Shown here: in pieces, positions 1-64,000 of the stretch
Numbering within the stretch: the first letter of the stretch is position 1
Layout: every line of letters begins with the position of its first letter
DNA from: Marchantia polymorpha subsp. ruderalis
Lineage: Eukaryota > Streptophyta > Marchantiopsida > Marchantiales > Marchantiaceae
Reading direction: 5' to 3'
DNA length: 64,000 nt
NCBI GenBank assembly: GCA_037833965.1
Contig: AP031356.1
Coordinates: 4,052,501-4,116,500, forward strand
The notes under the pieces: generated by a model
What the model was told of the DNA's origin: nothing
Seen by the model: the letters and a program-made list of their open reading frames with translations, nothing else
The model's database searches: none
Made by a program: the position numbers and the translations under genes

Positions 1-153
1 CTCCAAACCTGCGAAGCAATGAAATATTCATAGAACTATAGAATGTCAAGATATTTGAACACTTCTTTACAAATATATTCCCTAATACTAGCAAAGTCAG
101 TGTAGAAGCTTTGCATGCAGACCTGGCAGGTTAAGAAAAGGGAACAAAACACA

Positions 154-803
154 AGTATGATCACAACGTATACTCATCAGTTCCAAGATGTATTGAGAGT
201 TTAGGGTTATGTTGCTATGTAAGTTGTTCATGGTATGTTTGTGTACGAAGTATGCATTTAAAAAATACAATACAGTTTTAGATTTCAACAGTTTGTTTGT
301 TTTAACTTTTCGTCACACAAGTGTCAGACCAACCGCACTGAGCTGTCTGGTAGGTTTGCTATATGGATAGGGATATACGCTAACATCACATGTCCGTAAA
401 CGGAGTAAATCACTCTAGCGCTCAGAGATCATCTAGCGCCTCGGAGTGATTTATTCCAGAAACTCATGCCCGTCATCCTGTTTCCAGTCCATAAATGTTG
501 TAAAACTGAAACGCATGTGAGATGAGATGAAAGTATATTCACCAGACAGCTCAGTGCGGTCGGTCTGACATTCTTGTGATGAAGGGGTTGAAACAAACAA
601 CCTATCAAAATCTAATAAGACTGTTTTTAATTTCTGAACTGCATACTTGGTACAAAAACTTACCGTGCACAACTTACAAGGCACTTTTAAAAAACACTAT
701 CTTGTTCTCTCGTAATGTTGTCATTGAAGGTATTTTGCATTAGCTACAAGTTACTACTCTCAATATACACATATGTATCTAACGTCGTGATCATAACTGC
801 ATC
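154..803. repeat. Long imperfect foldback (inverted repeat) upstream of LEA copy 1
   Basis: The left arm (about 154-440) reappears reverse-complemented in the right arm (about 450-803). The clearest match is 324-353 against 541-569, where about 28 of 29 bases pair. Pairing continues outward through the 'aagtatgcat' and 'tattgagagt' words to the 'tatgatcac' word near 154 and its partner near 800. The centre is itself a short hairpin around 'gagtaaatcactc' and 'gagtgatttattcc'. The right arm holds some extra sequence. No protein is encoded that I recognise. It could be an old foldback or MITE-type DNA element, or a source of hairpin small RNA. No clean target duplication was seen. Confidence 0.75.
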
Positions 804-839
804 ACTACAATGATTTCTTCATCGAGTGTGAACTCTTGC

Positions 840-1339
840 AACTAGGGTTGCAATTAGTATGAACTCTTGAAACCCTTCCGTTCCAGTTTCTTTTGTCTCA
901 TTGACAGCTAGCTGTCAAAGCCCCTTTTCTGCATGGGACGGAACATACCTGGGCTCGGAAGTGAGCAGGCGCGTTGTCAGAACCTCGTGCTGCACTTGTC
1001 GCTATAAGAAAGCATCCTGCTAGGCATCACATCTCCGAATTCACGCTGCGAGCAAAACGTGTCCACTTTGTGGATGAGCCTAACGTTATGTTACCGACCG
1101 AATACAATCATGGCACCTGTGAAGAAAATGTCGGCTAGGACACTAACTTCGAAACTAATCAACTTGCGAATTCTTCTGTCGTCATAAGCCCATGCTAGAA
1201 AATGTATATAAGGCTGGCCTGCTAGTCACTCTACATCTTCGATAGGAATCGTCACTCATCTTCATCTCAGCTACTTTCTGCTTCCCGACCCACGCGAATC
1301 GACTTTCCAGCAACTGTCCTAACGACCAATCCATCGACC
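840..1339 (+). promoter_or_regulatory. Promoter of LEA-like copy 1 (ABRE, DRE core, TATA)
   Basis: This block is shared in diverged form with the other copies of the array. It contains the ABA-response word ACGTGTC at 1057-1063, a DRE/CRT core ACCGAC at 1093-1098 and a TATA box TATATAAG at 1205-1212, about 130 bp before the coding start. The known role of these motifs is ABA and dehydration responsiveness through bZIP and DREB factors. That they act here is inferred from their conservation across copies. Confidence 0.6.
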
Positions 1340-1772
1340 TTGTCTTCCAACCAGATGCAGAGCGCCAAGGACTCAGCTGCCAAGACCACGGAGCACACGA
1401 AGCAATTCGGAGCTGAGAAGACCGGTCAGGCACAAGATCACGCCCAGGGAATGGGCCAGGCTGCCAAGGACAAGGCCAACCAGGCGGGACAAGCCACGTC
1501 CGATGCTACTCAGGCTGCCAAGGACAAGGCCGTCGAGGCCAAGGACAACACTGGCAACGCTCTGCAGCAGGTACTTTCCCACCTTCCGGAACGAAATATT
1601 TTCGCATAGTTCTCAAATCTTGTGAGAGTCATGAATGTGGTGGTGCGAGGATTGCAATTGTTTATCTGAAGGGCACAGCTAACACTGCTAATGGTTGTGG
1701 ATGCAGGCTGGTGACAAGGTGAAGGAAACTTTGACGAACGCCAAGGACGCTGTCACAGGAAACAACCAATAA
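1340..1772 (+). CDS. LEA/KIN-type small hydrophilic stress protein, copy 1 (start codon altered)
   Basis: There are two exons, 1340-1570 and 1707-1772, with a 136-nt GT-AG intron in phase 0. The product is about 98 residues, rich in Ala, Gln, Lys and Asp, with no Cys or Trp. It carries group-3-LEA-like stretches such as AAKDKAVEAKD and ends TNAKDAVTGNNQ. Small proteins of this kind are disordered, accumulate in the cytosol or nucleus under desiccation, cold or ABA, and are thought to protect membranes and proteins. Copies 2, 3 and 4 begin with ATG; here the aligned codon at 1340 is TTG. The first in-frame ATG is at 1355, five codons on, and would still give an almost complete protein. One residue (Lys for Gln, in SAAKTTEH) differs from its sisters. 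A polyadenylation word AATAAA lies at 2021-2026. Confidence 0.85.
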
Positions 1773-2400
1773 GTAATCATCGAGCTGTATTGCCTCCTGT
1801 CCTGATGACAGTCAGATGTGTGTTTGGTTCGCAAGAATTGGGGCACCAAATTAGAATAGAGCCCATTCGAGAACACAATGCCATGTACAGCATGAATCTG
1901 TCATGATTCTTAGGGGAGGACATGACGACGACCGCTAGTCCTTCGGGAGTATTGTAGGGGAGCAATTTTAGGAACAGCGTATAGTACATAAATGTCATCG
2001 AACTCCTCTTGTTTTTGTATAATAAAGTGTGGACAGTTTTTAAACTATGTCTACTAGCTTAGACCTCACCTCCACACAATTCAATGTTTAAAGTGTTTTT
2101 GTATTGATATAGAAAGTGTATTATATCAAAAACTTTGCAATATGAATTCTCAATTATATATTAATAATTGTAGACCAAAATCAGAGCGTGTGAACAACTA
2201 ATCATATTACACATTCCGGAAAGAAGGTGAAATTTATAAATGTCCACTATATTAGTGAACATTTTAAAACTGTACACACGATAAAAACATTTCAACATAG
2301 GGTAATGAAAACTGGCAGTACCACTTTACGTTATGATCTACTACAAAAGTAGATGAATCAATATCTAAGAAATTTGTAAAATTCACCATTCTGTTGTAAA
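1773..2400 (+). repeat. Alpha-type 3' flank of LEA copy 1
   Basis: This is the 3' untranslated region plus downstream DNA. It starts with 'cctcctgtcctgatgacagt', includes 'ctcttgtttttgtataataa' before the polyadenylation word, and runs on to 'ctactacaaaagtagatga' near 2340. The same block recurs after copy 3 (12542-12830) and as an orphan at 6885-7440, so it marks the duplicated unit of the array. Confidence 0.75.
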
Positions 2401-3900
2401 CTAATGTAAAATAAATGAAAAATTAAATTTATAATATATGTATATTTGCACATATATGAATTGTGATATAACTATATGTTACTCTCAAATAAAAATAATT
2501 ATGTAGTAATATTTGTTTAAATGATCAAGATGTTTGTAACAAGAATCAATTTAACTTTTAAGTTTGAAATAATTTAAATGTATTACATTTGCAAGAAAAT
2601 ATCATAAAATTTTTTTAAATATATCTTTATGTTTTTTTAATTGTTAATCATAAAATTTGTATATTATATCAAACTTGTTGTCAAAAAATAATTTTAAATT
2701 TTGAAATAGAAAAAAAATTTGAACAAATCTATTACCAGAAGAAATTTTTTGTCTCTCAAATATTGATTTCAATAATGTTTGCAAAAATTTTGCTTGACTA
2801 ATATTTATTTTTAAATGGAAAAAAATATTTAATTTATTTTATGTTGCAAAATTTCATCTTTGAGTATATATAACTGAAATATATGTTCAATTTTATTTAT
2901 TGATAAATTTATATTTTTTTATTGGTGAATTTTTTTCAAAATTCAAACATTAAATGTATTTTTTTTTCAAGTATAAATTTTAAGATGTGAATAAGATGAT
3001 AAGATATACAAATTTAAGCTACATTTTCATGCTTTTCCATTATTTGTGATTTTCATTTGTTTGTCGCAATGTTAAGATTTGATTATTGAATTTAAACCAT
3101 GCAATTTTATTCTTTAACCTATTTATATTTAATATGTTCAAGTCATATATATATAATGCAATAAATAATAATAAATACATGTTAAATACAAACAAGTACT
3201 TTGACATTGCTTACTACCAGTTATACAAACATTAAGAATGATTGCATGCTTTTTGCTTTTTTTCATGAGCTTCAATCAATGATCTTTTTTAACCTTGTAT
3301 TGCTTTTTGAAATAAATTTACACTTGCGACAAGTTCTCTGATCATTATGTTCCATATAAATTTCCATCATTGTATTCATATTCTTCATGTTATTTGCAAC
3401 TCTTTTCATTTTGAGAATTTTTTTGAAGTTTTGAATATGATTTATTATTAAAAAAATATAATTTTCACAAAATGTAATTTATTCTTGATTTATTAAATTG
3501 ATTGAGAAATTTTTTTGCAAAATTTGAGTATTTAAGTTTTGTGTAATCATGTGAAATTTTGTCATAGTAATTTTATTACATAAAAATTATGAATCTTGTT
3601 CAATAATTCATATTCACTTATAATTTGTTGTAAAAAGCACTATTGATGAAAATTTGTCTTTAGATCTTTTTTTAACATGCAATTTGATCTTGATTACATT
3701 TATTCAATAATCTTATTGGATGATCATTTAATCATTTCAATTGATTCACAAGTGTTTTTTGAATGTCATGATCCTATCTCCTTTATCTTGCCTCCTATAT
3801 TGCTCATCATTGAAAACAAATGTCTCATTGGAAAAAAATCATTGCATTATGAAATAATGTTGAAAGTGTTGTATTCATCAAAACCCCTCAAACAGATGAC
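2401..3900. other. AT-rich spacer, no gene seen
   Basis: Very AT-rich DNA without a convincing coding frame. Blocks of it are homologous to the longer spacer before copy 3; for example 'caagtactttgacattgctt' occurs near 3195 and again near 9890. It therefore belongs to the duplicated unit rather than being unrelated filler. Confidence 0.7.
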
Positions 3901-4455
3901 GGCACGTAGCGATTCAAATGCATCACTACGATGATTCCTTTTGTGAGTATGAACTCTTGCAACATCCCAACCGTTTCACACGACATGCATGGCGTTACCG
4001 TTACCGTTACAGTCTCTTTCGTCTGAGTGACATGGCGCAGTCAAAGTCCCTTTCTGCATGGGACCTGACGGGCCTGGGCTCGGAAATGAGCGTGCGCATG
4101 ATCAGAACCTCGTGCTGCACTTGTCGCTATAATATAGCATTCCGCTGACAATCACAACTCCGACTTCACGCTGCGAGCGAAACGTGTCCGCCTTGTGGAT
4201 GACCCTGACGTGACTGCGATCTGCAAATACAAACATGGCACATGTTTAGAAAAACGTCGGGTAGCATACTAACGTCGAAGCTCATCGACTTGCGAATTCT
4301 TCTGTCCTCGCAAGCCCATGCTAGAAAACATATATAATGTTGGACTGCTGGTCTCTCTACATTTTCATTCCCAATCTTCATCTTAGCAACTTTCCAATTC
4401 CACACCCACGCGAATCCACATTCCAGCAACTGTCCTAACGATCAATCCATCAACC
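3900..4455 (+). promoter_or_regulatory. Promoter of LEA-like copy 2
   Basis: Contains ABRE ACGTGTC at 4182-4188 and TATA box TATATAAT at 4331-4338. From about 3760 it is nearly collinear with the promoter of copy 3 (from about 11420), sharing the 'gcatcactacgatgattcct' and 'ctgggctcggaaatgagcg' blocks. The second block is also present before copies 1 and 4. Confidence 0.65.
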
Positions 4456-4888
4456 ATGTCTTCCAACCAGATGCAGAGCGCCAAGGACTCAGCTGCCCAA
4501 ACCACTGAGCACACGAAGCAATTCGGAGCTGAGAAGACTGGTCAGGCACAAGATCACGCCCAAGGAATGGGCCAGGCTGCCAAGGACAAGGCCAACCAGG
4601 CGGGACAAGCCACGTCCGATGCTACCCAGGCTGCCAAGGACAAGGCTGTCGAAGCCAAGGACAACACTGGCAACGCTCTGCAGCAGGTACTTTCCCATCC
4701 TCCGTTAGGAAAGGTTGTGGCATAGTACACACGTCTTGTGAAAGTCATGAATGTGGTGCTGCGGATGATTGCAACCCTTCTCTGAAAGGTTCAGCTGACA
4801 CTGCTAATCGTTGTGGATGCAGGCTGGTGACAAGGTGAAGGAAACTTTGACGAACGCCAAGGATGCTGTCACAGGAAACAACCAGTGA
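4456..4888 (+). CDS. LEA/KIN-type small hydrophilic stress protein, copy 2
   Basis: Exons 4456-4686 and 4823-4888 flank a 136-nt GT-AG intron. The 98-residue product begins MSSNQMQSAKDSAAQTTEHT and ends AVTGNNQ. It is a Lys/Ala/Gln/Asp-rich, Cys-free, presumably disordered protein of LEA/KIN type, expected to be a desiccation or cold protectant. The intron falls between NALQQ and AGDKVKE, exactly as in the other copies. The first exon is nearly identical to that of copy 1 but keeps a normal ATG. The stop is TGA, as in copy 4, where copies 1 and 3 use TAA; this matches the shared beta 3' flank of copies 2 and 4. ABRE and TATA elements upstream suggest ABA-controlled transcription. Confidence 0.9.
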
Positions 4889-5213
4889 GTAGCGATTTTG
4901 ATGTCTCGTCCTGTCAGCAACGACATGGACCTTATGCCATCTTCGCCCTTTTTAATCAACCATGGCGTTGGCTTTTGTACAGTAGGCCGCCTTTTCCTCA
5001 CTTGACGAGCTCGAAGTAGAGGAACGAAAAAGGAAAGAAGCTCCTCCTCGAGCATGATTGTTATCCAATAACGTCAGGACAGCTTTGCTATTCGCTTGTC
5101 CGTGACCTGTACATGTGAATGTACATATTACAAGTAAATATTTGAGCAAATTTTCATACTTATGTTTTATCTGTCAAGATTGTACCATCCGATAGTTGGC
5201 TGCTTGTTGGGGA
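4889..5213 (+). repeat. Beta-type 3' flank of LEA copy 2
   Basis: Starts 'gtagcgattttgatgtctcg' and runs to 'ctgtcaagattgtaccatcc'. It is nearly identical to 14701-15017 after copy 4 and unlike the alpha flank of copies 1 and 3. Confidence 0.8.
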
Positions 5214-5266
5214 TCTCCCAATGTCAAACTGAACTTGAAACTTTTTGAAGGCTTGGAGTGGTTCAG

Positions 5267-5307
5267 GGTGGAGAGACGACACTTCCTGGTCGTGTCGTCT
5301 CTCCACC
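5267..5307. repeat. Perfect 16-bp hairpin
   Basis: Bases 5267-5282 (ggtggagagacgacac) are exactly reverse-complemented at 5292-5307, with a 9-base loop (ttcctggtc). It lies just beyond the beta flank of copy 2 and is not seen after copy 4, so it was not part of the duplicated unit. Confidence 0.85.
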
Positions 5308-6029
5308 ACACTCCTTCCTCTTGCGGATCCGCGCATGGCTGAAGACTGCACATTTTCACATGCTCAAATCAAAACTTATGCCTGAACACAAAGCCAAGAC
5401 ACACACCGCTTTCACCACTACTGCTCGTGCTGCCGGAAGCTCTTGTGGATTAAAGATCGGATGAAGGTATTCTGAAGCCGGTAGTTCTGTCCCACCGGGT
5501 AGGCCCGGAAGACGAATTGCTTCTGCTACCGTAGTGATCGCATGGAAGGCCTTATATAGGCCGGAAGGAGCTACGACTGACGGAAGATTTGATTTTAAAC
5601 ATCAAATGGTTCAGATCATACTTCAAAGCAGAGTCATATTTATTTATTTCATTTGTTAAGAGAAAAGACATGCAATTAACTGAGCAAGAACATGTAATCT
5701 TCTCAGCTTCCACAAGGTTCTTTACTTCACGCGCTCCCTCCTCAATCGACTCTCTGCACAAAGCTTGTTTCTGCTTCAATGCACACTCAAACTCAGCAGA
5801 AGTATACTGTGTAGCAGAATCTTTCATAGGAGGTTTCTTATCATGGTTCTGGTCCCTGTATTTTGGAGTGTGCGCTCCACTTACACTACATTGAAACGGA
5901 ATCTGCACCGAGGGAAAAGTGCTAAATAGTTTATCAGCATGCCTCGTCAAGTAAGAGCGTTGAGAACAAAAGACGGGCGATCTACTGTTCGGAGCAGGAA
6001 GTTATGGGCTTCGGCGTGACGCACTAACA
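5308..6029. other. Intergenic, no recognised gene
   Basis: It holds an open frame on the - strand at 5552-5950 (132 codons) with no recognisable domain, and an overlapping + strand frame. There is a small interrupted palindrome GGCCT-tatat-AGGCC at 5548-5562. I see no conserved neighbour or splice pattern that would support a gene. Confidence 0.4.
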
Positions 6030-6884
6030 CTTGGGGGGAGAAACACAAAAAAGAGGAGGGTGGGTCAAGCAGAGTACTAGAAGTATAGAAACTCCCACGT
6101 TGAGACCAGGCGTCCGTGCGCCTGGCTCGCTAGCACCCTTCTCGACGGACTGGGTCCTAGACGACCGTGCGTGCGGGCACCCGCTGACTGAGTGCAAACC
6201 GTCCCCACGGGCGCCAGGGGATCTCTCGGACGCGTCTAGATTCCTGCCGGACGCGCGTCTCACGGTGTTTCGAACCCGGGCGGGCGTAATGGAGATCTCG
6301 CCGACGCGTCTAGATTCCAGTCGGGCGAAAGGGGACGCGCGTCTCACTGTGTCTCAACCCTGACTGACGGCAGACCGTCCCCCGGACTGACGGACTGACG
6401 CAGTGCCCGCCTGCTGCCCCCGAGCGAGCGAACCAACTCAAGTAACTAACAACAGCAGCAAAACGTCAAAGCTGCCGCCGGCGACTCAAAGCTGCCGCTA
6501 GCAACTTCCGCTTCTACCTTCCTCAAAGAACGGCAACCAAAATCCAAAAACCGACGACTCAAGCCTTCGACTAAATTGAGCGAATTAACGTCGAAACCAA
6601 AAGCCGACGACTCAAGCGTTCGAAGCGGAAGTTTGGCGGCGAATTCGCTTCGACCGCTTGAGTCGATTCCTCAAAAGGGTTAGGGTTTTGCACGCATTCC
6701 TTCCGCTGCTTGGCTGCAAACGGAACGCGCGTGCTGGCGCCTAATCGGACGGTATGTCACATCCAAAGCTGCGCAGAATGCACGCCCGCCGTGCGATTTT
6801 GCTCATCTTGCCTTGGACGATTCGACCAGGAGCCGTTTCCGGACTGCTCAGGTACTCACACGCGCGGGCATTCCGTCGTCAGAA
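6030..6884. other. GC-rich island with internal repeats
   Basis: This stretch is strongly GC-rich inside otherwise AT-rich DNA. It holds two diverged copies of a roughly 70-base unit containing 'gacgcgtctagattcc' and 'gacgcgcgtctcac' (about 6219-6288 and 6293-6362), and near 6550-6630 a repeat around 'cgacgactcaag'. An open frame of 110 codons at 6031-6363 has no recognisable domain and looks like a by-product of composition. It abuts the orphan alpha flank, so it sits where an LEA coding region would be expected. A fragment of a mobile element is possible. Confidence 0.5.
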
Positions 6885-7440
6885 CAGAGCACATTCGAGA
6901 ATACTATGTTATGTAGAGCATGAATTTGTTATAACATTCAGGGAGAACATGAGGACGACCGCTAGCCCTTGCGTAGGATTGTAGGGGAGCAATTTTAGGA
7001 ACAGCATTTTGTATATAAATGTCACCAAACTTCTCTTGTTTTTGTATAATAAAGTGTGAACATTTTTGAAACTATGTCTACTAGGCTAGACCTCACCTCC
7101 ACACAACTCGATATTGAAGTGTTTCGGTATCCATATAGAAATTACATTGTAACAAAGACTTTGTTGCAATATATATATATATATATCCACAATTATATTT
7201 TGGTAATTTGAGACTCGATTCACAGCGTGTGAACAAGTAATCATTTACACATTTGGGAAAGAAGGTGAACATGTTCATTATTATACTTGACATTTCCAAA
7301 TTTTACACGCGACAAAAATACATGGAAAAACATCTGAACATTGCGTGATGAAAACTGTCCGTAACACTTTACGTTATGATCTACTACAAAAGTAGATGAG
7401 AAAATATCTCAACAGTTTGTACAATTGACTTTTTTGTTTT
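6885..7440 (+). pseudogene. Orphan alpha 3' flank: remnant of a lost LEA copy
   Basis: From 'cacattcgagaata' onward this matches the alpha flank of copy 1 (1855-2400) and copy 3. It includes the 'aggacgaccgctag' word, the 'ggagcaattttaggaacagc' block, the polyadenylation word AATAAA at 7048-7053 and 'ctactacaaaagtagatga' near 7380. No exon of the family precedes it. The simplest reading is a sixth array member whose promoter and coding part were lost or replaced. Confidence 0.7.
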
Positions 7441-10400
7441 TAAATATGTAAAATATATGTACATTGTTGAAGCTAAATTACATTCACAATCTCTAATTCT
7501 CAACAAAAAAATAATTGTGAAATATCTAATTCACAGTGAAATTTGATACTGCAAGTGCGCAAAGTTTGTCAGCAGTTTAGAAAATGTAGCTAGAAAAGAA
7601 AAAGATGAAAACTCTTAAATTATCAAAATTAAAATAATGTCAAATTACATATGATACGTCAAAACTAAACAGTAATAACTAATAATTTATAATCATAAGT
7701 TTTGAAGTAGTTTATTAATCTCATAGAATACCAAGAAAATAGTATAAAAGTACTTGAGAGAAATTTCAAAACTATGAAGATGAAAGACATTTATTTAGCA
7801 ATATATCCTCTATAATAAATTCCAAAAATGACAAAAAATGATATTTCATTCTTAACATTTGTATTATTGATGATATATTACTATGAACATACATTTTTTG
7901 ATATATATATAAGTTTAACCAACACACATAGCTATATGTACCCTATAAATATTCATAATGTAAATTTGGGATGACTCATATTCATTCTGAAATCATTTGA
8001 AGGTTTAGATAATTAACTCAATATGTGTACAAACTACTTTAATTTTTTGGTTGAAGTTTAATTGCTGCAAATATATTCAAATTTTTCAACAATAAAAAGC
8101 GCATTGGAAAAATTGTAATATTACTTTCAGGCTAATTGAAAAGATATTTTCATTTGCTATTGAATCAAATATCTCAAATTTGGATATTTGTGACCTTGAA
8201 CATTTTGTGTTTACTTTTTAAAGTCAAATTTTTTATGTTCACCTAAACAGAGTATAAATTCGTAATAAGTTGAAATATATTGCAAATGTGACTTACGAAA
8301 TATGATATTTCTATTTCATAAAATTAAATAAAAATTTCAAATACTGAAATTAATGTGTTTTAACTCTACAAAAGTTTCAATTAACAATGATGAAAATTAG
8401 ATATCTCTAGAGAAAAAATGGAATTCCTAATGCAACAGTATTTGGAATATTGATAGATGAGTATATGGATGTTGCTAAAGAACTTTATGAGTCTACTCCA
8501 CAGCAGTTTTGAACATTTTACATCTTTTTGAAGAGAAAAAATATTTAATAATTTTTTATTGGAGACAAAAATAAAAATAAAAAATAAAAAATAAAAAATC
8601 TACAGGAATGCATTCAAAAACTTATAACAAGAAAATAACCAAAAAATTAAGAAATCCACATCATTTTACTAACATAACGTTTGTTTATGTTTGTTCATAA
8701 AGGATTATAGCGTATTTTTTAATTTTTAACTTAATCAGCTTATCTTATCATCAGTTTAAAGAAGATATATAATGAATATGCGAGCAATTTTTGAAATTAA
8801 TAAAACCTAATATTTCGAAAAATATGGATGAATTTCATTATTCTTTAAATGATTTATCCTATGTTTCAATAACGATTCAATAATAACATGCATAGATGAA
8901 AAAAAAAATATTAGATTTGTCGTTTTTTTAAGCGTTGATTTTTTATAATTTTATACAATTTATTCAAATAATTGAAATTCATTTGAAAATAAAAAACCTC
9001 ATATATTGCAATTATTTTAAAATTTTACACATATTCAAATTTATGTTATGATATATTAATTATTACAGTTTTTTTTGCTACATAAATATCAATATTATTC
9101 TTCTATTATCATAAATAAGCGATAAATGCTCTTTAGATACAAATTTGTTTCACTATATTTTTAACAAAAGTAACATAATTTTTAGGAATAATTGTAGAAC
9201 AAATTTTTTGTTAAATTTATCACTTTAAAATTGAAGTTTAAAATAAAATTTTTTCTCTGATATATGTACATCATATTTTTACTTTTAATCATCAATTTCG
9301 TATTATATATCAAAATTTTTGTAAAAATATAATTTCCAATTTTGAATTTGAATAAAAATTTGATTTACTCTTGATTTTCATAGAAAACTTTTTCTCTTAC
9401 ACATTGTTATGAATAATGTTTGCAAAAGGTTTGCTTGGCTAATCTTAACTTTGAAGAGAAGCAAACTCTCATTAAGAAATTTTTTGTCTTATGTTGCAAA
9501 ATATCATCTTTGATTACATATAACTTACAAGTAGTGAATTTAGTTTATTGATAAAAGTCAAATTATATATAAATAGATTTTTGTTAGTGAATTTTTTTCA
9601 TGTTTCAAATATTCCCATTTTTATTGCATGTTTTTTTTTTCCAAGTATATATGTCAAGAGTTGAATAAGATGATAAAATATACAAATTTATATCAAAAGT
9701 GTTAATTGTGTGCTATAATTTCATGCTATTGCTTTTAATATTTTATCCATTATTTATCAATTTTACTTTCTTATCATGATTTAAAAATTTCATAATTGAA
9801 TAAAAAACCTAATACTTAAATGACTTATTCTAAGTCATTTTTGTATTGAATGCAATAATTCTCATAAATTTTTAAAAAATACAAACAAGTACTTTGACAT
9901 TGCTTACTACCAACTATTCATACATGAAAAATGATTGAGCTCTTTTTGCTCTTCTTATGAGTATCAATTTGTGATTTTTTTTGTTCAACTTTGTAAAATT
10001 TTGTGATTAAATTTACCCCTAACACAAGTTATTTTTATCACTTTGTTCCATAAAACTCGCCTTGGTTTTTTTTCATATTTTTCACGTTATTTCCAAATTT
10101 TCTAATTTTGAGAATATCTTTGTGATTTAAATCGAAAGAGACATATTATTCCAATTCCATGTATTTTAAAAAATATACAATTTTCACAATTGATGAATTT
10201 TGATCATCTTAATATTTTTTTTTCATGTTATTTGACTTACTCAAATTTATAGGATAATTTTATTAATTGATCATTTAAACATTTAAAATTATTTCTGATT
10301 TTTTTTCTAAATTTAATGAATTTATTCTTGCAGTTTGAAATATTACAAGATGATTTTTCTTTTTAAAAGTTATCTGTTTCAATTTATTCGATGGAAAAAA

Positions 10401-11419
10401 TATTTTGTTCAACATTAGAGGGCAAAAATATCTTCTAAAACTACATTATTCATAAGATACATCTCTTGAACATAAATCCATTGTGTCTTTTATTGAAATC
10501 TATCTTATTATTGAAATTTTATTTAAAAATGAAGCCTAGATTTACAAGATGTTTCAAGTCTAAATTACAAGGTGTTTCATTTTTTTATTTGATTTAATTT
10601 TTACTTTTATTGTAAAGATTTTATAGCTTATGATTTGTTGCTTTAAATGTTATAACGGGTTTAAAAATTCCTAAATATTATTACTAGCCTAATTATTTTA
10701 AAAAATTTATTATTATTAAGCCTCATTTTCATGCTCACGTTTATAAGAAGTAAATTTTTTACATTGTTTCATATAGGAATCAAATTTTTTTTGAGATGAT
10801 CTTATAACATTTCTGTAATTTTCTTCACTATACTATTATTAAAATATCTTACTACATCCGTTTTAGATAGTTGCGAGAATTATACGTACAATTTTTATTC
10901 AAAATATAAATATAAATATAAATTCAATGAAATGATATGATTGATTTTCTATTTGATTCCATCAAATAATAAATATTCAATTATACAATTTTATGTCGTT
11001 TCATAAATAACAATTGGAAGTATGAGTTATACTAATGGACAAATTACTTGAGACTCAAAATCTACATGATTTTTTACGACAAGATACATTTGTTGTTCTT
11101 CATGAATGAAAAGTGAACTTTGAAAATCCAAATTTATGATCATTCTAGTAGTGGTTTACTTCAGGTTACATTCATACACGGGATTCACAATATATTTTTT
11201 TCTACTATGTTATAAATGCATATCACATTTCTCTTTAGTCTTTGTAATCATAACAGGATGAAGTGTAATTCCTTGAAGTTATTCATGACCTATAATTCTT
11301 ACAGAAGAAAGAAGAAAAATAGCTCTCACATCATTGAAACATTATAAATGAGTAAACAAATCAATCATAATAATACTTTCCTGTAGAAAAGAAACTGTAT
11401 ATTTTCAAGACTTTATAAT
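7441..11419. other. Long AT-rich spacer, expanded relative of 2401-3760
   Basis: Very AT-rich with no supportable gene. Parts are collinear with the spacer between copies 1 and 2; for example the 'aataatgtttgcaaaa' and 'ttatgttgcaaaat' blocks near 9410-9500 match 2770-2850. It is about 2 kb longer than its counterpart, with unmatched stretches around 7440-9200 and 10500-11400. Confidence 0.65.
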
Positions 11420-12108
11420 GATCCTAATTCCTTTATCTTGCCTCCTACATTGCTCATCATTGAAAACAAATCTCTCATTGAAAACAAATCAATGCATTAT
11501 GAAAAAGTGTCGAAATGTTGTACCCATCGAAACCCCTCAAACAGATGACGATACGTCGCGATTAAAATGCATCACTACGATGATTCCTTTTGTGAGTATG
11601 AACTCTTGCAACATCCCGACCATTTCACGACATGCATGGCGTTACCGTTAACACTTCTTTCGTCTGAGTGACATGGCGCAGTCAAAGTCCCTTTCTGCAT
11701 GGGACCTGACGGGCCTGGGCTCGGAAATGAGCGTGCGCATGATCAGAACCTCGTGCTGCACTTGTCGCAGTGAGATAGCATTCCGCTGACAATCACAACT
11801 CCGACTTCACGCTGCGAGCGAAACGTGTCCGCCCTGTGGATGACCCTGACGTGACTATGATCTACAGATACAAACATGACAAATGTTTAGAAAAACGTCG
11901 GTAGCACACTAACTTCGAAACTAATCGACTTGCGAATTGTTCTGTCCTAGCAAGCCCATGCTAGAAACTGTATATAATGTAAGGCTGGCCTGCTAGTCTT
12001 TCCATATGTTCATCACAAATCTTCACTCATCTTCACATCAGCAAGTTTCCAACTCCCACCAACGCGAATCCACATTCCAGCAACTGTTTAACGACCAATC
12101 CATCGACG
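11420..12108 (+). promoter_or_regulatory. Promoter of LEA-like copy 3
   Basis: Collinear with the copy 2 promoter. It contains ABRE ACGTGTC at 11823-11829 and TATA box TATATAAT at 11971-11978, with the same spacing to the start codon as in copy 2. Confidence 0.65.
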
Positions 12109-12541
12109 ATGTCTTCCAACCAGATGCAGAGCGCCAAGGACTCAGCTGCCCAAACCACGGAGCACACGAAGCAATCCGGAGCTGAGAAGACCGGTCAAGC
12201 ACAAGATCACGCCCAAGGAATGGGCCAGGCTGCCAAGGACAAGGCCAACCAGGCTGGACAAGCCACGTCCGATGCGACCCAGGCTGCCAAGGACAAGGCT
12301 GTCGAAGCCAAGGACAACACTGGCAATGCTCTGCAGCAGGTACTTTCCCATCCTCCGTTAGGAAATGTTGTGGCATAGTCCTCACGTGTTGTGAAAGTCA
12401 TGAATGTGGTGGTGCGAGAATCGCACTCTTTATTCTGAAGGGCACAGCTGACACTGGTAATGGTTGTGGATGTAGGCTGGTGACAAGGTGAAGGAAACTT
12501 TGACGAACGCCAAGGACGCTGTCACAGGAAACAACCAATAA
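12109..12541 (+). CDS. LEA/KIN-type small hydrophilic stress protein, copy 3
   Basis: Exons 12109-12339 and 12476-12541 with a 136-nt GT-AG intron encode a 98-residue, Lys/Ala/Gln/Asp-rich LEA/KIN-type protein. It differs from its sisters by Ser for Phe in KQSGAEK. The second exon encodes AGDKVKETLTNAKDAVTGNNQ and ends in TAA. The promoter is of copy 2 type while the 3' flank is alpha type like copy 1, so this gene is a mosaic of the two unit types. The expected role is a disordered protectant under dehydration or cold; ABA control is inferred from the ABRE. Confidence 0.9.
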
Positions 12542-13829
12542 GTAGACGTCGAGTTGTAGTGCCTCCTGTCCTGATGACAGTCAGATGTTCTCAAGAATGG
12601 GGGTATCAGATTAGAATGGAGCATATCCGAGAACACAAGTCCATGTATAGCATGAATCTGTCATCACTCTTAGAGTAGAACATGAGGACGACTGCTAGCC
12701 CTTGCGGAGGATTGTAGGGGAGCAATTTTAGGACCAGTATGTATGTAAATGTGACCAAAATCGACTTGTCTTTGTAAAATAAATTCTGAAATTCTCGCAA
12801 TTCTACTGTCTGCAAACTAACTTCAGCCTCAACTCAATGGATCAAGTTTTTTAACATGTCATGTACCATTCATATCTTTTGAAAAGTTACGTTCGGAAGA
12901 AATGTCACAATTCTGTATTCAGTTTTGTAACGCTTGATAAATTAATCATTCACACATATTTGAATATAAAATACATCCCCGTGCAAATTTAATATCTACC
13001 ATAATATTGTACATTAATATGTCTAATACAAAAATATATGGAAAATTATAAAAACTTATTATATCTATTAGCTGATGAGCAAAATATCTCTCGAGGTAAA
13101 TCAATTGTTAAAACCAGTTTCACGCAACAATCTGATCATAATTTCAATTTGTACTCTATAAGCGCGGAAATAGATAGTTGAGAGAAAAACTGCTTGTTAA
13201 GCGCATATAAATGACATAAGCGCATTTACATGCGCTCATGCCACATGTAAATGTCAAGTTGGGTAAGTTTAATACCTACAAAATTAGGAAAATTGTGTGG
13301 AAAAATTCAAAAATGCAAGAAAATCGTCAATTCATGAGAGAAAAAAATGTTCTGAGCTCACTCTCTATCCCAACGTAAAATATGTCACCCTGCCTGAAAA
13401 ATGATCAAATTTTTGTATGTACAAATGTACATGAAACCTATCATCTAGCTATTAAACTTCTTTGCATTGCACTAACAAGTGAAATAATAAGCTGCAGAAT
13501 ACAGTAAACATTGGTACCCCTTGTACCTAATATGAAATACTTTACTTATTGTGCACAAGTAGAATAAAAAACCCATTGTTACTTACATTTCCTTCTAGAA
13601 AAGCAAAGTTATAATTAATAACTTAGTTAAAAAATTAAATATATAATAATTTATAGCAATTTTTCAAAATATAATCTTGGCTTCTAATATCGCTCTTATT
13701 GAAAACACTTTTTTGCATTATACTTTTGTCTTGGGTTTGGTCGGATGAGGATATATTATGTTCCCAAATGCATTAGTAAGATTAGGTCTTTAGTGAATAG
13801 GAAGTATTTTTACTACCTACCAATGTCAA
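12542..13829. other. Alpha flank of copy 3, then AT-rich spacer
   Basis: 12542-12830 is the alpha-type 3' flank, with polyadenylation word AATAAA at 12778-12783. The rest to about 13829 is AT-rich DNA without a supportable gene. Confidence 0.65.
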
Positions 13830-14267
13830 ATGAAATGCATGGCGTTACAGTTTCTTTTGTCTGATTGACAGATCGCTGTCTAAATTCTTTCCTGCATGGG
13901 ACGGAACAGACTTGGGCTCGGAAATGAGCGTGCGCATGATCAGAACCTCGTGCTGCACTTGTCGCTATGAGATAGCATCCCGCTGACAATCACATCTCCG
14001 AAGCCACGCTGCGAGCAATACGTGTCAAGCTTGTGGATGATCCTGACGTGAGTGTGACGGACAAATACAAACATGGCACATGTTCAGAAAAGAGCTCATC
14101 TGATCAATCTGTGAATTCATGTGTCCTCGTAAGCCCATGCTAGTAGATGTATATAAGGCTGATCTGCCACACTTACAGTATACAATCAACCACATCTCAG
14201 CAATTTCTCACTTTCATACACCTGGGATTTCAGTTGCAGAATTCTCGTAACGACCAATTCATCGACA
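13830..14267 (+). promoter_or_regulatory. Promoter of LEA-like copy 4
   Basis: Contains ABRE ACGTGTC at 14020-14026 and TATA box TATATAAG at 14150-14157. The upstream block with 'ttacagtttcttttgtctga' and 'catgggacggaacaga' is closer to the copy 1 promoter than to those of copies 2 and 3. Confidence 0.65.
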
Positions 14268-14700
14268 ATGTCTTCCAACCAGATGCAGAGCGCCAAGGAC
14301 TCAGCTGCCCAGACCACGGAGCACACGAAGCAATTCGGAGCTGAGAAGACCGGTCAGGCACAAGATCACGCCCAAGGAATGGGCCAGGCTGCCAAGGACA
14401 AGGCCAACCAGGCGGGACAAGCCACGTCCGACGCGACCCAGACTGCCAAGGACAAGGCCGTCGAGGCCAAGGACAACACTGGCAATGCTCTGCAGCAGGT
14501 ACTACCCCACCATACGCGAGGAAATGTTGTGGCATAGTTCTCACGTCTTGTGAATGTCATGAATGTGGTGCTGCGAGGATTGCAATCGTCTCTCTGAAGG
14601 GCCCAGCTGACACTGCTAATCGTTGTGAATGCAGGCTGGTGACAAGGTGAAGGAAACATTGACGAACGCCAAGGATGCTGTCACAGGAAACAACCAGTGA
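14268..14700 (+). CDS. LEA/KIN-type small hydrophilic stress protein, copy 4
   Basis: Exons 14268-14498 and 14635-14700 with a 136-nt GT-AG intron encode a 98-residue LEA/KIN-type protein. It differs from copy 2 by Thr for Ala in ATQTAKDK. The start ATG and the splice sites are in the same places as in the sisters, and the stop is TGA as in copy 2. The promoter resembles that of copy 1 while the 3' flank is beta type. The role is inferred from composition and family: a small cytosolic or nuclear disordered protein produced under desiccation, cold or ABA. Confidence 0.9.
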
Positions 14701-15017
14701 GTAGCGATTTTGATGTCTCGTCCTGTCAGCAGCGACATGGAACTTATGTCATCTTCGCCCTTTTTAGTCAACCATGGCGTTGGCTTTTGTACAGTAGGCC
14801 GCCTTTTTCCCACTTACCGAGCTTGAAGTAGAGGAACGAAAAAGGAAAGAAGTTTTTCCTCGAGCATGAATGTTATCCAATAACGCCAGGACAGCTTTGC
14901 TATTCGCTTGTCCGTGACCTGTACATGTCAACGTACATATTTGAAGTAAATATTTGAACAGATTTTCATACTATTTATCTGTCAAGATTGTACCATCCGG
15001 TAATTGGCTCCTTGTTC
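14701..15017 (+). repeat. Beta-type 3' flank of LEA copy 4
   Basis: Nearly identical to 4889-5213 after copy 2, including 'ccatggcgttggcttttgta' and 'ctgtcaagattgtaccatcc'. The match stops near 15017. Confidence 0.8.
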
Positions 15018-16979
15018 GAATCGAGGTTATTTCTTTCAAGCAGACTCTATTGTTGATGCATCAATGCTAGTGAAATCTTTGAGCGTTTATGCGTAAATAG
15101 TAGTTACTCGGGAGCGAAGTAAGTAAGAAAGGGAGGATAGATGAACACTATCAAGCCTAAGCAAAATGTGTAAGAAAGAAAGAGAGAGTTTATTGATGAA
15201 CGTGTACATAGTTAACACGGTCAAGTGGTTATTTAAATTGTATATATAAAAAATACAGAAACATCGACAATTGGTGAAAAACTGATAAATTTTAAAACAT
15301 AACTTTCCTAGCAGCAATCTTACTTACATAAAAAGATAGAAATTTGACCAATAAAATTAAAAGCAATGACACATGAAATATATCTACTCCACTTTTCCAA
15401 AATTTGAATTTTTATTTATTTATCTACTTTAAAACCCCGGAAAATAGCACGAATTGGTTAACCACAACTAATACTTGATATAATACTTGTGCGTCACAAA
15501 ATGTCGGTTATGCACATAATTAGAGAACCTTACTCTCGCATTGTAAACTTGCTATCTTTCTCATCCCAATTGAACAATCAATTGCTGAAAACTGTGTTGT
15601 CGAAGTATTTCATCCATCCACAATCTCGAAGAGACCTCCGTTCCGACTTAGAGTGTACACTGCCTGATAAGCTTGTGCCACTTGTCACCAAATGATTGGT
15701 TTACGCTGCAAACGATACATGTCAATAGAATCAGTAAACGGGCAGACCTGCCCTCACAATTTGTGAGACTGACATGTAGGAGACAGACACGTGGACAGTT
15801 TGTCGTCTTCTCACTGAGTTGACAGGATCTCAATTAGATCAGAAATTACTTTGGTTTTGGAAGCGAGACCCCTCCACCACCATCGCATCGAATCTTCTTC
15901 ACCAAATAAAAAACAAGTTAGTGTAGGTAACTGCTTCAGTACCTAATGAATTTGTAGACCGATGAAAGCAAATATGTGGATGGGACTAGGAATCCGTGGA
16001 ATCAATGATGTATAAATTCAATTATCTATGACATATGGTTTATTTATTACCAGAGCTTTGAGTCATTTTTGTCAAATGGATTGTATCAACTAATGTTACG
16101 TATGGCAAATAGAAACTAAAATATTATATGTGATTTTATAAAAATGGCTTGCGTGTAATCTAATATGCCAAGAATTTTCATTTTATTTTGTAAAGATGTT
16201 AGGATTCATAATTTTATTATTACTCAAGAAAAGAGAAATGAGAAGATCTCTTCTGAAAATCCAGTTTTTATTTATACAAGAATATGTGTAATCCCTCCAT
16301 CCAAAATCTTCTTATTTATGACATATAATGAATTTGTATGTAACAATTTTCTAATCTTATGATATGAACTGCAAACATGGGATTGCCAACCTTATGTTAG
16401 AACGAAATGAAAGCCTATGCAATGATTCAAATGGATCTTTATGACATTAAAAATTGTAACATAATAACATATGATTAATCGAATTTGAGTTGGATGAATC
16501 ATGCAAAAGCCAAATTTATCGATGCAAGAAATTTATTCGATATGAATGAAAAGCTTTGATGCATGTTCATATCACGACTTGTGAACTTTCATCCTTCTAG
16601 AGAAAAAGTATATACATGGACTTTTATTGAAAGATCAACTCTCTTGAATGGATGTACCTGTAAGGATGATCCTTGTAGCATGTAAAACTAGCTATGAGGA
16701 TTGATCCAGCAAAAAGAATCAACTATTCTCGTTTAAATTTGTGATCAAGAAGGAAAAACTTGAAAGCGTGTGTATTTTTTGAAACAATAAGATTTCCATC
16801 TATGTTCTTTGTATACATCTACATCTTTGTTTATATCATATTTCGGCAAAATGTCATGCATTACAATCAAATATTTTTTTTTATTGATGCCAAGGATAAA
16901 AAAAGAAAAAAATACTGGATGACGAATTATGTGTTCATTGAATGAATTGCAAATTGAATTGATGCAAAAGAAAGCAGAT
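15018..16979. other. Intergenic, no gene seen
   Basis: AT-rich DNA with short open frames only (all under 70 codons). None has a recognisable domain or splice context. Confidence 0.6.
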
Positions 16980-17052
16980 TTCCGTTGCCGGGACTTGAAC
17001 CCGGGTCGCTCGGGTGAGAGCCGAGTATCCTAACCAACTAGACTACAACGGA
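16980..17052 (-). tRNA. tRNA-Glu (anticodon CTC)
   Basis: On the - strand the 73-nt sequence folds as a standard cloverleaf. The acceptor stem is TCCGTTG with CAACGGA and discriminator A. The D loop contains GTTGGTTAGGA, the anticodon stem-loop is CGGCTCTCACCCG with anticodon CTC, and the T arm is CCGGGTTCAAGTCCCGG. The B box GGTTCAAGTCC is intact. CCA is not encoded, as expected for a nuclear gene. A run of four T on the transcribed side (16966-16969 in + coordinates) gives the Pol III terminator. There is no intron. Confidence 0.97.
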
Positions 17053-19300
17053 TATGCAACTGATTAAGTCTACAAGCAATATATTCCAGACCATTATCAT
17101 TCCTCCTAAAAAGTGATCTTATATTAGTTACAATAGCTCACTTCATGAAGATGTATTCAAGTGAGAAGCTAATGAAAACTTTCTCAACATCCATTTACGA
17201 TACAAGAACAACATCTCATGCACAAGAATCCCGTCAACAACGTCAATTATGGGATTATTCTGCAAAAGACTATAGGCAATATATAAATATTTTGCTACTT
17301 ATAAGTCTAACTTTTCTACAAAACTTATCAAACATTCTTGCATCTTATCAAACATTTTGCAATCTAACATCCATGGTCTTCTGTGTCTCCATACCGAAGT
17401 GGAGGTACATTCCTTGTATGAGCTATTTGTTGTACCTCGCGGGTTAACTATGGTACGTAGGTGTACTGTATGTTGCTACAGAGACAAATTCCACATAAAT
17501 TAACTTGACAGAAATGTCTTGGGAGGAAACAGTAACAATGTGGGCACACGTGTAATATTAAATCAGAGACACAAGGTAAAGAGAAAGTCTCTTTCGAAGT
17601 TGACAGAACGCTACGATATATTGATGTTACAGATCTCGAACTGTCAGCTCGAAAGAGATTAGACAATTCCGTTCTACCTGACAACAAGACGCAGGAAACG
17701 AGTCAATAAATGTTTGCTTCACCATGCTCTATGTGGACCAGGCATCCTTCAATTTTACAGAAGATGTGAATCTAAGATGATACACGGGTGGATGATCTGC
17801 TAAGTTCCGTCGCTGTGAAATATTTTTTTCTCAATTGTACCTCTGAAATAGAGTCGGTTCAGGGGATGATTGCACATTTGCTAGTTCCTGCTCGTGACCT
17901 GTAATATTTTGGCCTGCGTACAAGTTTCCATAGCCTTCTGACCAGCCTGCACCAACAATTCACCGTGTTACGAAGTTGTGGGCCGTTACACGCAGCCGTA
18001 ACAAGAACCAAATGCCAAGAATCGATTCTTAGCATTCGGGAGATAAGCTGCTCGTAGGCTCGTCACGTCAGCTAGTGATTGCTGGCATGAATGCATGTGC
18101 TGATCAAGTGGGTAAGAGGAATTTTGGCTAGAACATGCAGAAAGTGACTTCTCGAAGAGCATGAATCGAAGTGAAAACAAACTCAGAGTTTGTCTTCATA
18201 CGGTGATTCGATCATTTGGAGATGTCATCGATGCCAGCGACACCCAGAAGCTATCGACACGTCCCGAAATCAATTCAGTAGGTGCGACCTTGACTAGCCA
18301 GTGTGTCAACAAGTAGAGAAAAGAGATTTTGGCAAGTGGATTTACATCTACTCTCTTTGACTGCGACCGGATAACTTCAGTATGATCTGAGCCAATTCTT
18401 GTTCCCAATGTCAGTGTAAAACCCTCCTATATTATGATACAGATCAGGTTAATCTTCAAGCATGCACCTACAAATGAAGTTCCATTATCTACTTCCTACA
18501 GTCCACAGAAGGCGTGTCCAGCCAGCTGTGAAGTTATTTATCACGCTTGAGACAACTCAGGCCCTTTAGAGACCTGGCATTGTGTAAAATGGTTGACCAG
18601 GGAGCAAGTATGTTACCGCAATAGAGGGACCTTATGGTTAGCTCCTACCTCAACCACTTTCTTTCAAGGCGACAGTTTAACTCTGCTGGAGTATGGTTGG
18701 CATCATACGAGCTGGCTTTACAGCAAGAGCTTTTAGTGGACACTATAAATGAACTGTCTACATGACACATCATTTACAAGAGTGGTCATGCCCAAAATAA
18801 TTAAGTACCGTAGCAAAAAACGAACGAATATACGAAGGTTCAACTTAACGTACAAATATATCAAATGCCAATATAGCAGAAAATTTGTGCAACCGAACAT
18901 TCAGCTCAAAAGGAAAAATAGGTACTATACACGATCGCGTCGATCAGCCTCGATTAATGAATGGATCGGAGGGGGATTGAGGAACCGGAAGCAAGTGGAG
19001 CCTGTGGAGGTAAGAGCCTTCGACGAGGTAACTAGCCACTGCGGTAGGATAAAAAGCTGCAGCTTTTCGTGAATGCTAATACTCTTATGCACCACGCACT
19101 GGCCTCTTGCACTAGATCATCACCTGCTACCGGATGAAATTTTCCATTTGCATGCCCTGGGTTAGGACGAAGTAAAACGAGTTCGTGAGGGCTATGGGAA
19201 ACACTCTTCTCTGTTGTTTTCGGGTATCAACCTTGGATGTCATTCCTAAATCAGATCATCACGTGATGCCGAGGAGATAATGGACCCACCTGCGCACGAG
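17053..19300. other. Intergenic, no gene supported
   Basis: Mixed-composition DNA with short frames only (the longest is about 107 codons at 18749-19072, basic, with no recognisable domain). No family, splice pattern or conserved neighbour supports a gene. Confidence 0.5.
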
Positions 19301-19735
19301 CACATTCGGTGTACGATCCACTAATAGTTTACAAGGTTTCCCCCATTACGGACAGAACCTGGAACGTGTCAAATTTCGTCGAAATGCCGTGAATGCTAGC
19401 AACCTGGACGAAATGAAATTTGGCACGTGGTGCCGTCTTTCTCTATTCTTGGTCCTCACTCCAATTCCATTTTGGGTTGTCGTGATCTGCTCATCCCTTG
19501 AGAAAATTTAGGAACAAAATTAATAGTTTAATAATTAATATATTATTTATGCTCATCCCTTTGCAATTGCCTTCAGATCGACACTTTCTTATATATACGT
19601 CTCTTCTTCCCAGCTTCATCACCTCCACTCACTCCAATCTACTCAGCTGTCTTCGTATACTTATTATCATTCGCAATCTTTCTGCATTTAGATCGTCTGA
19701 TTGTTAGGAATCGATCGGAAGATTCATCGATAATC
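19301..19735 (+). promoter_or_regulatory. Promoter of LEA-like copy 5
   Basis: Contains ABRE word ACGTGTC at 19364-19370, a G-box CACGTG at 19424-19429 and a TATA-like TATATATAC at 19590-19598. The rest of the promoter does not resemble those of copies 1-4, so retention of the ABRE word points to function. Confidence 0.6.
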
Positions 19736-20148
19736 ATGTCGTCAGACCAGTTGCAGAGCGCCAAGGACTCTACTGCTCAGAGCACGGAGCAGACCAAGAA
19801 TTTCGGTGTCGAGAAAACCAGCCAAGCTCAGGACAGCGCTCACGAGATGGGACAAGCTGTCCAGGACAGCAGTCAGCAGGCTGGACAGGCCACTTCTGAT
19901 GCTGCTCAGACTTCCAAGGACAAGACCGTCGAGGACAAGGACCACGCCGTCAACGCCCTGGAGCAGGTAAAGCACAATCCGTTTCTAAATTAGCATGCTG
20001 ATGATGAGTTTTCCCTTCTGGGTTCCCATATTACAGCTCAATGATCAAGAACGAAGGCTCAACGAGAGGTTCACTTGTGCAGGCTGGTCAGAAGGCAATG
20101 GAAACTTTGACCCAGGCCAAGGAGAAAGTCACGGGGAATGAGGAGTAG
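19736..20148 (+). CDS. LEA/KIN-type small hydrophilic stress protein, diverged copy 5
   Basis: Exons 19736-19966 and 20083-20148 flank a 116-nt GT-AG intron at the same codon position as in copies 1-4. The 98-residue product begins MSSDQLQSAKDSTAQSTEQT and ends QAKEKVTGNEE. It keeps length, composition and the QAGQATSDA core but differs at many residues, and its flanks share nothing obvious with the array. It is therefore an older paralogue that was not homogenised with the other four. The role is as for the family: a disordered stress protectant. A G-box and ABRE upstream suggest ABA control. Confidence 0.9.
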
Positions 20149-22250
20149 AGATCGAATATGAATCGATACTTGGGCACCCGTAGTCTCATGGATCCGCGGA
20201 TTTGAGGGTTCCTACCCATGCATGGGTTTGAAAGAGAGAACGAGGCGTGGTCTTTGGACATGATGGAGTCAGAGGAAGAGACGAGATACATGCAGATCAT
20301 GTACAGTTCCGATTATGGAGAAATGAAAGTGTATGGATAGTTTCAATTCCCGTGGCAATCCTTTTGTGTATATTTCATGGTTATGATAATTATGCTTGCA
20401 TGCAGTCTCCGCCTCCACGATGACAATATGATCTTAATTATTAATAAGCAGAACGCCCTTTCCTCTTTGTATTACCAGTCCTGTGAAATATGGTGAGGGT
20501 GATGAGGTGGCAGCGAGGTTTGGGACCTTCAATCTAATCATAAGCTGCTGCATTCCATACGTCCGACAATTTTTATTTCTTATCATTTTTTCTCTCCTGA
20601 GCGACTGTGAATCACTGAGGCAGTTACAAGATTGAGGAGCATGCAACATGTACCTGTCATGGGATGTTCATCATATTGGCAATGGAGGTTGAGGGTCTAC
20701 TCGAAGCTATTTTCCAACATAGATTAATTTTTGGGGACAGGCCGTGGCATAAAGTAGAATCTGATCCCATCTCATCCCTCGACCATTCTTCTTTTTATTC
20801 GGCGACCATGACCACAAACTCATACGAATTGTCCACCATATATTCTGTATGAACGTAGTCCTCCTTACTCAAGGCACCATTGCGGTTTTGAATGCTACAG
20901 AACTTAAACACTTAATCAAAGCTCAACCGAAGTCTACTGTCTTGAACTTTTGTGAAGAAGTCAACTTCATTCTCTTCAGTAAGCCTGGTGAAGGTTTGAA
21001 GACAAGAATTAATCCAATTCTCCTTACCACCAAATCAACACTGAAGAATCTCGTTTCGAATATGAGTGAGAACGGGGATTGAAACTAGCTATGGTTGAGA
21101 CTGAGGCTTTTCCTTACATCTTATTTGAGTTTGTCTGATCAATATTATGTGCGTTTCTTGCCGATGACATGCTCATTTCAAGTCATCAACTCACTCTCAT
21201 TTTCAGTCTGCCGTACCGTAGTCTTCCATGGTTATTCACAAAACCTATGAATAAGGTAGTAAATTGCACGTCATCCCTCTTTAGTTCGTTGGAAAAGTGA
21301 TTTTAACGTAGTAAACCCGAGTGACTAGCTAACCAGATCTTGCGCTAATAAATTAAGCGTCTACGAGCGTAAAGGTGAGGCTTAGAAGTATTCAGCGGCT
21401 GATGAGAAAGCTCCCTGAACTCGAACAAGCGAAACAGTTTTTCCTTCAACATTCAACTGGGCAAAATCCAACCAAAAAACAACTCCAAAATGAAATCTTT
21501 ATTGTGCTAGTAAAGATATACTTTTTCGATAACGGCGTTCCCTCCAAGTTGTTGTTCATATTTCAATGTCTTGTATTAAGTACTATATTATTTGTCCTAA
21601 TTTTCCGTTTCCGCAAACTACTTTCATTTTCTCAAATCCTGGTTATCTACTAGCTTAGAGTACCTGCTAATAGCTGACATTTACATAAGAATTAGAGGTA
21701 AAATTCGGAGACACTCTGCCAACTGGTATCCGTAGCTTTTGAATCTAGATCAAAACTAAGGGGTCCAAAAAACTCGTCAAATTGTTGTGCGGTCATCCTC
21801 TAAAAAGATTTTCATGTATCAAAAAATGACACGCAGAGAAAGTTGAACGCAAATGAATGATTTGAGAATCTAGAGTATAGAGTAATACATTCAACCCCCG
21901 GGTAGCAAATGAATCATTCAATCTTTGAAGTCTTGTAGCGATGTGTGTGCTCGCTCCAGCGAGTATTCGATTGCAAGCTGATGAAAGCATCCTGCGTTTA
22001 GACGAAAAGAGCCGCAGAATCAGCCATGAAAGCTCCGATGGCAATCGCGAATGGGTATCGAAGTATTGAACTTTCCGAAGGAGTGGGCACTGGAGAAGAT
22101 ACTAGAGGCGGAGATGGGAAAGGAGAATCAGAACTATTTTCTGCGGGAGCAAGAAGGTGGAGGAGAAGAAGATGGGGAGTGACCGGACAGGAAGTGGCGA
22201 CGGAGTGAGAGTGGTTAGAAAGTTGGATCTTGGAGGAGAAGCAATAGAAA
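20149..22250. other. Intergenic, no gene supported
   Basis: Several frames of 60-120 codons overlap each other without recognisable domains. 22080-22220 is purine-rich on the + strand (GGAGGAGAAGAAG type), which explains the long low-complexity frames there on both strands. Confidence 0.5.
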
Positions 22251-22259
22251 GAGATACAG

Positions 22260-23600
22260 GAGTTGATTGAGTAGGAGGAAGAGTTAATGTGAAGTCTAAA
22301 TAGCCCGCAAAATAGCACAATGCAATACCAAGATGAGCAAGAGAGAGAATAGAACATCAATATTGTTAAAAAAAGCAGACGGGTGCTGAAAAAACCACCC
22401 TTCTTCTATAAAACCACAAACCCCTCTTGCTTTAAAAAACTAATCTGTAAGTGATAATTACAAGAAGTAATCTAGACTCTTTTATATAATCTAGAACAAC
22501 TTGGGGGCAGAAAAACCTAATTCACTAAACCAAAGAAAAGTGGCAACGAAGTAGCATCTAATCTTGGTTTGTCATCAAGTAAACTATCAAATTACTTGGT
22601 GAACAATTTTTCTTCACGTCAAAAAATGTCTCACTTGAAGACAAATCAGTAACACTTGCATCTTAATGTCTCAAATTTTTTTTCATCTACTCTACGTCAA
22701 TCAATCTTCCATATACGAACAGCAGCTCCCACTTGACTCCAATTTAGTTAGTGCATAGTCTCAAATATCCATGATGACAACCTTCGTGAACATGTACGCA
22801 GGATTTATCTCACCTCCGATCTTTCTTAAAGACAAAGTCATGTAATCTAGCAATTCACGTATATAGTGTTACTTCAACTTGATGTGCTTTGTTATTGAAT
22901 GAAACACCATGTTCTTTGCTCAACACAAAGCACTTTGACTGTCGGTGTAGAGTGCTAAGCAATCTTGATTGTTTTTAACATCCTTCAAAAAACTGAAAAA
23001 CCACACCATTTCTTTCTCAGCTTCCAAAGGAGAAAGTAGAAGTGGTAGAAATATGTAGAAAGTGCTACACAATTTTGCAATCTTCACATTTAATTCACAG
23101 TTGTACCTCCCCAAGTACTAATATAAGCAAAAGTGTTCTTTCAACTATCCAAATCACGATCAAGTTTTGCATCAATGAAAGCTATTAGACTCACACTGCT
23201 TTTCAAGTATCTTAGCAGCCATTTCACCATCTTCCAATGTGCAGTACTGGGATTCTTCATGTAACGACTCATTACTCTCACTACGTTGTTGGGTTTCCTA
23301 TGTTGATATGGTGCATAATGTTGCATACATGATACTCTCAACTGCCAAGGAATAGAACACAGTTGCCATATAGTCTTGCTGCTCTTTCGTTTTTGCTACT
23401 TGAGTCTTTGACAGCTTGAGTTGTACTCAAAGAGGTGTGAATCTTGGTTTAGCATCTTGCATGTAAAATTGATCCAACACCTTGTTGATGTTTTTGTTGT
23501 GTGACAAAATAAGAGATAACCAACCATACACTTTTAGATACCAATTGGTGTCTTTACTCATACTCACTTGCTTTAGACACCACACCAGTTGGTGTCTAAA
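22260..23600 (-). mobile_element. Ty1/copia fossil, 3' part (end of pol and LTR-like sequence)
   Basis: On the - strand, 23341-23141 encodes a copia reverse-transcriptase C-terminal block (words like MKNPSTAHWKMVKWLLRYLK) and 23114-22920 the RNase H block (EAEKEMVWF...LYTDSQSAL). A polypurine-rich end and LTR-like sequence follow towards 22260, including 'gatgagcaagagagagaata'. The same LTR word recurs at about 47966, next to a copia-type primer-binding site, suggesting the two ends of one element. It is badly broken (many breaks) and old. Confidence 0.7.
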
Positions 23601-23602
23601 AG
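23531..23602. repeat. Inverted repeat, 21-bp arms
   Basis: 23531-23551 (cttttagataccaattggtg...) is reverse-complemented with two mismatches at 23582-23602. Each arm also contains the near-palindrome ACCAATTGGT. It lies at the join between the copia fossil and the Ty3 fossil LTR. Confidence 0.7.
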
Positions 23603-23619
23603 AAAGAAGTACAAGCTAG

Positions 23620-24115
23620 TAGCAAACTGAAGTAAATAGGTATGTACAGAAAAAGAAAATTAAAGCATTGTATATATGAACAAGATTGAATGTACAAGCA
23701 CAAAGACCGCTGGTTTGCACTCGTCAAGCGGGAGCCTCTATGAATCATGTTGACAAACCTTGAGGCGGAACGGCTATGGAGTATATCATCTCCACTTCAC
23801 ACATGATTCTAGAAAAAGTTAAAACTACAAGGCCAAGAAGCTGTGCTAAGTATGTCATAGGCTATGACATACTTAGAATGAAAGAGCTATGACTCATAGC
23901 TCTTTCATTATCAAATGCAGATGATACAAGGCTCAAAATATAGCCTACAAGAACAATACAAGAGCGTCACACTAATTGTTATCTAACTTGTGTTACCAGC
24001 GTCAGTTGTGCAAAATGAAATTTGTCCCTATAATCATCAAAACCTGTCAAACATCACTAGGACATGCAGACATGCTCTAGGATCAGGGCATTAGTGCATG
24101 ACAGTTGTCGTGACA
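23620..24115 (-). repeat. LTR-like terminal repeat of the Ty3 fossil (3' end)
   Basis: Matches 47390-47790 in the same orientation through several blocks, such as 'cttcacacatgatt', 'ctcatagctctt', 'tatcaaatgca' and 'ttagtgcatgaca'. The pair brackets the Ty3 coding remains, as two LTRs would. Boundaries are approximate and divergence is high, which implies age. Confidence 0.6.
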
Positions 24116-26325
24116 TATAGTGTCGTAACGTATTAGTGTTGTATCGTCTGAAGACATGATATATAGCAAAGAGACACTTGGATAGCCATGTTGACTACAG
24201 GTCAATCCAAGATAAACACTAAACTCAACAACGAGACTAGAGCAAAAATTTGAACTCTTTCTTGCAAGTTTGCACCAACGTCTTGGCAAGTCTATCAACT
24301 TGTGGGTGATTGCTTAAAATGGAGGTATGATCAATCAAGGCATAGTCAAGCAAAATTTAGAATTTATCTTTAAATTTTCATCCTTGATCAGTGAGGCAAT
24401 CTGCACATGCTACAAACCTGGTAAAAACTTGTTGGAGGAAGATCTGGCTGGTAGTTCCTGGTAAATACTTGTTGGGGGAAGATCTGGCTGGTACTTCTCG
24501 AGATCTTATCTTGTAGGGCAACTAACTCAATCCACTTATAAGAGTTCTTTATCATAATCAAGATGTGGATACTACCTCTACTAGTCATAGGCAGCTCATC
24601 AGCCAAATCACAAGACAAGCAATAAAACAAGATCATGATATATAGTGGGATAAATGTAATCTACCGGAAGAGAAAATGAGTTTGTAAACTGTCGCATTTC
24701 TTGCTTCTGGTCAGCACCTCACGAACTTGATTGTACATACCATTGCAATGATTTTGAGGAGATCAAGCTATAGTTATATGCTTCACATCAAAGTGCCCAA
24801 ACTCTTAGTGTATTTATCCTCATGCGGTGAAGGAGCCAATCTATCACCTTGATAAAGTGCCAAACTAGATGATTATCCTTCCATGCATAGCGCTTGGATT
24901 GCTGTTGTATGCAATCACTCTGATCTGAAGTGACTCCACGCTGCAAAAATCAGAAAATGTTCAAGTTCTCTCATATATTGCGCACAAGTTGATGAGCTGC
25001 ATATCATTGTAGCAAGTCTAAGTAGCTAGAAGTATGTGGCTTGGCTGCCAAAGCGACCTAGTCAAAAATTCTGTCTTGCATCTAAGATATCTTCTAAAGT
25101 TGTCAAGGTGAATCTAGAGATAATGTCCGTGTTTTGATTAGTTACATCAGGTCTGTGAATCACCTTGAATTCATAATCTTCCCAAATTAATACCCAACGA
25201 GCTAGCTTGCGGATAAGCTTGTCATTGGTTATCAAACACTTGAGTGGTCGATGGTTGGTGTATATAATGAATCTGATATCATAGAGATAGGGCCTAAAAT
25301 ATATAACAATTCACACCACAAAAAGTATCCTCACCTTCGTAGTAGGACTTTTTGCTTTCAACCTTCTTGTTGCTTCTAAGAGCATAAGTAATGACATACT
25401 TTTTGCACTCCTCATTATGCTGACCTAGTATGGCGCCAATTCCTAGATCACTTCAATCGGTGTGTAAAATGAAAACTTTGCTAAAATCAAGTTGAAAGCA
25501 AGTTGAAAGTTTGCTGGGCATTTTTGCACCATATCCAAGTGACATTTTTCTTTAACATTGCAAAAAAAGGATGTGCTGTGATACAGATATCTGTGTGCAA
25601 AATCTTGTGCATAGATACGGTAATAGTTGCACAAATAAAGAAAACTCTTCAAGGATCATGCAATTATAAAATGGTCACCATCTTGGTCCAATGAGTCATT
25701 ATACTAATGAGCACATTATAAATCATTAATGTAACAGAAAAATCACACTTGTTGAGATATATCTTTAGATCAACTTGCCTACTACTCTTGAACAAATCTT
25801 CTAAGTAAATTAAGTGCTTTTCAAATTCCTTGCTATGAACTAAAACGTCATCAATATAGCATTTTGAGAAATTTGCATGTTCTAAAACCTAATCATGAGA
25901 CTTTGAAAATGATAGGTGCATTTTTCAATTCAAAAGTCATCACAAGCCATTTTCATAGCTTGTTGCTTCCATGAAATGCTGTTTTTTTGCAATACCAGGC
26001 AAATTGTACAATTTAGTTGAAACCTTGTCTCAATATCATAATAGTAAATATGTCTAAATCTCCAATACTATCAAAAATCTCCTCTGGAGTAGACATAGGA
26101 TACAGATCTTGAGTTGTAGCTGCGTTTAGAGGTTTGTAGTTATCACACATATTTTTTTCAGTCCACAAACTGATGCCGTACTTCTTTGCTAACATGATTA
26201 AAGCTGCTACAAAATCAAACTTAGAATACTCGATGATTATTGCGTTGTGGAACTCTTGCATCTCTCATCCATAGGTGTTATTTGTGTTTACTCAAGCGAT
26301 GTCTTCTCTGATGAATTGATTTTCC
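24116..26325 (-). mobile_element. Ty3 fossil: integrase, RNase H and reverse transcriptase part
   Basis: Read on the - strand from 26261: a Ty3 reverse transcriptase block (LIMLAKKYGISLWTEKN...), the RT/RNase H connection (KSFLYLCNYYRIYAQDFAH), RNase H remains (VIHRPDVTNQNTD) and an integrase core block (PMTSRGSIHILIMIKNSYKW). The order is that of a Ty3 pol. The element is broken in many places and old. It is cut off at 26325 by the F1 solo LTR and continues at 43776. Confidence 0.8.
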
Positions 26326-27342
26326 ATTAATAACCCACTAAAGGCTAAAAACTGCAATATAGTGGTAGAAAGGTCGAAGCCACAGGGACAGAGGAACACA
26401 CAGGGTACAAAGTGTCACATTTAACAGACTATTGAGGAGTTTGAATTCTCAGGCGACTGTCACTCCCAGAAATACTGCAAGTGTTCACTCGGAACTCACT
26501 CGGAGGTCGCACAGTGCAGCGTAACACACACACACACACACACACACACGCCTGAAACTACAGAAACACAACCCAGAGATCGGTTAGGACCTCTACTCCA
26601 GATTTCAAGGGGAAAGTCTCTCGCGAGTACACTTAGCAAAGCTGCGGGTAGTGACTCCCAACTCCGGCTTTTACAACCCTTCCACTAGTTTTCTGCTAGC
26701 GTAGGGAACCCGGTTTGGACTTCCTACTTCGGATCAAAGTCACTCACACGCGGTGAACAACACTCTCAACTCACAAAACGCTGAGAACACAAGTCCGCAC
26801 GGAAGGACTCACTGAGAAACGTTTCAGTAACACACCATAACAGTCTATTGAAGAGTTTGAATTCTTAGGCACTTGTCATTCCCAGAAATACTACAGGGGT
26901 TATCCTGAAGGCACCTGCTGCAGCGTAACTTGAATTTACAACCAAGGCTTACACGAAGTAGCAAAACTTCACTTTGGCATTCAGGGGAAAAATCCCGAAG
27001 GAGTACAATCAGGAACAGTCACTCGAAAGTGTAAGGGGGAAACTGTTCAAGTATCTAACTCGTCACTGGCTCTGAGCATCGGCAATCACCCGCAGGTGTA
27101 GATCCGAACTACTCAAGTCTCTAACCAATGTACTAGCTCTGAACATTCGGCCGAAGGTCTTCAGCTACAAAATGCGAAACGCCAAGTTGTAGCTCCTCTT
27201 GCGTGGTGACAGAACTAAGGACACAAACACGCAGAGAAAATGAGTTCCTGATCTGCACTTCCGAAACTGGAAAAATTCCAAGGCAAGACGCCTTGAACTA
27301 CTTTATACCTTCTAAGTCCTAACTAGCACTACACTGCACTAT

Positions 27343-29277
27343 CTATGCGCCTGCACGGAACCACGCTACACTACACTCCGCGGAACCTGTGCTTCGCCTC
27401 CTGCGCGACGGACTGCCGCGCACTAACTCTCTACCCTGCCAGTCTTCAGCTCGACTGCGCAATCCCAATCGCCGCAACACCGCGGAAACCTCCGTCTCAA
27501 GGGTGGCCATGGTGTCTCGCGCCTTCAACAGAAAAGAATCCAGCTTCTTCGCTACTCGCCGCCAACTCCGACTGTCACCTGTCAACAACCCGGCTGCACG
27601 AAGCTCTAACTCACGCAGTGTGAGTTTCTCCTGCGCCACCACTTCCCAGTGGGCGTAGCCCCTGAGGCAGTGGGTGACTCGCCTTGCCATCTCTTCCTTC
27701 GTGTGATCTGCCTCTCGCCGGCGATCGTCTTCAATTACTACCAACTGCGATTCGGCCTCCGCACGCTGTGCTCTCAATTCTCCGCACTCGGATTGCAGCC
27801 TGCGGATTAATTCCTCATCCGCCTGTCGTGCGAGCTGACACTGCTCTAACAACCGCGTCTGTTGCACGAGCTCCTATGACAAAATTTGATTCTGAGCCTG
27901 CTTAGAATCGAGCGCTTCCGTGAGCTTCACCTGCTCCTTGGCGAGCTCTTCCAGTCTCCCATCCCTCACCTTGTCGGAGTACTTGTAAAATTTTTGATTG
28001 AGGTTGTACTGACCCCACAAGCATTCATGCTTCTCTCGCAGATACTTAAGTTCCCGGTCCACCCGAGCTAGCAACTTGCTGGTGTGGACTTTAGTGCGAG
28101 TTCGCCTGCGCACTAACTCGACGTAGGACCCAGGCTGGTGAGGATCCGCGTATTTCTCCATCTTGCGATCCAAGTACCTCAGCAGAGGTACTACCTGCTC
28201 ATAGAGCGCCGCCGCCGGCGCACCAACTAATTCCTCCTCCTCCTCCTCGGTGGATCCCGATTCCGACACTGATTCCGTGGATCCTCCTTCTTCATCATCC
28301 TCCGAATTGAGGATTTCAGTCGCCATTGATTGCGTCGGCGACTGGCCTGAGTGGGGCTGCGAGATGGTTGCGTGTTCTGCCGCTGCTGGCGCTCCTGCAG
28401 CCTCGCTGCTCCCTGCTAAAATGTCCAAGGCGGTGGGTGAATGCGGCCGTACCACATCCCCATCGTCCGCCTGTCGTGCGTCGATTGTAACTTCTTCGCC
28501 GCCGGCGTCTACCGCCGAAGGCGATCGTGCGGAATGTACCTGCGCGGGGTGTAATTGTGCATCGCGCACACGAATTTCATCCTGCGGACAGACAATCCGC
28601 TCCTCCGTTAGGTCCCGCTCCCCCGATCGGTCCTGCGCGACACTTAGGTCCTTAGCGAGGGATGCGTCCGGCCTACGCGTAGGCGCAATTTCCGGCGCTT
28701 CATCCGCCAAAGGTGCAGTGCCGAAGCCGATAGAGCCGAAGGCGACCCGCCCGATGTTCCTTGGCCCGAAGGCCCTTCCGCCGAAGGCGCATCTTCCGGC
28801 GAATTCCCCGCCGAAGGTGCGGCTTCTGCCGGCTTCCTGTTTGTAACTCGCTGGCTCGAAGGCCCTGGCGCTCTTTCCGCCGGGGGGCCTTGCCCCGAAG
28901 GCCCTTGAGCCGAAGGCGGATCTTCTGCCGGCTCCTTCCCCTTCCTGCGTTGTACCGGGGGTGAGTCCTGCCTATGCGTAGGCGGCCGCCTATGCGTAGG
29001 CGAACTTTCTCTGCCTATGCGTAGGCACAGATCCACGTCCGCAAGGGGTCGCCTATCCACAGGGAGTCGCCTATGCGTAGGCGGCACACTCGTCTGCGCC
29101 GCACGGGGTAACTCCTGACCCGAAGGCTGTCTCTCTTCCGCCGAAGGCGTAGCGTGGTCTACCGCCCCTTCGGCGGTCCGCGTAGTCCCATCCTTCTCCG
29201 GGGACGAACTTCCCTTCTCTGTGGCGATCGTCGCCGTTTCCGCGCTGCTGGTTGGTAACAAAAGCCTGCAAGCCTTC
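27343..29277 (-). mobile_element. F1 U3 frame, C-terminal half (linker and coiled coil)
   Basis: On the - strand this encodes the disordered Pro/Ser/Ala-rich linker (words like PSAEGPSGQG and THRRPPTHRQ), the acidic run, and the Glu/Arg-rich coiled coil ending RRRRSTGSAECSVAWFRAGA. It aligns throughout with the C-terminal two-thirds of the intact frame at 31823-34912. The other half lies at 42560-41392. It is a fossil with a few breaks. Confidence 0.85.
28970..29082. repeat. Cluster of GCCTATGCGTAGGC palindromes
   Basis: The 14-base interrupted palindrome occurs at 28970-28983, 28988-29001, 29013-29026 and 29069-29082, with a degraded copy at about 29050-29063. In the U3 frame these read as PTHRR/PTHRQ-type peptides. 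Confidence 0.9.
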
Positions 29278-30892
29278 TGTGGTAACACACTTTTTGTTTT
29301 TTTTTGCAGAATTTAAACAATTTTAGAAAACTAGTACCGAAGCAGTGTTTGTAGTTAGAAAAGGGTACGTTAAATAGAGTGGATTGATGAGATCGTCACG
29401 AGGATACAAAGAATCATGTAGTCGGATGTACCAACGCCAATGTCTTCGGCGCCTTCGGCAAAAGCTCCTTTTCTTAGGTGTCTCTACTCACGCGCCTCCA
29501 GCGTATAAGGAAGCTACGCTTCCGGCGCAGACACCTCAGGAGGAGGTTTTGCTAAAGACGTCAGGAGAAGGGCCCGGACCTCTAAAGGCGTCCGACCATG
29601 AGTGCGCCTTCGGCGAAGCGCCGCTAGCGCGGAAAGGGAAAACCTTCATAACGATCGGGATACACGGTAGATCCAGTTGGTTGAAGTCGCATTAGAAAGA
29701 GCTCGAGACGCTTGTTCTAACGAGCCCAAGAGCGTCGGAGATGGATCAGGGACGGAGAAGTTATGAGCGTCGAAAAACTCGTAGCCGGACATGCGCCGTT
29801 CGCGCTAGGGTTCACAGCCGGAAAGGATTCCCGTACGCCCTCGGCGATGCGCCTTCGGCGGAATCACGCGCTCATAGGAGGAAACCAACTCAGAGTCGGA
29901 AGCGCCTTTGGCGGCTGTTCATGGAAGGAAAGCGCCGGTCGGATGTACGCCTCCGACGTGGCGCTGACGGCCGGATGCGCTGGCATGAGTTGCGCTGGCG
30001 GATATGCGCCGGCAGCAACGGACGAGGCATAAAGGACAAAATAAGCGGTACGACTGCGCGCCGGCGTAATTCGCTCCGACTAGATGTGCGCCTCCAGCAA
30101 GGCGCCGACGGATAATGAACGCACCAGCGGCGACACGCCTCCGGTGAGGGACGGGTTAGGAAAAGACAACAGGGCCAACGTATACCCTGCAGCGGACTCG
30201 AGTCCGGAAGGTGGCGGCGGCTGGAGAATTCAACATTTACGCATGCGAATGCGCGTAGTGCGGAGACGTGAATTCGCGCATGCAAAGGGCGAACCGTTAA
30301 GCCGTATAGCCGGCTGCGTACGTTGTAACCAGTAAGAACGTTGGACGTTCTTGAAATCGGAGAAGAAAAGACTGCGCTCCAGTCTCATTCTCTCATTCTT
30401 GATTTTGCGATTTCCAGTTTCCAAGATTACGCGCAAGAGCGGAGCGACCTGCAGTGAGAGTAGAGAGTGCGGAGACGAGTTGCGCAAGGATCTTGGCAGA
30501 CCTTGGAGAGAATTGCGAGTAGCGATCTTGAGCTTGAGCGCAGAGAGAGTGAGCAGTCGGTGCTTGAGCGGCCGACTGTGGTACCCCACTTTTGGTAATT
30601 TTGAGGAAATTAAAACATTTTTGGAAAAAACTGTGCCCTGGCAGCATTGTAAATAGCCTTCGGTACATCAAAACAGAGTGAATCCGGAAGATCGCGGGGA
30701 TTCTCGAGGGATCTTGTAGAATCTAGGATTTGGGGTGCAGCAGTAAGGATGGGCACCATCTTCCCTGCGAGCTCTGCAGTTAGGATCCCTGCGACGCAAG
30801 GCGCAAAACCCGCCTTCGGAGGTTGCGTCCGCGGCGGTAGGGAAATCCTTCATAATTAGGTCAACCCTCGGGCGCCTTGACCGAGTTAGGGT

Positions 30893-30929
30893 CTCGTTGG
30901 AAAGAGCTCGACGCACTGATTCCAACGAG
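30893..30929 (+). repeat. U3 hairpin module (type copy)
   Basis: CTCGTTGGAA at 30893-30902 pairs perfectly with TTCCAACGAG at 30920-30929, with a loop containing AGAGCTCGACGC. It is preceded by TTAGGGT and followed by 'ccaagaac' and an 'acggatgagg' word. The same module recurs in most LTR copies of the window. Confidence 0.85.
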
Positions 30930-31086
30930 TCCAAGAACGCTTGGAACGGATGAGGACTTAGGGAGTTATCACTATTGGAAGATACGTAGACGTTCGCCTT
31001 CGGCGGAAGAAGTTCGCCACCGGCGGGAATTCCGCCTACGCGGAAGGGGGAATCAAGTTTTGTCCTATGCGCGGACGAAGGAAGTT

Positions 31087-31163
31087 CGCCTGTGCACAGG
31101 CGAAGTAGGGTTTGGGGAGGCGCGAAGTCCGCCTACGCACAGGCGTTCGCCTGTGCACAGGCG
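31087..31163. repeat. Cluster of CGCCTGTGCACAGGCG palindromes upstream of the U3 frame
   Basis: Perfect 16-bp palindromes lie at 31087-31102 and 31148-31163, with a variant GCCTACGCACAGGC at 31131-31144. This DNA lies before the start codon of the U3 frame, so the palindromes are not explained by protein coding. Confidence 0.92.
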
Positions 31164-31447
31164 CTTCGGCGTCGGCGGAAAATCCGCCTTGGGCCCTAGA
31201 AATGCGCCTTGTGAGGTAGAAAGTGTACGGCGCCTTCTGCGCCAGCGCGGCGCCGCGGACGAGCAAGGAGCCGCCAGAGTAATCAAATCCGTACGGACCA
31301 TGCGGACGGGACGGGTGGATGCGCTCTTGGACGGACGGAGTGCGGCGGCGGAAGCGCCGACGAAGAGACAAGGAACGGACAGACTGGACGGAGACGGCTG
31401 ACCACGGTCAACGCCTTCCGCGCCAGCGCGACGCCGCGCACGGAATT

Positions 31448-31536
31448 CGCCTGCGCACAGGCGAGCGCCTGTGCACAGGAGGATGAAGTTCCGCGCCGGC
31501 GGAGAATCCGCCGAGGAGTCTGCCTGCGCACAGGCA
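31448..31536. repeat. Second palindrome cluster upstream of the U3 frame
   Basis: CGCCTGCGCACAGGCG at 31448-31463, CGCCTGTGCACAGG at 31466-31479 and TGCCTGCGCACAGGCA at 31521-31536. Confidence 0.88.
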
Positions 31537-31822
31537 GGAGTTGAACTTTTGTCCGACATGCGGACACACGCGTCGAGGCAGAAGGGGATTGGCCGAGGGG
31601 CGGTACGAACAAGTGTACCGCGCAAGGCGGAAAACTCGCCTTCGGCGCTGCGCTCCCATGTCCGCGGGGTAATACGCTCGCGGAGTTCAAATCCGCCAAT
31701 TCGAGCGTGAGAGTTTAATCGGCGACGGCGGAGCGTGAAGCCGCGCGTGAGAGCGGAGACCGTTCCAGCGTAGAGCCGGCGCGGCCATCAAGTGAGACGT
31801 CCTCCACGAGCAAGAGCCGACC

Positions 31823-34800
31823 ATGACCTTCGACCGGGCGGCGGAGAGCGTCCCATTCTTGAATTCGCGATTCCAATCTCTTGTGCGCGCTGCGCGCGTC
31901 CATCTGTTGGCTGCTAAACATTCTCGACGTCGCCGCACAGGGGATTTCTTGGTGATTGAGGGAGAAGTGAGTGCGCGGGATTTGGAATTGAGGGCGATTA
32001 GAGTTTGCCGAGAGAGAAAGGAGCTCGGGCGGTGCGGAAGTAGAATGAGCGGGCGAGCGAACTCCAGGAACGCAATGACGAGACCGGGCAGATTGCGGAT
32101 GGTGCCACTTCGCCTACCACAGAACGGGCTGCGCGCTTTCGAGGAGCGCTTAATTGCAAGAAAGCTCGATTTCTTGCTATGGGGATGGAACTACATCTGT
32201 GCGAATATGGTGCGCGAGTGGCTAGAGCCACAGGGACCACCCTCGCGCGGATTGCGTCCGCATGTTGATCGGTGGACAGTCCAAGATTGGGCGCAGGCAT
32301 TGGGAAGATGTGCCGGCATGCCAGGGCATCTCCTTTTCGACAGTGAGAGCATCAAGGTGACCAAGCAGGAAGAGGCGCAATTTGTGGAGCTGTTCAAGAC
32401 CGGGAGGTCTACCAAGAATGGGTACAGGACCCGTGATTACAAGGATCGATTTCGCCGGACTTTGTCCGCGGCGCTGATGCAATTACTGCAGCCACACCGC
32501 GCCTGCTACATCACATTGTGGCAGGTCTCTTTTGTGGAGTGCGTCATCGAGGGAACTCCAATTCACTGGGCGAGCATCCTGCACAGGGTGATGCGACAAC
32601 ACGCTTTTGAGGAGAAGGAGGGAACTCTAAACCATCTCTCTCCTTTCCTCATCAATTTTTATCGACAGCGGAATTGTTTGACAGCGGCGGAGTTTGAGCA
32701 TTTTCCGCCGTTGTCCGTCGACCATCCCGGGAAGTATGTGCGGGAGAATGAGGTCGACACTGATGCAGAGGAGTCACCGACTTCTACCCCATCAAGGCGG
32801 AGGGACGAAGGGAGAAACACTCCTGCAGCGCGAGTGCCGCGGAAGCGGCGATGGAGAGAAGAGTCCGAAGAGGAGCAGCATCAAGAACCCTCTGCTCCCA
32901 TTCGACCGCGGCCGTTGTACGAGTCATACAGCCGGCCGAAGCAGAAGGCACGAAGACTGGTGTTACCAGCCAACAGTGCGGACACGGCGACGATTGCGAC
33001 GGAGAAAGGAAGTGCGTCGCCAGAGAAGCATGAGGAAGCGCGGACGACCGCAGGAGCAACGGACCACGCTGCAGCCTCGACGGGCGAGAGGCCGCCTACG
33101 GGCCAAGGGCCTCCGGAGTTACCACGTGCGTTGCGGACAGGTGTTCCGTTTGCGCACGGACGAGCCTCCGCGGACAGACGATCACAAGTGGACGTAGATC
33201 TACGCTTACGCGTGGGAAGGAGCAGTCCGCCTGTGCACAGGTCACCTCCACACGTGCCGCCTGTGCACAGGCAGGAATCACCCCCGTTCCAACGTAGGAA
33301 GGGGAAGGAGCCGGCGGAAGAGCCGCCTACGAGACACCGGCCCTCGGGGCCAGACCCTTCGGCGCACCACGCGCCGCAATTTGCGCCTTCGGCGCCAGGG
33401 CCTTCGAGCCGAGGAGATACGAGCAGGGAGTGTGCGGAGGCCACACTATCGGCGGGTAATCCGCCGGTAGATGCGCCTTCGGCGGTAGGGCCTCAGGGCC
33501 AAGGGACATCGGGCGAGCGGCCCCCGGCCATGTCGCCTTTGGCGATGGACGTCCGCGGCGCTACGCCTGCGGCGGACAAGGCGCCGGCATTTGCGCCTGC
33601 GCACAGGCCAAGCACAGCCCCCGCGGACCGATCAAGGGAGCAGCAACAGACGGAGGAGCGGAGTGACTGTCCGCGGGATGAAATTTCGATGCGCGATGCG
33701 CAATCAAACCCTGCGCAGCCACCCTCCGCTCGATCGCCTTCGGCGGCGGGCGTCGGCGGCAGAGAGGACACGGTAGACGACCAACAAGCGAGCGGCGGGG
33801 ATGCCGCACGGGCACATTCGCCTACCGCCTTAGACATTTTGGCGAAGAGCAGCGAGGCTGCAGCCGTTCCTTCGCAGGCAGCACACGTCGACGACGTGCA
33901 GCCCCACTCGGGTCAGTCGCCGACGCAATCAATGGCGACTGAAATTCTCCACTCGGATGATGACGACGGAGGCTCCACCGAAGAAATGTCAGGAGCAGAG
34001 GACACCGAGGAGGAGGAGGAGGAAATTGTTGGAGCGCCGGCGGCGGCGCTCTCTGAGCAGGTGATTCCGTTGCTGAGGTACTTGGATCGCAAAGTCGATA
34101 AATACGCCGACCCACTTCAGCCGGGATCTTACATCGAGTTAGTGCGCAGGCGGACTCGCACTAAAGTCCACACCAGCAAGCTATTAGCTAGAGTGGACCA
34201 GGAGTTGAGGGAATTGAAGGAGAAGCATGAATGCTTGTGGGGCCAGTATAAACTTAATCAAAAATTCTACAAGTACTCCGAGAAGGTGAGGGATGGGAAA
34301 CTGGAAGAGCTCACCAAGGAGCAGGTGAAGGTCACGGAAGCACTAATTTCTGAGCAGGCCCAGAATCGGATTTTGTCAGAGGAGCTCGTGCGACAGACGC
34401 GGTTGTTGGAACAGTGTCAGCTCGCACGGCAGGCGGATGAGGAGGTAATCCGCAGGCTACAGTCAGAGTGTGGCGAATTGAGAGCGCAACGTGCTGAGGC
34501 CGAATCGCAATTAGTGATAGTTGAAGAGGATCGCAGGAAGGAGGCAGATCGCACAAAGGTGGAGACGGCGAGGCGTGTCGCCCACTGTCTCAAGGGCTAC
34601 GCCCACTGGGAAGTGAAGGCGCAGGAGAAACTCACACTGCGTGAGTTTGAACTTCGCGCAGCCGGGTTGTTGTCAGGCGACAGTAGGAGTCGGCGGAAGG
34701 TAGCAAAGAAGCTCGATGCTTTTCTGTCGAAGGCGCAGGATACCATGTCCGCCCTCGAAGTGGAGGTGTCCGCGGCGTTGCAGCGATTGGGACTGCGCAG

Positions 34801-34912
34801 TCGAGCGGAAGATTGGCAGGGTAGGGAGTTAGTGCGCGGCAGTCCGCCGCGCAGGAGACGTAGCACAGGTTCCGCGGAGTGTAGTGTAGCGTGGTTCCGC
34901 GCAGGCGTGTAG
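31823..34912 (+). CDS. U3 (LTR-embedded) frame of family F1, 1,029 residues, unknown function
   Basis: An open frame lying wholly inside an LTR. Residues about 90-310 form a conserved domain shared by families F1, F2 and F3 (words such as KLDFLLWGWNYICANMVREW, YRTRDYKDRF, GTLNHLSPFLINFYR), rich in predicted helices and Trp. A basic motif VPRKRRWREE (about 335) resembles a nuclear localisation signal. Residues about 340-690 are a disordered Pro/Ser/Ala/Gly linker. An acidic run (DDDDGGSTEE...TEEEEEE) follows near 710-730, then a Glu/Arg/Leu-rich coiled coil to about 990, ending in RRRRSTGSAEC. There is no signal peptide or membrane segment, so it is not an envelope protein. I cannot name the family with confidence. 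The frame has a better conserved start candidate at the internal Met before RPGRLRMVPLRLPQ, since the F2 relative begins there. It would be expressed from the 3' LTR copy of genomic RNA or from a separate promoter. Confidence 0.75.
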   Translation: MTFDRAAESVPFLNSRFQSLVRAARVHLLAAKHSRRRRTGDFLVIEGEVSARDLELRAIRVCRERKELGRCGSRMSGRANSRNAMTRPGRLRMVPLRLPQNGLRAFEERLIARKLDFLLWGWNYICANMVREWLEPQGPPSRGLRPHVDRWTVQDWAQALGRCAGMPGHLLFDSESIKVTKQEEAQFVELFKTGRSTKNGYRTRDYKDRFRRTLSAALMQLLQPHRACYITLWQVSFVECVIEGTPIHWASILHRVMRQHAFEEKEGTLNHLSPFLINFYRQRNCLTAAEFEHFPPLSVDHPGKYVRENEVDTDAEESPTSTPSRRRDEGRNTPAARVPRKRRWREESEEEQHQEPSAPIRPRPLYESYSRPKQKARRLVLPANSADTATIATEKGSASPEKHEEARTTAGATDHAAASTGERPPTGQGPPELPRALRTGVPFAHGRASADRRSQVDVDLRLRVGRSSPPVHRSPPHVPPVHRQESPPFQRRKGKEPAEEPPTRHRPSGPDPSAHHAPQFAPSAPGPSSRGDTSRECAEATLSAGNPPVDAPSAVGPQGQGTSGERPPAMSPLAMDVRGATPAADKAPAFAPAHRPSTAPADRSREQQQTEERSDCPRDEISMRDAQSNPAQPPSARSPSAAGVGGREDTVDDQQASGGDAARAHSPTALDILAKSSEAAAVPSQAAHVDDVQPHSGQSPTQSMATEILHSDDDDGGSTEEMSGAEDTEEEEEEIVGAPAAALSEQVIPLLRYLDRKVDKYADPLQPGSYIELVRRRTRTKVHTSKLLARVDQELRELKEKHECLWGQYKLNQKFYKYSEKVRDGKLEELTKEQVKVTEALISEQAQNRILSEELVRQTRLLEQCQLARQADEEVIRRLQSECGELRAQRAEAESQLVIVEEDRRKEADRTKVETARRVAHCLKGYAHWEVKAQEKLTLREFELRAAGLLSGDSRSRRKVAKKLDAFLSKAQDTMSALEVEVSAALQRLGLRSRAEDWQGRELVRGSPPRRRRSTGSAECSVAWFRAGV
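33229..33272. repeat. Palindromes GCCTGTGCACAGG(C) within the U3 frame
   Basis: 33229-33241 and 33259-33272 carry the same word as the upstream leader, here read as PPVHR in the linker. A further variant lies near 33594-33608. Confidence 0.9.
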
Positions 34913-34948
34913 CGTAGTGCAGTGTAGTGTTAGGTAGGACTTAGAAGG

Positions 34949-34977
34949 TATAAAATAGTTCCAGGCGTTTTGCCTGG
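34949..34977 (+). promoter_or_regulatory. LTR promoter TATA box and start-site hairpin (F1)
   Basis: TATAAAAT at 34949-34956 is followed 4 bases on by CCAGGC-gtttt-GCCTGG at 34961-34977, a perfect 6-bp stem. It lies after the U3 frame, 0.95 kb before the LTR end. The hairpin falls at or just upstream of where transcription would begin. Confidence 0.75.
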
Positions 34978-35946
34978 GGTTCTTTCCCAAATTCAGAAGT
35001 GCAGATCAGGAGCTCATTTTCTCTGCGTGTTTGTGTCCTTAGTTCTGTCACCACGCAAGAGGAGCTACAACTTGGCGTTCCGCATTTTGTAGCTGAAGGT
35101 CTTCGGCCGAATGTTCAGAGCTAGTACATTGGTTAGAGACTTGAGTAGTTCGGATCTACACCTGCGGGTGATTGCCGATGCTGAGAGCCAGTGACTAGTT
35201 AGATACTTGAATAGTTTCGCCCCTACACCTTCGAGTGTCTATTCCTGATTGTACTCCTTTGGGATTTTTCCCCTGAATGCCAAAGTGAAGTTTTGCTACT
35301 TCGTGTAAGCCTTGGTTGTAAATTAAGGTTACGCTGCAGCAGGTGCCTTGAGGGTAACCCCTGTAGTATTTCTGGGAATGACAAGTGCCTGAGAATTCAA
35401 ACTCTTCAATAGACTGTTGTTGTGTTACTGGAATGTTTCACAGTGAGTCCTTCAGTGCGGACCTGTGTTCTCTGCGCGTTTTGTGAGTTGAGAGTGTTGT
35501 TCACCGCGTACGAGTGACTTCGATCCGAAGTAGGCAGTCCAACCCGGGTTTCCTACGCTAGCAGCAAGCTAGTGGAAGTGTTGTAAAAGCCGGAGTTGGA
35601 AGTCACTACCCGCAGCTTCGCTGAGTGTACTCTTGAGAGACTTCCCCCCTGAAATCTTGAGTAGAGGTCCTAACGGATCTCTGGGTTGTGTTTCTGTAGT
35701 TTCAGGTGTGTGTGTGTGTGTGTGTGTTACGCTGCACTGTGCGACCTCCGAGCGCGCTCCGAGTGGACACTTGCAGTATTTCTGGGAGTGACAGTCGCCT
35801 GAGAATTCAAACTCCTCAATAGTCTGTTAAATGTGACACTTTGTACCCTGTGTGTTCCTCTGTCCCTGTGGGTTCGACCTTTCTACCACTATATTGCAGT
35901 TTTAGCCTTAAGTGGGTTATTACATAAGAAGCCGACAACTTCTTTT

Positions 35947-35964
35947 TGGCGCCGCTGCCGGGGA
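35947..35964 (+). other. Primer-binding site, tRNA-Asp type
   Basis: TGGCGCCGCTGCCGGGGA lies 22 bases beyond the LTR end. It is nearly the complement expected for the 3' end of plant tRNA-Asp(GTC), a primer known from several plant Ty3 elements. The same site occurs at 57752-57769. Confidence 0.85.
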
Positions 35965-36010
35965 CAGTTGCGTCAACACCGGGGTTTTTACGAGCAGCCA
36001 TGCTCGGTGA

Positions 36011-37950
36011 ATGTCGACTGGAGCTAGCGGGAGCAACCTAAGTGCGAGAGCTGTCCGCAGGTTCCGACGAGATTCAGAGAAGGCCGTGGAAGAGACACGG
36101 CGTCAAAACAAGAAAACACCAAAAAGAGTACCTAAGCCTAGTTCGGCCGACATCCTTGGGGAACCTACCCCCGGCGACTCGGAACCAAACTTGGTGCTTA
36201 CAGTTCTACTAGATATTCCTTGCACGGACCCTCCTCGTGATTTAGAAACGACCGCCCGAGAACCGTCGACAGACACACCGATGGCGGACGGACAAGCCAA
36301 TGTGCGGCTACCTCAGCCGATTACTAAACATTCCTACCCAAAGTATAAAGGGAGTGGGGATGACGACGATGCAGATTCATACATCAAGTTGTTCGAATCG
36401 GTGTCTATTGCCAATCGCGAGATCGCAGACGACGACCGACTAAGGATCTTTCCAAGCCTTCTGCGGAAGAAAGCGAGGAGTTGGTACAATCACGAGAGCA
36501 TCGATCCGACTGGGTTGACAACATGGGCCCAGCTGAAGGAGAAGTTCCTTCGCCGCTTCCGTGAGCTCGGCTACGACAGTCGGGTATTGACAAAGTTACG
36601 TAATTTGCAGCGAGAGAAGAAGGAGAGTCTGCGTGACTACACTTAGAGATTTCTGGACCTCCTTGACAGAATACCAAAAACAGGACCAGGGTCCCCTTTC
36701 TCGGTACAACAAGCTGTGGATTGGTACGTGACCGGCTTAACTCGGGAGATGGAGACTTTTTGCCGACGCAGCAAGTGCGACACTATTGAGGATGTGATTG
36801 CATCGGCAGAAGCCTTCGAAACTTCCACTCTCAACCGAAGAGGGAGAGAGAGACGGGAGTCAAAGGAGCGAAAACCGAAGGGAGGGCGAAGACGACGTAG
36901 AGGTACAACTCCGTCATCGGAAGAATCGTCTTCGGACGAGAACCGTTCCTCATCCGAAGAAGAGGAAACCTCATCGTCGGAGGAGGAGAAGAAGAGGAAG
37001 AAGCATGGGGCAGCGAAGAAGAAGGGCACCCGACGAGTGACTACGGACAGAGCGCCGGGAGACATAGCCTCGAAGATGGAGACCCTCGTGAAGGACTTCG
37101 CCGACCTCAAGGTTCAAGTGGTAGGCGGGCATGATCGCCGAAAATCACCCGGGAGAGTGCGAGCGAACTTATGGTGTACTACGTGCGGGGCGGTGGGACA
37201 TGCAAACACCGAGTGCCTTACCACCCGTCCGTCATATCCAGTCAACGCAGTAGAGTGGGCACAACCGTACTATGGAGAGCACCCCCAGTACTATGGAGAG
37301 GCTAGCGAAGAGACAGCCTACGCCGTCCAGTCGGTTCCCACCCCTACTGCAGTTTCAGCAATGCAAGTCCCACGATATCATCCGGTGGATCGGGCCACTA
37401 CAGTACCCGTGAGGCGGAGAGCACCTCCAGGGACGTTTGACCCACCGCCACCGCGAGCTTGTTATAATTGCGGGGAAGTTGGACACTTCTCACCGCAGTG
37501 TCCCCATCCAAAAAGGCGAAACGATTATGTTCCGACATGTAGTAATTGCAAGAAGACCGGGCATACTGCGCCAGAGTGTGATCAGCCACCAGTTCCTCGG
37601 CCATCGGTACGATTTGTGAACCCTCCTGCCAAGGAGGACGTCCAAGTTAACCAGGTCGAAGTAGGTTCAGACGGGGATGACGAAGACGAAGAATGGCCGG
37701 CGGAAGAGGTTATGTGCGCACGGGTCGAAACTCGTAGTTCTAAGAAATCGAAGGAGCAAGAGCGTGACACTCGCAAGCACGAACGGAGAACCGACGACCG
37801 GACGGGAAAAGGGAAGGAGAAGACATCCAGCAAGTCCGACTTGCGACCTGCACGGAAGTCTTCGGTTACGCGAGAGGCACCAGCAGTGCGCCCCCAGACA
37901 GCAGTCGAGGATGAGCCAGTACGCTTGCTGAAACGGGACTATGCTCCGGA
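36011..37950 (+). mobile_element. gag region of the F1 element (zinc knuckles)
   Basis: It starts at ATG 36011 (MSTGASGSNLSARAVRRFRR). It has a capsid-like core (DADSYIKLFESVSIANREI...ARSWYNHES...FLRRFRELGYDSRV), a Ser/Glu-rich acidic stretch, and three CCHC-type knuckles: CTTCGAVGHANTEC, CYNCGEVGHFSPQC and CSNCKKTGHTAPEC. It aligns with the gag at 57813-59550. The region is broken at least once. Near 37950 the gag sequence gives way, without interruption of the open frame, to the F2 U3 frame, so protease, reverse transcriptase and integrase are absent. Confidence 0.85.
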
Positions 37951-40400
37951 TATCCGCAAGCTCGATTTTCTCCTATGGGGGTGGAACTGGACATGTCCGG
38001 AGATGGTGCGCGAGTATATGCAGGAGAGACACAAGCCCTCTCGCGGATTCCGCCCACACCCAGAGAGATGGGACATTTGCAACTGGGCGCAGGTGTTGGG
38101 CAGGTGTGCCGGCGAGGAAGGGGACCTCCTCTTCGAGGCCGATAGCGTGAAGGTGTCCCAGGAGGAAGAAGTCTCTTACAATGAGCTCTTCAAAGTTGCC
38201 AGGCATCCCAAGAACGGTTTCCGGACACGGGATTACAAAGATCGATTGCGGAGAAATGTCGCGACTGCATTGCTGCAGATATTGCAGCCGACCAAGACCG
38301 CTTACATGCATGGTTGGCAGGTAGAATTTGTGGAGCTAGTGTTGTCAGGAGCTCCAGTGCATTGGGCACGGCTCATGTGGAAGGTGACGCGCCAACATGC
38401 GCAAGAAGAGAAAGGAGGAACCCTCAATCATCTCTCGCCTTACTTGATCGTGTTTTATCGGGCGATGGGATGTTTGACAAATGCTGAGAAAACACGGTTT
38501 CCGCAGCTGACCCGGAACTATCCAGGTAGATATTCGAGGGAGGCCGAAGTAGACACGGATCCGGACGAGGAACCTGCCAGTACGCCTCCGGCTCCGGCTC
38601 CAGCAAGAGCAGCAGAAGAACGTCGAAGTGAGCGCATTCCGCGAAAGCGGAAGTGGGATGAGAGACCTGAGGACAGGCAGCCGGAAGTGCCAGCTGCGCC
38701 GACTCGTGGTCGGCCCACCCCCGAGCCTCACAGTCGACCAAAACAGAGGGCACGCAAAATGCCAACTGGTACTGAGGAGACCGGGCGAACTCCGACCCGG
38801 CGGAATCTCACACAGGAGGAGATAATCGCTCAGATTCTAGGGAAGACGGCAGATACCTCTGCACAAAAGGCACCACGGCCTTCGGGAGGAGATGGACGGA
38901 CTAACAGTCGGCCGACTGCGAGTCGGATGACTGAAGGCCGACAAGCGGAAGGAAGGCCAACTGAACGGCGCGTTGAACCGGACAGCAGGCCGGAAGCAGA
39001 AGAGAGTTTGGCTGACGAGCCAACAACCCTCAGAGGGTCGTCTTCGGCGGAATGCACTTCTGGGAAAACGCCACCAGCAAGCAGGCCAAGTGGAGTCAAG
39101 ACGCGCAGGGTGTATTCGACTCCCAGTCAGACAACTGCTGGTCGGCCGACTACGAGTCGGACCACAGAGAGTCGGCCGGATTCGCCGACTGCGAGACGGA
39201 TGGGGCCAACGACCAGTGTGCGGACGCCTTCGGCGGACGCACCTCCAGCGAGGACACCTTCCGCGCAGATTGCGCCGGAAGGACAGGCAGCAAAAGCGGG
39301 CGGTGCAAGAGTGACAAGAGTCACTACGGCGTCGACCCCTTCGGAAACCGACGATCGAGCCGGAACAGGGGCTCAGGCAGTGGGATCTCCCACTGCCCTG
39401 GATATTTTAGCAGGCAGTGGAGCAGCAGTCGCAGAGGAAGCTGCTGCGCGCCACAGTTCCAGGGAGTCGCCAAGGGATTCGGTGGCGACTGAAATCCTCG
39501 AGACTGAGGATGAGACGAGCTCGGAAGAGCAGGAAGCGGATTCGGTGCAGAAAACGCCAACAGGGGTGCTGTGCGAACAGATAGTTCCACTCCTGCGATA
39601 TCTGAATCGCAAGACATCCAAATACGCAAGTGCTTTAAAACCGCAGTCTTATGAAGAGACTATCAGGCGCAGGACGAGGAGCAAGGTGGCAAAGTGGGCC
39701 TCTAGGTGCGGAGTATATGTGGATAGGAACACCGCCCTCCGACAACACCTGGCGGTCACACAGAAGCTATAGCAAGCCTTGCAGCAGCAGAGGAAGGAGG
39801 CGGCGACGAAAAGTCAGGCGGATGCCGAGCTAATACGGGCAAAGATCGAGTCGGAATTGCAGGAGGAGCGGAGACAAAACCAAGTCCTAGCAGCCGAGCT
39901 TACGCGCCAGACGCGCGCCTGAGAAGAAGGTCAAAGAGCCCGCAAGGAGGATGAGGAGTTGTTGCGCAACTTGCAATCCGAGTGCTCGGATTTGAGGGCA
40001 CAACGTGCGGAAGCAGAAATGCAGCTGGCAGAGGTGGAGAGCAGCTGTAGGGCGCGAGGAGAGTTGGCGACACAGGTGACTCGTTGTCTAAAAGGATACG
40101 CCCATTGGGAGGTGGTAGCTCAAGAGAGGATCACACTCAGGGAGTTCGAGCTTCGGGCGGCGGCATTGACGGAGGGTGACAGTCGGAGTCGGCGGCGAGT
40201 GGCGAGAAAATTAGAAACCTTCTTGTCGGGTGCGCGCGACACTATGGCGCACTTACAGTCGGAAGCACCACACCGCTCCGACGCCTGGGGTTACGCAGCC
40301 GGTCGGAAGACTGGCAAGGTAGAGACAGTAAGCGGAGCAGTCCGGCGCGCAGGAGGCGCAGCACCGGATCAGCCGAGTGCAGTAGAGTAGTTTGGTTTCG
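37951..40400 (+). mobile_element. F2 U3 frame, main part, joined to the F1 gag
   Basis: From KLDFLLWGWNWTCPEMVREY this is the F2 version of the U3 frame: the conserved domain, basic motif (IPRKRKWDE), linker rich in 'agtcggccgact' DNA words, acidic stretch and coiled coil (ELRAAALTEGDSRSRRR). It is very close to 54300-56771. Fossil with a few breaks. Confidence 0.85.
38906..39151. repeat. F2 palindromes AGTCGGCCGACT in the linker
   Basis: AGTCGGCCGACT is a perfect 12-bp palindrome at 38906-38917. A near copy, GGTCGGCCGACT, is at 39140-39151, and many shorter 'gagtcgg' words lie between them. F1 has quite different palindromes in the same part of the homologous frame. Confidence 0.85.
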
Positions 40401-40458
40401 CGCAGATGCTGCGAGTAGTAGATAGGATAGCGTAGTGCTAGTTAGGATCTTTTGAGGG

Positions 40459-40487
40459 TATAAAGTAGATCAAGGCGTTTTGCCTTG
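40459..40487 (+). promoter_or_regulatory. LTR promoter TATA box and start-site hairpin (F2)
   Basis: TATAAAGT at 40459-40466, then CAAGGC-gtttt-GCCTTG at 40471-40487. Compared with F1 (CCAGGC with GCCTGG), the second base pair is changed on both sides, so the stem is kept. Confidence 0.75.
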
Positions 40488-41391
40488 GGACTCTTCCAGT
40501 TTCGGAAGTGCAGATCAGGAACTCACTTTCTTGGCGTGTTTGTGCATTTTTGGTCCTGGCACCACGTAGAGAAGCTGCAGCATAGCGAAGTTACCGTATG
40601 TTGTAGTTGAAGGCCTTCGGCTGAATGTTCAGAGCTAGCACCCGGTTAGAGACTTGAGTAGTGCGGATCTGCACCTGCGGGTGATTTCTGATGCTAAGAG
40701 CCGGCTGCGAGTTAGAGACTTGAACAGTTCCCCCTTACTCCTTCGAGTGACATATCCTGATTGTACTCCTACGGGAAGTTTCCCCTGAATGCCAATGTGA
40801 AGTTTCATTACTTCGTGTAAACCTTGGTTTGTAATTCAGGTTGTGTGTGTGTTACTGGATCGTGTTTTCAGTAAGTTCTCAGTCGGGTCTGCACTCCCTG
40901 CGTTTGGTGTGATAGTCGAGGGTGACGTCCACGGCGTATGTAGAGGCTTCGTTCCGAAGTGGGAAGTCCAGTCCGGGTACCCCCGCTAGTTCCTGGCGGA
41001 AGGGCAGTAAAAGCCGGAGTGGGAGGCACTACCTGCAGAACCTCTGAGTGAACTTGTGAGACACTTTCCTCCTAAAATCCGAAGCGGAGGTCCTGACCGA
41101 CCTCCGAGTTGTGCTTTTTGCCAGTTTCAGGTGTGTGTGTGTGTGTGTGATTGAGTGACCACGCTATACCGTGCATCCTCCGAGCATCCTCCGAGTTGAG
41201 ATCCTCCTCCGAGTCGAGCCTCCGAGTCGAGCACTGCAGTATTTCTGGGAGTGACAGTCGCCTAGAATTCAAACTCTACAAAAGTCTGTTAAACGTGACA
41301 CTTTTACTCTGTGTGTTGCCTCTGTCCCTGTGGGTTCGATCTTTTTACCACCATACTGCAGTTTTAGCCTTTGATGGGTTATTACACCTTC

Positions 41392-42560
41392 TGCTTCGGC
41401 CGGCTGCAAACTTCGTGCAGTGGCCGCTTTTGTGTGAGAGCAGCGGGTTCTCGACGTTGCTCTTTCTCCGGTTCCTCTCTCCATCTTCGCTTCCGCGGCA
41501 CTCTCGCTGCGGGTGTGTCTCTTCCCGCATCCTGTTGAGTTGGTGGAGTGGAAGTTGGCGAATCCTCGATGGCAAATTCGTTGTGTCTGTTGGCATTGTT
41601 GGCAAATCCGTCGGTGTCTACCTCGTTATCCCGCACATACCTCCCGGGATGGTCGACTGACAATGGCGGAAATCGAGCACACTCCGCCGCGGTTAAACAA
41701 TTCATCTCCCGATAAAAATTTATCAAGAAGGGGGAGAGGTGATTGAGAGTTCCTCCCCGCTCCTCAAACGCATGCTGTCGCATCACCCTATGCAGGATAC
41801 GCGACCAGTGAACTGGAGCTCCGGCCAAGATGAGCTCCACGAAGGACACCTGCCACAACGTGATGTACGTAGTGCGGTGCGGCTGCAACAATTGCAACAG
41901 CGCCATCGCTAGGGTGTTGCGGAAACGATCTTTGTAGTCGCGGGTCCTGTACCCGTTCTTGGAAGACCTCTCCCGCTTGAATAATTCCACAAAGGAGGCT
42001 TCGTCCTGCTTTGTTACCTTGACATTCTCACTCTCGAATAGGAGGTCCCCGTCGTCACCTGCGCACCTCCCCAATGCCTGTCCCCAATCGCGGACAGTCC
42101 ATTTATCTACGTGCGGACGCAATCCGCGTGTAGGTGGTCGCTCCTCGTCCAGCCATTCGCGCACCATGTCTACGCACACGTAATTCCATCCCCACAGCAA
42201 GAACTCGAGTTTCCTTGCAATCAGCCGTTCCTAAAAGGCACGCAACACATTCTGCGGTAGCTTGAGTGGCACCATCCGCAGCCTCATCGATTTCGACATT
42301 GCGTTCTTGAAATTGGTTCGCGCAACTCTCTCTCTGCTCTGCCCGAGCCTCTTGCTCGCGCTTCTGCCTCCTCTGCAAACTCTAATTTCTCTCAATTCCA
42401 ACTGTCGCGCACTCAATTCTCTTTTAGCCACCGAGTAACTCTCCGCGCGGTGATGTCTAGAACGTCTCTCAGCTAGCAGGTGGACGCGCGCAGATCGCAC
42501 CAGAAATTGAAATCGCAAATTCAAGAATGGGGCGTCCTCTGTCTCCTCGTAGGAGGTCAT
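41392..42560 (-). mobile_element. F1 U3 frame, N-terminal part (conserved domain)
   Basis: On the - strand from 42560 (MTSYEETEDAPFLNLRFQ) to the insertion point, encoding the conserved domain (LWGWNYVCVDMVREWLDEER, YRTRDYKDRF, GTLNHLSPFLINFYR) and the basic motif VPRKRRWREE. It ends in SRPKQK, exactly where the other half at 29277 begins. It is the partner of 27343-29277, split by the nested F2 LTR. Fossil with a few breaks. Confidence 0.85.
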
Positions 42561-43232
42561 GATCGGCTCTCAGTCGTGAAGGTCGAATCACTTGATGGCC
42601 GCGCCGGCTCCGCGGTATAACGGCCTTCTCTCTCACGCGCGGCTTCACGCTCCGCCGACGCCGACTTCACTCACACGCTCGAATTGGTAATTTGAACTCC
42701 GCCAGCATATCACGCCGCGGCCATGGGCGCGCAGCGCCAAAGGCGGATTTCTTGCCGGCGCGCTACACTCCTTCGTACTTCAATTTGGCTAGTCCCGCTC
42801 CGCCGAAGGCGTTCGTCCGCGCATAGGACAAAAGTCGAACTCCCTTCTGCGTAGGCGGAATCCCCGGCGGAGTTTCCGCCGCCGCAGAACTTCATCTGCC
42901 TGTGCGTAGGCGAATTCCGTCCGCACACAGGACAATCATCCGCGCAGGTCCCTCGCTGCAGGCGCAGCGCCGAAGGCGACTGTGCCGAAGGCGTTGACCG
43001 CGGTCAACGGACTCCGTCCAGTCTGTCCATTTCTCTCGCCTCTCCGTCGGCGCTCTTGTCTCCGTAATCCCGACCGGACGAAGGCGCACTCGTCCGTACA
43101 GTCCGTACGGATTTTACTACTCCGTTGAGTCCTTGCCCATCCGTGATGCGCTGGCGCCGAAGGCGCCGTACAAGTTCCAACCCCGAAGGCGGATTTCTAG
43201 GGCCGAAGGCGGACTTCCCGCCGACGCCGAAG

Positions 43233-43356
43233 CGCCTATGCGTAGGCGATTCCCGTTCGCCTATGCGTAGGTGCAAATCCTCCCCGCCTATGCGTAGGCG
43301 GCATTCTCGGCGGACACCCCGCTTACGTCAAGCCCTATTTCGCCTATGCATAGGCG
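43233..43356. repeat. Palindrome cluster CGCCTATGCGTAGGCG in the F1 solo LTR leader
   Basis: Copies at 43233-43248, 43258-43271 and 43285-43300, and a perfect 16-bp palindrome CGCCTATGCATAGGCG at 43341-43356. All lie on the 5' side of the U3 frame (- strand), in untranslated DNA. Confidence 0.9.
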
Positions 43357-43421
43357 AAGATCTTTGTATCTTTCGACCGTCACAACTCCCTGAGTCCTCA
43401 TCCGTTCCAGGCATTTTTGGG

Positions 43422-43458
43422 CTCGTTAGAATCAGCGCATCAAGCTCTTTCCAACGAA
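43422..43458 (-). repeat. U3 hairpin module in the F1 solo LTR
   Basis: On the - strand the arms are TTCGTTGGAA and TTCTAACGAG, with loop AGAGCTTGATGCGCTGA. It lies about 310 bases after the LTR start, as in the F1 LTR at 30577. Confidence 0.75.
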
Positions 43459-43775
43459 ACCCTAACCAAGTCAAGGCGTTTGGCAATTGATCAGATTCTG
43501 AGGGATTTCTCTAGCGCCAAAGGCGTAGCGCCGAAGGCGGCTTAGGCGCCTTGCGCCGAAGGGGTACTCCTTCAGAGCCCGTCGTTTAGGGCGGTGTCTG
43601 TCCCAGACGTTGCGCCCAACTCCTGGATTCTACGAGATTCTTTGAGATTCTCCGAGATCATCCAGTTTCACTCTATTTTGATGCACCGATGGCTATTTAC
43701 ACTGCTGCCGCGGTACAGTTTTCCGAAAATGTTTTAAATTTCGCAAAAACATCAAAAGTGGGGTACCACACCATC

Positions 43776-46700
43776 AATCAGATTAATAGAGATATGCATT
43801 ACCTTGCACTTACCTCGACCCTTGATGGAGAAAGCAAACACATACTTAAGTACTTAAATAGTAAGTTCAGATGCTGATTTCTTTGCTTCTTGATCGGCTG
43901 ATTGTTCATGATGAAAAAGTAGTTAGCTACACATGAAATTGAGTTAGGATCTGTGCTTGATGATACTGATGTGCTGCTTTTTTCTGCCCAAAATAGTGGT
44001 TTGATGATGATATATTGTATCATTGTTGTAACTGGTTGTAGTTGCCGTTGTGTCTACATGAATTGACCCAATAGGAGTACTACCATGGTTTATCAATGAC
44101 AACTTAGAAATAGCTCTGCCTAGGTCAAAATCAATTGTGGTTAAGTTGCATGGTATCTTCTCTCCCAACATTTAGCGTGAAGTGCAAAGTTTTGAAGATT
44201 GGTACATGAACCTTATCTGAATGTCATTGAAAAGTATCATGTGTCTGCACCTTAGTTCCACCCACGCTGGATGCAAGGTAAATTTTAAAAAAATTGAAAA
44301 TATCAAGCTTCAAGTGATGATGTTCACATTCATCACTCTGATCAATAAGGAATTGAGCTCCAAGCTGGTCACCTTTGTTTGATCCGTGGTACTTGGATGA
44401 AATTTCATGGCCCTTTTCCTCTATCATAGACTTAGTTCATCCCATGTACCTATATTGTGATTATACACAGATCCTTGTTCATCACCTTGAGAAAAATAGG
44501 CACTTGGAATGATCACAAATATGGATCAAACATCTCTTGGCTGTCCAATGATGTTGGTTGAAATCCAACATGTTTTTTTGCTTGATAATTGGTTGACATG
44601 AGCTATCTCCATTCAAAATTTGACAAACTTGAAGTGTTGGATATCTTGTTGTGTTTCTAAGAGTCAACTCCTAGAGTGAACAGGTGCCAAGTTACTCCCA
44701 AGATTTCAAAAAACCACAGTGCACTGCATCAAACAACAACAACTTATCAAGATAATGTCGTATTAAAATATTGTAAAATATATTGTGGATCTTTTTTCTC
44801 TAGTCATACTAAGTTGGGATATTTTCAATGGCATAATCAGCTGTTAGGAATAGAGATTAGGCCCAAGTAATGACTCAAATCAGATCCATGAAAAGTTCAG
44901 ATCTTTGATCAGTCAAACTAGCTTGAAGACTAGCTGCTGGAAAACCTTGGCACATCCAACATGCAATGATTAAGTACAGGTAATCAAGGAGTCCAAGATG
45001 CTATTGTTGTATGAGTTGAATATTAGAGGAAAAGACGGTGAAGCTTGCTTTGCATGCAATGACAAAAAATTAATGTGGAAGTCTAGTGATAACCTTCCAC
45101 ATGCGCGATGTTGCCACCTTTTGTGCACATGGATCAATTACCACGTAAATGTAGCGCATTATCACTATGCCTAATTGCAAAAGTGACTTCAACCTTGTAG
45201 AAATACCACCAAACAACTTCAAGAGGATGACTCCATCCTTGGATGAAGTAAAGGTCACTGTCTTGCTCAATTCCAATTGAAGTGACTTTTTGTCGCTTTT
45301 CAAGTTTTCAAACTTGTGCATGGTAGTAACCAAGGTCTCGTGGGCAACCTTAAAATTCTATTAAACTTCTTGTCTAGCACAACTTCTAAGGAACCAGCCA
45401 CCAAGCTTGTAGCTGTTAGTGCAATGTCAATCTTCTACTCATCATCTTTCATACTTTCATGCAATTGGTAGGAAATGTAAAAAAAATTATTGATTTCTTT
45501 TTTGAGCCAGTTATTTTAAAGATAGGTAAATAAATAGTAAATATTTCAGTTTTTTTATTAATTAGCTCTTAGAATGACATACATTAGTACAATGAAATGT
45601 GAAGTACTGTGATGATTAGGATGAAGAAAGTGCTGCATACTTCAGGTGATGGAGCGTACTGAAAAACGACTATGAAAGGGAATAATATTAAATTATGTTC
45701 ACGGTTGCTAATCAAGTGGTCCTTGTGGAATCGATTAGTAGTCCTCACCGTCCTCAACTAACGACGTCTCAACAACAAATTATAGCTGGCTATCTTTAAC
45801 ACATGGAAAAATAGCAACGTTAAGATACCTCACACTCACCACAACCTTGTCTATCAAACCAAATGATCTAATCTTTTGTTTGTTGGTCATAGCAACAATG
45901 ATACTAGAAGGTCTAGAAAATCTCATTCCTAACTTCAATAAAAATCTCTCAAATATTACATCAATCGCAGAATCATCATCTATCAATATGTCTAAAAAAC
46001 ATCATGCTCATCAATTTTTACTTCAATCTTTGAGCCATATGTACATACCTCCGAAACAACAGCATACATCACATCAAATCACAGATTTGTCATGTGAGCT
46101 TTGTTCTTAGATCTTTGTTTTTTGGTCATTGTGAAGCTAAGTCATGCTCTTAACTTCTTTTGTATGGTCAGATTCAAGGCAACTCAATTGTCTTATTGGC
46201 TTTTTAGCTTTCTACATGCTGCACCACGTCATACTTAGTTTGAAAAGATGAAAGATGGAGCTACTTCTCTAACCATCAAGCTAGAATGGTCATTTCTAAG
46301 CTCTTTTCTATTCTAATAGCAATTCAAATGGCTTCAGCCCTAGAAGACGGCTTTTCATATATCACTTTACTTTGAACCTTGGATTTCAAATTTGGAACAA
46401 AATTCCTTGTGAACATTGTTTTATTCCAACCATTTTTTATTTCACTTTGTCCCTATACTTTTTCAATACCACGTGAAATCTTGATTCTAGCTTATTAGGT
46501 TTCTCAACATAGTACATCATCTTCTCATTATCATTTTGCTTCAAGAAGTTGACCTCACACATAAGCTTCTTGTAACTTTCACTCAGGAAAAAGTTTTCAA
46601 TGAGGTTCTTCCTGAATGTTTCCTAGCTATCCTCCTCCACGTGCTCTCTCTTGTATTTTTTATATCAATTGAGAGTTAAATCCTCACAAAATTCCGGCAA

Positions 46701-47100
46701 AATCATAACCCACTCACTCTTCTTCCTCTCATTATTGTCTATGCAAACTTTCTTGAAGTTCTTAACAAAAAAATCTACATCTTCATTCTAACTCTCATAA
46801 AACAATTGAAGTTTTTGAATTACTTTTTTTTCTTTTTCTTCTATTTGAGATTCATATGGAACTTACTAATACAAGACAAACAACACTAATTACATCCTTT
46901 GACAATATTATTTTACTAATTTCATCCAAGATAACTATAACTCTTTTTACTCCCAAACACACAATGAGTCTTACCTTCATCAAGATCTTCTTAATTTTCC
47001 AAATGATGATTTCTACATTAAGTTTGAACTTAAATCTGCTGAAGTTAACTTCTCTGTCTTCACACTAAGTTTGTCATCCAAATCCTCAACAAGTGAATCA
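43776..47100 (-). mobile_element. Ty3 fossil: protease and gag part (continuation of 24116-26325)
   Basis: On the - strand, 45986-45780 is a retroviral-type aspartic protease block (IDDDSAIDVIFERFLLKLGMR...SFGLIDKVVVSVR), and about 46760-46500 is a gag core block (NLIENFFLSESYKKLM...NFLKQNDNEKMMYYVEK). With the pol part at 24116-26325 this gives the order gag, protease, RT, integrase on the - strand, interrupted by the F1 solo LTR. AT-rich, many breaks, old. Confidence 0.7.
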
Positions 47101-47389
47101 AGAAATGTCTTGACTCAGCTGCATGCGTATCCTACATGTAGTTCAATTATTTCACAATTGTCAGAGTAAGTCGCGCTAATAAATATTCTCACAACACAAG
47201 AATTGGTCTAGATTATTTCATTCCTACAAAGGATATGTTTTTATTCAAACTAATGGAACCATCTTTTGAATTGAAATGAAACCAGCATTGAACTTGTCCA
47301 AAGTGGAAATTGCAATTCCCAATCAAGAAACCTTCTTCACTACTTCAACAAGAAATAACAAAACATAATCATGCAAGATCTCCCAAGTA

Positions 47390-47790
47390 TTTTTGGAAAA
47401 TGAACAGATTGAATATAAAAGCACGCAAATTGCTCGATCGCACTTGCATAGATTTGTCGTTTAATCTCTTGTTGACACACCTTGCGCCGGAAAGACTATG
47501 AATTTCCACTTTCATTTTCACTTCACACATGATTTTAGAAGAACTAAAAACTACGATATCAATGAACTACGGTATATATCTCATAGCTCTTCTACTATCA
47601 AATGCATTTGATTCAAGGCTCATAAACTATTTTATAAGAATGAGACAATAACGCCACACTAATTGCTATCTAACTAGTGTTACCAACACATTGTTACTTG
47701 AATGAACAAAACCTAGTGGACATCACTAGGATATGCCGAGATATTCTAGAAACAGGAAATTAGTGCATGACATTTGTTTACTAACATCTT
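47390..47790 (-). repeat. LTR-like terminal repeat of the Ty3 fossil (5' end)
   Basis: Direct-orientation partner of 23620-24115, with approximate edges. Between the two lie the Ty3 remains and everything nested in them. Confidence 0.6.
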
Positions 47791-48015
47791 ATATTTAGTT
47801 CCTTGACAAACAACATATGGACAATTTGTAACCTTTAATAACCAAAATGTTTGTCATCAAACGTTAAATTGAACTTGCACACCAACACAATCTCCCCGTA
47901 AGTTGGCTATGATACCAATAGTATAATTGAGATTCTCTCACAATCATATAGCACAACATAAAAAGATGAGCAAGAGAAAAAATAGAACGTCAAAATTGTG
48001 ACTTTTCATCATAGT
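47791..48015 (-). mobile_element. Ty1/copia fossil, 5' end (primer-binding site and LTR part)
   Basis: 'tggctatgataccaat' at about 47903-47918 is, on the - strand, close to the copia primer-binding word TGGTATCAGAGC for initiator tRNA-Met. Next to it lies 'aagatgagcaagagaaa', matching the LTR word near 22340. It is the probable far end of the copia element at 22260-23600. Old, many breaks. Confidence 0.5.
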
Positions 48016-48673
48016 TCTAGTGTTATTCTCTCTTGCTTATCTTGATATCATGTTCTGTTATAACAAGACTACATTGATTTTGCAATTAGTGGAACCGGCA
48101 GATTTGTGCACATTCATCTTCATTCCAACTATTTCACATATAAAGCCAAAATATCCAAATCTGGACAAATTCTTCTACTTGACAACTGGGCTGGTCATAG
48201 TACAGTTGTCCAAGTCCTCTTTTCTCACATGGAAACATTGTGGCCTGAGGTGTATATGAACATTGTAGAAACATCAAATCCAGGTTCACAATCCTCAAAC
48301 ACTTGGTCACTAGAAACAGCTGGAAATCACATGGAATTAAAACTTGATGGGGAGCAATACGCAGCAGTTTCATCGACTACATATTTTTAAGAGACACACA
48401 AATTAGTAGCTGAATCCAGGCTTAAGCATTCTAAAGCCATGACGCAGGAAACTCGAGAGACCCGTCGTTCTGAAAGTCAGATCGTGGTACAACGGAGGTT
48501 CTACATGAGTAAAATTCTCAATCAGATCAGCCTTTGGCTCCCAGTTTCATGCTATGACTGTGTGAATGAGCTAACTAGACTCTCTGACCTTGGAAGTTTT
48601 GAAAAATCTTTTCTTTCCAAGATACTCGAATGAGATTAGGGAACGTTACGGGGATGCAAAATGAATTCGAAAC
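48016..48673. other. Unassigned sequence between nests
   Basis: It holds overlapping frames of 64-94 codons without a secure family. One (48106-48390) contains GQILLLDNWAGHSTV, faintly like the DDE block of pogo/Tigger transposases, but too short to call. Confidence 0.3.
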
Positions 48674-49477
48674 TGTGGCGCCTAGTTTTTTATTTTTCTT
48701 CAAAAATTAACAAAAACTTAAACATATTTGTGTAGAATATAAACATATAAGTATGAAGTGATAGAAGTTAGAAGAATTATGGAAAATTTAGTTAGAATTC
48801 GCCTTCGGCCGAAGCGCAGTCTTTCTGGAGGCGGCGCGGCCTTCAGCCGAAGACCTTCAATGCAGTTTTTCTGGAGGATGCAATGGCTGGGTCTTCGGCA
48901 AAGACCCGAAGATCAATTTGAAATTCACAACGGACTAGACAATGTTTGCACGCGCCAAGGACACTAATTTGCGAGCGTGAGAAGAACGCTAGGGCATCGA
49001 GGATAAGGGCGGTACGAGGAGCATTCGCGTCGACATTGCGATACCGAGCGAGAACGAGCGAGATACGGAGAGAGCAAAATTGATCGACATTGATAGCAGC
49101 GAAGACGCGCATTGCAAACATGGCGCCACCCAATATGATTAAGGTGCGGAAATTGGTCGCGCTGAAGGTGCGCTACGAAGAATTGCGACCCTACAGGCGG
49201 GAGCTCTTCGAATTACACCTTGATTTGCTCCTATGGAATTGGAACTGCATATCGGCGAGTATTTGCAAGGAGATCATCGGAATGACGGTGAGGACCTCCG
49301 AGGCAATTCGATGCTGTGGACGATTGAGCATTGGACGAGCGTGCTGGAGCTGTGTGCAGGCAGCAATGGAGATCTCATGTTCGAAAAGGATAGTGTGAAG
49401 ATAACTAGCGCGGAAGATTTCACTTTCAGCCCACTTTTCAAGAATGGAAGATCAGGGACGAATGGATGGAAGACCGC

Positions 49478-52268
49478 TGTAATAACCCACCAAAGGCTAA
49501 AACTGCAGTATAGGAGCAAAAAGGTCGAACCCACAAGGACAGACGCAACACACAGAGTACAAAGTGTTACGTTTAACAGACTATTGAAGAGTTTAAATTC
49601 TCAGGCGACTGTCACTCCCAAAAATACTGCAAGTGCTCAACTCGGAGGTCACTAGGATGACGCACAGTGCAGCGTAGTTCACCCAACACACACCTAAAAC
49701 TGGAAAAGCACAACTCAGAGGTCGGTTAGGACCTTCATTCAAGATTTCAGGGGGAAAGTTTCTCACGAGTACATTCAGAGGCTATGCAGGTAGTGACTCC
49801 CAACTCCGGCTCCGAAGTCACTCACATGCGGTGAACAACACACTCAACTCACAAAACGAGCAGAGAATACAGGAATCAAACTAAGAACCTCAATTGAAAA
49901 AAGATCCAGTGTCACATCATAATAGTCTATTGACGAGTTTTAATTCTTAGGCACTAGTCATTCCCAAAAATACTGCAGAGGCTAGCCCCGAGGGCGTCTT
50001 CTACAGCGTAACCTGAATTTACAACCAAGGTTTACTCGAAGTAACAAAACTTCACTTTGGCATTCAGGGGAAACATCTCGAAGGAGTACAAACAGGAACA
50101 ATCACCAGAAGTTGTAGGGACGAACTGTTCAAGTATCTAACCAGTTACTAGCTCTAAGCATTCAGCAATCACCCGCAGGTGTAGATCCAAACTGCTCAAG
50201 TATCTAACCAATACACTAGCTCTGAACATTCGGCCGAAGGCCTTCAGCTACAAAATGCGGTATCTTCGTCAAGCTGTAGGTCCTCTTGCGCGGTGACAGG
50301 ATTAAGGACAGAAACACGTAGAGAAAATGAGTTCCTGATCTGCACTTCCGAAACTGGAAGAATCCCAAGGCAAGACGCCTTGAACTACTTTATACCTCCT
50401 TAGATCCTAACTAACACTACTCTACCTGCTATGGTGCGAGCCCCAACAGATCCTACACCTGAGGAGTCGGCGGCTGCCTTCCCCTCTAACTTACAACCTA
50501 AATCTAACCCTAACCCTAATCCAAAATCTAAGCCTACTATACAGAGCCGCCAGCGTCTTTCACAGCTTTAGATCCAAGATCTGAGGCTAAAAATTTGCAA
50601 GCATGCGTGGCGGGCTGAGACCAACAGCCCCATCAAATGTCAGGTCCATTCGACCGTCCATCGCAAAGATATGGGCCCCGCAAGATCTCTAATCCAAGGC
50701 CGAAATTCCTTCTCCAAAATCTGAGGTCCAGGGGACCCACATGCCGCTTGAATGCCGATCCCGCGATTATGGGTAATGGACTGCTTCCCACGTGCGACTT
50801 CACGTCCCGCCGTTCTGCCTCTCACGCGCGACTTTACGCCCCGCTATTCTGCTTTCCACACTTGACATAATCCCGCCAATTTCCCCCATCAAAAATCTTC
50901 TGCCATGTGGCACTGAAGGTGTACCACCAAAGGCGTCTATCGCCAAATGCCCTTGCCCCGAAGGCCCTTGCGCCGAGGAATTTTTCCGCCGAAGGCACTC
51001 CATATCAGTCACTTCCGACACTCATAACTCAGTGATCCCTTATCCGTTCCAAGAAATCTTGGGCTCGTTAGAACGAGCGTGTGGAGCTCTTTCCAACGAG
51101 ACCGTAATCAAGTCAAAGCATTACAAATTGAGAAAGTTATGAAGAATCCAATCTTCTGCCAAAGGCGCTCTCCCGCATCGCCGAAGGCGTCCGTCCCGGA
51201 AGGCGTATCCCCGAAGTCGCTTAACCCGAAATCCGTTGACCCGAAGTTGCTTGACCCGAAGACCCTCCTTATGAGTAATTTCCGACACTCATAACTCATT
51301 GATCTGTTATCCGTTCGAAGAGGTCTTGGGCTCGTTAGAACAAGCGTGTCGAGCTCTTTCCAACGAGACCCTTACCCAGTCAAGACGTTATGAATTGAGA
51401 AAGTTATGAGGGATTCACTCTTCCGCCGAAGGAGTCTACCGCCGAAGGCCCTTGCCCCGAAGGCCCTTGCGCCAAAGGAACTCTTATGCTGAAGGCACTC
51501 CATATCAGTCACTTTCGACACTCATAACTCAGTGATCCCTTATCTGTTCCAAGTCGCTTGACAAGAATTCGCTTGACCCGAAGGCCCTTCCTATCAGTAA
51601 TATGAATTGAGAAAGTTATGAGGAATCTTGTCTTCCGCCAAAAGCACTCTCCCGCATCGCCAAAGGCATATTGCCGAAGGCGTCCGTCCCCGGAGGCACT
51701 CTTCCGCCGAAAACACTTTCGACACTCATAACTCAATGATCGCTTATCCGTTTCAAGAGTTCTTGGTCTCGTTAGAATGAGCATGTTGAGCTCTTTCCAA
51801 CGAGATCCTAACCAAGTCAAGGCGTTATGAAATGAGAAAGTCATGAGGGATTCACTCTTCCGCCAAAGGCGTCTACCGCCGAAGTCGCTTTACCGCCGAA
51901 GGCCCCCATATCAGTAACTTCCGACACTCATAACTCAATGATGCCTTATCTGTTTCAAGAGTTCTTGAGCTCGTTAGAACGACCGTGTTGAGCTCTTTTC
52001 AACAAGATATTAACTAAGTCAAGGAGTTATGAATTGAAAAAGTTATAAGGGATCTACCGCCGAAGGCGCTCGAAGCGGGTTCTGTAGCATGAACCGCCTG
52101 TTCCATCCGAAGCGTTCAACTGTGGCCTAAGCCCAAAACCCCTTGACTGTACTCTTTACTCTTTTTACTCTGGTTTCGCGTACTGATTAATATTTACAGC
52201 TGCTACCGTGGTACTTACTATTCAAAAATGTTTTAGTTCCGACGAAAAACAAAAAGTGGGTTACCACA
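49478..52268 (-). mobile_element. Solo LTR, short type (2.8 kb), with hairpin module array
   Basis: It begins (+ coordinates) TGTAATAACCC and ends GGGTTACCACA, so it is a - strand LTR. Target duplication ACCGC lies at 49473-49477 and 52269-52273, and the host F3 frame resumes across it. It has the same TATA (50387-50394) and start-site hairpin (50366-50382) as F1/F2 but no long U3 frame. Instead, 50990-52050 holds several copies of the U3 hairpin module. It looks like a short, possibly non-autonomous derivative. Complete at both ends. Confidence 0.88.
50990..52050 (-). repeat. Tandem array of U3 hairpin modules
   Basis: The module, marked by 'gacactcataactca', 'ctcgttagaa' and 'ttccaacgag' in + orientation, recurs at 51064-51100, 51331-51367, 51768-51804 and, degraded, near 51970-52005. 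A partial copy lies near 51515. Spacing is about 200-440 bases, with 'cgccgaaggcg' words between. Confidence 0.85.
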
Positions 52269-52441
52269 ACCGCCGATTATAAGGATCCAAAGAGGCGCAC
52301 GATTGCATTGGGCATCATGCATATCCTGCGACCGCATCGAACGACCTATATCACGGCTTGGCAGGTCGGATTCTTGAAGCGAGTTATGAAGGGGAATCGG
52401 CTGCATTAGGCAAGGATCTTTTACAATCTGGTCTAGATTAC

Positions 52442-52876
52442 TGTGGTAACCCACTTTTTGTTTTTGAGCGGAATTTAAAACAATTTTGGAAAACGGTACC
52501 GCAGCAGCCGTGTAAATGGTGATCGGTACATTTAAATAGAGTGAAAATGGATAATCGCGGATCTCGCATGATCTCGTAGAATCCAGAAGTTGGGCGCAAT
52601 GTCCGGAACAGGCGCCCAACCTGAACTATCGATTCTGAAGGAGTTCTCCTTCGGCGCAAGGCGCATAATCCGCCTTCGGCGCTAGGGGAATCCCTCAGAG
52701 CTTATGCAATTCACAACGCTTTGACTTGCTTAGGGTCTCGTTGGAAAGAGCTCAACGCGCTTGTTCTAATGAGCCCAAGAACGCCTAGAACGGATGAGTA
52801 CTTAGGAAGTTGTGACTGTCGGAAGATGCAAAGACAAACGCCTACGCATAGGTGGAAGGAGTTCGTCGTCGGTGGG
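52442..52876 (+). mobile_element. F1-like LTR start, cut off by the F2 element
   Basis: It starts TGTGGTAACCCAC and holds one hairpin module (52737-52771) and a palindrome GCCTACGCATAGG near 52843. The next LTR begins at 52877. The remaining part may lie beyond 61740, where F1-type sequence reappears, but I could not find matching target duplications. Confidence 0.65.
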
Positions 52877-55800
52877 TGTGGTAACACACTTTTTGTTTGT
52901 TTTGCAGAATTTAAACAATTTTAGAAAACAAGTACCGAAGCAGTGTCTGTAGTTAGAAAAGGGTACGTTAAATAGAGTGGATTGAGGAGATCGTCACGAG
53001 GTCACGAAGAATCGCGAAGTCGGATGTACCAGCGCCAAATGTCTTCGGCGCCTTCGGCAAAAGCTCCTTTTCTGAGGTGTCTCTACTCACGCGCTTCCAG
53101 CGTTTAAGGAAGCTACGCTTCCGGCGCAGACACCTCCGGAGGAGATTTTGCTAAAGACGTCAGAAGAACGGCACGGACCTCTGAAGGCTTTCGACCATGA
53201 GTGCGCCTTCGGCGATGCGCCGCTAGCGCGGAAAGGGAAACCTTTATAACGATCAGAATACACGGTAGTTCCAGTTGGTTGAAGTTGCATTGGAAAGAGC
53301 TCGGGACGCTCGTCCTAACGAGCCCAAGAGCGTCGGAGATGGATCAGGGACGAAGAAGTTATGAGCATCGGAAAACTTGTAGCCGGACATGCGCCGTTCG
53401 CGCTAGGGTTCACAGTCGGAAAGGACTCCCGTACGCCTTCGGCGATACGCCTTCGGCGATGCGCCTTTGGCGGAATCACGCGCTCATGGGAGGAAATCAA
53501 CTCAGAGGCGGAAGCGCCTTTGGCGGCTGCGCAACGGAAAAAAAGCGCCGGCCGGATGTACGCCTCCGACGTGGCGCGGATAGGCGGATGCGCTGGCATG
53601 ATTTGCGCCGGCGGATATGCGCCGTCAGCAATAGACGGGGCAGAACGGACAAAACAAGTGGTACGAATACGCGCCGGCGTAATTCGCGCCGACTTGATGT
53701 GCGCCTCCAACGAGGCGCCGACGGAGAAGGAATACGCCAACATAGCCGACGCATACACTGCGGCGAACTCGAGTCCGGAAGACGGTGGCGGCAGGAGAAT
53801 TCAACATTCACGCATGCGAATGCGCGCAGTGCGGAGACGTGAATTCAAGCATGCGAGGGCGAACCGTTAGGCCGTATAGCCGGCTGCGTAATTGTAACCA
53901 GTAAGAACGTTGGACGATCTTGAATTCGGAGAAGAAAAGACTGCTCTCCAGTCTCATTCTCTCATTCTTGATTTTGCGATTTCCAGTTCCAAGATTACGC
54001 GCAAGGGCGGAGAGACCTGCAGTGAGAGGAGAGAGTGCGGAGACGAGTTGCGCAAGGATCTTGACCGACCTTGCAGAGAACTTGCGAGTAGCGAACTTGA
54101 GCACGCAAGAAGAGAGAGTGATTGCAGTCAGTGCTGGAGCGGCCGACGCGCAGCGGCGATTGTGAGAGAGCGAGCGGAAGGGAGAACGTCTGTGTGTGCA
54201 GGAAACGCAATGTCGAAGGTCCCCCAGCTGCGAGTGTCTCCACTCAGAGTGCCGCAGATCGGTCTGCGCGCATTCCAAGATGTGCTAACAAGGCTAAAGC
54301 TCGATTTCCTCCTGTGGGGATGGAACTGGACATGTCCGGAGATGGTGCGCGAATATATGCAGGAGAGACACAAGCCCTCGCGCGGATTCCGCCCACATCC
54401 AGAGAGGTGGGACATTTGTGACTGGGCGCAGGTGTTGGGCAGGTGTGCCGGCGAGGAAGGGTATCTCCTCTTCGAGGCCGATAGCGTGAAGGTGTCCAAG
54501 GAGGAAGAAATCTCCTACAATGAGCTTTTCAAAGTTGCCAGACATCCCAAGAACGGTTTCCGGACACGGGATTACAAAGATCGATTGCGGAGAAATGTCG
54601 CGACTGCATTGCTGCAGATATTACAGCCGACCAAGACCGCTTACATGCATGGTTGGCAAGTAGGATTTGTGGAGCTAGTGTTGTAAGGAGCTCCAGTTCA
54701 TTGGGCACGGCTCCTGTGGAAGGTGACGCGCCAACATGCGCAAGAAGAGAGAGGAGGAACCCTCAATCATCTTTCGCCTTACCTGATTGTGTTTTATCGG
54801 GCGATGGGATGTTTGACAAATTCGGAGCGGACACGGTTTCCGCTGCTGACCCGGAGCTATCCAGGAAGATACTCGCGGGAGGCCGAAGAAGACACGGATC
54901 CGGACGAGGCACCTGCCAGTCCACCTCCGGCTCCGCCTCCAGCAAGAGCAGCAGAAGAACGTCGAAGTGAGCGCGCTCCGCGAAAGCGGAAATGGGATGA
55001 GAGACCTGAGGACAGGCAGCCGGAAGTGCCAGCTGCGCCGACTCGTAGTCGGCCAACCAACGAGCCTCACAGCCGACCGAAACAGAGGGCACGCAAAGTG
55101 CCAACTAGTACTGAGGAGACCGGGCGTACTCCGGTCCGGCGGAGTATCCTGCCCACGCAGGAGGAGATAATCGCGCAGATTCTGGGGAAGTCGGCAAATA
55201 CCTCTGCGCAGAAGGCACCAATGCCTTCGGAAGAAGACAGACGGACTGACAGTCGGCCGACTACGAGTCGGGCGACTGAAGGTCGACAAACGGAAGGAAG
55301 GCCGACTGAGCGGCGCGTTGAACCGGACAGTAGGCCGGAAGCAGAAGGGAGTTTGGCTGACGAGCCAACAACCCTCAGAGGGTCGTCTTTGGCGGAAGGC
55401 ACTTCTGGGAAAACGCCGCCAGCAAGCAGGCCAAGTGGAGTAAAGACGCGCAGGGTAGATCCGACTGCCAGTCGGACACCTGCTAGTCGGCCGACTGCGA
55501 GTCGGTCAACAGAGAGTCGGCCAGATTCGCCGACTGCGAGACGGACAGGGCCGGCGACCATTGTGCGGACGCCTTCGGCGGACGCATCTCCAGCGAAGAC
55601 ACCTTCCGCGCAGATCGCGCCGGAAGGGCAGGCAGCATAAGCGGGCGGTGCAAAGGTGACAAAAGTCACTGCGGCGTCGACCCCTTCGGAAACCGAAGAT
55701 CGAGCCGGAACAGGGGCTCAAGCAGTGGGATCCCCCACTGCCTTGGATATTTTAGCAAGGAGTGGAGCGGCTGTCGCGGCGGAAGCTGCTGCGCGCCACA

Positions 55801-57729
55801 GTTCCAGGGAGTCGCCAAGGGATTCGGTGGCGACTGAAATCCTCGAAACGGAGGATGAGACGGGTTCGGAAGAGCAGGAAGCGGACTCTGTGCAGAAAAC
55901 GCCAACAGGGGTGTTGTGCGAGCAGATAGTTCCACTCCTGCGATATCTGGATCGCAAGACATCCAAGTACTCGGGTACCGGAAAACCGCAGTCTTACGTG
56001 GAGACTGTCAAACGCAGGACGAGGAGCAAGGTGGCCACTTGGGCCTCTAGGTGCCAAACATTGCAGGATAAGAACACTACCCTCCGATAGCACCTGGCGG
56101 TCACGCAGAAGCTATACCAAACCCTGCAACAACAGAGGGAGGATGCGGCGACGAAAAACCAGGCGGATGCCGAGCTAATGCGGGCAAAGATCGAGTCGGA
56201 ATTGCAGGAAGAGCGGAGACAAAACCGCATCTTAGCAGAAGAGCTTGCGCGCCAGAAGCGCGCCTTAGAAGAAAGTCAAAGTACACGCAAGGAGGATGAG
56301 GAATTGTTGCGCAACTTGCAATCCGAGTGCGCGGATTTGAGGGCGCAGCGCGCAGATGCGGAAATGCAGCTAGCAGAGGTGGAAGGCAGCTGCAGGACGC
56401 GAGAAGAGTTGGCGACGCGGGTGACTCACTGTCTAAAAGGATACGCCCATTGGGAGGTGGCAGCTCAAGAGAAGGTCACACTCAGGGAGTTTGAGCTTCG
56501 GGCGGCGGCATTGACGAAGGGTGACAGTCGGAGTCGGCGGCGAGTGGCAAGGAAATTGGAAGCCTTCTTGTCTGGTGCGCGCGACACTCCGGTGCACTTG
56601 GAGTCGGAAGTGACTGCAGCCCTCCGGCGTCTGGGGTTGCGCAGCCGGTCGGAAGATTGGCAAGGTAGAGATAGAGAGCGAGGCAGTCCGGCGCGCAGGA
56701 GGCGCAGCACCGGATCTGCAGAGTGCAGTAGCGTAGTTTGGTTTCGTGCAGGTGTTGCGAGTAGTAGATAGGATAGCGTAGTATTAGTTAGGACCTTAGA
56801 GGGTATAAAGTAGATCAAGGCGTTTTGCCTTGGGACTCTTCCAGTTTCGGAAGTGCAGATCAGGAAATCACTTTCTTGACGTGTTTGTGCATTTGGTCCT
56901 GGCACCACGTAGAGAAGCTGCAGCATAGCGAAGTTACCGTATGTTGTAGTTGAAGGCCTTCGGCTGAATGTTCAGAGCTAGTACCCGGTTAGAGACTTGA
57001 GTAGTGCGGATCTGCACCTGCGGGTGATTTCTGATGCTCAGAGCCGGCTACGAGTTAGAGACTTGAACAGTTCCCCCTTACTCCTTCGAGTGACATATCC
57101 TGATTGTACTCCTACGGGAAGTTTCCCCTGATGCCAAAGTGAAGTTTTATTACTTCGTCTAAGCCTTGGTTTGCAATTCAGGTTGTGTGTGTGTGTTACT
57201 AGATTGTGTCTCAGTTAAGTTCTCAGTCGGGCATGTACCCCCTGCGTTTGGTGTGAGTCGAGGGTGACGTCCACGGCGTATGAAGGGGCTTCGTTCCGAA
57301 GTGGGAAGTCCAGTCCGGGTTCCCTACGCTAGTTCCTGGCGGAAGGGCAGTAAAAGCCGGAGTGGGAGTCACTACCTGCAGAACCTCTGAGTGAACTTTT
57401 GAGACACTTTCCCCCTGAAATCCGAAGCGGAGGTCCTGACCGACCTCCGAGTTGTGCTTTTCCAGTTTCAGGTGTGTGTGTGTGTGTGTGTTGAGTGACT
57501 ACGTTGTACTGTGCATCCTCCGAGCATCCTCCGAGTCGAGTATCCTCCTCCGAGTCGAGCCTCCGAGTCGAGCACTGCAGTATTTCTGGGAGTGACAGTC
57601 GCCTGAGAATTCAAACTCTACAAAAGTCTGTTAAACGTGACATTTTTTACTCTGTGTGTTGCCTCTGTCCCTGTGGGTTCGATCTTTTTACCACCATACT
57701 GCAGTTTTAGCCTTTGGTGGGTTATTACA
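52877..57729 (+). mobile_element. F2 LTR, complete (4.85 kb), with U3 frame
   Basis: It starts TGTGGTAACAC and ends GGGTTATTACA, followed by a primer-binding site. The U3 frame spans about 54210-56771: conserved domain (KLDFLLWGWNWTCPEMVREY), linker with AGTCGGCCGACT palindromes at 55251-55262 and 55485-55496, acidic stretch and coiled coil ending RRRRSTGSAECSS. The frame has about three breaks. TATA box TATAAAGT at 56804-56811, start-site hairpin CAAGGC/GCCTTG at 56816-56832, and a TG repeat near 57472-57491. It is the 5' LTR of the element that continues to about 61740. Confidence 0.88.
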
Positions 57730-57751
57730 TAAGGAGCCGACAACTTCTTTT

Positions 57752-57769
57752 TGGCGCCGCTGCCGGGGA
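57752..57769 (+). other. Primer-binding site, tRNA-Asp type (F2)
   Basis: TGGCGCCGCTGCCGGGGA, identical to the site at 35947-35964 and likewise 22 bases after the LTR end. Confidence 0.85.
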
Positions 57770-57812
57770 CAGTGCGTCAACACAAGAGTACTTGAGTAGC
57801 AATGCTCGGTGA

Positions 57813-59550
57813 ATGTCGACGAGCGACAGTGTGGGAAACCTGAGTGCGAGAGCCACACGAAAGCTCCGTCGAGATTCGGAAAAAGCCGTAGAAGCAAAAC
57901 GGCGAACTAAAAAGAAGACTCCCGGTGAGGACTCTGCAGAAAGATCGCCATCACCGACTGCTGGAAGACAAAGGCGTTCCAGTTCACCTACTGCGAGCAT
58001 TGAGCTAACAGTTCTATTGGAAATTCCTCCGACAGAAACTCTTCCTGGGTTTGGCCAACCTAGGATCAGTCCGTTGACAGGATCATCAATGGCAGACCAT
58101 CAAGCCAATCTCCGCCAGGTGTTTTCCCAACCTTTCACGAAACATTCGTATCCAAGATACACGGGAACGGGCGACGACGATGATGCAGATTCATACATAA
58201 AGCTCTTCGAGTCTGTCTCCATCACCAATCGCGAGACCAGTGATGAAGACAGACTGCGAATCTTTCCTAGCCTGCTACGCAGGAGAGCTCGTAGCTGGTA
58301 CAATCATGAGAGCACCGACCCCATTGGCATCCGAACCTGGGCTCAGCTCAAGGAAAAGTTTCTGAGGTGATTTCGCGAACTCGGATATGACAGTCGAGTA
58401 CTGACCCGGCTTCGAAATCTTCGACGCGAGCGGAAGGAGAATCTTCGAGACTATACGGAGAGATTCCAAGACCTCCTAGATCGAATTCCGAAGATAGGGC
58501 CAGGAGAACCGTTTTCGGTGCAACAAGCAGTGGATTGGTATGTGACAGGGCTCACGAGAGAAATGGAGACCTTCTGCAGGAGAGGCAAGGCTGACACAAT
58601 CCAAGATGTGATAGCTTCGGCAGAGACCTTTGAAACGTCAACCCTTGACACTCGAAGACGCGACCGACGGTCGACGAAGAAGAAATCGCAAGGCGGACGT
58701 CGGAAGAGAAGGAACTCGCCTTCTTCATCAGAAGGATCAAGCTCCTCCGAATCGAGTTCTTCCTCGGAAGAGGAAGAGGACTCGTCATCTTCAGAGGAAG
58801 AAAGACGGAAGAAGAAGCGCAGTACGATCAAGAAGAAGGATCGGGGTAGGGGAATCCCAGTAAAGAGTCAGGAGGACATCGCAGCCAAGGTGGACAACCT
58901 AGTGAAGAATTTTGCGGACCTAAAAGTTCATGTAGTGGGAGGCCAAGACCGACGTAAATCACCTGCGAGACAGCGAGCGAATCTCTGGTGTACTACGTGC
59001 GGACAGGTGGGACATGCCAACACGGAGTGCATGTCCACTCGCCCGACTTACCCAGTGAATGCGGTCGAATGGGCACCACCGTGAGAGAACCCCATTTATT
59101 ATGCTGAGCCGGCTGAGGACACCGCCTATGCGGTTCAGACAGCTCCGGCTACAACTCCGAACCCACTTGTGCATATACCGCGCTTCGTTCCGAGGGAAAT
59201 GGCGGGTACGCTCCCACCGAGACGCATGGCACCTCCCGGCAATTTCAACCAACCTCCATCACAATTCAATGGTTGCTATAACTGCAGGGACATGGGACAT
59301 TACGCGCCGAGCTGCCCCCATCCGAGGAAGCAAACTGGGTATATACCGTTGTGCAGCAATTGCAAGAAGTCTGGACACACGGCACCCGAATGTGATCAGC
59401 CATCAGTCGCCAGGCAAACCGTGCGTTTTGTGTCGACACCTGGCAAGGAAGAAGTGCAGGTCAACCAAGTAGACCTGAGCCCGGGCCCAGCTGAAGAAGA
59501 CGAAGTATGGCCGGAAGAAGAAGTGATGTGCGGACGGGTAGAGACCTGAA
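57813..59550 (+). mobile_element. gag of the F2 element
   Basis: It starts MSTSDSVGNLSARATRKLRR. It has the capsid-like core (DADSYIKLFESVSITNRETS, ARSWYNHEST), a Ser/Glu-rich stretch, and zinc knuckles CTTCGQVGHANTEC, CYNCRDMGHYAPSC and CSNCKKSGHTAPEC. Fossil, broken in a few places. The collinear F1 gag at 36011 confirms the layout. Confidence 0.85.
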
Positions 59551-59690
59551 GTTCGAAGAGGAGGGGAGAGGACCACGAGGACACTCGCCGCCTCGAGCGT
59601 AGGGAAGAGAGGAGGAAGTCTAAAGAAGAGGAGAAGTCTAGCCGAAGAAAAAGGCCGGGTACACCTCCGGCGATACGGAACATCCAGCCG

Positions 59691-60449
59691 GTGCGGAACT
59701 CGGAGAAGGCGGACAGGTCTTTAGAAGAGTTCCGGACCCGAGACTACCTTCCGGACATCAAAGATGAGGTGAGCCACCTCATCAAGGAAGCACTGAGCGC
59801 CGGAACGATATCCGACGACCGGAAGGCGGCTAGGCCCCATACACCACTTCCGACCGCGACTACAGAAAGGGTGGCGGCTGTGACTTCCAACACTTCCTAC
59901 GACATAGTGGAGGACATAGGGAGTCAGAGGGCAAATATTTCCTTCCACCAGCTGTTGGAGGACAATAAGACGTACCGAAAGATGCTAATGCTTTCGTTGC
60001 GCCGACCACGCAAACCCCGAAAAGGGAAACTTCCGGCTGTGTACAGAGTGGAAGGAGGAGACCTAGGACCTCCGGAGATCGAAGTAGAGATCGGAGGTTG
60101 TGTCATACAGAAGGTACCAGTGGACTCCGGTTCGGGCGTGAACATCATGACCGAGGAGACAGCGAACTCCTTGGGGTTCCAGACCTTCGAGCCTACAACC
60201 CGAGTGTTGCGGCTGGCCGATCAAACGCGCAGAATGCCGCTAGGAATGTTGAGCAATGTGAGAACCAACATTGGAGGAGTGGACTTTCAACTGTCATACA
60301 TAATATTGCAGCCTCTGATGAAGAAAGGTTATGATGTGGTGCTTGGCAGACCGTGGCTATACGATGTCAAAGCAAGGTGTGACTGGAGGAGGAAGAGATT
60401 GCAGTTCCGGAACCCTACGGACCCTCCAACTGTCATTACCGTACCATGA
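59691..60449 (+). mobile_element. Aspartic protease region of the F2 element
   Basis: The catalytic-type motif VPVDSGSGVNIM is followed by LGFQTFEPTTRVLRLADQT and a YDVVLGRPWL block, as in Ty3 proteases where the ILGRPWL word follows the flap. It lies between gag and reverse transcriptase. Upstream is a linker that starts VRNSEKADRS-like and is not conserved in known families I can recall. Confidence 0.8.
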
Positions 60450-60722
60450 ACCAAGGTACCACACGAGGGCGAAACACCGTCGACCACCTCCGGTTACACG
60501 ACTGGAGGGGAGACCAGCTCGTCATACCCTTCAGATAAAGAAATGTCGGATGAGTTTGTGGGTTACGTCACTTGCTGCTTTATTGAGGAGGAAGGGGACG
60601 ATGTGCATCCGGACGACGAATAGCAACTAACAGTCGGACTGGGCAAAAGCGAGATCAGTCACACAGAGGGGATTGTCGACCCAAGTGACTATTGTGAACT
60701 GCAGCTCAGTCCAGACAAAGGC

Positions 60723-61740
60723 TTGAAGGTGTCAAGCCAGGTACAAGGAAAAGAGTTGAACAGGGTACAGGCGTTTCTTCGCCAGTATGAGGATGTCTTC
60801 GCATGGAAGATTGAAGACATGAAGGGCATACCTGCAAAGTATGAAGAGCACAGGATCGACTTGTTGGACGAGGCAGTTCCGGTTCGCCAACACCAATACA
60901 AGCTCAACCCAAAATATTCATTGTTGGTGAAGGACGAAATCGATAAGTACCTGAGCGCAGGGATCATCTACCCGGTACTCAGTAGCGAGTGGGTGTCGCC
61001 TATTGTAATAGTGCCCAAGAAACTGACGGGTAAGATCCGGGTGTGCCAGGACTTCAGAAAGCTAAATGCAGCAACGAGGAAGGACCATCACCCTCTCCCT
61101 TTTACGGACTCTATTTTGGATCATGTCGCAGGGCATGAATGCTACAGTTTCCTAGACGAGTTCTCCGGCTACAACCAGGTGTCCATTAGAGAACAGGACA
61201 AGGACAAAACAACCTTCACGACCGACTGGGGAACCTACGCTTATCACAAGATGCCTTTCGGGCTGTGCAACGCGCCAGCGACGTTCCAGCGGATGATGAC
61301 AAATATCTTCCAAGAGCACCTGAGGAAGTTCCTGGAAATTTTCATCGATGACTTTTGTGTCTTCGGTAAAAAGTCGGAGCACCTTAACCACCTTCGGTAG
61401 ACGTTTGACAGATGTCGGGAAAGCAGCTTGTCCTTGCACCCTGAGAAGTGTTTTTTCTTTATGACCAGCGGAATCCTGCTGGGGCACAGAGTTTCGTCCG
61501 ATGGCATTCCGGTAGATGTAGAGAAGGTGAAGATTATTCTCGAACTTCAGCCGCCGACGAACCTGCGTGAGTTGAGGGCCTTCCTTGGCCATGTAGGCTA
61601 TTACAGGAGGTTCATAAATATGTACGCCATCTTGGCAGCCGATCTGACAAAGCTGCTTAAGAAGGAAGAACCCTATGTGTGGGGCAAGGAGCAACAGCTA
61701 GCCTTTGAAACACTCAAAGCTAAACTGACGAGAGAGAAGA
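60723..61740 (+). mobile_element. Reverse transcriptase and start of RNase H, F2 element
   Basis: Ty3 reverse transcriptase blocks appear in order: WVSPIVIVPKK, VCQDFRKLNAATRKDHHPLP, YSFLDEFSGYNQV, MPFGLCNAPATFQRMM and the IDDFCVF catalytic box. The thumb/connection follows (LRELRAFLGHVGYYRRFI) and the RNase H lead-in WGKEQQLAFETLKAKL. The sequence type recalls the Tat/Athila side of plant Ty3 (no chromodomain seen), in line with the tRNA-Asp site. It stops near 61740; integrase and a 3' LTR are not seen. Broken in a few places. Confidence 0.85.
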
Positions 61741-61744
61741 GAGA

Positions 61745-62460
61745 AGGAAACCCCATCCTCGGAGTAGGATGGAAATGCGCGGATGGCGGAGGGGTCAGCG
61801 GTCCTCCCTACGCCGAAGGCACGGACGCCTTTGGCGGAAGTAAGACGACCTTCGGGTCAAGAGCGACAACACGCGGCACGGATGAGTGTGCCGCCTACGG
61901 ATAGGAGAATTCCTGCGGATAGGAGAGCGCCTACGCATAGGCGAGACTCGCTTTCGGTGCAGCGCAGGAAAGGAAAGGAGCCGGCGGAAGATCCGCCTTC
62001 GGATCAAGGGCCTTCGGCGGTGAGACCACCGGGAAATGCGCCTTCGGCGCAAGGGCCTTCGGGCCACCGAGTTGCAAGTAGGGAGCCGGCGGGGAACGCG
62101 CCCTCGGCGGGAAGTCCGCCGGAAGGTGCGCCTTCGGCGGAAGGGCCTTCGGGCCAAGGGACATCAGGCGAGCCGCCTTCGACTCAAACGCCTTTGGCGG
62201 AAGCGCCGCTGACAATAGCGCCTACGCATAGACGGGACGCACCCCCAACGCAGGACCTAACGAGGGAGCAGGACCTATCAAAGGAGCGGGACCTAACGGA
62301 GGAGCTGATTGACTGTCGGCAGGAGGAAACACGTGTGCGCGATGCACAACTGCAATCGGCGCACTTGCAATCGGCGCACAAGTTGATTAGGGTCTCGTTG
62401 GAAAGAGCTCGCGACGCTCGTTCCAACAAATCCAAGAACTCTTCAAACGGATAAGGCGTC
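61745..62460 (+). mobile_element. F1-type U3 linker fragment and hairpin module
   Basis: The PSAEG-type linker (61783-62370) includes palindrome CGCCTACGCATAGGCG at 61928-61943 and the word RDLTEELIDC, matching the F1 frame. It passes near 62380 straight into a U3 hairpin module (62394-62450), which in a normal LTR lies upstream of the frame. A rearranged fragment. Confidence 0.7.
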
Positions 62461-62507
62461 ACTAAGTTATGAGCGTTGAAAGCGGCGGATAGGGTAGGAC
62501 AAAATCG

Positions 62508-62582
62508 AACCGGAGGATATCAAACCGGAGGATATCAAACCGGAAGACATCCAACCGGAAGACATCCAACCGGCGAACATCG
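62508..62582 (+). repeat. Minisatellite, five 15-base units
   Basis: The units are aaccggaggatatca twice, then aaccggaagacatcc twice, then aaccggcgaacatcg. It sits between two hairpin modules (62394 and 62690). Confidence 0.92.
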
Positions 62583-63759
62583 TGCGGGCGCCTTCGGCGA
62601 TAACATATAACAGGCCTTCGGCGGTGTGCCTTCGGCGAAGGGTAAAACCGGCATAACTTTCGCAATTCGTAACGGGTTGACTTTGTTAGGGTCTCGTTGA
62701 AAAGAGCTCGCGACACTCGTTCCAACGAGCCCAAGAAATTTTGAAACGGAGCAAGGATCCGTGGATTATGAGTGTCGGGAGTGACTGTTATGGATAGGCA
62801 AAGGTGCGGTCGTGCGTCTTCGGCGGGTGGATGCCTTCGGCGGTGCGCGGAAGAAGATCCCCTCCGGCGGTGATCGGGTGGTCAGGATGTAGAATGTACA
62901 GGTGTGGTGGTGGCTGCGGCGTGAAGTCGCGAAGTGGGAGCAAGCAACTACCCATCATTGCGGGTGGGGCATGCAGGCGGGCTGTGGGTGTCTCGGCCTT
63001 GGATTTTCAAGGTGGTGTGCTTGGCCTTGGAGCTGAGACCTGGTGGTGTGTTCGGCCTGGGAGCGGAGAGTTGGGAGTGCACCAGTGTGCGAGAGCTTGA
63101 GGTGTGCGTGTGTGGAGACGGAAGTGGTATCGGTCGTAGGATAGAGTGTGGTGTGAGCGATTTTTCGCAGGGAAGTGGTGAGAGTTAGGAGGGGAGTGTG
63201 GAGAGTTCGAAGTAGGAGGAAGCAAACTCTCGTGGGTGGAGAGTTGTATCTGAGAGTGAAATTTAAGTGGGATCTGGGATTGAAGTGTAAAATCTGTGAG
63301 TGGGATCTGAGATCAGAGTGGAAGATCTGAGAATGGGAGCTGAGAGTGAAGTGAAATCTGAGACTGAAATCTGACAGTCGGAATTTGAATTTGAAACTAG
63401 AAAGGGAGAGTTGAATCTGAGAGAGGAATCCGGTGGGGTCTGAAGGTGGGAGCTGAGAAATCGATGCTGAAATCTGAGTAGGAATTGGGAGTGGGATTGG
63501 GATCTAGGAAAGCCCACAGCGGCTGTAGTATTGAGGAAGTCACCTAGAGTTGGGTTAGAGCTTTATGTAACAAAGAGCTTGTCTGATGCTCTTGTGGAAA
63601 TAGTAGGCAGCAGGTGTTAGTTTCAGTTTTGGACAATTTGTCTATGGAAGAGCAAGTGTTTATCATCTCATTGTCTTGAATACACTGTGAGAACATGGCT
63701 TGTGATCAGAGAAGTTAGATTATGGGAGTTCGAACCCCCACCTGGACTACAAACGCTGA
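62583..63759. other. LTR-derived leader, then low-complexity G/A-rich DNA, no gene
   Basis: It holds a second hairpin module near 62690-62780 with CTCGTTGAAA and TTCCAACGAG arms. 63180-63500 is strongly purine-rich on the + strand, with repeated 'gggatctgaga' and 'gaaatctgaga' words. Nothing coding is supported. Confidence 0.55.
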
Positions 63760-64000
63760 AGGGTGGGAAGGTTCGGCTCACAATCGTGCGGAAGGTGTCT
63801 GCGCGGATTGCAATTGTGCATCGCACACACGTATTTCCTCCTGCCGACAGTCAATCCGCTCCTCCGTTAGGTCCCGCTCCTCCATTAGGTCCTGCGCCAG
63901 GGATGCGTCCTGCCTATGCGTAGGCGCAATCGTCGTCGGCGCTCACGCCGAGGGCGCAGCGCCGAAGCCGTCTACCGCCGAAGGCGGTTGAGCCGAAGGC
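63760..64000 (-). mobile_element. F1-type U3 linker fragment, running off the window
   Basis: Collinear with 28530-28740 (also - strand): 'ggattgcaattgtgcatcgc' and 'ctcctccgttaggtcccgct', palindrome GCCTATGCGTAGGC at 63912-63925, then 'gccgaaggcg' words. Opposite in orientation to the fragment at 61745. The rest lies beyond the window. Confidence 0.75.

What the first reader, a model, noticed from the sequence alone, without database searches (positions are those of the whole stretch)
30577..35924. A 1,029-codon frame lies inside the LTR, upstream of the LTR promoter
Three independent LTRs carry the same frame between the LTR start and a TATA box near the LTR end: F1 at 30577, the F1 solo LTR at 43770-26326, and F2 at 52877. 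In the solo LTR, target duplications or host sequence lie on both sides, so the frame really is part of the repeat. With the TATA at 34949 in use, the frame is in U3 and would sit after pol in genomic RNA. The layout matches the known sag gene of mouse mammary tumour virus, but the protein is unrelated in appearance: no signal peptide, a basic motif, an acidic run and a coiled coil. I know of no described plant Ty3 lineage with this layout.
Basis: partly seen in the sequence, partly recalled or inferred. Interest (0 to 1): 0.9.

Follow-up and report, generated by a model that had tools for sequence, protein, structure and literature searches.

The report
Liverwort retrotransposon gene inside its LTR
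A Ty3-type retrotransposon of a Marchantia liverwort carries, inside each of its 5.3-kb terminal repeats, a long protein gene that natural selection has kept working, a layout known from a mouse retrovirus but not, as far as I could find, from plants.

Summary
The 1,029-codon frame (31823-34912) lies inside a 5,348-bp LTR (30577-35924), upstream of a conserved TATA box. Elsewhere in the same genome three elements are flanked by LTR pairs and exact 5-bp target duplications, and 10 of the 20 best copies are solo LTRs with exact duplications. The frame is a real gene: 29 of the 45 scored copies have no stop, frameshifts occur in 4 of 26 copies read, and pN/pS among 12 open copies is 0.10 in the N-terminal and 0.21 in the C-terminal part; differences between the two LTRs of one element show no such constraint. 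The conserved protein probably starts at codon 85 (945 aa): a second subfamily starts there, and codons 1-84 evolve almost freely (0.80). Named relatives are all Marchantia polymorpha. No known domain, fold or membrane segment was found. Layout resembles MMTV sag; membership is not claimed. Best explanation: an LTR-encoded accessory protein, probably a nuclear regulator of its own family, made from a separate mRNA. Constraint is shown; nuclear site, regulation and transcripts are inferred. Not found in print in seven topic searches of an open-access library. New variant of a known kind.

The parts
30577..35924 (+). F1 LTR, 5,348 bp, holding the frame; followed by spacer, PBS and gag
31823..34912 (+). 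Open frame of 1,029 codons in U3 (P0001)
32075..34912 (+). Probable conserved coding sequence, from codon 85: N domain (codons 85-330), variable linker (331-730), C-terminal part rich in heptads (731-1029)
   Evidence: start shared with F2-type L041/L042; pN/pS by segment
34949..34954 (+). TATA box downstream of the frame's stop codon; inferred promoter of genomic RNA, so the frame is in U3
   Evidence: GGTATAAAATAG in 25 of 26 F1 copies; F2 GGTATAAAGTAG at 56804
35947..35965 (+). Primer binding site TGGCGCCGCTGCCGGGGAC, 22 nt after the LTR end (identified by eye)
36011..37957 (+). gag part of F1, cut off at 37957 where the older F2-type LTR resumes
29278..30576 (+). First part of an F2-type solo LTR into which F1 inserted; TSD CCTTC at 29273-29277
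37958..41386 (+). Second part of the same F2-type solo LTR; TSD CCTTC at 41387-41391
41387..43770 (-). 5' part of a minus-strand F1-type solo LTR with a decayed copy of the frame
26326..29277 (-). 3' part of the same minus-strand F1-type solo LTR
52877..57729 (+). F2 LTR with a homologous but interrupted frame; TATA at 56804, PBS after 57729
31087..31536 (+). Cluster of five palindromic sites CCTG(C/T)GCACAGG in the F1 U3 upstream of the frame (three more at 33230, 33260, 33596 inside it)
   Evidence: role not shown

Best explanation
The LTR of this Ty3-type family encodes an accessory protein of about 945 aa in U3. Because the gene is in U3, it is copied from the 3' end of the genomic RNA into both LTRs of each new insertion, and solo LTRs keep it (established knowledge of reverse transcription). 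The protein is maintained by selection during propagation (shown). It has a conserved N domain, a fast-evolving linker with basic clusters, and a conserved C-terminal part with coiled-coil-like heptads; it has no membrane segment (sequence analysis). I infer a nuclear protein acting in trans on its own family, as transcriptional activator or anti-silencing factor, made from an mRNA distinct from gag-pol RNA: either a spliced RNA joined just upstream of the conserved ATG in the 3' LTR, as in MMTV sag, or an RNA from a promoter in the first 1.5 kb of U3. Location and constraint: about 0.95. Nuclear regulator: about 0.4. Spliced route over own promoter: about even.
For: LTR pairs and TSDs. Open frames: 29 of 45 scored copies without stop, 13 of 26 read in detail; frameshifts in 4 of 26, the other indels multiples of three. 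pN/pS pooled over 66 pairs of 12 of the 13 open F1 copies: codons 1-84 0.80, 85-330 0.10, 331-730 0.59, 731-1029 0.21; L041 versus L042 dN/dS 0.24. Post-insertion control, two LTR pairs: 27 nonsynonymous to 2 synonymous, with 3 more codons left out because one copy has a stop. F1 and F2 proteins are 42% identical, gag-pro 59%, a pol stretch 87%: fast evolution. Basic clusters RKRR/RKRK at nearly the same place in F1 and F2 (256, 258), 19-residue hydropathy at most 1.19. F2 copies have TGTGTGCAG|G 8 nt before the ATG; GTGAGT occurs at aligned U5 sites in F1 and F2. No TATA(A/T)A upstream of the frame in the LTR and 11 ATGs upstream of the conserved start. Parallel: VANC anti-silencing proteins with conserved domains, variable regions and family-specific motif arrays (PMC5735166, passages).
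Against: No RNA or protein data. F1's acceptor (CCAG|G, 7 nt before the ATG, after a purine-rich stretch) is poor. The palindromes in F1's U3 are not significantly better conserved than random blocks of the same region (25% of 500 block sets as low) and are absent from the F2 LTR and the older F1-type LTR, so a binding-site role has no support beyond their number. No DNA-binding domain or fold found. A second TATAAA lies inside the frame at 34247 in the window copy. The LTR-pair control is small (29 changes), and only 2 of 29 fall on third positions, which suggests mutational bias.
Confidence: 0.5

Rival explanations
1. The protein is a particle or pre-integration factor (nuclear import, integrase partner, RNA packaging) and not a regulator; its basic clusters and coiled coil serve assembly or import.
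For: Basic clusters and heptads; a review suggests nuclear-import or accessory roles for such ORFs (PMC7264820, passages).
Against: It evolves faster than gag-pro and a pol stretch between F1 and F2, and its expression from an LTR would not be tied to gag-pol dosage (inference).
Confidence: 0.25
2. It is an envelope-like or movement protein in an env-like position after pol.
For: Position after pol in genomic RNA.
Against: No hydrophobic segment: highest 19-residue hydropathy 1.14 in F1 and 1.19 in F2; no env-like Pfam match.
Confidence: 0.05
3. The frame is a passenger or chance ORF in GC-rich LTR DNA.
For: GC 60%; the linker is repetitive and codons 1-84 look almost neutral.
Against: Segment-wise pN/pS of 0.10 and 0.21, in-frame indels, 42% identical F2 protein of the same architecture.
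Confidence: 0.03
4. Selection acts on the host's behalf: solo LTRs serve as host genes (as proposed for endogenous MMTV Sag).
For: 4 of the 10 solo LTRs with exact TSDs have open frames; almost all endogenous MMTVs keep sag intact (PMC3026287, passages).
Against: Listed copies are 92-100% identical and numerous, as expected of recent transposition; 6 of those 10 solo LTRs are broken; constraint is seen between elements and not in the small post-insertion control.
Confidence: 0.07

Closest known systems
Mouse mammary tumour virus sag (PMC3026287, passages seen)
   Same: Accessory gene in the LTR, after the other genes in the RNA, making the LTR long; there a splice acceptor lies just upstream of the frame
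   Different: No relation of the proteins known (not compared); here 945 aa with no hydrophobic segment, a plant Ty3-type element, LTR 5.3 kb against about 1.3 kb, transcript unproven
Accessory ORFs of plant LTR retrotransposons: Retand TRP28 (PF04195), Ogre plant mobile domain (PF10536), Athila ORF-1 (PF03078) (PMC11963269 and PMC6317226, passages; PMC7264820, part 1 of 3 and passages)
   Same: Extra protein of unknown role typical of a lineage of large plant elements
   Different: Retand's lie between pol and the 3' LTR, mostly antisense, and the review places extra ORFs in the internal region; this one is sense and inside the LTR; no Pfam match to those domains. PMC6317226 sorts extra ORFs only as 5' or 3' of the polyprotein, so I cannot exclude LTR-internal ones there
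Marchantia polymorpha 'hypothetical proteins' AXG93_* and Mp_8g15400
   Same: Homologous over N domain, C-terminal part or both
   Different: Named as hypothetical proteins; the names shown do not mention an LTR or transposon
VANC of Arabidopsis VANDAL transposons (PMC5735166, passages)
   Same: Transposon-encoded protein with conserved and variable regions; related families carry different repeated motifs
   Different: DNA transposon (recalled); no sequence relation tested; motif binding is shown there and not here

Membership tests
Ty3-type LTR retrotransposon | gag, protease, RT, RNase H, integrase in Ty3 order | tested here: met
   L029 internal region of the L003 element: Retrotrans_gag, CCHC, Asp protease, then RT, RNase H, H2C2, rve
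Ty3-type LTR retrotransposon | Paired LTRs, TG..CA ends, TSD | tested here: met
   three elements with exact 5-bp TSDs
Chromovirus | chromodomain at the integrase end | tested here: not met
   no chromodomain in the 943-aa pol ORF of one copy
Tat lineage with additional RNase H | aRH domain | tested here: not met
Phygy / Selgy / Athila / Tat Z | RT-INT phylogenetic position | not tested
   no reference set at hand
MMTV sag-like layout | ORF wholly inside U3 of both LTRs | tested here: met
   both LTRs read in two elements (L006 open in both; L002 with stops in both), in part in a third (L003, 3' LTR interrupted); U3 assignment rests on the TATA box
MMTV sag | homologous superantigen protein | not tested
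   no direct comparison with Sag; Pfam scans of the frame gave no match
MMTV sag-like layout | mRNA spliced to an acceptor just upstream of the ORF | not testable with these tools
   candidate sites only
Retand TRP28 / Ogre PMD / Athila ORF-1 accessory proteins | PF04195, PF10536 or PF03078 domain | tested here: not met
   not among the families matched by 6 and 32 members scanned at E up to 10, a scan that drops most matches above about 0.1; distant homology not excluded
Transposase_32 (PF20167) | profile match | tested here: inconclusive
   not matched in members; own-genome search empty, but its controls rang nowhere
VANC-like anti-silencing factor | binds family-specific motifs and demethylates own family | not testable with these tools
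   motif array present in the F1 LTR, absent from the F2 LTR, not significantly better conserved than its surroundings

The most novel reading that the evidence does not exclude
The LTR is a self-contained regulatory gene unit: LTRs with an open frame, solo ones included, encode a family-specific nuclear factor that keeps its own family expressed against silencing. Solo LTRs would then be trans-acting helpers and not inert relics, in a genome with 3,114 matches to the start of the F1 LTR.
Probability: 0.25. Interest if true: 0.88.

Novelty: new variant of a known kind. Interest (0 to 1): 0.72.

Why it matters
LTRs are usually treated as regulatory DNA and extra genes are looked for between them. 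Here a gene under strong purifying selection sits wholly in the LTR of a family with over 3,000 LTR starts in one genome, so solo LTRs are potential gene copies, and dozens of public Marchantia 'hypothetical proteins' are related to it. The host is M. polymorpha, a laboratory model, or a close relative, so transcript, localisation and effect on silencing can be tested directly; other plant elements with very long LTRs deserve the same check.

Tried and rejected
Chance ORF: rejected by constraint and in-frame indels. Frame lying away from an LTR: an LTR start was found in 19 of the 20 best loci. L009/L010 as an LTR pair: rejected, both are the same solo LTR with the same TSD in a 16.5-kb duplication. 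Stops shared by many F2-type hits as a dead subfamily: rejected for the one copy examined, L042, where the stops precede the conserved ATG; the others were not examined. Structure of the N domain: mean pLDDT 38 with 4 sequences and 51 with 32; PDB fold search gave 3 matches, best E 6.2, dismissed. PDB sequence search: one hit at E 2.2, dismissed. Pfam hits to Extensin_1, CENP-K, SCNM1 and SKG6 (best E 0.0002-0.002, in one or two members each) dismissed as low-complexity or coiled-coil matches. P0059 as proof that the frame follows pol in M. polymorpha: downgraded, since its counterpart here is one contiguous 729-bp match, hence a deletion relic. U3 palindromes as conserved binding sites: no significant conservation. 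Cross-species conservation: not claimed, because the genome is close to M. polymorpha (96% and 92% matches).
Full report
What is there. The window (G000 contig C7:4052501-4116500; genome 241 Mb, 9 contigs) holds nested LTR elements. A minus-strand F1-type solo LTR (43770-41387 and 29277-26326) is split by an F2-type solo LTR (29278-30576 and 37958-41386, TSD CCTTC on both sides). That LTR is in turn split by a truncated F1 element: LTR 30577-35924, primer binding site at 35947, gag to 37957. Another F2 element starts at 52877, with its LTR ending at 57729. The frame 31823-34912 lies wholly in the F1 LTR, and its stop codon ends 37 bp before a TATA box at 34949.

It is part of the LTR in the genome at large. 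Among the 20 best DNA copies, LTR ends recur; 10 are solo LTRs with exact 5-bp target duplications (two of them one duplicated locus), 4 run on into the internal region, 6 have imperfect or rearranged ends. Three elements (5' LTRs in L006, L002, L003) were followed to their 3' LTRs. Their target duplications are GTAAG, TGTAA and CGCCA, and by my subtraction of nested insertions the internal region is about 5.8 kb in each. The frame was read in both LTRs of two of them (L006: open in both; L002: stops in both); the 3' LTR of the third is interrupted by an insertion and was read in part. One internal region (L003's) carries gag-protease and RT-RNase H-integrase, with the pol frame ending 37 bp before the 3' LTR, so no further gene fits between pol and LTR. 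With up to two mismatches the genome holds 3,114 matches to the first 30 bases of the F1 LTR and 1,297 to a 27-base stretch with the primer binding site, which F1 and F2 share; controls 0. The two counts are of different sets, so no ratio of solo to complete elements follows.

It is a gene. A protein search of the genome scored 45 places of 13,024 first-look candidates: 29 of 45 have no stop, at 98-100% identity. Of 26 copies read in detail (L001-L020, two 3' LTRs and four neighbouring LTRs), 13 are fully open and 4 have frameshifts; the remaining indels are multiples of three. Among 12 of the 13 open copies (66 pairs; the 5' LTR of L006 left out because its 3' LTR was used) pooled pN/pS is 0.35, split as 0.80 (codons 1-84), 0.10 (85-330), 0.59 (331-730) and 0.21 (731-1029). 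Pairwise dN/dS is 0.15-0.55, with bootstrap intervals for four pairs inside 0.17-0.54. Two LTR pairs, whose differences arose after insertion, have 27 nonsynonymous and 2 synonymous changes, 3 stop-bearing codons left out. The contrast shows constraint while elements propagate and none visible afterwards; the control is small, and its lack of third-position changes hints at mutational bias.

Where the protein starts. Open F2-type copies L041 and L042 (3-kb stretches; their LTR ends were not fetched) encode 853 and 851 aa starting at the equivalent of F1 codon 85, in the shared context ACGCAATG; L042 has in-frame stops upstream, L041 does not. Together with the near-neutral codons 1-84, this makes 32075 the likely start. 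One unnamed relative (P0016) keeps the F1-like extension, so an extended form is not excluded. F1 and F2 proteins are 42% identical, gag-pro 59% and a 366-aa pol stretch 87%: the LTR protein evolves fastest of the three.

Relatives. Sequence searches found 4, 74 and 58 proteins. The method needs shared 5-residue words, and searches scored only about 8,000 candidates each, so remote relatives may be missed. Mp_8g15400 is 96% identical to L042 over 499 aa, and the counterpart of AXG93_725s1500 here is 92% identical, so the window's genome is M. polymorpha or a close relative. The gene model AXG93_694s1010 joins part of the end of the frame (60% identical over 120 aa) to gag (82% over 304 aa), as a frame lying in the 5' LTR would give. 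Gene models are predictions.

Anatomy. No Pfam family matches the F1 frame, and weak hits in relatives look like coiled-coil or low-complexity matches. AlphaFold2 gave low-confidence, mainly helical models (pLDDT 38 and 51), and no PDB fold matched credibly. The protein has a conserved N domain, a Pro/Ser/Thr-rich linker (30%), basic clusters at nearly the same place in F1 (RKRR) and F2 (RKRK), acidic runs, and a heptad-rich C-terminal part; the highest 19-residue hydropathy is 1.19. Nuclear location is inferred.

How it may be expressed. The TATA downstream of the frame is intact in 25 of 26 F1 copies and present in F2, placing the frame in U3. The LTR before the frame has no TATA(A/T)A, and there are 11 ATGs before the conserved start. 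F2 copies carry TGTGTGCAG|G 8 nt before the ATG; F1 copies carry CCAG|G 7 nt before it in a purine-rich setting (the site was found by pattern in 23 of 26 F1 copies, one of which reads CTAG); GTGAGT occurs at aligned U5 sites in both. MMTV sag mRNA uses an acceptor just upstream of its LTR frame (PMC3026287, passages). These sites are candidates only; a promoter in U3 is as likely.

What it may do. Fast evolution between subfamilies, conserved ends with a variable middle, and a subfamily-specific array of a palindrome (eight exact CCTGYGCACAGG sites in the F1 LTR, none in the F2 LTR or in the older F1-type solo LTR) recall VANC anti-silencing proteins and their targets (PMC5735166, passages). 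Against this, the palindromes are not significantly better conserved than random blocks of the region. I therefore hold 'nuclear regulator of its own family' at about 0.4.

Verdict. Confirmed, real, and unusual: a constrained LTR-encoded accessory gene in an abundant liverwort Ty3-type family; a new variant of the known kind 'LTR retrotransposon with an extra gene', with MMTV sag as the nearest layout.

Noticed in passing
35925-35946 and the same place after 57729: A 22-nt spacer with an inverted repeat (AAGAAG..CTTCTT in F1) separates LTR end and primer binding site in F1 and F2; usual spacers are shorter (recalled), so U5-end processing may be unusual.
   Followed up: no
G000 C4:14580665-14625838; C5:31215361-31237442: Element-length tandem arrays: pol matches spaced exactly 11,190 bp (five in a row) and F2-type frame matches spaced 10,657 bp (three in a row), as LTR-internal-LTR-internal arrays would give.
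   Followed up: no
31087-31536, 33230-33607: Palindrome CCTG(C/T)GCACAGG, 8 exact sites in the F1 LTR; with one mismatch and both strands counted, 19 matches in the window against 0.33 expected.
   Followed up: partly
28513-63986, scattered: CGCCTTCGGCG occurs 26 times in the window against 0.02 expected, never before 28513; in the four LTRs counted always on the coding strand. In RNA it could form a small hairpin.
   Followed up: partly
L021:2335-5175 (minus): A 946-aa frame with RT, RNase H and integrase ends in a PHD finger; it abuts the end of an F1-type LTR.
   Followed up: no
about 35365-35419 and 35775-35839: A diverged direct repeat in R-U5 (GTATTTCTGGGA..TTCAAACTC), seen by eye.
   Followed up: no
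782-20015: Four to five diverged copies of another repeat (300-nt blocks at 1320, 4436, 12089, 14248, 19716).
   Followed up: no
public Marchantia polymorpha proteins AXG93_*, Mp_8g15400: Many annotated hypothetical proteins resemble pieces of this LTR gene; two examined ones are joined to gag or integrase.
   Followed up: partly
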